Positions 1 through 37,366 of a stretch of DNA of 37,366 nt are shown here, piece after piece; positions within the stretch are counted from its first letter, which is position 1, and every line of letters starts with the position of its first letter. Both the position numbers and the translations under genes were made by a program. Source of the stretch: Alphaproteobacteria bacterium (GTDB lineage: Bacteria; Pseudomonadota; Alphaproteobacteria; Bin95); NCBI GenBank assembly GCA_022821735.1, contig JAJECZ010000193.1, forward strand, positions 1 through 37,366, read 5' to 3'. The notes below the pieces were generated by a model. That model was not told the origin of the DNA and did not search any database. It worked only from the letters and a program-made list of their open reading frames with translations.

Positions 1-207
1 GGTCCAGGCTTCGCGGTCGTAACCGAGCCTTCGGTTCAGTTTGTCGCAGATGCTGAGCGCATCCTCCAGATTGAGTGAGATGAGCGCGGTCGGGACGTGG
101 CCGGCGAGGCCTTCGATGACGATGCGAATCTGCTGCACCTCGGTCTCGACGTCGTATGCCGGCGCGAAACAGAAATTGGGTTCGTCCGGCAGGGTCTGCG
201 CGGTCAT
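1..207 (-). CDS. hypothetical protein, C-terminus truncated by window edge (MTAQTLPDEPNFCFAPAYDVETEVQQIRIVIEGLAGHVPTALISLNLEDALSICDKLNRRLGYDREAWT...)
   Basis: Manual reverse-strand translation from ATG at 207 is open to the window edge; AAGGAGAG Shine-Dalgarno just upstream; missing from the ORF track because it runs off the end. Confidence 0.75.
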   Translation of the reverse strand, partial: MTAQTLPDEPNFCFAPAYDVETEVQQIRIVIEGLAGHVPTALISLNLEDALSICDKLNRRLGYDREAWT

Positions 208-243
208 GGGGGCTCTCCTTCGGTTGCGGCGGCAGCGGCCGCC

Positions 244-274
244 GCCCGGCCGGCAATACGTATGCCGGCCGGGC
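244..274 (-). other. perfect 12-bp stem, 7-nt loop intergenic hairpin (gcccggccggca-atacgta-tgccggccgggc)
   Basis: Direct inverted repeat between the stop of the 300..4787 gene and the next start at 207; no clear U-tract. Confidence 0.6.
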
Positions 275-299
275 ATTGAACGGGTGGATTCTCCGGGAG

Positions 300-3200
300 T
301 CACGCAGCGAGCGGCCAGCGGTCGAGGATGCGCTCCACCGCGCCGGCATTGGGGGCGAATATCCGCGCCCGGAACGAGACGATCTCGACCGTGCAGCCCA
401 TGCGCCGGAGTGCTGGCAGGTCGGTGTCCGCCGGTCCCTCGACCTCGACCCGGTTGCCACCCATCAGGCGGCGGCGCGCCAGCCGCCAGCCGTTGGCGAG
501 GGAAAGCGCGTTGCCCCGGTCCATGACCGCCGCGAAGGCTTCCGCGCCGGTCATGGCCGGTCCGCCGTCGAGGCCGAAGCCGGCGCGTACCGAGCGAACC
601 TGCTCGGCGTCGAGCACGCGCCCGATGAGCGCGATGCCGTCATCGCTGGTGAGCCGCCTGACCCGCATGTTCTCGGCCGGCAGGAGGTCCCAGACCGGCA
701 GCAGCAGGCCGGAGGCGAGCCAGAAGCGGGACTCGCGGTGGGACGGCAGGCCGGCGACCTCGGAGTCCCAGACGCGGCGCCACTGCGCTTCGTCGGCGCG
801 GCGCCAGTTGGAGGCGGTGAACTCGGCCTGGGCCATGCGGTCCCGGGTGGCGGGGCGGATCAGCTGCACCCGTTCCTGCACACCGCCATTGTCCAGCATG
901 CGCGACGGCGCCGGCAGCAGGACGGCGGCGCGCTTCGAGCGCGTGTTGACGACGAGACGGGGCTTGCCGTCCGGAGCCGGATCGCGGGCGCCCATGGCGA
1001 GAGCGGCGTCGGCGGAAAGCGGCACGAGCCGGTCGCGGCGGACGATCTCGACCAGCTCGGTCGCCACACCGGTGCCGGGATGTTCATAGAGCGTCTCCCG
1101 TCCGCCGACAAGGAGGGAGTCGGCGACGACCGTCTCGACGCCGACCTCGTAGATGCCGGCCTCCATCGCCTGCTCGATATTGCTGGCGATACGGTCCTCC
1201 AGATCGGCGAAGAGCTGGTTCTGCTCGGCAATGGGGAGCGCCAGCAGCCGGTTCAGGAACTTCGGCATCGGCGGCAGGTCGTCCTTGAGCCCGCCCTCAT
1301 GGACGATCTTGAGGCCGGTCGACTCCTGGAACCGCTCCGCGTTCCAGCCCTCGATACGCCCGCGCCAGAGCGCGCTGTAGAACTGCCTGAGCGCCGCCTT
1401 CGCATAGTCGGATTCGAGATTGTCGCTCTCGCGGAAGAGCGCGGCGTCGCTGCCGCCCATCGCGGTCTGGCTGTCGCGCTGGCCCCGGGTGATGGCGCCC
1501 AGGCTGTCCAGCCGCCGGGCAATGGTGGCGATGAACCGGCGCTCGCCCTTCACGTCGGTGGTGACGGGCCGGAACAGCGGCGCCGAGGCCTGGTGGGTGC
1601 GGTGGGTGCGTCCGAGCCCCTGGATCGCCTGGTCGGCCCTCCAGCCGGGCTCCAGCAGGTAGTGAATGCGCCGCTCGATGTTGGCGCAGGACAGGTCGGC
1701 GTGGTAGCTGCGCCCGGTGCCTCCCGCCATGGAGAACACGAGGATGCGCTTCTCGGCGTCCATGAACGCGGCGGTCTCGGCGAGGTTGGCGGACGCGGGC
1801 CGCGAGCGCAGCGAGAGCCGTTCGCCCTTCCCGTCCGCCATGCGCAGGATCCGCCGCGACCGCCCGGTGACCTCCGCAACGGCTTCGTGCCCGAAATGCT
1901 GCACGACCTGGTCGAGCGCGGTCGGCACCGGCGGCAGCGCGGCGAGCTTCTCGATCAGGGCGTCGCGCCGTTCCTCAGCTTCCTTGCAGACGACGGGGTT
2001 GCCGTCCCCGTCGGTTGCGGGCCGGCTCATCAGGTTGCCGCCGTCGTCGGTAAACGGCTCCTGCAACTGCACCGGGAAGGCGTGCATCAGGAACGACAGG
2101 ATGCCGTCCCGGGGCGTGAGGTCGATATTGAGGTCGTCCCACTCGGAGGCCGGGATCTCCGCGATCCTGCGCTCCATCAGTGCCTCGCCGGTGGAGACCA
2201 GCTGGACCACGGCCGAGCGCCCGGCATCGAGGTCGGCCTCGACGGCCCGGATCAGGCTCGGGCATTTCATGCCGGTCAGCAGATGGCCGAAGAAGCGCTG
2301 CTTCATGCCCTCGAAGGCGCTGTATGCGGCCGACTTGGCGTTCCTGTTCAGCGTCTCCTCGCCCTGGACGATGCCGGTGGCCTTCAGGGCCTCCTCGATA
2401 TTGTGGTGGATGACCTTGAAGGCGCCGGCATAGGCGTCGTAGATGCGCCGCTGCTCGGGCGAAAGCGGATGTTCGAGGATGTCGACCTCGACCCCGTCAT
2501 AGGCGAGCGCGCGGGCCTGGTAGAGGCCGAGGGCCTTCAGGTCCCGCGCCACGACCTCCATCGCGGCGACGCCGCCGGCTTCCATGGCGGCGACGAAGTC
2601 CGTGCGTTTCTCGAACGGCGTCTCGCCGGCGGCCCACAATCCGAGCCTGGCGGCATAGGCAAGGCCGGGGACGGTGGTGGCGCCGGTGGCGGAGACGTAG
2701 GCGATGCGCGCGTCCGGCAGCGCGTTCTGCAACCGCAGCCCGGCCCTTCCCTGCTGGGAGGGCTTCGTCTCGCCGCGCTCGGACTTCGAGCCTGCCGCAT
2801 TCGCCATGGCGTGGGCCTCGTCGAACACGATGACCCCGTCGAAGGCGTGGCGGTCCTCCTCGTCGAGCGAGCCGGCCAGCCACTCGACGATCTGCTCCAG
2901 CCGCGAGGGCTTGCCCTGGCGTGACGGCGAGCGCAGCGTGGCATAGGTCGCGAACAGGATGCCCTCGTCGAGGGGGATCTCCATTCCCTGGCGGAAACTG
3001 CCGAGCGGGATGACGTCGCTCTCAAGCCCGCCCAGCGCCGTCCAGTCGCGCTGTGCGTCTTCCAGCAGCTTGTCGGACTGCGAGAGCCAGAGGGCGCGTT
3101 TGCGGCCCCTCAGCCTGTTGTCGAGGATGATCGCGGCGACCTGGCGGCCCTTGCCGCAGCCGGTGCCGTCTCCCAGCATCCAGCCCCGGCGGAACCTCAC

Positions 3201-4787
3201 CGGCTCGGACAGGGTTTCGCCGTCCGCCGTTACGAACGACGTGTCGATCTCTTCGGCGTTGCCATCCTCGTCTTCCGGGCAGCGGTGGACGGTCTCCCAA
3301 TGGGAGCCGATGCGGTAATCCGCGTCCAGATGCCGGGAATGGGCCTCGCCGGCGAGCACGACGCTCTCCAGCTGGGCGTCCGACAGCAGGCCGTCCGTCA
3401 CGACGCATTCCGGCAGAATGGGTCGCCAGGCCGGCGCCGGATGGGGCACGGCGGCCATGGCGGCGGACTGCACCAGCGGCGTCGGATGCTCGACGGCGCC
3501 CGGCACCCGTACCGCGCCCGGCCGCCAGGAGGCGTAGGGACCGGTCGTGTTCGCGCCCACAGCGGTCGTCGGTTCGACAGGGCCGGTCTCGACCGCAAGC
3601 TTCGATACGGGCCCCCAGTCATGGGTCGCCCGCGTCTCGGGCGTCGATGCTTGTTTGGGCCCCCGCCGCTTTGCAGGCGTTGGCGCGACCGCCTTGCCGA
3701 ACAGGTCGCGCGCGGGGCCGGCCGGGGCGGGCGCGATCGGCTGGCGGGGCGGCACCTGGGCGATGACGGCATCGAGAAGCTCGGCTGCATCGGCAGCGCA
3801 TGCCGTTCCGTCCAGCTCAATATCGGCCCCGGCGCCGCGTTCCAGCACGGTGAGGCGGGTGTCGAAGCCGGTGCCGCGCCTTGCATAGGCGCGGCCGTCG
3901 ATCGCCATGGTGAAGATGCAGCGGGCCGGCGGGTCGAGACGGCTGACGGTGTCGCCGGGCGCGCAATGGGCCGAGGTGATCGTCACCAGCCGCCCGCCGG
4001 GTGGCAGCATGGAGGCGGCCGAGCGGACATGGCGCAGGTCGGCGTCGCGCCGGATGCGGTCGACCCCCGGCGTGACGGAGAACGGCGGGTTCATCAGCAC
4101 CACGGTCGGCCGGACGTCGCGCAGCCGGTCCGCAATCGCCTCCGCGTCGAACGCGGTGACGACGGCCTCGGGGAAGAGTCTGGTGAGGAGGCGCGCCCGC
4201 GTGTGGGCGTATTCGTTAAGGTAGAGCGCGCCCGGCACCCGGTCGCCGAGCGCGCACTGCGCCATCGCCGCCAGCATGCCGGTGCCGGCCGAGGGCTCCA
4301 GCACGGTATCGCCGGGACGGACTCCCGCCGCCTGGAGGACCGCCCAGGCCAGCGTCAGCGGGGTCGAGAACTGCTGGAGCCGGACCTGCTCCTCGGAGCG
4401 CCTGGTATGCGAGGGCTCCAGCGCCGCGCCGGCTTCCAGCATCGCCAGCATGCGGCGGGTCCCGTCCGGCCCGGCGCCGGCATTGCCGTGCATGGGATTG
4501 CCATAGCGCTGCATGAACAGGACGGTGGCGGCCTCGGCAGCCTCGTAGGCGTCCTTCCAGACCCAGGCGCCCGCAGCGTCCGATCCGCCGAAGGCATCCG
4601 TCATGGTCTCCCGGAGGGTCGCGGCATCGAGAGACTTGCCCGCCTCCAGCACCGGCAGCAGGGCTCGGGCTGCGGCGAACAGGGCGTCGCCGGCCACCGG
4701 GCGGGCCGTTTCGGCGATCGGGTCGATGGCGGTGTGGGAAAGAGGGGGACGCGCGAGGGCGTCCGGTGCCGGGCGGGCGTCGAGCAT
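300..4787 (-). CDS. N6-type DNA methylase / strawberry-notch family SF2 helicase fusion protein
   Basis: VLEPSAGTGMLA (SAM motif I), MNPPF (motif IV), GDGTGCGKGRQVAA (Walker A), VIVFDEAHAMAN (DEAH), GLGRTHRTHQ (motif VI-like). ATG at 4787 has CGGAGACC SD; the ORF-track start at 4808 is TTG. Confidence 0.9.
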   Translation of the reverse strand: MLDARPAPDALARPPLSHTAIDPIAETARPVAGDALFAAARALLPVLEAGKSLDAATLRETMTDAFGGSDAAGAWVWKDAYEAAEAATVLFMQRYGNPMHGNAGAGPDGTRRMLAMLEAGAALEPSHTRRSEEQVRLQQFSTPLTLAWAVLQAAGVRPGDTVLEPSAGTGMLAAMAQCALGDRVPGALYLNEYAHTRARLLTRLFPEAVVTAFDAEAIADRLRDVRPTVVLMNPPFSVTPGVDRIRRDADLRHVRSAASMLPPGGRLVTITSAHCAPGDTVSRLDPPARCIFTMAIDGRAYARRGTGFDTRLTVLERGAGADIELDGTACAADAAELLDAVIAQVPPRQPIAPAPAGPARDLFGKAVAPTPAKRRGPKQASTPETRATHDWGPVSKLAVETGPVEPTTAVGANTTGPYASWRPGAVRVPGAVEHPTPLVQSAAMAAVPHPAPAWRPILPECVVTDGLLSDAQLESVVLAGEAHSRHLDADYRIGSHWETVHRCPEDEDGNAEEIDTSFVTADGETLSEPVRFRRGWMLGDGTGCGKGRQVAAIILDNRLRGRKRALWLSQSDKLLEDAQRDWTALGGLESDVIPLGSFRQGMEIPLDEGILFATYATLRSPSRQGKPSRLEQIVEWLAGSLDEEDRHAFDGVIVFDEAHAMANAAGSKSERGETKPSQQGRAGLRLQNALPDARIAYVSATGATTVPGLAYAARLGLWAAGETPFEKRTDFVAAMEAGGVAAMEVVARDLKALGLYQARALAYDGVEVDILEHPLSPEQRRIYDAYAGAFKVIHHNIEEALKATGIVQGEETLNRNAKSAAYSAFEGMKQRFFGHLLTGMKCPSLIRAVEADLDAGRSAVVQLVSTGEALMERRIAEIPASEWDDLNIDLTPRDGILSFLMHAFPVQLQEPFTDDGGNLMSRPATDGDGNPVVCKEAEERRDALIEKLAALPPVPTALDQVVQHFGHEAVAEVTGRSRRILRMADGKGERLSLRSRPASANLAETAAFMDAEKRILVFSMAGGTGRSYHADLSCANIERRIHYLLEPGWRADQAIQGLGRTHRTHQASAPLFRPVTTDVKGERRFIATIARRLDSLGAITRGQRDSQTAMGGSDAALFRESDNLESDYAKAALRQFYSALWRGRIEGWNAERFQESTGLKIVHEGGLKDDLPPMPKFLNRLLALPIAEQNQLFADLEDRIASNIEQAMEAGIYEVGVETVVADSLLVGGRETLYEHPGTGVATELVEIVRRDRLVPLSADAALAMGARDPAPDGKPRLVVNTRSKRAAVLLPAPSRMLDNGGVQERVQLIRPATRDRMAQAEFTASNWRRADEAQWRRVWDSEVAGLPSHRESRFWLASGLLLPVWDLLPAENMRVRRLTSDDGIALIGRVLDAEQVRSVRAGFGLDGGPAMTGAEAFAAVMDRGNALSLANGWRLARRRLMGGNRVEVEGPADTDLPALRRMGCTVEIVSFRARIFAPNAGAVERILDRWPLAA

Positions 4788-4916
4788 GGGGCGGTCTCCG
4801 TGCTGCAAGGGACGGGAGACCGGCGGGATGCGCTGAGGGGGAGAACTCGGAACCGCTCCCGCCCGGCCCCGCCGGCCCGCCCCCGACGTGCCCGACTGCC
4901 TCCTGCCGGCGCAGGG

Positions 4917-4938
4917 CGCGCCGGGGAAACCCGGCGCG
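4917..4938 (-). other. intergenic hairpin, 9-bp perfect stem with GAAA loop
   Basis: cgcgccggg-gaaa-cccggcgcg between the 5026..5670 and 300..4787 genes. Confidence 0.5.
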
Positions 4939-5025
4939 GCCGCGGCCGGTAGATGCGTTCGGGAAGGTGCGGGAATGCCTGCGGAGCCTGCGCCGCTCCG
5001 GGCCGGCGCGGGATGTGCGGCGGGA

Positions 5026-5670
5026 TCAGCCGAAGAATTCGCCCGCGGACGTAAACGACCACTCGTTTACGGCGAGGGTCTCGTCGATCGCGGTGTCGGA
5101 GGTCAGGTGCTCGTATTCCTGCCGGAGCTGGCGGTAGAGCCAGCGCGCGAGATCGCGCATGGCCCCGGTCACCGTGTCTTCGGCATCGTCCGTCGGCGGC
5201 TGCCAGGTCGGACTGTCGCGTTCGACCACGATGGTCATCGTGTGTTCGTGGCAGTAGCGCCCGCGCTGGCTGATCGTGGCATGCAGCTGGTGGAAATTGC
5301 GCCTCTGGACGGCCTGCAATGTGTCGGCGATGCGGTGCAGCTCGTCATCCTTGGGCGCATGGGCGCGGATCGCCTTGGCGGCGCCCCTGGCATGGCTGTA
5401 CGAGCCCTCGAAGCTCGCGCCGTCGCCCTGGTTCCAGAAGCCGGTCCAGTACAGATGCGGCTTGTCGCGGGTTCCGCCGCCATAGAGGCCGACAGGGCTG
5501 GTGCGAAGCGTCACGCCGAGGATGCCGCAGATCGTCTCGAAATCCTCGTAGACGAAGTCGTACCACTCATAGTCGAGGCAGGACTGGCGATACCAGGAAC
5601 GGGCCGCCTCCTTCGCCGCGTCCGAAAGCTCGTCGATCGTGTAGACCGTGATCTCGATGACCCGCGGCAT
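5026..5670 (-). CDS. conserved-looking hypothetical protein (MPRVIEITVYTIDELSDAAKEAARSWYRQ...)
   Basis: Intact ORF with coding-like composition; ATG at 5670 (GTG at 5679 possible); overlaps or abuts upstream gene. Confidence 0.8.
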   Translation of the reverse strand: MPRVIEITVYTIDELSDAAKEAARSWYRQSCLDYEWYDFVYEDFETICGILGVTLRTSPVGLYGGGTRDKPHLYWTGFWNQGDGASFEGSYSHARGAAKAIRAHAPKDDELHRIADTLQAVQRRNFHQLHATISQRGRYCHEHTMTIVVERDSPTWQPPTDDAEDTVTGAMRDLARWLYRQLRQEYEHLTSDTAIDETLAVNEWSFTSAGEFFG

Positions 5671-5672
5671 GG

Positions 5673-6470
5673 TCAGCACTCCTGCGGGCCGGGCCCGGCG
5701 CCGTCCTCGCGGATGTCATAGCGGCTGCCCGGGAAATGCTTCATCGCCCGGTCGACATAGGCTTCCGCCTCCTCGCGGCTGTCGAAACGGCTGTCCATGG
5801 CGGCGCCGATGCCGAGAGTGAACATCCGGGACCTGACCAGAAACCTGCCGGTCACGGGCGCTTCCTCGCCGTCGGGGACGGGCCGTGGCGAAGGCGGGCG
5901 GGATACTCCGGCGCTGGCCTGAGCCCGGCGATCCGGGGCTTGCCCGCTTTCCGGCGCCGGGTTGCGGCGGGCATCGCCGGGGGCGGCGCGCACGAACCGG
6001 ACGGCTTCGCGGATGCGCCGCCTTGCAACGCGGTCGTGGTCCAGGTTGGCGCGGAACCAGAGGGCCGGCTTGCGGGAAAACCACGCAGAATCGGCAACAT
6101 ACCCGTCGGCATAGGCCACGAAATGGTTGCTCGCCGAGATCGCCCAGGTTCCGGCCGGCGCGGGGTCCAGGAACGTGCCGAGCGTCATGGCGCGCTCGTC
6201 GAAGGGAACGCCGGCGAAGATCCGCTCCCAGGCCTCCTCGCTGCGCGCGAACCGGCGCTTGCGGAGCTTCGGATGGCGGATGGCGTAATCCGGCGTCCAG
6301 CCGAACTCGGCAAGCGCGGCGGCGAGCTCGTCCATGAAGACGCCGTTGACCGAGCGCCGGTCGAACAGGCGGCGGATGGTGGCGGCGGCCTCATGTGTCG
6401 GCACGCCGGCGATCGCGGAAATGGCGGAGGGGCCGCACTTGGTGGCGCGGCCGGTAATCCTGTGAAGCAT
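5673..6470 (-). CDS. hypothetical protein (MLHRITGRATKCGPSAISAIAGVPTHEAAATIRRLF...)
   Basis: Internal ATG of the 520 aa ORF at 6470 with AGGAACC SD; upstream part of that ORF is low-complexity antisense noise. The N-terminal Cys/'GPSAISAI' and later 'NHFVAYADGYVADSAW' resemble a papain-like fold (inference only). Confidence 0.75.
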   Translation of the reverse strand: MLHRITGRATKCGPSAISAIAGVPTHEAAATIRRLFDRRSVNGVFMDELAAALAEFGWTPDYAIRHPKLRKRRFARSEEAWERIFAGVPFDERAMTLGTFLDPAPAGTWAISASNHFVAYADGYVADSAWFSRKPALWFRANLDHDRVARRRIREAVRFVRAAPGDARRNPAPESGQAPDRRAQASAGVSRPPSPRPVPDGEEAPVTGRFLVRSRMFTLGIGAAMDSRFDSREEAEAYVDRAMKHFPGSRYDIREDGAGPGPQEC

Positions 6471-6534
6471 GGCGGTTCCTTCAGGTGTCGGGAGACGGGG
6501 ATGGACGGTCGGGGCGGAAGGCTCCGGCGGCGCG

Positions 6535-7344
6535 TCATGTCCCCGGGGAAGAGGGGCCGGCCGGCGGGGCGGGGTCGAGCGGGGTTCCGAGGATGCGGAG
6601 GACCTCGCGCCAGACGCCGGGCGAGCGGTCGGCGGCGAGCAACCGGGCGATGCGCCGGCGCTTTTCGATCCGGTATTTCCGGGTCTTCTCGGCCTCGGCG
6701 AAGGCGAAAATCTTGCAATAGCGCCCGACCCCCGAAAGGGTTTCGGCGGCATGGCAGCGCCCGGCCTCGCCGAAGCCGTGGATGCGCCAATAGCGCCCGT
6801 CGCGCTGCAGGATGGCCGCCTCCTCGCCCTCGACCAGGAAGGCATGGACGCCCGGGCGCCTGCGCCTGGTTGCGGTCCGGGGCCGGAGGCCCGGATATTC
6901 CGGGAGGAAGGCGCGGGCCGAGTGAAGAACCGCCACTGCGATCTCCCGGCTGTCGCAGACCTTGTCGAACACGAGGAGCTCCGGCGAACCGGCCGGCAGG
7001 GCCTTGCGCAGCATGGCGTGGAGATGGCCGGCCAAGGCGCGCAGCGCATCGCCCGCGCTATCGCCGGGGTCGAGCCGGTCGCGGTAATGCCGTCCCCCGA
7101 GGTCGTAGGCGGCGCGGCGGATGGCGGCGTCGAGGGAGAAGCGCCGGGCGCGCGGCGACAGCGCGTTGCAGGACCGACCTTCGGCGTCGAGCGCGCCCTC
7201 CCGGGTCCAGCCGGCTTCCAGCAGCGCGATCGCATCGTCGCAGATCTCCGCCGGCGTCACGATCGGCGGCCGTTCGCCAAGGGGCGCCGCCGGGGCCGTC
7301 CGGCAATCGGCGCCCTGGAGGGAGGGGTCGGGAAACTGTGTCAT
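6535..7344 (-). CDS. hypothetical protein (MTQFPDPSLQGADCRTAPAAPLGERPPIVTPAEICDDAIALLEAGW...)
   Basis: Long ORF with amphipathic composition; likely ATG at 7344. Confidence 0.65.
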   Translation of the reverse strand: MTQFPDPSLQGADCRTAPAAPLGERPPIVTPAEICDDAIALLEAGWTREGALDAEGRSCNALSPRARRFSLDAAIRRAAYDLGGRHYRDRLDPGDSAGDALRALAGHLHAMLRKALPAGSPELLVFDKVCDSREIAVAVLHSARAFLPEYPGLRPRTATRRRRPGVHAFLVEGEEAAILQRDGRYWRIHGFGEAGRCHAAETLSGVGRYCKIFAFAEAEKTRKYRIEKRRRIARLLAADRSPGVWREVLRILGTPLDPAPPAGPSSPGT

Positions 7345-7556
7345 GACAGGGTGTCCATGGTGATGTGTGACGGGGAGCGGTCTTGGCGGCGATGCGGCGC
7401 GGCGCAGGGCCTCCCGCGCCGCCCTGCCGGCCTGCCCGGCGCCGGCTGGCCGGACTCCGGGTGGCGGAAGGCGCGGCGGAGCGGGACGGAACAACGGGGC
7501 CGGTCCGGAACGGGGTTGTCGGGAAGGAGAGGCTCAGGCCGCCGGGCGGCGGGAGC

Positions 7557-8249
7557 TCAGAGCAGCGAGACCGGCTCGACGCACCGCGGATCGTCGTTGG
7601 CGGGCCGGTTGACGTGCGTGCTCACCGGCCAGGCCGTCATGGCGTCCGCGGGACACGGATCGAGAGGAACCTCCCCACCCGCGAGCCAGGCGTCCCAGGC
7701 GTCCGGCGGCAGGATGACCGGCATGCGGCCGTGGACCGGCGCGACCGTCCCGTTGGCGGCGGTGGTGAGGATGGTGCAGGTCTCGACCGCATCGCCGGGG
7801 CTGCGCTCGGCGAGCGATCCGGTGAGCGCCGCGCCCTCCGGGACCGTCCAGCGTTCCCACAGGCCGGCGAAGGCGAAGGGCGCGCCGTCCCGCAACCCGA
7901 ACAGCCAGGGCTGGCGGGTCCCGCCGTTGCGCCGCCACTCGTAGAAGCCGTCGGCCGGGATCAGGCAGCGCCGGTGCCGGAAGGCCGATCGGAAGGAAGG
8001 CTTCTCCGCCGCCGTCTCGGACCGCGCGTTGATGAGCTTGTGGCCGATCACGTGGTCCCTGGCCCAGGCGGGTATCAACCCCCACCGGAGCATGGCGAGC
8101 GTGCGGCCATGCGGTGCGGCGCGCACGACCGCGACGTCCTGGCTGGGCGCGATGTTGTAGCGGGGCCGCAGGTTGAGCGGCGCGCCGATGAGGTCCATCA
8201 GCTCATGCAGCTCCCTCCACGAGAGCCTCTGGGTGAACCGGCCGCACAT
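7557..8249 (-). CDS. SOS response-associated peptidase, SRAP family (YedK/HMCES-like)
   Basis: Met-Cys start 'MCGRFTQ', 'RPRYNIAPSQDV', 'RWGLIPAWA', 'NARSETAAEKPSFR', 'RRCLIPADGFYEW', 'HGRMPVIL': all SRAP hallmarks. Confidence 0.97.
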   Translation of the reverse strand: MCGRFTQRLSWRELHELMDLIGAPLNLRPRYNIAPSQDVAVVRAAPHGRTLAMLRWGLIPAWARDHVIGHKLINARSETAAEKPSFRSAFRHRRCLIPADGFYEWRRNGGTRQPWLFGLRDGAPFAFAGLWERWTVPEGAALTGSLAERSPGDAVETCTILTTAANGTVAPVHGRMPVILPPDAWDAWLAGGEVPLDPCPADAMTAWPVSTHVNRPANDDPRCVEPVSLL

Positions 8250-8290
8250 GCCAGCGACATTAGCCGCATCGGCGTCGGTTTGTCATTATT

Positions 8291-8305
8291 GTTCTTCTAT
8301 TGTTC
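8291..8305. promoter_or_regulatory. alphaproteobacterial LexA/SOS box GTTC-N7-GTTC
   Basis: GTTC TTCTATT GTTC, exact match to the GTTCN7GTTC consensus, in the divergent intergenic region between SRAP and the small plus-strand ORF. Confidence 0.8.
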
Positions 8306-8315
8306 TTATGCCACC

Positions 8316-8582
8316 ATGCAAGCCATGGAGAGAAAACACACCATTCCGGTCTCGCGGGAGGACCTGGTGTTCTCGGTCGACATGGCGCTGCGCAAGGCGG
8401 AGCGCTTCTGGCCGAAGAAGCGCGGCCCCGGCGACCACGACCGTCTCAGGCCCTTTGCCGAGATGATCGTGGACCATCTCGAGCTGTGCGGCATGCGCTG
8501 CTTCAGGAGGCCCCGCGGACCCGGCCACAGCACGCCCGATCCCTGGGCCACGCCGCGAACGGACGGCGGCGGGGACGGCTGA
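8316..8582 (+). CDS. small hypothetical protein (MQAMERKHTIPVSREDLVFSVDMALRKAERFWPKKRGPG...)
   Basis: Sole plus-strand ORF in the first 17 kb with coding character; ATG 8316 or 8325; immediately downstream of SOS box. Confidence 0.65.
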   Translation: MQAMERKHTIPVSREDLVFSVDMALRKAERFWPKKRGPGDHDRLRPFAEMIVDHLELCGMRCFRRPRGPGHSTPDPWATPRTDGGGDG

Positions 8583-8598
8583 CCGAGGCGCAGGCAGG

Positions 8599-9348
8599 CT
8601 ATAGCAGGCCGCGCGACTGGAAGCTGACCGTGCCGGTCGGCGTGACGATGAGATGGTCGAGCAGCGTGACCCCGATCGTCTTCAGCGCGTCGCGGACGCG
8701 GCCGGTCATGTCGATATCGGCCCTGGACGGTATGGGATCGCCCGACGGGTGATTGTGTACGGCTATCACCCCGCTGGCCTGAAGTTCGAGGCAGCGCACG
8801 CAGATCTCGCGCGGATAGGCTGGTGTGTGGCAGACCGTGCCCTGCTGGTGCAGGCGGTCGGCGATGAGCCTGTTCTTCCGGTCCAGATACAGCACGTGGA
8901 ATTGCTCGACCTCGCGATGGCCGGCGATGGTGCGGCAATAGTCGATGACCTCGGAATAGTTGCAGAGGGACGGGCGCACGGCGGCGGGAACGGCCTGCCG
9001 CGCCATGCGGATGCCGAGCGCCTCGGCGGTCTTGAGGGCGGCGAGCGCGTCCTCGGAGACGCCGGGCACGGTGCGCAGCCGGTCCGGACGGGCCGCCAGA
9101 GCTCGGGGCGCAGTGCCGAAGGTGTCCAACAACGCGCCGGCCAGCGCCCTGGCGTCGTCCACGCCCTGACGCCCGGCGAGCAGCAGCTCCAGCAGGTCGC
9201 GGTCGTCGACGGCGTCGCGCCCGGCGCGCAGGAACCGGGCCCGGAGCCGGCGGCGGCTTACGGCCTCCCGGACCGAGGCCGGGCCCGCCGGCATGTCCAA
9301 CAGCGGCATCTCGTCGAAACCCGGTCCGGGCCTGTCCTGCGGGCTCAT
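8599..9348 (-). CDS. radC: RadC family protein (JAB/MPN domain)
   Basis: 'HVLYLDRKNRLI', 'GVIAVHNHPSGDPIPSRADIDMT' JAMM motif; 'DRDLLELLL' and helix-hairpin-helix-like N-terminus. Confidence 0.95.
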   Translation of the reverse strand: MSPQDRPGPGFDEMPLLDMPAGPASVREAVSRRRLRARFLRAGRDAVDDRDLLELLLAGRQGVDDARALAGALLDTFGTAPRALAARPDRLRTVPGVSEDALAALKTAEALGIRMARQAVPAAVRPSLCNYSEVIDYCRTIAGHREVEQFHVLYLDRKNRLIADRLHQQGTVCHTPAYPREICVRCLELQASGVIAVHNHPSGDPIPSRADIDMTGRVRDALKTIGVTLLDHLIVTPTGTVSFQSRGLL

Positions 9349-9647
9349 GCGGCAATCTCCCGGTTGGCGGCGTGCTTGCGCTCCGCGGCGCGGGCGCGGC
9401 AGTGCTCGATCAGCCGGCCGTATTCGTCGCCGTCGAGGATGCGGTCGACATGGAGCAGCGAGGCGAGCTGGAGGCCGATCAGGCGGATGGCGGGGTCGTC
9501 GCGCTGGGAGACCCCCTCCGCGATGGCCTGCCGGCAGGCGGTGTGCAGCGCGAGCGCGACGCCGGAGGGGTTGCAGGCCCCCGGATCGACGATGTCGAGC
9601 GCTGCGCGGTGGCGGTCGTACCGGGCGGGAAGGTCCGGGAAGCTCAT
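9345..9647 (-). CDS. hypothetical protein, 100 aa
   Basis: 4-bp ATGA overlaps with radC and with the upstream ORF. Confidence 0.7.
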   Translation of the reverse strand: MSFPDLPARYDRHRAALDIVDPGACNPSGVALALHTACRQAIAEGVSQRDDPAIRLIGLQLASLLHVDRILDGDEYGRLIEHCRARAAERKHAANREIAA

Positions 9648-9976
9648 CGCCCGGCCCTCCTCATACTGTCGACGAGGCCGTCAACGACCGCCGCGTCGGC
9701 GCCGCAGGCCTCGCCCCAGCCGCGCAGGTTGCGCTCGAAGTCCTCGACGCAGCCGAGATGGGCGTTGAAGAACGGGTCCTCGGTAGTGGCGGCCAGCACC
9801 GACTCGCCGGCAACGGATATCCCGGTGATGGCCGGGAGGGTCATGGGTTCGAGGCCGAGCAGCCAGCAGAGGAAGGCGCCGAACATGGGCGAGAGGCTCT
9901 CGCCCCGGCGCGGGTCCATCGGGTGCATCGGCGGCGGCGCGCCGGCGGGCGCGGCGGCAATCGCGGGATCGGGCAT
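9644..9976 (-). CDS. hypothetical protein, 110 aa (MPDPAIAAAPAGAPPPMHPMDPRRGE...)
   Basis: ATG 9976 preceded by CACGGAGACCGCCC SD; 4-bp overlap with next gene. Confidence 0.7.
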   Translation of the reverse strand: MPDPAIAAAPAGAPPPMHPMDPRRGESLSPMFGAFLCWLLGLEPMTLPAITGISVAGESVLAATTEDPFFNAHLGCVEDFERNLRGWGEACGADAAVVDGLVDSMRRAGR

Positions 9977-10004
9977 GGGCGGTCTCCGTGATCGGGAAAG
10001 GAAA

Positions 10005-10037
10005 GCGCCCCCGCCCGCGTGCCGGGGGACGGGGCGC
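10005..10037 (-). terminator. GC-rich hairpin followed on minus strand by CTTTCCTTTCCC; terminator- or attenuator-like
   Basis: gcgcccc...ggggcgc stem downstream of the DUF2958-like stop and about 28 nt before the next start codon. Confidence 0.45.
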
Positions 10038-10059
10038 AAAACCGGGCTGCGCAAAGGGA

Positions 10060-10446
10060 TCAGGCGCCGGCGGGACTTGTGCGGCTGCGGGCGGCCGCGT
10101 CGAGTTCCGGACCCAACTCCACGATGCGCCCGGCACGGCGCGCGGCTTCGGCGTAGACGCCGATCGGGTGGACCGGCTGGAACCAGAGGTCCCGCTCGAT
10201 GCCGAGGCCGAACGGACCCTCGAAGGCCTCCAGTTCGCTGAGGCGCACGCTGCCGAGCTCCGGGGTGCCGAACCCGAGATCCATGAGCCCGAAATGGATA
10301 TCGGGGTCCTCCGGATCGGCATCCACGATCAGCCAGGTGCCGGCGCCGGCGGGGTTGAACCACTTGACCAGCGGAACCCTGTCGCTGTCGGGGTTCCTGC
10401 CGTTGGCGATCAGCTGCTCGCGAAGTTCGGGGGTAAGCAGTTCCAT
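10060..10446 (-). CDS. DUF2958-like protein
   Basis: MELLTPELREQLIANGRNPDSDRVPLVKWFNPAGAGTWLI...FGLMDLGFGTPELGSVRLSELE is characteristic. Confidence 0.85.
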   Translation of the reverse strand: MELLTPELREQLIANGRNPDSDRVPLVKWFNPAGAGTWLIVDADPEDPDIHFGLMDLGFGTPELGSVRLSELEAFEGPFGLGIERDLWFQPVHPIGVYAEAARRAGRIVELGPELDAAARSRTSPAGA

Positions 10447-10535
10447 GGGTTGTCTCCCGGCGGGGTGAACGGGTGTGCGGCGGGCCGGAACGCTCCCGCG
10501 CCCCGCCCGCCCGGCGCCCCCCGGGAGGCCGGCCA

Positions 10536-10552
10536 CCGCTCCGGGGGAGCGG
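10536..10552 (-). other. intergenic hairpin ccgctcc-ggg-ggagcgg
   Basis: Perfect 7-bp stem in intergenic spacer. Confidence 0.35.
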
Positions 10553-10625
10553 AACCGGCAGCGGGCCCGATGGCAGGGAGGCGGCGCCAACCCCCGGATG
10601 GAGGTCCGGACCGGGTTCCGGCGGC

Positions 10626-10847
10626 TCAGTGGGGCGCTATCTCCGGTATCGAACCGGGCGGGCCGAGATCGACCGCGACATTGCCGTCGCGGACGGTGAC
10701 CGTGACGGTGCGGCCGGGCGGCATCAGCCAGAGCAGGTCGGTCCAGACGGCATCGGCGATGGCGCGCTTCTGCGCTTCGTCACCGGGCTCCTCCGGAGCG
10801 GGCGCGATGAATGCCGTGCTCGCGGCGGGCATGGCGTCGAGCTTCAT
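10626..10847 (-). CDS. small hypothetical protein (MKLDAMPAASTAFIAPAPEEPGDEAQKRAIADAVWTDLLWLMPPGRTVTVTV...)
   Basis: ATG 10847 with GACGGAGACCGCAACC SD leader. C-terminus resembles the C-terminus of the 11278..13056 protein (both 'IW/LWLMPPGRTV..VTVRDGNVAVDLG' / 'LIWLAPRERTVDIRIRRPDVTVTLG'). Confidence 0.65.
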   Translation of the reverse strand: MKLDAMPAASTAFIAPAPEEPGDEAQKRAIADAVWTDLLWLMPPGRTVTVTVRDGNVAVDLGPPGSIPEIAPH

Positions 10848-10871
10848 GGTTGCGGTCTCCGTCATGGCGAA

Positions 10872-10901
10872 CCGCCCCGGCGCGGGACGGCGGCGGGGCG
10901 G
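10872..10901 (-). other. intergenic hairpin ccgccccg...cggggcgg (8-bp stem, 14-nt loop)
   Basis: Inverted repeat between 10940..11281 and 10626..10847 genes. Confidence 0.35.
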
Positions 10902-10939
10902 CTTCGGGTTGGATGGAAGGTCGGCGGCCCGGCGGCCAG

Positions 10940-11281
10940 TCAGCCGTCCAGGATGCGGACCCGGGCCCTGCCGTCCTCGACGCGGGCGGCGGGCCGGCCG
11001 TCCGGGCCGAGCCACACGGTCACCAGCGGCGGCTCGCCGCCTTCCGCGAAGCGGTCGGGGACAGGGAGTGACCCTTCGCCCCAGGGATCGCGGCCGGCGC
11101 CCTCGCAGACCGCATCCACATGGGTGTAGGTGACATGATCCGTGCTGCGCCAGCCGGCGGCGTCTTCGTTGGCGGTGCCGATGGCCTTTCCGAGGGCTTC
11201 CTCCAGGCTCCCGGCCTCGACCGTGACGGTATTGGCGTGGTGCGCATAATACCCGCACTGCACGGTCCAGGCCCGGGTCAC
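10940..11281 (-). CDS. hypothetical protein, GTG start (VTRAWTVQCGYYAHHANTVTVEAGSLEEALGKAIGTANED...)
   Basis: GTGA overlap with stop of upstream ATPase gene; coding-like sequence. Confidence 0.7.
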   Translation of the reverse strand: MTRAWTVQCGYYAHHANTVTVEAGSLEEALGKAIGTANEDAAGWRSTDHVTYTHVDAVCEGAGRDPWGEGSLPVPDRFAEGGEPPLVTVWLGPDGRPAARVEDGRARVRILDG

Positions 11282-13056
11282 GACGCGGCCTCCGCGGCGG
11301 CGCCGAGGGTCACGGTCACGTCGGGCCGGCGGATGCGGATGTCGACGGTGCGCTCCCGCGGCGCGAGCCATATCAGCTCGCGGCGGACGGCCTCCACGAT
11401 GGAGGTGCGGCAGGCCTCGTCGTCGGACAGCAGCAGGCGGGTCGCCAGATGCAGCGCCTGCTCGTCGAACCGGTCGCGCTGGGTCTCCCAGCTGTCCGAG
11501 TCGGCCTCGTCCGACGGCGAGAAGAACCCGGCCCTGAGAAGTTCGGCAAGCTCGTGCGGCTGGAGGGCGCTGTCCACCGCCACCAGCGGCATGGCGTCGT
11601 CGATCCAGCCCCAGGCCTCCCCGGCGAAGACAAGATCGGCCGGCAGGTCGAGGGTGCGCGCCGGACCCGATGCCGGACGGACGGCGAGCTCGAACCGGAT
11701 GGCGGCAGGCCGGGAGGGCAGCGGCGCGGCCGGTGAACGCGACGTCTCGGGCAGCGGGTACTCGTCGAGCGCCATCCACTCGCCCCCGGCGGCGACCTCG
11801 ACATGGATCGCGGTCACCCGGTCGAGCCCGTCATACCAGTCGTAGCCCTCCAGCCTGCGGTCGGTCTCGAACAGGTGCCGAGCGATGCCGTCGCGTTCGG
11901 CGGCGCGCCAGAGCGCCTGCGCCTCGGGCGGCTCCGGATCGCAGGCCATGACAAGGGCGTCGTGGCCGGCGGCGGCGAGCTTCGGCGGATCGCGCCAGTC
12001 GTTGACATCGGCGACGGAGGGCCGCCAGGGCCGCAGCAGGGCCGGCGGCGGTGCGATGCCGATGCCGGCCTCGCGCGCCCGCGTCCAGTCCCGGAAGACG
12101 GGGCGCGGGTCGGGGTCGGCGGCCATGGCGCGGTAGGCGGCGAGGCGTGCGGCTTCGCGCATCTCGTCCAGGAAGGCGTTCCCGACCGCCTCCTTGCGGG
12201 CCGGCAGGACCAGCTCCAGCTCTGGGCAGTCCTGGATGTCGGCACATACGCTCCAGACGGGCCCGTGGACGGTCTCGACCGCGGGAAGCCCGACCGGCAG
12301 GGTGAGGCCGAAGAAGTTGAGGTCGGGGTCGTTGTAGCCGCGGTGGCGGCTCCGGAAGACGCCGAAGGCAAGGCCGCGCCACCGCTCGGCATGGACGGCC
12401 CCATCGAGAAACGCACGGCGGGGCAGCTCCTCCGGGCCGGCGCCGCCTTCCGTACCGTCCTCGAAGAGGACCGGAAGCGGGTAATGGCGGGCGGCGTTCT
12501 CGGCCGCGTTGCGGATCGCGCCGGCGGACTCGCCCGCCCGAAACGAAATCGACGTCCCATAGGGAAACGGCGCGCTGTCGTCGGCATGAACCTCGGCCTC
12601 GGCCTCCCCGAGAAAATGCGCCGGGGCCAGTTCGACCGTCCAGCCCGGCGGGGTCTCGCCGTCCGGTGAACGCGGGCGCGAGGTGACGGTGCAGCCACGG
12701 CGGGCCAGGCTGGCGAAGCCGAAGCCGGCGGCGTCCTCGCGCCGGACCAGCTCGTCGGACCAGCCGTTCTGGCCGAAGCTCAGCAGCAGGGCGGGATCGG
12801 CGATGCCCTGGCCGTCGTCGGCGACTGTGACGGTGAAACCGTTCTCGCCGCCATCCGGCGACTGCCCTGCCGGCCCGGGGACCGGCGCAGAGACAGAGAT
12901 ATGAACTTGGGTGGCGCCGGCCCGCCGGCTGTTCTGCAGGGTCTCGGCGAAGATGTCGGCAAGGGTTGCGGCATAGATGCGGGTGACCCGCCTGACGGCG
13001 CTCTCGTGGATGCGCGCGCGTATGGTCGGCGGGAGAGGTACGGCGGTGGGGCTCAT
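11278..13056 (-). CDS. GHKL (Bergerat-fold) ATPase
   Basis: N-box 'FAETLQNSRRAGAT', G1 'VADDGQGI', G2 'AAGFGFASLARRG'. Confidence 0.85.
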   Translation of the reverse strand: MSPTAVPLPPTIRARIHESAVRRVTRIYAATLADIFAETLQNSRRAGATQVHISVSAPVPGPAGQSPDGGENGFTVTVADDGQGIADPALLLSFGQNGWSDELVRREDAAGFGFASLARRGCTVTSRPRSPDGETPPGWTVELAPAHFLGEAEAEVHADDSAPFPYGTSISFRAGESAGAIRNAAENAARHYPLPVLFEDGTEGGAGPEELPRRAFLDGAVHAERWRGLAFGVFRSRHRGYNDPDLNFFGLTLPVGLPAVETVHGPVWSVCADIQDCPELELVLPARKEAVGNAFLDEMREAARLAAYRAMAADPDPRPVFRDWTRAREAGIGIAPPPALLRPWRPSVADVNDWRDPPKLAAAGHDALVMACDPEPPEAQALWRAAERDGIARHLFETDRRLEGYDWYDGLDRVTAIHVEVAAGGEWMALDEYPLPETSRSPAAPLPSRPAAIRFELAVRPASGPARTLDLPADLVFAGEAWGWIDDAMPLVAVDSALQPHELAELLRAGFFSPSDEADSDSWETQRDRFDEQALHLATRLLLSDDEACRTSIVEAVRRELIWLAPRERTVDIRIRRPDVTVTLGAAAEAAS

Positions 13057-13088
13057 GCGGGACCCTCCGTGACATGCGGAAAGAAAGC

Positions 13089-13119
13089 GCCCCGCCGGGC
13101 GGTGAACCCGGCGGGGCGT
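13089..13119 (-). terminator. 12-bp perfect stem hairpin followed by CTTTCTTTCC on minus strand; terminator- or attenuator-like
   Basis: cgccccgccggg-cggtgaa-cccggcggggcg between stop of ParB-like gene (13140) and start of ATPase gene (13056). Confidence 0.6.
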
Positions 13120-13139
13120 CTCGATGGCCGCCGTGGCGG

Positions 13140-15542
13140 TCAGTGGACGCGGCGGAGGAACTCGGGGATCTCCGCCGGGTCCGCGGGCGGGGCGTGGCCG
13201 TTGACCGGACCGGTGTGGATACCGGCGTCGTCCTCCTCGCTGGCCGTGGATGGACCGGTGTCGACCGCTTCGGCAGTGATGCCGTCGCCGGTCTCGTCCG
13301 CAGCGTCATCGCCCGACGGTTCGGCCGACGCGGCATGGCCATTGCCGTCAACCGCAGCCGGAGCGTCCCCAGTTGCGGTGTCGGAGCCGGCGGCCCCTTC
13401 CACGGGTTCCGCTTCGGCGGAGGCCTCGACGGCGTCCGGCGCGGGCTGCGCCTCCGCCGCCGCGTGGTCCACCACGTCGCCGATGCGCCCGGTATCGAAC
13501 GCCCTGAAGCCGGGCGGTGTCCAGGCGAGCGCCGCCGCGTGCATCCCGGCGCTCAACCCCGGCGGGGTGGCGCCGGCCGCGAACGCGGTCTCCATCGCCT
13601 CCGCCAGCACCGGCTTCCTGGTCTTCGCGCGCGCCGACGCCCAGGCGATGCCGAACACCGTGCGGGCGATGTCGAGGATGCGCGCCTTGGCGATCCGCGA
13701 CCACAGCATCGCCGCCGTCGGGCGGACATGCTTCGCGAACTCGATGTCGAGGCGGGCCACCGTGGCTTCGAGCTCGGGACGCGCCTCGGGCTCGAAGGCG
13801 AGTTGCGGCTTTACCGTGCGCGCGACGCAGGCGGCGAACAGCGCCTGCTTCTCGGCCACGGGCAAGGCCCGGAGCGCCGCGAAGGACTCGCCGTCGTCCT
13901 CGATCTCCAGCCAGTCCAACGACAGGCCGGAGCGGTCCTCAAGCATCGCCTCGCCCGGCGACCAGTCGGCGAAACCGGCGTCGTTCATCCGGGTGGTCGG
14001 CCGGTCGGCGGTCTCGCGCACTGCGATGTCGAGCGCATGCGGCGTGTAGCCGCGGGTGAACACGGAGCGCCCCATCTGGAACACCGTGAGGTCGAAGGCC
14101 GCCTCGAAGTCGCCGGCGAGATGCGCCTTGACCAGCGCGGTCCGGATATGCCGCAGGTCGTCGGCCAGCCCGATGCCGACGCCCGCCTCCTTGCGCGCCT
14201 CGGCCTCGCGGTCGCGCGGCGGCGCCATCGGGGTCGAGACCGGCGAACCGGCGTTGTGGACAGCAGGACCGCCGGTGTGGACGCCGTGGGTCGCGGCATT
14301 CGGGTCGTGACCGTTGGCGGCCGGGGAGGCGGCGCCGCCGGCCTCTTCCGGCTTCGGCATGTCCTCGGGCTTCACCAGCCCCTGGATGACCTGCATCGCG
14401 CCGTCATGGCCGACGGTGACGATGCAGCCCGCCATGGCGAGATCCTCTCGCCGGAACACCGCGCGGGCGTCGACGGCGCCCGCGATCTCGTCGAGGCGGG
14501 TCTCGATGGCCTCGGCTTCCGAGACCAGCTCCCCGGTCCACTCCTCATCGTCGATCTCGGCGAGTTCCGCCTGCCGGGCTTCCAGCCTGGCGATCTCGGC
14601 CAGCTCCTCCTCGGTCGGTGTGCCGGGCTCGGGCTCGATGCGGCCGCAACTGGCAGTGTCGCTCCAGTCGACCTCGACCATGGCCATGGCCCACTTCCAG
14701 CGGGTCGCCAGCTCGTCGGCCGCAGCCTGGAGCTTCTGCGTCGCGAGCTTCTCCAGCAGCACCGGGTCCTCGAACCAGACGCCGCTCTCGTCGTCCCGCG
14801 CGAACAGGTCGCGCATGACGGCGCCGCCGGCGGCCTCATAGGCCTCGACGCCGACGAAGCGGGCGATCGCGGTGGCGCCTGGCACCCGCTCCTCGGTCAG
14901 CAGGCGCTTCACCTGCCAGGCCGACGGGCGGTATCCCTGGCCCGCGACCTGCTCCCAGACCGCCATCTGGCGCTCGCGGTCGGCGGTGACGGCGAAGGCC
15001 TTCAGCACTTCGAGGTCGATCTCGTCCGCGCGGTAGGCGTCCAGCAGTTCCGGCGCCGCGTTGCCGAGGCGGAGGCGCTGCTCGACGATGCGCTCGGAGG
15101 CCCCGAAACGCACCGCGATGGCGGAAACCGATTGGCCGGCGTCGGCCAGCTTCGTGAACGCGACCACCTGGTCGGCGGGGTGCATCGCGATGCGGATGAC
15201 GTTCTCGGCGAGCGAGAGTTCGGCGGGGTCGGCGTCGCCGGACCTGACCTGGCAGGGCACCGGATGGTCGGCATCGAACACCTTGTCCTCGACCAGCGCC
15301 TGCATGGCCCTGAAGCGGCGCCCGCCGGCGACCACCGCGTAGCGCTCGGCGCCATCTTCGGCGGAGTCATCGGTGCGGACGACGAGGTTCTCCAGCAGGC
15401 CGAGGGCGGCGATGGAGGCCTTGAGCTCGGCGTCGGCCCGGGGATCGGGCGGGGTCTTGCGGACGTTCTCGGGCGCGAGCGCGAGCCGGCTCAGCGGGAT
15501 CTCCCGGATGAGCGGCCCGGCCCCGGGGGCGATGAAGTTCAT
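13140..15542 (-). CDS. large ParB-like nuclease-domain protein (800 aa)
   Basis: 'IPLSRLALAPENVRKTPPDPRADAELKASIAALGLLENLVVR...YAVVAGGRRFRAMQAL' ParB/Srx N-terminal domain, followed by HTH-like 'SVSAIAVRFGASERIVEQRLRLGNAAPELLDAYRADEI'. Confidence 0.92.
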   Translation of the reverse strand: MNFIAPGAGPLIREIPLSRLALAPENVRKTPPDPRADAELKASIAALGLLENLVVRTDDSAEDGAERYAVVAGGRRFRAMQALVEDKVFDADHPVPCQVRSGDADPAELSLAENVIRIAMHPADQVVAFTKLADAGQSVSAIAVRFGASERIVEQRLRLGNAAPELLDAYRADEIDLEVLKAFAVTADRERQMAVWEQVAGQGYRPSAWQVKRLLTEERVPGATAIARFVGVEAYEAAGGAVMRDLFARDDESGVWFEDPVLLEKLATQKLQAAADELATRWKWAMAMVEVDWSDTASCGRIEPEPGTPTEEELAEIARLEARQAELAEIDDEEWTGELVSEAEAIETRLDEIAGAVDARAVFRREDLAMAGCIVTVGHDGAMQVIQGLVKPEDMPKPEEAGGAASPAANGHDPNAATHGVHTGGPAVHNAGSPVSTPMAPPRDREAEARKEAGVGIGLADDLRHIRTALVKAHLAGDFEAAFDLTVFQMGRSVFTRGYTPHALDIAVRETADRPTTRMNDAGFADWSPGEAMLEDRSGLSLDWLEIEDDGESFAALRALPVAEKQALFAACVARTVKPQLAFEPEARPELEATVARLDIEFAKHVRPTAAMLWSRIAKARILDIARTVFGIAWASARAKTRKPVLAEAMETAFAAGATPPGLSAGMHAAALAWTPPGFRAFDTGRIGDVVDHAAAEAQPAPDAVEASAEAEPVEGAAGSDTATGDAPAAVDGNGHAASAEPSGDDAADETGDGITAEAVDTGPSTASEEDDAGIHTGPVNGHAPPADPAEIPEFLRRVH

Positions 15543-15752
15543 GCGAACCTCCGTCAATGGTGTGTGGAAATGCACGGAAGCGGGGTTCGGCGAGCGACTC
15601 CCGCCGGCCCGCGTCCGCGCCGCCCGGAACCGCGCCATGCTCCCCTCCGGACGGAGCAGGCGGCAGGGCGGGCAGCGAAAGCACGGCGGCGGCGCGCGCC
15701 GGGGAGGGGGCCGGAAGCGGCGTCCGGGGCCGCAGGTCCGGGAGGACCGCCG

Positions 15753-16421
15753 TCAGCCGTGCAGGGAGGGAAGGTTCATCGGATATGGCCGGCGAACCAA
15801 CCGCCAGCCGTCCAGGCAGGGTTCGACCGCAATGGCGTCCCGCGCCGCGGCATCGTGGCGGCCGAGCGCGGCGAGCGCCTCCGCCCGGTCGCGATGCACC
15901 GGGATCGCCGCGTCCAGCCGGTCCGCCACCGCGAGCCACCAGTCCACGATCTCGCACACCCCGACCGGGGTATGGGGTGCCCTGTCGAAGGCCACGGCCC
16001 CGTCGCCGGCGAACATCCGCTTGCCGCCGCGGCAGCCCCAGATCTCCGGGTGGCGCTCCGCCCACCCCTTCAGCGCAGGCGCGTTCATGAACCCCAGGTC
16101 GCGGGCGAGCGCATGGCCGCCCTCGAAATACATGAGCGGCGTCACCGTCCCGTCGGACCTGGCGGCCATCAGGGTCTCGCCGGCATCGTCCGGGGGGAAA
16201 TCCGCATCGCGCCGCCAGCTCACCGCCGCATGGTCCATCAGGCGGCCGAGCGCATACCAGCCGCCATGGCAGGCGAGCGTGCGGCAGCCGTCGCGGCGCA
16301 CGATGCCCCAGTCCATGGGAGCCTCCCGGTCGCCGCCATGGGCGTCGACGGCGCGCCGGATGCGCGCCATGGCGAGGCGGACTGCCCCGGGCGAGGGATG
16401 GACGGTCTGCATGTCTGTCAT
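15753..16421 (-). CDS. hypothetical protein (MTDMQTVHPSPGAVRLAMARIRRAVDAHGGDREAPMDWGIVRRDGCRTLACHGGWYALGRL...)
   Basis: Intact ORF from internal ATG 16421; coding-like composition. Confidence 0.75.
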   Translation of the reverse strand: MTDMQTVHPSPGAVRLAMARIRRAVDAHGGDREAPMDWGIVRRDGCRTLACHGGWYALGRLMDHAAVSWRRDADFPPDDAGETLMAARSDGTVTPLMYFEGGHALARDLGFMNAPALKGWAERHPEIWGCRGGKRMFAGDGAVAFDRAPHTPVGVCEIVDWWLAVADRLDAAIPVHRDRAEALAALGRHDAAARDAIAVEPCLDGWRLVRRPYPMNLPSLHG

Positions 16422-16498
16422 CTCCCGGTCGGTGAGGTTGCCGTTCGGTCGGACCCGCTGACTGCCGTGTCGCGCCTGCGCAGCTTGGACGGCCTTCG

Positions 16499-16906
16499 TC
16501 ACGTCCCGTCTCCGGCGCCGGGCTCGACAAGGTGGACATAGGCGAGCTCGGCAATGCGGCGTTCGGCGTCGGCGAGGGGGCGCAGCGGCTCCGCGCTCAT
16601 CTCCCGGTATGAAAGGCCCAGCACAATCGGCAGCGCGCCGAGGCTCCATATGGCGTCCGTCCGCCGGCCGCGCTCGCGGGTCGATATCCAGTCGAGCAGG
16701 CGCCCGCCGAGCCAGACCGCCACCTCGCGGGTGCGGTCCGGGCGGTAATACCGCACGGCGCCGAAGCTTGGCGGGCGCGCTTGCCGGGCCAGGACCTTGC
16801 CGGTCTCCTCCTCATAGCGGCGGACGGCCTCGGCGAAGTCCGCGCCGGGGCTGTCCCATTGGGGCCCCTGCATGCGCCAGAGGTACTCCTGGCCGGTCAG
16901 CATCAT
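16499..16906 (-). CDS. hypothetical protein (…DAFMMLTGQEYLWRMQGPQWDSPGADFAEAVRRYEEETGKVLARQ...); 5' end uncertain
   Basis: Coding-like reading frame extends upstream to about 16987 without a standard start; see frameshift finding. Confidence 0.55.
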   Translation of the reverse strand: MMLTGQEYLWRMQGPQWDSPGADFAEAVRRYEEETGKVLARQARPPSFGAVRYYRPDRTREVAVWLGGRLLDWISTRERGRRTDAIWSLGALPIVLGLSYREMSAEPLRPLADAERRIAELAYVHLVEPGAGDGT

Positions 16907-17121
16907 GAAGGCGTCGAGCCGGTCCTCGGGGCCGCGCTCGGCGGAGAATGCGGGCGGCGCGTTCGGTGGGGTCGGGGCGCTGAGCCATGCCGGCCTCCTT
17001 CTTGCGGAACCTGCCCGCCCGGCGCTGGCCCTTGCCTCCCGATGGCTGGACGCGGGCTCGCGGGCCGGGCCGGTCAGCCGGTGCAGATGCGGTCGAGGGC
17101 ATCGGCCTCGAAATGCAGGCC

Positions 17122-17361
17122 TCACGCCTGCCGCCCGTCGTGATCGACCAGGGTCATGCCCGGCGTCACGGAGACGAACAGGGGCGTAATCAGGTAGTCC
17201 GGTTCGCCGCCTTCCTGCTGTGGCGGACACCGGCTGACGGCGGCGATGGCGGCGGCCGGCTCCCCCGAGACGAAACAGGAGAACAGGCAGAAACTCCCGG
17301 CCTCGCCTCCGGTCAGCGCCTCGAACGCGCGGCGGTGCTCCTCAGTGATGTTGGTCGACAT
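17122..17361 (-). CDS. small hypothetical protein (MSTNITEEHRRAFEALTGGEAGSFCLFSCFVSGEPAAAIAAV...)
   Basis: ATG 17361 with GGGGAGACCGCCGCC SD leader. Confidence 0.7.
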   Translation of the reverse strand: MSTNITEEHRRAFEALTGGEAGSFCLFSCFVSGEPAAAIAAVSRCPPQQEGGEPDYLITPLFVSVTPGMTLVDHDGRQA

Positions 17362-17802
17362 GGCGGCGGTCTCCCCGGCGGCGGCGCGGGGGACCGCCTC
17401 TCGGGCCCCCGGTCCGCCCGGGAAACGCCATCCACGACCTCCAGGCGCCGTGCAGCCTATTGGCGGCCGGAGAGCGCGGAGGCGCAGGAAGGCGGGCTGC
17501 GATCGGCCCCGGTCGCGAGGCCGCTTGCCGGACGGCAGGGAAACCGGGCGCATTGCCGGAGATACCGGCGGGCCTGCCGGCCGGTTCCGGCCGCCGGAAC
17601 TTCAACCGGAATGCACCTTGGCCCGGCCGTCGAACTGACCGGTCAGGCGAGGTCGCCGTGTAGGCGTCCGAACTCCTGCATCGGTTGCTCCGGCGACGAC
17701 AACGCCAGGCGCAGCCGCAATGTCGCATCACGAACGGCCGCAAATCATGCAACTGTGAACCGGTCCACACGGAAAACCGGACATGCCGGGAGGAAACAGC
17801 GC

Positions 17803-18618
17803 ATGACAGGCCGTCGCCTTGTTGAAAGACCTGCCTTTCGGATAACCGCGATTGCAGCCTTTGCGTTCCTTGCCCCGTTCGCTTCCCTGCCACAGACGCA
17901 GGCGGCGGACTCGCCCTGGTATCTGGGCTTTCAGGTTCCGGTCATGTTTATCGACGACACGGAGTCGAGGACGACAGGCAGCAACACGATCCAGGGCCAT
18001 GCGCTGCCTTACAGCGCGAGGGCCACCTCCGAATACAAGGCCGGTTTCAAGCTCGCCGGCATAGTGGGCTATGAGTTCGGCGGGAACCTGCGCGTCGAGG
18101 GCGAACTGTTCTATGCGCGGGCCAGGGTGGACAGGCAGATTTACGGCAGCATCGTCTCGGCGGGAAATCCGGTTCCCGTCAGGGTGAATGTTCCGATCTC
18201 CGGCAGCGCCAGCCAGACGGGCGCCATGGCGAATATCTGGTTCGACATTCCGACGGACACCGACTGGACCCCTTATGTCGGCGGCGGCGTCGGCCTCATC
18301 CGGGTGGACCAAGGCGATCTGGAATACGACGCCAACACGCTGGCGAACAGGCTCGCAAAACTGCAGAACCCGAATGCGCCCGATTTTCCGCCCGGCTTTG
18401 TCCCGGAGATTTCATCGACCGATACCGCGTTCGGCTATCATTTTGGCGCCGGCGTCGGCTACCGGCTCAACGACAGGACGGTCTTGCAGTTCGGCTACCG
18501 CCTGCAGGCTGCGAATGACCTGGAGTTCGACGGCCGGAACGCCTTCGGCAACAGCATCGATGTAAAGACGGAACTGCGGGCGCACCTGTTCGAAATCGGG
18601 GTGCGGATGCGGTTTTGA
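17803..18618 (+). CDS. outer membrane beta-barrel protein (porin/opacity-like)
   Basis: Signal peptide 'ITAIAAFAFLAPFASLPQTQAADS', repeated amphipathic beta strands, 'YVGGGVGLIRV', C-terminal Phe; GGGAGGAAACAGCGC SD. Confidence 0.85.
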   Translation: MTGRRLVERPAFRITAIAAFAFLAPFASLPQTQAADSPWYLGFQVPVMFIDDTESRTTGSNTIQGHALPYSARATSEYKAGFKLAGIVGYEFGGNLRVEGELFYARARVDRQIYGSIVSAGNPVPVRVNVPISGSASQTGAMANIWFDIPTDTDWTPYVGGGVGLIRVDQGDLEYDANTLANRLAKLQNPNAPDFPPGFVPEISSTDTAFGYHFGAGVGYRLNDRTVLQFGYRLQAANDLEFDGRNAFGNSIDVKTELRAHLFEIGVRMRF

Positions 18619-18828
18619 CAGGCGTTGGTTGCCGACAGCCGCAGCCATGCACCGGTCCCTCCAATGATCCCGGGGCGCGAACGCCACGGACGCCCGCCCG
18701 GAAGAAAAAGAACAGGAAGACGCCCACGAAATTGCCGATATGCAGTACGTTGAGCCGATGTTGCATGTTGGGCGGGACTCGCCCATGAATTGTCGTTCGA
18801 TGCGAGCCGAAGACAGGAGACCGTCTGC

Positions 18829-19092
18829 ATGATCGAGGAAACCGCCCTGACGAAAGGTCAAGTCCGGAAGCTCACTGCCCTTCGCAAATCCCTCGGGCCT
18901 GCCATTGCCGACGAGGCATTTGCCAAATGGCTCGGCCAGCGGGTCGAGGCGCCAGAGGCCGACAGGGACGCGGAGGTCATCTCGGATGCGCTGTGGACTC
19001 TGGTCCAGGCAGGCAGGCTTTCGATCCGGCGGGGCGGCTACATCGTGCGGCGAGGCCGTAGGCGCGTCATCGTCGAACCGGGCGAAGCCTGA
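18829..19092 (+). CDS. small hypothetical protein (MIEETALTKGQVRKLTALRKSLGPAIADEAFAKWLGQR...)
   Basis: ATG 18829 with AGGAGA SD; charged, helix-rich. Confidence 0.6.
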   Translation: MIEETALTKGQVRKLTALRKSLGPAIADEAFAKWLGQRVEAPEADRDAEVISDALWTLVQAGRLSIRRGGYIVRRGRRRVIVEPGEA

Positions 19093-19524
19093 CCGCCGGC
19101 GACAAACCCGTCGGCTCCGCGTGCGGGACGCAGCAAGGAATGGCACGAAGGTGGAAACAGCACAGGGACAGACAAAGAGCGCCTCCACGTCGAATCCGTG
19201 CGCTTGCGACACGATGACGGATGTCACCGCCCACTCGTCCATCCGGTACAGGGAATGCAAGCAGAGCGCCAACTTGGGCTCCCTGAGCGCTCCCCAGCCG
19301 CCCCGGCGTGACAGAACCGGCAGAAATGTGCCTTCACGGGTCTAGAGGGAAACGGCATGTCCTCAGGTAGTCCAGCCATTCATGCCAACAGTAAACCACC
19401 GAAGGGTCACCCCGACCGTCACCTTACATTGCCAAGGTGGACACGAACCGTCAGAAATGCGATCAAGGTGGTCGATGACGTTGAAGTATTCCACTGACGC
19501 GCAGCTCTTGCCAGGAACCGACAA

Positions 19525-20907
19525 TTGGATGCAGCTAGGGCGCAGCGAATCTTCAGCGACCTCCAAGGCGTATCCGTCGGCGGATGGATTGTAAGCCGGT
19601 ACATCGGCCATGGTGGATCAGCAGTCGTCTTGGAAGGTCGCCGAGGAGGTGTTGTCTCTGCATTAAAGTTGATCGACCCCGAACTTGTTGAACGATTTGG
19701 GAAAGAACGACAAATAGCTCGCATTCGCCGAGAAGGTGAGCTAATTGCACACGACAATCCATATTTGGTTAAAATATACGATGCCAACGTGTGTTTAGAG
19801 ACCGACTACCTTTATGTGGCCATGGAATTGCTAGAAACCCCAACCCTGACAGACTTGATTCCTGATTTCCCTCGTGACAAAATTCTCCCTATACTTGAAC
19901 AAGTAGCTCATGCCGCCAAATACCTGGAAGCGAAAAATTTTGCTCATAGAGACATTAAACCGGATAACGTTTCAATCACCGCAGATTACAAGACAGCTAA
20001 ACTTCTTGATCTTGGCATTATTCGTCCCGTGCTAATCGAGAACACCGGCAACGTTACTGAAGATGCCTTTATTGGTACCACTCGGTACAGCTCTCCAGAA
20101 TACTTAACTCGTGAAGGAGATGGGGACAGCCCATGCCGCTGGCGCTCCTTAACCTTCTATCAACTAGGAGCGCTTCTACACGACATGATAATGAGGCGAC
20201 CGCTTTTTCATGACATTGATCACCCCCGAACCCGGCTCACTGACGCGGTCCGCTACACTACACCCGCAATCGAGTGTGCCGAGGTACACCCTAGGCTTGT
20301 GTCTCTAGCGAAGTGTTGTTTGCACAAGAACTGGCGTCTTCGATTAAATCTAGTAACTTGGGACGCCTTTTCAACGAATCCCAGGGCAATTGATGCTCGT
20401 TCGGCGAAACAGAGGGTACTCGACCGCGTTGAGGCGGGACGAGGCTCTGCCGCTGAGCCGGAAACGCCGGTAGCAGTGCGTTCTCAAAGGAGTGTAGTGG
20501 CGGGCATTCGTGCTCATATGGCCAATACCATTCATCAATCTTGTACAGAGTCTGGGGCTTTTCCGCCCATCGCGATCAATGATCTGGGAGACCCTGATCA
20601 ACCATGGCTCATCATGCGCGCTGGCCCTTCCCAACAACACGCATTGGCGGATGTTCTGATTGTCGGGTTTCTTCTAGAAGTCCTCGATGAGACTGGCGTG
20701 TACGTTCGGATTAGCGCAGTATCAGCTCTCGGAGAGTCTCAGTTTCATGCTGAAATGCCGGAGCTTTTGCAGGTCTACTCGGGTGAAGTGACGTCGCCGC
20801 AACTACGATCCGAAGTTGACAGCTATATGTTTCTGGCTTTCGATCATGCCCAGAGAAGTATTACTCATCGTGAGTCGAATGTGCTGTCACTAGAGGTGCC
20901 GCAATGA
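19525..20907 (+). CDS. eukaryotic-like serine/threonine protein kinase with C-terminal extension
   Basis: Gly loop 'YIGHGGSAVV', 'SALKLI', catalytic loop 'HRDIKPDNV', 'LLDLGI', 'GTTRYSSPEYL'; TTG start with AGGAA SD. Confidence 0.93.
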   Translation: MDAARAQRIFSDLQGVSVGGWIVSRYIGHGGSAVVLEGRRGGVVSALKLIDPELVERFGKERQIARIRREGELIAHDNPYLVKIYDANVCLETDYLYVAMELLETPTLTDLIPDFPRDKILPILEQVAHAAKYLEAKNFAHRDIKPDNVSITADYKTAKLLDLGIIRPVLIENTGNVTEDAFIGTTRYSSPEYLTREGDGDSPCRWRSLTFYQLGALLHDMIMRRPLFHDIDHPRTRLTDAVRYTTPAIECAEVHPRLVSLAKCCLHKNWRLRLNLVTWDAFSTNPRAIDARSAKQRVLDRVEAGRGSAAEPETPVAVRSQRSVVAGIRAHMANTIHQSCTESGAFPPIAINDLGDPDQPWLIMRAGPSQQHALADVLIVGFLLEVLDETGVYVRISAVSALGESQFHAEMPELLQVYSGEVTSPQLRSEVDSYMFLAFDHAQRSITHRESNVLSLEVPQ

Positions 20908-22073
20908 CAAATGTATTCGAAACCTGGTGGCGTGAGCCTTCGGAACTAGACCACGAGCAGGGGAATGTTATTTCTCTACCACCGGATGGCAGTTATCTTG
21001 TGAAGGGCCCACCGGGCAGCGGGAAGACAAACCTCCTGCTTCTTCGGGCCAATTACGTCACACTCAGGGAACATTCTAATCTTGTGGTTGTAACGTTCAA
21101 CCGGACGTTGAGGGAGTTTATTCAATCTGGTGCCCAAAGGTACTCTTTTGAGCCAAACCGCATTGTGACAGTAAGGCAGTTTTTCAACGAGCTGCTAAAG
21201 GAGGCAAACCACAGCTATGAAGAGGCTGGAGATTTCGGAGAGATGCGGCGGGCTAGGTTGGAAGCTGTTCAGGAGATCGTAGCTAATAGAGGTGGCGCAA
21301 TTTTTGATGTAATCTTGCTGGATGAGGCACAAGACTATGTGTCTGGCGAGATAGAGGTGTTTCGGTCACTTTGCCATGATCTGTTTATGGTAGCGGATTC
21401 TCGGCAACAAATATATCCAGGTGATACGGATATGGGGTTTCTTGAAGATAAGGTTGATGAGCAAATCGAGTTGACGCGTCATTATCGGAACGGTTTGCCT
21501 ATATGTCAAGTCGCGGACGGAATTGGAGGCACGTTCAGTCGCCCCTATACAGCGATTTCACCAACATGCAATTACAATTCTCCGGACCTTCAACCATCAG
21601 TGGAGATTTTTCGCGGAAACTTTGATACACAATGCGAAGAGATAGCTCGCCGGCTACAGAACCAACGAAGAGCGTACCCGGAGGCCGTTCTCGGAGTAAT
21701 TTGCCCGCGACTTAGCGAGGTGAGCCGTATCAGTGAGTTCCTGTCGCGGACGGAGTTGGCGGATCTGGTGTGTGTCCAAACAAGGGAGGATGGGTATCAA
21801 CCGGTGGATCCGAGCAAGCCAATCTGGGTGTCCACGGTGCATAGCGCGAAGGGCTTGGAATTTCGAGCATTGCACTTCGCATCTGCTGAAATCGTCACCC
21901 ATTTTGGCGCGGAACAGAAACGCTTGACCTACACCGCTGTGACTAGGGCGAAGACGGCGCTGAATGTCTATCATGACAGAGCGTTGCCGGGGTACTTTGA
22001 CGCAGCGTTGAATGCTGTTCGACCAGTTGCGAGGCCGAACGCGGATATCGGGGTCGCTTTTGGCACGAAGTGA
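20904..22073 (+). CDS. compact SF1 (UvrD/Rep-like) DNA helicase
   Basis: GPPGSGKT, VVTFNRTL, LLDEAQD, VADSRQQIY, ELTRHYRN, VSTVHSAKGLEF, LTYTAVTRAKTALNV; 4-bp ATGA overlap with kinase gene. Confidence 0.95.
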   Translation: MTNVFETWWREPSELDHEQGNVISLPPDGSYLVKGPPGSGKTNLLLLRANYVTLREHSNLVVVTFNRTLREFIQSGAQRYSFEPNRIVTVRQFFNELLKEANHSYEEAGDFGEMRRARLEAVQEIVANRGGAIFDVILLDEAQDYVSGEIEVFRSLCHDLFMVADSRQQIYPGDTDMGFLEDKVDEQIELTRHYRNGLPICQVADGIGGTFSRPYTAISPTCNYNSPDLQPSVEIFRGNFDTQCEEIARRLQNQRRAYPEAVLGVICPRLSEVSRISEFLSRTELADLVCVQTREDGYQPVDPSKPIWVSTVHSAKGLEFRALHFASAEIVTHFGAEQKRLTYTAVTRAKTALNVYHDRALPGYFDAALNAVRPVARPNADIGVAFGTK

Positions 22074-23409
22074 AACATACTGGGTGGCGGACTTAAGCCG
22101 CGAAGACATCGTTGAGGTTGCTAGGGGAGGCCCTGCGAACCCGGTGCGAGTGCCTGCCTCGCAGATCCCTAGAATGGATGCGGGACCAGACGGGGCATTG
22201 GCGGTATGGCGTGCAGTATCCAAAGGTGAGCTCGGTTGCCTGCCCCAAGTCATTATTGCAGACCAAGGAGTTCTTGAGGACTTCACCGCGTGGGCAGCGA
22301 CCTATTTCCCAAGCTTGGGTCCCCTAAGTGCCCAAACCCGGTTGCTGACGCCAACGGTCTTGCGAGAGGCGCGTAGGAGAGAGAGCGCGACCAACTGGAG
22401 AAGGCTAGCGGCGTGCGCGGTGGCGCTCTGCTTTGGGGAGGTACTAAGTTATACAGATCAGTCCAGACGAGCGACGGATATTACCTTTATCATGTGCCGG
22501 AGTACACTTTCCTTTACCTTGATACGCAGTGCAATACTGGGTTTTCAACCAAGTAGAATAAAGGAAATAGCGCAATCATGGAGAAGTGTTAGGAGTAGGC
22601 TAGGTCAGTCCACTAACGTGGAGTCTTCACAGCTCGTTCAAGAAATTATATTTGACTTGGCCAAGAAGGCCGAGGTGGGCACAACAGCAAAAGGAAGGGC
22701 ACTGCTGGGTTACGATCTCGATGTGCCTTCAATTCTTGGTAGATATGGCGTATATGGCGTTGGTAATGAAGGGCCTTTATTTTCTAGCCGGCAAAAGCAT
22801 GAACGAAGCCTGACTGCGGAGGAAAGGGTCGAAATATTTGATCGTGTGAGCACGGCGCTGGTGCATGAAGGAGGGCGGGGAGATCTAGAGAAAGGGTTGA
22901 TCTTGGCGACTCTGGCATACTGGTGCAGAGCAGGCTTTCCCCAGCAGTTAGCGATTATGGCGCCCTATCAGGAGGTGTTTCCGCAAAGCACCATATGGTT
23001 AGCCGCGCTACAGCAAGAAAGCGCAAAATCGGATGCGCTAGCGATTGGAGAAGGGATTGGCTGGCGTTTGGCTAGGGAGTTATTTCGCGCCGGGGATGTA
23101 TTTGCCACGCCAAGTTGCGATATATCGGAATTGGAGCTCGAGGTGTTGATGAGAGGAAGCAACTTCAAAGGCTTGACGACTGCCTCGGATAGAGCCCGAC
23201 TGGAAGTGGAATTGTTTCCAGGGGTTACAACGGTTGTGAGAACCGAACACTACTCGGTTCAAAGTCCGGGTGAGGTGCCGATAACTGGCAACACTCTTCA
23301 TAGTGCTTTCGAAGAAAAAGAAAGAGAGAGGGCATTGAAGTCAGTGGAGAGTTCGTTACAGAGAGCCGTTAGGGATATTCAAAGGTTGCGGAGACAAAAA
23401 AGAAGGTAG
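22060..23409 (+). CDS. hypothetical protein, about 449 aa, third gene of kinase-helicase cassette
   Basis: Frame open from 22012; TTG at 22060 is a plausible start overlapping the helicase stop; no recognised domain motif; charged C-terminal 'EKERERALKSVESSLQRAVRDIQRLRRQKRR'. Confidence 0.75.
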   Translation: MARSETYWVADLSREDIVEVARGGPANPVRVPASQIPRMDAGPDGALAVWRAVSKGELGCLPQVIIADQGVLEDFTAWAATYFPSLGPLSAQTRLLTPTVLREARRRESATNWRRLAACAVALCFGEVLSYTDQSRRATDITFIMCRSTLSFTLIRSAILGFQPSRIKEIAQSWRSVRSRLGQSTNVESSQLVQEIIFDLAKKAEVGTTAKGRALLGYDLDVPSILGRYGVYGVGNEGPLFSSRQKHERSLTAEERVEIFDRVSTALVHEGGRGDLEKGLILATLAYWCRAGFPQQLAIMAPYQEVFPQSTIWLAALQQESAKSDALAIGEGIGWRLARELFRAGDVFATPSCDISELELEVLMRGSNFKGLTTASDRARLEVELFPGVTTVVRTEHYSVQSPGEVPITGNTLHSAFEEKERERALKSVESSLQRAVRDIQRLRRQKRR

Positions 23410-23537
23410 AGCGGTGTGGGTGTCACCCGGCTCATGGCCTTGACCCCTCAGAATCCATTGGGAGCGATTGCTTGTGGATGCTGATCGGCGTCGAAATAGC
23501 GCGCCGAACAACAAGGGCTGCATTATGCGGTCAAGTA

Positions 23538-24458
23538 TCAACTTTTACCCAGAACATCGGTCAGCTTTTGCGCCTTCTGCAGGCTTGCGAACGACGTGTA
23601 GCGAGGGCTCTGCATGGCACCCTGCGGAGCGTTTCCGTAGGGAATAGGCCCGATAGGCTTGGCGCTCTCCGAAAACACAACCTTGTACTTTCCGCCTTCG
23701 CCATAGGGCTCGATACGGGAGACAGGGGCGTAGTGCGTGATGGCGGAAACAGGCTGCGTGCGATATGCGGCGATGTATTTGATCTTGTCGAGCATGCCGC
23801 CGGAGATGCGAATCGCATACCAACAGTGTTGGCCGAGGAACGTCTCCTCGAACCCGTCCTTCTGGGCCGGAACGATGATCGTGTCGCGCTTCCGGCTTGT
23901 CGGCTGTGCGCTGGACAGAGGATCGGTGGCGAACGGAGCCGCGACCGCCTTCGGGAACTCGAAGGCCCGCAGACCGACCAGAGGAAGAATCTGCAGAATC
24001 TCCTTCATGAATCCTTGGGTGTCTGCCTTCTCGGCTTCAGTCAGCGATGGCTCCTGGGGCGCGTTGCCGTTGTCGAGAAGGGAGCGCCCTGTCTCCACAC
24101 CTCGCTTGACGAGGGCATATTCGAGCCAGGTGACGTGCGCCCGGTTCAGTCCGCCGGAGGTCGAAACGAACACCGCGGCCCAATCCCAGAAGTCCTTGTC
24201 CTTGTGGTGCGAATCGATGCGCCCCTTCACGCCGTCGGCCTGCCCGATATAGAGGGTGGGCAGATCGTCATCCTCGTTGCGGTAGCCGACGAGAACGTAG
24301 ATGCCGGTGCGCTGCATTTCGCTGCGCTGGCGAACCTCGGACCAGTCGGACCTGCGAAAAACCAGCCCAAGGCCGGTCCAGTTCATGCGGTCGATCAGGC
24401 GGACCCCTTCCGGATCGCCATCAGGGACAAATATGCGGATGGTGAACGGATCAGCCAT
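23538..24458 (-). CDS. GIY-YIG nuclease family protein with C-terminal unknown domain
   Basis: 'GIYVLVG', 'LYIGQADGVKGRIDSH', 'WLEYALVKRG' canonical GIY-YIG motifs; ATG at 24458. Confidence 0.93.
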   Translation of the reverse strand: MADPFTIRIFVPDGDPEGVRLIDRMNWTGLGLVFRRSDWSEVRQRSEMQRTGIYVLVGYRNEDDDLPTLYIGQADGVKGRIDSHHKDKDFWDWAAVFVSTSGGLNRAHVTWLEYALVKRGVETGRSLLDNGNAPQEPSLTEAEKADTQGFMKEILQILPLVGLRAFEFPKAVAAPFATDPLSSAQPTSRKRDTIIVPAQKDGFEETFLGQHCWYAIRISGGMLDKIKYIAAYRTQPVSAITHYAPVSRIEPYGEGGKYKVVFSESAKPIGPIPYGNAPQGAMQSPRYTSFASLQKAQKLTDVLGKS

Positions 24459-25648
24459 TATTGTCTCGCGACGAGAGACGCGGAACTTGCTTCGTATCGA
24501 TATTGGGTAATGGTTCCATCCCGGATCTTTTGAACTGCGTCGTCGATGACGTCGAGAGGCACCAGGAACCACTCGCGCGGCACAACCGGATTGCCGAAGC
24601 GGTCTTCGATCTCGATGTCAAGACGCGCCGGCGCGAAGATGCGGTGGATCAACTGCTCCAGCTTCGCGCGGTCGATGTTGTAGAGACTATAGGTGGCGAC
24701 GATCTGGACCTCGGCCATCAGGAACGTCGGGTCGAGCCGGGCGCCGGCGATGCGCGTTTCCACCTTCGCGGTGGTGACGCCGATTTTATGCACGAGGTCA
24801 CGGTTTTCAGCGACGAACGGAATATCCGCCTTGCTCCGCAGCACGTAGATGGTGCCGCTGGCCTCGTCGCCGTCCGCGGTCATGTCAGCAAACAGCGGAC
24901 CCGCCGACGTCTCCAGTATCCGTCTGCCCTTCTCGTCCTTGTGCAAGGCCCGCTGGAGCGAACGCCTGAGCATGTTGCTCTCGGTGCCGTTATCAAAGAT
25001 CACGCGCAGCCGCGCGTCGCGGTCGCCGTAACGCTGCGTGAACTCCTCGCCCATCTCAGCGACATAGGCTTTCTGCCCGCCAATGATGAAGAACCGGCCG
25101 GGCTCGATGTCGGCCTGGATGCCAAGGGGACGGGTTTCCCGGAGACCGGCGTCCAGTTCCTTCTGGACTTGCTCGAAGAGCGGACGGAACGTCTCGAAGT
25201 CCTCGCATTTGCTGCGGGTCGCGATCTCCTCAGCGGCGCGTTTCTCTGCGCTCGATCGCACGTGGCGGAGTTCGCCAATGTCCGGCGCGGCAGACTCGAC
25301 GCCGAGCTCCGCCAGCAAGGCGTCGTCGTCCATACCGTCCGGGGACGGGGAGGCGGTTTCGGCTGGATGGCTCAGGAGATCCTGATGGTCGAGAGAGGAT
25401 AGCAATTCCCGACATTTATCCTGCTCGCGGATACGGTCCAAACGCACCGCATAGAGACGTTCGAAGATGTCGCCGTCCTCGCTGTGGCGCGGAGCGTGGC
25501 CATGCGCCTCGACGAAACGCTGGATTTCTTCGAAGCCCGCGATGATCCTCTCTTCTTTCGGCGTGCGGCTTGCCGCCTTCTCCGGCTCGACGACGACGCC
25601 GAGGTCCGCGAGCAGGGCGTCGTCCTCGTCGGTGAACTTCCTATCCAT
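24458..25648 (-). CDS. GIY-YIG nuclease of the Mug113/T5orf172 type
   Basis: 'SGTIYVLRSK', 'VHKIGVTTAKVETRIAGA', 'LEQLIHRIF', 'REWFLVPLDVI'; stop/start abut with flanking genes. Confidence 0.88.
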   Translation of the reverse strand: MDRKFTDEDDALLADLGVVVEPEKAASRTPKEERIIAGFEEIQRFVEAHGHAPRHSEDGDIFERLYAVRLDRIREQDKCRELLSSLDHQDLLSHPAETASPSPDGMDDDALLAELGVESAAPDIGELRHVRSSAEKRAAEEIATRSKCEDFETFRPLFEQVQKELDAGLRETRPLGIQADIEPGRFFIIGGQKAYVAEMGEEFTQRYGDRDARLRVIFDNGTESNMLRRSLQRALHKDEKGRRILETSAGPLFADMTADGDEASGTIYVLRSKADIPFVAENRDLVHKIGVTTAKVETRIAGARLDPTFLMAEVQIVATYSLYNIDRAKLEQLIHRIFAPARLDIEIEDRFGNPVVPREWFLVPLDVIDDAVQKIRDGTITQYRYEASSASLVARQ

Positions 25649-27686
25649 CGGCGGCCGCAGCCTTCATGCGGGCGAGGAACGCCACGCCCTCTGCCATGCG
25701 CTTCTCCCATGGATCCGCTGACGTGATCGACGGCAGGCGGCCGCGCTCCTGCTTGAACCGGAGGGCTCGCCGCGCGAGGTCGCGCGCCTCCTCCGGAGTG
25801 AGTTGGATTTTCTTCGCCGTGATGATGGCGGCGACCTGTTTCAGGCTCTCCTCGCTCATCGCTTTGGCCAGGATCGCGTAGGCCTCGCCGAAGGGGTTGA
25901 TCCTGTCGATCAGGTCGATTTCGAGGTCGCGCACGTCCATGGCGAATTTCCGGACACCGTCGATCAGCGCGGTGCCGCCGTTCGACTGTGCCTGCGGCTC
26001 ATCGAGCACGGCCTCCTTCGCCTTCTGGGTCAGGTTCAGCGCGGCGATGGCGTGCTGGCGAACCGCCTCCCGGTCTTCTTCGGAGAGTTCGGGATATCGA
26101 TCCGTGACGATCTTGCCCATACGGACCTGGGTCAGTTCCTCAGGCACGAGTTCCTCGTCGAACAGCCCGCGCTCTACGGAAGTCCTGTCCTGCGCGAACG
26201 CAGCGATCACCTCGTTCAGATCCTCCCGGCAGATGCGCTCAGCCTCCTTGCCCTTCGGTGCCACCAGTCCCTTGATCTCGATGTGGAACTGGCCGGTATC
26301 GTGATTGAAACCGACATTGCACTTCTCCGGGTCGTAACCTTCGTCGCCGTAGTCGGCGCCCTCGACCGGACCGCTTTCCGGTCTCTTCGGCGTGAAGTTG
26401 AAACGGGGCGCGAGCACCTGCTCCATCAACAGGCTCGCCGCGATAGCCTTGAGCGTATCGTTCACGGCCTCGGTGACCGCCTCTTCCGAGGCGTCGGGCT
26501 CGGCGATCAGGTTGGTGAAGCGGGCGCGGGCCTTACCAGGCGCATCGCGGGTCGCGCGGCCGATGATCTGCACGATCTCGGTCAGGCTGGAGCGGTAGCC
26601 CACCGTCAGCGCGTGATTGCACCAGATCCAGTCGAAGCCCTCCTTGGCCATGCCGAGGGCGACGATGATGTCGACATGGTCGCGGTCGCTCATCCGGTCC
26701 GTGTCCCGGAGCGCGGCAGCGACCGGCTCCCGCCTCACAGGGTCATCGTCGACCAAGTCAGCGATCCGCAGAATGCGGCCTCCGGGCATCCTGACCAGCT
26801 GAAATCCGGTCGTCGCGTCCGTGCCTTCCCACTCGCCCAGCTCCTCGATGATGTGCTCCACCTCACGAATCTTGTCCTTGGTGCTCTCGCGCGAATTGAC
26901 GCTGGGGATGTGGATGATCGTCTTCTCGCCCGGATCGAGCACCCGCAGGATGTCGTCGGCATAGTTCCCTGTGTAGAAGAAATAACCGATGTCGAGCCGC
27001 TTCAGATACTCATAGCCGTTGAGCTGCTCGTAGTAGGTATATGTGACGGTCTCGAACCGCGCCTCGTCGTGGGGCATAAGCACGGGCTGGGCATCGCCCC
27101 GAAAGTACGATCCCGTCATGGCCACGATATGTGTCCGGTCGCGGGCAATGAGCTGTCCGACATGCTCGCCCAGCCGATTGTCGGGATTGGCCGAGACGTG
27201 GTGGAACTCGTCGACCGCGATCAGTCGGCCGTCGAAAGCATCCGCGCCGAACCGTTCCATGGCGAAGCGGAAGGTGGCGTGGGTGCATACCAGGACGCGG
27301 TCATCGCTCTTGAGAAAGGTCTTGACGGAATTGACCTTGCCGCCGTCCGTGCCCGGAGCGTTGCAGAGGTTCCATTTCGGGGCAACGGTCCAGTCGGCCC
27401 AGAAACCGAACTCGCGCAACGGCGCGTCAGCGAAGCTCGCCCCTATGGTCCTCTCGGGCACGACAATGATTGCCTGACGAAGGCCCTGGTTGTGCAGTTT
27501 GTCGAGCGCGATGAACATCAGCGCCCGGCTCTTGCCCGATGCCGGTGGCGACTTGATCAGGAGGTACTGCTCGCCGCGCTTCTCCCACGCCCTCTCCTGC
27601 ATCGGGCGCATGCCGAGTTCGTTGGATCGGGTGGAACTGCCGCTGCAGGCGTACGTGACGGAAACGGAGGGGGCGCTTTCGTTCAT
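25641..27686 (-). CDS. SF2 DEAD/DEAH-type helicase (restriction-helicase-like)
   Basis: 'LIKSPPASGKSRALMFIAL' Walker A, 'RLIAVDEFHHVSA' DExH, 'VAMTGSYFRG' motif III, 'VQIIGRATRDAPGK' motif VI. Confidence 0.93.
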   Translation of the reverse strand: MNESAPSVSVTYACSGSSTRSNELGMRPMQERAWEKRGEQYLLIKSPPASGKSRALMFIALDKLHNQGLRQAIIVVPERTIGASFADAPLREFGFWADWTVAPKWNLCNAPGTDGGKVNSVKTFLKSDDRVLVCTHATFRFAMERFGADAFDGRLIAVDEFHHVSANPDNRLGEHVGQLIARDRTHIVAMTGSYFRGDAQPVLMPHDEARFETVTYTYYEQLNGYEYLKRLDIGYFFYTGNYADDILRVLDPGEKTIIHIPSVNSRESTKDKIREVEHIIEELGEWEGTDATTGFQLVRMPGGRILRIADLVDDDPVRREPVAAALRDTDRMSDRDHVDIIVALGMAKEGFDWIWCNHALTVGYRSSLTEIVQIIGRATRDAPGKARARFTNLIAEPDASEEAVTEAVNDTLKAIAASLLMEQVLAPRFNFTPKRPESGPVEGADYGDEGYDPEKCNVGFNHDTGQFHIEIKGLVAPKGKEAERICREDLNEVIAAFAQDRTSVERGLFDEELVPEELTQVRMGKIVTDRYPELSEEDREAVRQHAIAALNLTQKAKEAVLDEPQAQSNGGTALIDGVRKFAMDVRDLEIDLIDRINPFGEAYAILAKAMSEESLKQVAAIITAKKIQLTPEEARDLARRALRFKQERGRLPSITSADPWEKRMAEGVAFLARMKAAAADG

Positions 27687-28543
27687 GCGGGCCTGACCCT
27701 CCGGTCGAAGCGGCGAAGGAACAGGCGTGCCGTCACGAGCGAAATCTGAAGCCTGAAGGTTGCATCTTCTTCCTCGGACAGGCCCGGATGTCCGCCATGG
27801 GGATGCATTCTGCTCATCAACCCCTGAACGTATTGTGGCTTTTGGTTGTTGGGATTCCACTCGTTGTAGTCGATGAGCAGGAACGGTGGCTGAAGGCGGC
27901 CGAGATAGTCCCGTTTAGCCTTGCCGTCACCGCTACCAGCATAACCCAACCCGGTGGCGATTTCGTTGAGGTAACTTTCATGGAAGTTTCGCAACTCTCC
28001 GTTGGCCGATGACCACTCCCCACGTCCGAATGCTGAGAGTGCCTGAGTCAAATGCCCCTTCGCAACGGTAAGGCCGTGTCGGTTCAATAGCAGTGCAATT
28101 TCGGTTTCAGCTTCCCGGAAATCGAGTTCGGGAACGTCTGAAGGCAGCATCCGCACAAGCTGAACGGTCGTTTCCGTTTGCTCGCTTGGCCAATAGGCTT
28201 CGGAGTCGACCTCTTCCTCCGTCGTGCGAACTTCGAACCCGTCAAATCGCAAGCCTGCAACGAGCTTCCTCCAGGCAGCCGAATGTTGCATGTACTCGGC
28301 CGCCGAAATCGCGATTTCGACTACTGCGCGGCTCAAGTGTACCCGTCCACCTTCTGTCAGGACCTCAATTTCCTCCTCGCAGGCGATACGCGCCCAGTCC
28401 GCAACCCGCGCCGGTTTGCTCGACGCTCTGCACCTTCCTGCTATACCCCACTCGACCTCCAGCACCTCCATGGCGCCGTGTGACTGGAAACTCGAAACGA
28501 CCTCGGCAGCAGCGACGACGGTCATGCGACTGAACTCGCTCAT
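27683..28543 (-). CDS. hypothetical protein, 286 aa, with C-terminal 'HPGLSEEEDATFRLQISLVTARLFLRRFDR' motif
   Basis: ATGA overlaps with both neighbours; intact ORF. Confidence 0.85.
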   Translation of the reverse strand: MSEFSRMTVVAAAEVVSSFQSHGAMEVLEVEWGIAGRCRASSKPARVADWARIACEEEIEVLTEGGRVHLSRAVVEIAISAAEYMQHSAAWRKLVAGLRFDGFEVRTTEEEVDSEAYWPSEQTETTVQLVRMLPSDVPELDFREAETEIALLLNRHGLTVAKGHLTQALSAFGRGEWSSANGELRNFHESYLNEIATGLGYAGSGDGKAKRDYLGRLQPPFLLIDYNEWNPNNQKPQYVQGLMSRMHPHGGHPGLSEEEDATFRLQISLVTARLFLRRFDRRVRPA

Positions 28544-31293
28544 GCCGTTCCCTTCGCTTGGCTGCTCATGTCGATGTAGAGTTGGAAGAGCTTCTCCAGG
28601 CGTTCCGTGTCGTTTCGGAAGCGGCGCCCGATATAGATGCGCTCGAGAATCTCGTCGTTGCGTTCATGCGCCGCGCGCAGATCGTTCGGCATCTTCGAGG
28701 GATCGTAGAGGTCGGCGATGGTTGCCGGGAAGTGTGCCTCCCGGGTGAGCAGAATATTCTCAGCGCTGTCCGTGAGGTCGGCCTTGTTTTTCTTCGTTAG
28801 CGAGGGCACCGGAAATGTATTCCATCCGAGGACACTGGAATAGGAAAACCGCATTTCCAAACGCCCACACACTGCGCCAATCCATGCGATATGCAGTTTG
28901 GAAACAACAAGCGCCATATTCCAGAGTGGAGCATCATAAAGGGCGTAGCATTTGATAGTAGCGACCGCCCGTTCATTCATTAGGTCGCAAGGAAGATATT
29001 CTCTGTTCTCCGACGTGGTTTGAGGTACTATCATAAAATTGCTGCCAGCCGCCGTAACGTCACGAAAGCGATGAGGGGTGCCCGCCAGCAATTGCGCTGT
29101 TGTGTCAGTTAACTTTTTGCTTCTCACTTTGCGGACTGCCTGGACACGTCGCCTTATGCCTTCGATGGCGTTCGCCTCATTTAATGATTCATCATCGATC
29201 CAAAGACATACCCGCGGGATGCCACTGACCACTTCCTTCGCCCCATAAATGGGTCGAAAAAATTTCACTGCTCGGGCGTCTTCGGCGATCAAGCTACGTG
29301 CGTCGGCAGGAGACATAATTAAATCGATGGCAAAATACGGATGATTACCATTGCTCATGGGTGAAATTTCGGAAATAGGTGTCGTCTCCTTTCTTACATA
29401 GAGTTCTGGGCCCGGAATAAGGTACCCGTTGATTTCAGGGACATGTCGAATGGAGGTCTTATTATCTTCAACATCGAAGAGCCTTACAGCTTTAGCATGG
29501 CTCGCGGAAAGTCCAATAACTATGACAGTAATGCCAGCATTATTGGCAGCCAAGTTTTTCCACTTGAATGAACGATACGCGAAATGGATAGAGGCACCCA
29601 ATTGGCTCAGAAGAGGCCATAACACAGCAACTTGGCTGCCTTGGCAGATTGAATTCGTGGCGACAAGTGCTGCTGCGCCGTGAGTTTCCTTGAGGAAGAC
29701 CGCGGCCTTTAGGAACCAAGCAGTTACGTAATCGAGGTTTCCCCAGCGCTTTATAGTCCCCTTGAAGATGTGCTCAAGATCTTGTTTCTGTTCTTTCGAT
29801 TGCTTGTTGTAGCCCGAGTAAGGAGGATTTCCGCAAACATAGGTCTCGCCGCCTTCGTTCTCGAAGTCGATCTCGGCCTGATCGAGCGGTGTTTCGAACA
29901 GGTCATCGGCGGTATGCTTGACGGCGGTACCGGTAGGCGGGCAGATGTTTAGCCAGTCGAGCCGCAGCGCGTTCCCACAGGTGATCCAGTTCATGGCGTC
30001 AAGCGGAAGGAATTCCGTCAGCGCTTCCCGCTGGCCACGATGCAGCACGTCGCACTGATATTCTGCAATGACCAAGGCGAGGCGGGCAATCTCGGCCGGG
30101 AAGTCCCGCAACTCGATGCCCCGGAAGTTGGTCAGGGGAATATCCGATCGGCGCCCGCTCTCGCGCCTTCTCCTGTTGACCTCCGCCTCGATCTCGCGCA
30201 TCTCTTTGTAGGCGATGACCAGAAAGTTGCCAGAACCGCACGCTGGATCGAACACGCGGATACGAGCCATGCGGTTGCGCAGGTTTAGAAGCTTGCGAGA
30301 ATTGGTCCCGGCGTCTTCCAGTTTCTCGCGAAGATCGTCGAGGAACAGCGGATTGAGCACCTTCAGGATGTTCGGCACGCTGGTGTAGTGCATGCCGAGC
30401 GCGCCGCGCTCCTTGTCGTCGGCGACAGCCTGGATCATCGATCCGAAGATGTCCGGGTTGATCTTCTTCCAGTCGAGGTTCCCGATGTGAAGAAGATAGG
30501 ATCGCGCAATCCGGCTGAACCGAGGCACCTCCGTCGACTCCGAGAAGAGTCCTCCGTTCACATAGGGAAACGAGGCGGCCCAGCGCGGGATGTCAGCACC
30601 CTTCCGTGCCTGAGCATCCGTATTCATGGCGCGGAATATCTCGCCGATCACCTCGTGGGTGTTCGAACTGTCGGCCGCGCTCATCCACTCGATCGTATCA
30701 GTGAAGAGCCCCGATACGTTGAAGATATCGGTGTCCTCCGCGAAGAAGCAGAAGATGAGTCGCGCCATGAAGTGATTCATTTCGGGACGGCGCTCGGCAG
30801 CGCCCCATTTCGGATTCTCCTTCAGCAGTTCGACATAAAGCCGGTTCAGGCGTCCGGTCGCCTTGATGTCGAAGGCGCTCTCTCGGATCTGCTTGACGGT
30901 CGTGATGCCGGCGAGAGGCAGGAAGAAGCCGAAATATTCGGGGAAGTCCGGATAGTCGCAGACGATGACGTCGCCGCTGCTCAGCTCCTCGGCGTGGAAA
31001 TCCTCCCCGTCGGTGGCAAGGACGAACTTGGCCCTGGCGCGCGTCGTCGCCGGGCTGGCCTTGAGCTCCGCCAGAGTCGCCGCCGCCCCGCCTTTGGGAC
31101 ACACCTTGATGTGGATGTTGCTGCGCTGCAGCACGCCGCCAAGGTCGGAATTGTTCAAAGCACCGGAACGAAGCCGCTTGACCGTCGTCGTCTTGTTGCC
31201 GAAAGCCTCCAGGAACGCATAGGGAAACTCACCGCCCTCGAAGGGCCGTTCGGCGAGCGCGGATACCGCTTCTTCGATCTCAACGGCATTCAT
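28540..31293 (-). CDS. MmeI-like class I SAM-dependent DNA methyltransferase
   Basis: 'FVLATDGEDFHAEELSSGDVIVCDYPDFPEYFGFFLPLAGI', 'RIRVFDPACGSGNFLVIAYKEM' motif I, 'CGNPPYSGYNKQS' motif IV, 'MARLIFCFFAEDTDIF'. Confidence 0.93.
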   Translation of the reverse strand: MNAVEIEEAVSALAERPFEGGEFPYAFLEAFGNKTTTVKRLRSGALNNSDLGGVLQRSNIHIKVCPKGGAAATLAELKASPATTRARAKFVLATDGEDFHAEELSSGDVIVCDYPDFPEYFGFFLPLAGITTVKQIRESAFDIKATGRLNRLYVELLKENPKWGAAERRPEMNHFMARLIFCFFAEDTDIFNVSGLFTDTIEWMSAADSSNTHEVIGEIFRAMNTDAQARKGADIPRWAASFPYVNGGLFSESTEVPRFSRIARSYLLHIGNLDWKKINPDIFGSMIQAVADDKERGALGMHYTSVPNILKVLNPLFLDDLREKLEDAGTNSRKLLNLRNRMARIRVFDPACGSGNFLVIAYKEMREIEAEVNRRRRESGRRSDIPLTNFRGIELRDFPAEIARLALVIAEYQCDVLHRGQREALTEFLPLDAMNWITCGNALRLDWLNICPPTGTAVKHTADDLFETPLDQAEIDFENEGGETYVCGNPPYSGYNKQSKEQKQDLEHIFKGTIKRWGNLDYVTAWFLKAAVFLKETHGAAALVATNSICQGSQVAVLWPLLSQLGASIHFAYRSFKWKNLAANNAGITVIVIGLSASHAKAVRLFDVEDNKTSIRHVPEINGYLIPGPELYVRKETTPISEISPMSNGNHPYFAIDLIMSPADARSLIAEDARAVKFFRPIYGAKEVVSGIPRVCLWIDDESLNEANAIEGIRRRVQAVRKVRSKKLTDTTAQLLAGTPHRFRDVTAAGSNFMIVPQTTSENREYLPCDLMNERAVATIKCYALYDAPLWNMALVVSKLHIAWIGAVCGRLEMRFSYSSVLGWNTFPVPSLTKKNKADLTDSAENILLTREAHFPATIADLYDPSKMPNDLRAAHERNDEILERIYIGRRFRNDTERLEKLFQLYIDMSSQAKGTA

Positions 31294-31302
31294 CGATCAA
31301 AT

Positions 31303-31323
31303 CCTGTCCTAATCAAGGATAGG
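31303..31323. promoter_or_regulatory. imperfect palindrome CCTGTCCT-AATCA-AGGATAGG upstream of methyltransferase start
   Basis: 8-bp arms with one mismatch, 10 bp upstream of the ATG at 31293. Confidence 0.35.
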
Positions 31324-31423
31324 CGATTGGGCTTGGCAAGCCCACTACCGGGAAGAGACTCAGGTGCCGGTGGTGTAAGAACTTGGTGTCTTTAGCAGCG
31401 CGCGGCGGGAAGGGTGGAGTCGC

Positions 31424-32509
31424 TCAGGCCCGCTCGGAAAGGAGCGCCAAGAGCGGCGGGTTGATGTAGAGGTTTTCGCGCCCCGCTTTGATCTCCTCGA
31501 GGAGGCCTTCGGCCGTGAGGGCTTTCAGGTAAATGGCGGCCGTCTGGCGCTTGGCTATATCCGCCTTGACCACGTCGCCGATCCGGCAGTAGGGATGCAC
31601 GAAGATCAGTTCCGCGAGTTCCCGGGAATAGATCCTCGGCATCCTCTGTCGAATTGCGGCGCCCGTCTCGTCGAGAAGCTCACGGATCGCACGGATTTTG
31701 GCCGTAGTCCATTCGGCTGTCGATCTGATAGCCTCGAGAATGAACAGTATCCACGTTTCCCAGGCCTGTCGGGTAGTGACCTCGAGCAGATACCGGTAGT
31801 AGAGCGCCTTGTTCCGGATGATGTGTCGGCTGAGATAGAGCACGGGTATGTCCAGCAGGCCCTTGTCGACGAGATAGAGTAGGTTCAGCACGCGTCCGGT
31901 TCGTCCGTTTCCGTCGACGAACGGGTGGATCGCCTCGAACTGATAATGCATGACGGCAAGGCGGATCAGCGGGTCGATCTCCCCATCCTCGTGAATGTAG
32001 CGCTCCCAGTTGGCCAGCTTGCTACGGAGAACGTCCTCTCCTTCCGGCGGCGTGTAGATGACCTCGTCGGTCGCATCGTTCACCAACGCCGTTCCCGGCG
32101 TGGTGCGAATGTCGAGTTCCACCCCCTTGATCGTTCGACAGACCTCGACAGCCATGGTGGTCGCAACCGGCCGCTGCCCCAGCATCTCGAAACCTCGGTG
32201 CAACGCGGTGCGGTAGCGCAGAGCTTCCTTGGTGGCAGGGTCGGCTCGACCCGCCGCGTCGTTGGCATAGCGGAACAGCCGGTCAGCCGTCGTGACGATG
32301 TTTTCGATCTCGGAACTCGCCTGCGCTTCGAGCAGGGGGATCGAGTTGATCAACATCGCTTGGTTCGGGATGAGATTCCCGGAGACGCGGAGCTCGGCCA
32401 GTGCCGCGCGCGCGGCAATGCAACTGCGGAGAATGGCCTTGGTTTCCGTTTCCGATGCCGGCGGCAGGTCCGGAAGGTCGTTGAAGGGACAGCCGGGGTC
32501 GAAGGTCAT
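31424..32509 (-). CDS. Fic family protein with N-terminal inhibitory motif and C-terminal winged-helix-like region
   Basis: 'HPFVDGNGRTGRVLNLL' Fic core; 'SSEIEN' matches inhibitory (S/T)xxxE(G/N); ATG 32509 with AGGA SD (ORF-track start at 32536 is TTG). Confidence 0.93.
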   Translation of the reverse strand: MTFDPGCPFNDLPDLPPASETETKAILRSCIAARAALAELRVSGNLIPNQAMLINSIPLLEAQASSEIENIVTTADRLFRYANDAAGRADPATKEALRYRTALHRGFEMLGQRPVATTMAVEVCRTIKGVELDIRTTPGTALVNDATDEVIYTPPEGEDVLRSKLANWERYIHEDGEIDPLIRLAVMHYQFEAIHPFVDGNGRTGRVLNLLYLVDKGLLDIPVLYLSRHIIRNKALYYRYLLEVTTRQAWETWILFILEAIRSTAEWTTAKIRAIRELLDETGAAIRQRMPRIYSRELAELIFVHPYCRIGDVVKADIAKRQTAAIYLKALTAEGLLEEIKAGRENLYINPPLLALLSERA

Positions 32510-32529
32510 GTTGATGTATCCTGCTTCTC

Positions 32530-32584
32530 TCGACAAATTTTCCGAACATGTCGATCCTGTCGACTTGTCGCTTCAACGTGTCGA
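32530..32584. repeat. cluster of TGTCG(A/C) motifs upstream of fic
   Basis: TGTCGA at 32549, 32558 and 32579, TGTCGC at 32566, inverted TCGACA at 32530. Confidence 0.6.
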
Positions 32585-32778
32585 TGAAATGAGAATACAT
32601 CGACCCAATGTCCCGTAGCAAGAAGATGGGCTGGTAATGTCGCCCACAGTTCATCGGGCTGTCCAAACTCTCTACTACGGCTGAAGAGACCGCCGAGATG
32701 CAAGCGCTGATACGACGGATGGGTTGCGCGTACCGCCGCCGCGTTGGAGCGCGAACCTGACGAAAGAGGCATCAACGT

Positions 32779-35550
32779 CTACCTGCGTGCTGCCGCAGCG
32801 AGCCTCCGGAAGGCTGGATCGGATGTAGAAGAGGGGGCTTTGGATTCTATTCGACCCAGCGCGGCGCCGAGGTCATCGGGAATTGCTGCGTATTGCGTGT
32901 CGCCGACCGTCAGGTCGAGCAGCCGCAGGAACGCGAGAGCCTTCGGCGCATCATCAATCGCTTCCGACAGTTGCGGCATCCGCAGCTGTTCCGACATACC
33001 GCCTTCAAGGAAGCCGTAGCCGAGCATCGACGAGCAGTCGAAAGGAACGAGGAAACGCTCGATTTCGTCGACCGCTTCCGAAAATGCCTCGCCCGAGACT
33101 GCCGGGAGACAGGCAAGTTGATGACTGACGCCTGCGGTGGCGAGGGATCGTTCCTGCGGCCAGACTTGTTCCAGAAAGGGCTTGACGGCCGACAAGAACG
33201 ATATGCGCGCCGTGTGTGGCCCGTGGTCGACCTTGTATTCGTAGTCCTGAAACTGCCGGATCGCCAAGGCGGCCCATTCCCGTATGTCATCGTCGGCAGC
33301 GCGCAGCGCCTGGGAAATACGGGCCGGGGAGACGGCCGGCTCGCGCTGGTCCTTGAATGCGGTCAGTCCTTCGTGGACCAGACAGGACACAAGGTCCTTC
33401 CGGGCTTCCTTGTCGAGTCGATCATCGAGAACCCTTTTCGATACCTCGTCGCCGATAATTTTCAGGACTTCCGAATCAATCCAGATCGATGCGACTGCAC
33501 GCCAAAGCAGGACCGATTTGTCGTCGTCCGCCAGCAGCGGCTCGACGAGCTGCCGCCTCGCCCATGCAGGGTCGGCCCGAAGAAGTTCCGGTAGCTTCCG
33601 GGTAAGCTGACAATGTGCGATGAGACCGCTGTAGCCCGGCGCGGCAATGGTGCAATCGCGCATCTGCGCGAACAGGCTTCCATCGTCGATTGGATGGCGA
33701 CTTTCGTCGGTGACCCGAACCAACTCCAGAAATACCCGGAGAAGCTTCCCGACAGGCCGGGGAAACGCATCGATTTCCTCCGGTGCGCGCCCTTCGCCGG
33801 CTGTCCGAACAGGTATGTCTGCGAGGTCCCTGTCGTTTCCGGCCGTGGTTGCATTCTCGGCCTCGACGGCAACCGGCCATGCGCGCAGCCAGGCCCGTTG
33901 TCCCTGCTTGCTCTCGATTACGTGCTCGGACCACATGTAGAGCCAGTGGCAAATTCCGCCGACCGCCGCCTCGACGGTCGCGTCGGAAAGCCGGTTCAAC
34001 AGGCCCAGGACCCGAACGGCTTCAGACCGGGTGTCGCGCGGCGTCTCGCTCTCTGGCTGCGACCCAAAGTGCGTGTGCGTATATCCGAACCGATCCCAGA
34101 GGCGAGGGAAGCGATCGACCAGAGAAGCCGCACTCTCGAGATCGCGCAGAACATGAACGGCCCGACCGGACTGTTGGAGCCAGTCCGAGGCCTGGTCGGC
34201 GGAAGTCTCGCCTGACAGGGCAACCTCAAGCGCCTGAAGCCGGGCTTCCCCTTCCAGATCATCGAAACGGGATCCCGGAGCAATGCCCGGTGGAAAGCGG
34301 GGTCGGACCCACGGATCGCGAAAACCACCGTCGATAGTCATTTTTCCGAGACCTGGAAATTCGTTGGCCGCTTCAACCAGCCAGTCCCGGTCCGGGATCG
34401 GCAGGATGCCGCCGCCAGTCTCGATCCGCCTGAGTTCCATTGCCGAGAATCCGCGTCTCGCAGCACGAACCTGTTCGGCATCCATAGTTCCGGGGAAAAA
34501 CCTGCGGGGCAGTCCCCTGCGCAAACGCCTGACGATCAGCGCTTGTGTTTCGGTCTCGAAGTCAGCGAAACGTACCGCGCGTAGTTCGGCGAATTCCGGA
34601 AAGCGCGGAAAATTCCAGAAATCGTTGTCGTCGAGGGCCGTCAGGAACTTGCCTGCTTCGACGGCAGAAACTGCGTCGGCGTTGCGAGCGGCAGCTGCCC
34701 ACAGACGCCGGTAGATCGCCATATCGGAATAACGCCAACGCCAAAGGAACGATCTCGCTGTCCCGACGTCGAGTTCGGCGAGGCGCCGGACCACCGCATG
34801 AAGCAATTTGACGGCAGGTCCCATACCGGGGGTAACGGCATCGGGTTCGAAGACCCGACCGCCCGGTCCGTCCCAGTCGTTGACGCCAATTTCCGGAGGC
34901 ACGAAATACACCCGAAGAGGAGAAGCGTCGGCATACCAGTCGTCCTCGTTGTCGCCGTAGATGCGCCGGGCGATGTAGAGGCCGCGGTCGATTGCGGACA
35001 TCAGGGCGCTTGCCAAGGCATGGAGAAAGACGGCATCGGCTATCTCGTCCAGGCCGAAGTCCATGCGGTGGTTCTGGAAGCCGATTAGAAAGCTGGTGCT
35101 GCTCAGGCTGGCCGATAGCAGGTCACTGAACTTCTTCGGACGTCGGGGCTTTCGACCGGGTAACCCGGGGCGGCGGGCTTGCAACGGTTTCAATTCGAGC
35201 CGTGGAGCCAACAGGTTGGTGATGTCGTCGATGAGCGCGCCGGAACGGTCTCCCTTCTGCAGCCGCCTGCGGATCTGCTGAAGCGCCGCTGCCGGAGTGG
35301 CTCCGGTCGTCGGACAGGACCAGCTTTCCAGGGTAAGAGACCATGCGGTTGCATAGGGCTCCCGAAGTCGCGTCGCACCAGGGCCGGTCAAGAGTTCGAG
35401 AATTGCGGAGCGTTCGACCTGCCTGTCGGGTCTCAGCCTGAGTGCCCAGTTCAAGATTTCCGGTTCCGCGAGACGGCCCTCGAGAAACGCCGCCGCAGTC
35501 CGGAAACGCGCCCGGTCCTGCACATTGAGGTCTGACGGCGAGGAGATCAC
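32779..35550 (-). CDS. large hypothetical protein (923 aa), partner of SIR2 gene; possibly DUF4020-like
   Basis: GTG start overlaps SIR2 stop (GTGA); mostly helical composition; family suggestion from memory only. Confidence 0.85.
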   Translation of the reverse strand: MISSPSDLNVQDRARFRTAAAFLEGRLAEPEILNWALRLRPDRQVERSAILELLTGPGATRLREPYATAWSLTLESWSCPTTGATPAAALQQIRRRLQKGDRSGALIDDITNLLAPRLELKPLQARRPGLPGRKPRRPKKFSDLLSASLSSTSFLIGFQNHRMDFGLDEIADAVFLHALASALMSAIDRGLYIARRIYGDNEDDWYADASPLRVYFVPPEIGVNDWDGPGGRVFEPDAVTPGMGPAVKLLHAVVRRLAELDVGTARSFLWRWRYSDMAIYRRLWAAAARNADAVSAVEAGKFLTALDDNDFWNFPRFPEFAELRAVRFADFETETQALIVRRLRRGLPRRFFPGTMDAEQVRAARRGFSAMELRRIETGGGILPIPDRDWLVEAANEFPGLGKMTIDGGFRDPWVRPRFPPGIAPGSRFDDLEGEARLQALEVALSGETSADQASDWLQQSGRAVHVLRDLESAASLVDRFPRLWDRFGYTHTHFGSQPESETPRDTRSEAVRVLGLLNRLSDATVEAAVGGICHWLYMWSEHVIESKQGQRAWLRAWPVAVEAENATTAGNDRDLADIPVRTAGEGRAPEEIDAFPRPVGKLLRVFLELVRVTDESRHPIDDGSLFAQMRDCTIAAPGYSGLIAHCQLTRKLPELLRADPAWARRQLVEPLLADDDKSVLLWRAVASIWIDSEVLKIIGDEVSKRVLDDRLDKEARKDLVSCLVHEGLTAFKDQREPAVSPARISQALRAADDDIREWAALAIRQFQDYEYKVDHGPHTARISFLSAVKPFLEQVWPQERSLATAGVSHQLACLPAVSGEAFSEAVDEIERFLVPFDCSSMLGYGFLEGGMSEQLRMPQLSEAIDDAPKALAFLRLLDLTVGDTQYAAIPDDLGAALGRIESKAPSSTSDPAFRRLAAAARR

Positions 35551-36848
35551 GGTTTTCGTTGCCGCTCTCTTTCGGCGCCGACCGCCAGAATCGCATCGAG
35601 CCAGGCAGGTTCGGCGCCGGCTGCGGACGCCACTTTCGCAAGGTGAACGCGTTCGTCGGGGCTAACCCGCCTGAACAGATGATCGAACAGCCCTCGATCA
35701 GAGTCCGATGCGTCAGTCCTTCCTGACTTTACGATGCGCCGAATTTCCCGGTCGACCAGCTGCTGTTTCCCATTGATTGCCGAAAGAGCGGCCCAACGTT
35801 GGAGCGTGTGAAGCAGGACCGTATGGTCTCGGTCCGAAGCGTCGTAGTGAATCGGCACGATGCCCCTTGCGCGCCAGTCCTCAAGCGCGACGGTATCGGG
35901 ATCGTCGGAACCTACGAAAATGAACCGCTCCTTGAGGTCGTCGAAGCGGCTTTCGTCCGCGGCAACTGCATTCAGGAGGTAGCGCATCGGCGGGTCGTTG
36001 GCGCTGTAGCCGACGAGAACGAGATGAAACAGTCGGGCGGCGTCGTAGATGAGGTCGGGAACGATGCGCCGCCGCAAATAGAGTTCCCCGAAATCCTGGT
36101 CGGTAAGGACCAGGTCTGAGTGGCGGGAGGGATTACGGGTCAACGCTCCGTGAATGTGGAAGACGCCGGCGAATTCCGTTCGCTTTGTCGGTCGGAGGAT
36201 CGATCCGAGCGCGTAGCTCTGCGCGGGCACCCGAAGATTGCTTGCGGCTCGCTCAAGCAAAAGGTCGAAATTGGTAGTCATGATGGTCGTCGCACCACCG
36301 CGGTCCGCTAGCCGGATGAGCGCGCGGTGGATTGGCGCCGGGCGTCCGGCGCGGGGCGCATCGGCATCGTCTGAACGCGCCGCGGTTCCTTCGAACCTCG
36401 ATGTCGCCGGCTTCGGTTTGGCCCGCGGCGGGTGAAGAATCTCGACTACCCTGCTCCTGACCTTGCTGTCTTCGCGCGTACGGCTGTCGAAACGGCGTTC
36501 CAGCATGCCGAGGACAACATCGTACTCACGAGCGAGGAAGCGTTCGACTTCCGCCGCCTGGCGATCGGTCAGAGCCGAGCAATCCGGTTTTCGCGGGCCG
36601 CTCGAATTGAGGGAGGCATTGGTCAATATCTCGCAGACGCCCGGATCGAGAGTCCGATAAACATCGAGAACGAGTTGCCGGAAATCCGGCAGCCCCGCCT
36701 GCCTGGAGATGCCGGCTCCGCATAGGAAAAGCACGTCTCCCCGCGCATGGGCCAGCAACAATCGCTCGGGGATTGCCGGCAGGTCGGGTGCCAGCGAGAT
36801 TGTCCGCTCGGCACTGTCGGGAGGCTTGTAAGGGTTTCGATCATACAT
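35547..36848 (-). CDS. SIR2-like (sirtuin-fold) NADase/deacylase domain protein
   Basis: 'LFLCGAGISRQAGLPDF', 'TIMTTNFDLLLERA', 'VFHIHGAL', 'LVGYSANDPPMRYLL'. Confidence 0.93.
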   Translation of the reverse strand: MYDRNPYKPPDSAERTISLAPDLPAIPERLLLAHARGDVLFLCGAGISRQAGLPDFRQLVLDVYRTLDPGVCEILTNASLNSSGPRKPDCSALTDRQAAEVERFLAREYDVVLGMLERRFDSRTREDSKVRSRVVEILHPPRAKPKPATSRFEGTAARSDDADAPRAGRPAPIHRALIRLADRGGATTIMTTNFDLLLERAASNLRVPAQSYALGSILRPTKRTEFAGVFHIHGALTRNPSRHSDLVLTDQDFGELYLRRRIVPDLIYDAARLFHLVLVGYSANDPPMRYLLNAVAADESRFDDLKERFIFVGSDDPDTVALEDWRARGIVPIHYDASDRDHTVLLHTLQRWAALSAINGKQQLVDREIRRIVKSGRTDASDSDRGLFDHLFRRVSPDERVHLAKVASAAGAEPAWLDAILAVGAERERQRKP

Positions 36849-36875
36849 CGGCAGGGCTTAATTTTGCGCGGTGCC

Positions 36876-36905
36876 ACTATAGTGTCGTTCGGCGTGGCTG
36901 TTGAA
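36876..36905 (-). promoter_or_regulatory. candidate sigma70-type promoter for SIR2 operon: TTCAAC-N18-TATAGT
   Basis: -10 TATAGT (plus strand actata 36876-36881) lies inside perfect palindrome CACTATAGTG; -35 at 36900-36905; SIR2 ATG at 36848. Confidence 0.4.
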
Positions 36906-37366
36906 CGCCGAAACGCATTTGAAGTGGCTACAACCAGCTCAAACAATGGGATCATCGGATGGTGTGGAACTACATCCAAGCGACAAGCGTGGATTGATGA
37001 GCAGCGACAGGAGCAGGATGGAAGTAGGCCGAGTCCGCCGGCAGTCGAGGCGGAGGACCCCCACGTGGTTGTGCGAACCCGAAGTCCCGCTGCGTCTATT
37101 GTGGCCTGTCGATGACGTCGTCCGACGCACTGTCGCCATTTGGTCGACGGAATGGGAAGGTGCAGAAGTTCGGTCGGTGCGCGGGATGTCGCGCCAAGCG
37201 TGAGGGCTACCGCCGTAGACTGCCAATTGGCGGCCTTGCACGAATGCTGGCGACAGCTGGTCACGCCAGCTGTCGCGGGCTGACGGAATTGACCTGACAT
37301 GGGGCGACCGGAGTTCGATCGAATCCGCTTGCGTTATGAAGACGAGTTTAGCTGAAGAACTCATAA

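Follow-up and report, generated by a model that had tools for sequence, protein, structure and literature searches.

Do three overlapping genes of an alphaproteobacterial contig, encoding a Ser/Thr kinase (K), a helicase (H), and a protein of unknown family (X), form a defense system that has not been described? We addressed this question for the window, by which we mean the whole stretch of 37,366 nucleotides that was analyzed (contig JAJECZ010000193.1), where the three genes follow each other on the plus strand in a region that is coding throughout. K (19525 to 20907, 460 aa) starts with TTG and overlaps H (20904 to 22073, 389 aa) by 4 nt. The open reading frame (ORF) of X was called at 22012 to 23409 on the plus strand, and its homologs support a TTG start at 22060, which yields a protein of 449 aa (22060 to 23409) and an overlap of 14 nt with H, the same as in L004, L006, L023, L025, and L027. 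A blastn comparison with the nearest relative, L006, revealed a shared segment covering positions 19432 to 22661 of the window. The stretch upstream of K on the plus strand (19432 to 19524) is thus common to both and likely represents the start, on the promoter side, of an exchange unit; it contains no convincing sigma-70 site. Since the GC content of the trio is about 51 to 53% with a low GC3, against about 70 to 73% for the left flank in the window, we consider that the trio was acquired.

To find other loci, we scanned GTDB species genomes and plasmid and viral collections with a helicase profile and added whole-genome searches, which gave 38 distinct loci, counting the window (L003, L004, L006 to L037, and L085 to L087). 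Duplicates were not counted (L002 and L088 correspond to L035, L089 to L018, and L005 is another plasmid with the copy of L004), and the wider helicase matches (L038 to L084), which are HelD, NERD-UvrD, or similar proteins, served as controls only. X was located directly behind H in 38/38 distinct loci. The upstream side is visible in 37 loci, L034 being cut by a contig end, and 35 of these have K immediately upstream of H. In all trio loci, the order was constant, with gaps of at most 47 nt and overlaps of up to 14 nt, and the loci covered five phyla (Pseudomonadota, Planctomycetota, Acidobacteriota, Thermodesulfobacteriota, and Binatota). Among 386 genomes of the same class, H and X were present in the same three genomes and neither was found apart, the third genome being that of the kinase-less locus L087; the three plasmid records that contain a full-length, closely related H were also the only ones with full-length K and X. 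The distribution is sporadic, with a prevalence of about 0.5 to 0.8% of genomes (3/386 and 2/399), and no near match to a Pseudomonas copy of the cassette was found in E. coli genomes. Pairwise distances were correlated between the proteins (0.84 for K-H, 0.73 for K-X, and 0.75 for H-X), with 0/2000 permutations giving values as high. Because dozens of independent loci have the same order and the distances correlate, the association goes beyond chance. We also observed that K of L026 (8585 to 10004) is split by an apparent frameshift into 389 aa and 117 aa; H and X of this locus, which was counted among the 35, are intact.

We then analyzed the sequences of the three proteins. K matches Pfam Pkinase (3e-24) with a kinase domain at approximately aa 20 to 285, and K48, HRD (aa 141 to 143), K145, N148, D162, and G164 are invariant in 34/34 homologs, from which we infer an intact, active-looking Hanks-type Ser/Thr kinase; these intact residues do not tell a sensor from a switch or an effector. 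An AF2 model (pLDDT 83.4, pTM 0.81) places an alpha-beta(5)-alpha domain (aa 321 to 444) after the kinase domain; among the 386 same-class genomes, this C-terminal domain occurs only in the two kinase-bearing cassette genomes. In a Foldseek search with the full-length model, AMPK alpha and CaMKII ranked top and MARK1-KA1 was also listed, with rmsd values of 16 to 25 Å. The assignment of the C-terminal domain to KA1 is unsupported at such values and with an empty profile search, and we retain it as a lead only. H is a compact SF1 helicase of the UvrD/HelD type, devoid of a NERD or nuclease domain, which matches UvrD_C_2 (4.8e-12) and UvrD-helicase (1.1e-11) in Pfam and has HelD as its closest PDB relative (1.7e-24). 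Its residues Q19, GxPGxGK, DEAQ (aa 140 to 143), Q168, R195, KGxE (aa 316 to 319), R348, and K350 are invariant in 36/36 homologs.

For X of the window, Pfam, NCBIfam, PADLOC, and PHROGs gave no match, and a search of 36 family members against Pfam and PADLOC gave nothing meaningful, only a few weak matches of one or two members each. The AF2 model (pLDDT 84, pTM 0.81) predicts a mainly helical protein, for which neither PDB nor BFVD gave a structural match at E≤0.001; the fold is thus apparently new, as far as a predicted model and these two collections can tell. Only W174, W313, D354, and E359 are invariant across the family. Mean column identity is 28% for X versus 46% and 52% for the other two proteins, which makes X the fastest-evolving member, and such rapid evolution is compatible with a sensor and equally with an effector subject to escape. 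The last 15 residues contain on average 36% K/R over the family versus 11% elsewhere, and the shortness of this basic tail is a caveat for a role with nucleic acids. Proposals that X is a nuclease, a TPR protein, or a known adaptor were rejected, as neither sequence nor fold supports any of them. The earlier note, made without database searches, had described three overlapping plus-strand genes for an apparently active Hanks-type kinase, an SF1 helicase of about 390 aa with all motifs, and a protein of about 450 aa without a recognizable motif. This description held, with the start of X moved to 22060 and with the reservation that, for K, it is the intactness of the motifs that was confirmed, activity being inferred.

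The two exceptions to the position of K before H, L017 and L087, both keep H and X. In L017, a P-loop ATPase of the Sll1717 family (NF047389, 1.4e-60) precedes H, and no kinase of the K family was found in the genome; as the ATPase gene lies ∼35 nt upstream, it might be a separate neighbor rather than a replacement. In L087, the place of K is occupied by a gene encoding 269 aa and by an unknown domain of ∼270 aa fused to H. Because relatives of the 269-aa gene occur on other plasmids without H and X, we consider it a separate module. With the reservation that only two replacements are available, K appears as the exchangeable member and H and X as the constant core. Several minor observations concern these loci. 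In L017 (7698 to 9958), serine recombinase genes are found directly before the ATPase gene, whose product shows a distant relationship to the model of the anti-phage protein DS41_1 (5.7e-11). The 269-aa family (L087 at 4130 to 6867, L091, L093, and L094) has the motifs LIHTT, YFYGRPAYR, YPxDTGA, and DDRxxxIE; on rhizobial and Phaeobacter plasmids, the gene is followed by a second one with a variable C terminus, which in L087 is fused to the helicase. That this family corresponds to ADP-ribosyltransferases was a mere impression from motifs, without support from PDB, and was not retained.

Three Rhizobium copies (L004, L025, and L027) delimit the mobile unit. They share 90 to 96% DNA identity from ∼235 bp before K to 13 to 16 bp after X, which corresponds to an exchange unit of about 4.2 kb, and L004 has nothing else in common with the other two. 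L025 and L027 also have their left flank in common, and L025 contains an additional 3.86 kb between this flank and the cassette. In 33/34 loci, the trio has a lower GC content than the flanking DNA. Two loci, L085 and L086, correspond to Mu-like proviruses with the trio as cargo; in L085, it lies on the opposite strand, between an I-like protease gene and an F-like head gene. Taken together, these results show that the trio is a discrete unit, horizontally mobile among bacteria, plasmids, and prophages. As a separate observation, the additional 3.86 kb of L025 (4495 to 8349) is a GajA-GajB pair, meaning that Gabija was gained or lost exactly beside the cassette relative to L027. The F-like/I-like head-gene junction (L085 at 7029 to 13481) looks like a site for accessory genes in Mu-like phages of Rhodobacterales: at this junction, two related phages have little, i.e., a small gap or gene (NC_031059 and KT381864), and a third has other small ORFs (NC_020839).

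We also looked into the neighborhood of the trio. The window contains an MmeI-type IIG restriction-modification (RM) gene (1e-271), a SoFic gene (1e-175, NCBIfam model), a SIR2_2 gene (5.6e-19), and PDC-S14. We took the three genes flanking each trio locus on either side, and these neighbors (83 and 100 proteins) matched 117 and 138 PADLOC models, respectively, at E≤1e-20, versus 11 models for the 90 neighboring proteins of the HelD control. The families represented include type I RM, Dpd, Hachiman (which adjoins L004), Gabija, RmrA, PsyrT, dGTPase, and RTasHel. These counts of models are not counts of systems, as models of one family overlap, and the HelD control loci are mostly from Bacilli, so that their hosts differ from those of the trio loci.

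Does the trio correspond to a system that already has a name? In the defense system Mokosh type I, a Ser/Thr kinase and an SF1 helicase are combined within a single protein (MkoA), whose partner is a PLD nuclease (MkoB). This fusion is absent here, K and H being separate ORFs in all trio loci; MkoA matches K over the kinase domain only (residues 73 to 224, 2e-8), and no PLD family was found in Pfam or PADLOC for any X. In PADLOC, H is closest to the UvrD part of the NERD-UvrD protein C3a187 (7e-22, profile positions 192 to 546 of 559), but H lacks NERD. A kinase model of the same series, C3a189, matches K partially (2.6e-16, positions 39 to 213 of 840). X has no counterpart among these CRISPR type III accessory proteins, and the window contains no CRISPR-like repeats. 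The kinase domain of K matches the stand-alone kinase PD-T4-6 (8e-31) over residues 16 to 269 of 460 only, which leaves its C-terminal domain unmatched, and next to K its partners H-X are always found. The UvrD-like core of GajB matches H (1.5e-14) with partial profile coverage, but no GajA match was found among the scanned proteins of the window, and in L025 Gabija is a separate neighbor. K scores 36 bits with the MADS kinase MAD6 (cutoff, 460) and 24 bits with PglW of BREX type 2/Pgl (cutoff, 990), and no PglZ match was found among the scanned window proteins. Ser/Thr kinase activity drives defense in KKP and Stk2 (PMC11341870), but neither contains a helicase or X, and KKP is composed of two kinases and a phosphatase. 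HelD is larger than H and binds RNA polymerase, whereas H is devoid of the large HelD insertions; HelD genes do not have K or X as neighbors and are found in a different genomic context. Filing the trio under Mokosh, Gabija, PD-T4-6, MADS, BREX, or the NERD-UvrD accessory was therefore rejected, as the tested feature failed each time. The association of a kinase with an SF1 helicase is a theme already known from Mokosh and from C3a187/C3a189, and X has no known relatives in the libraries searched. Named systems were sought in PADLOC 2.0 (2023), NCBIfam (2026), and Pfam (2025), and DefenseFinder systems added after 2023 were not covered. The open-access literature that we searched, including the relevant passages of PMC13092281, names no such trio and reports no phage experiment on this cassette; subscription journals were not covered.

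Since the trio moves as one unit and sits among defense genes, we propose that it is very likely an undescribed three-gene system directed against phages (or other mobile genetic elements), a conclusion that rests on genomic evidence without experiment. What is shown is that the enzyme motifs are intact, that the genes obligately co-occur and move as an exact unit, that they lie in a defense or prophage setting, and that K is replaced in places where H and X are retained. The undescribed defense cassette proposed in the earlier note is thus supported at the level of genomics, protection and toxicity remaining undemonstrated. Its restriction, Fic, and SIR2 neighbors were confirmed, the gene order was found again in unrelated defense islands as well as in plasmids and prophages, and neither PADLOC 2.0 nor the literature searched provided a named system; we refine the proposal in that the kinase is exchangeable around a constant helicase-X core.

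As to how the trio might function, a sensor that engages nucleic acids and detects the processing of phage DNA or RNA would be formed by H, as an SF1 motor driven by ATP, and by X, the obligate partner of H, which ends in a basic tail. K would be docked on H-X via its private C-terminal alpha/beta domain, and sensing would release it to phosphorylate host or phage targets, so that the infected cell stops (abortive infection). This order of roles, with H-X as the sensor and K as the licensed effector, is inferred, and we consider it as likely to be wrong as right, given that protection, a complex, the trigger, and the targets are not shown. In a bolder reading, toward which we are slightly skeptical, H and X would be a modular sensor chassis, where X, the founder of a new family and fold, would recognize phage replication or transcription and license an interchangeable upstream module, mostly the kinase and elsewhere the Sll1717-family ATPase or another two-part module.

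The rival that survives best is that K is the switch: it would sense infection and phosphorylate H or X, and the H-X machine would then attack or block the invading nucleic acid. This remains possible and is not excluded. In its favor, Gabija and comparable systems have SF1 helicases that act on nucleic acid, neither H nor X is ever replaced, the tail of X is basic, and the high ranking of AMPK alpha and of KA1-autoinhibited MARK1 for the K model points to a kinase with a regulatory C-terminal domain. However, X has no recognizable nuclease motif or fold, its invariant D354 and E359 resemble no known catalytic motif, and H has no nuclease domain. A role outside defense, either in addiction to or maintenance of the element or in the control of transcription or replication stress (e.g., a HelD-like recycling of RNA polymerase), seems unlikely to us. 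HelD is the best PDB relative of H and the cassette is found on plasmids and prophages, but the sporadic spread, the known defense families around, the precise swapping next to Gabija, the lack of the large HelD insertions in H, and the different context of HelD speak against it. That unrelated genes came to lie side by side by chance, in an island rich in genes, has nothing in its favor beyond the first locus and is all but excluded by X following H in every locus, K preceding H in all but two, the correlated distances, and the K, H, and X families not being found apart in the sets searched.

Returning to the anti-phage reading, if the trio is protective, it would add a kinase-driven defense system present in five phyla, on plasmids, and in Mu-like prophages, and it would provide a function for the X family, for which none of the libraries searched gave a relative. 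With a kinase that can be exchanged and an H-X pair that cannot, the trio would also offer a clean way to separate the phage-sensing part from the killing part.

Two other groups of genes in the window, both on the minus strand, deserve mention. At 32782 to 36848, the SIR2_2 gene (35550 to 36848) abuts a gene for a 923-aa protein without a Pfam or PDB match, and the two may form a two-gene SIR2 system. Beside the trio, at 23541 to 28543, four overlapping genes encode a GIY-YIG-looking homolog of PDC-S14, a MUG113/T5orf172 (GIY-YIG) protein, a DEAD/ResIII helicase, and an unknown protein of 286 aa, which might represent another multigene defense system.
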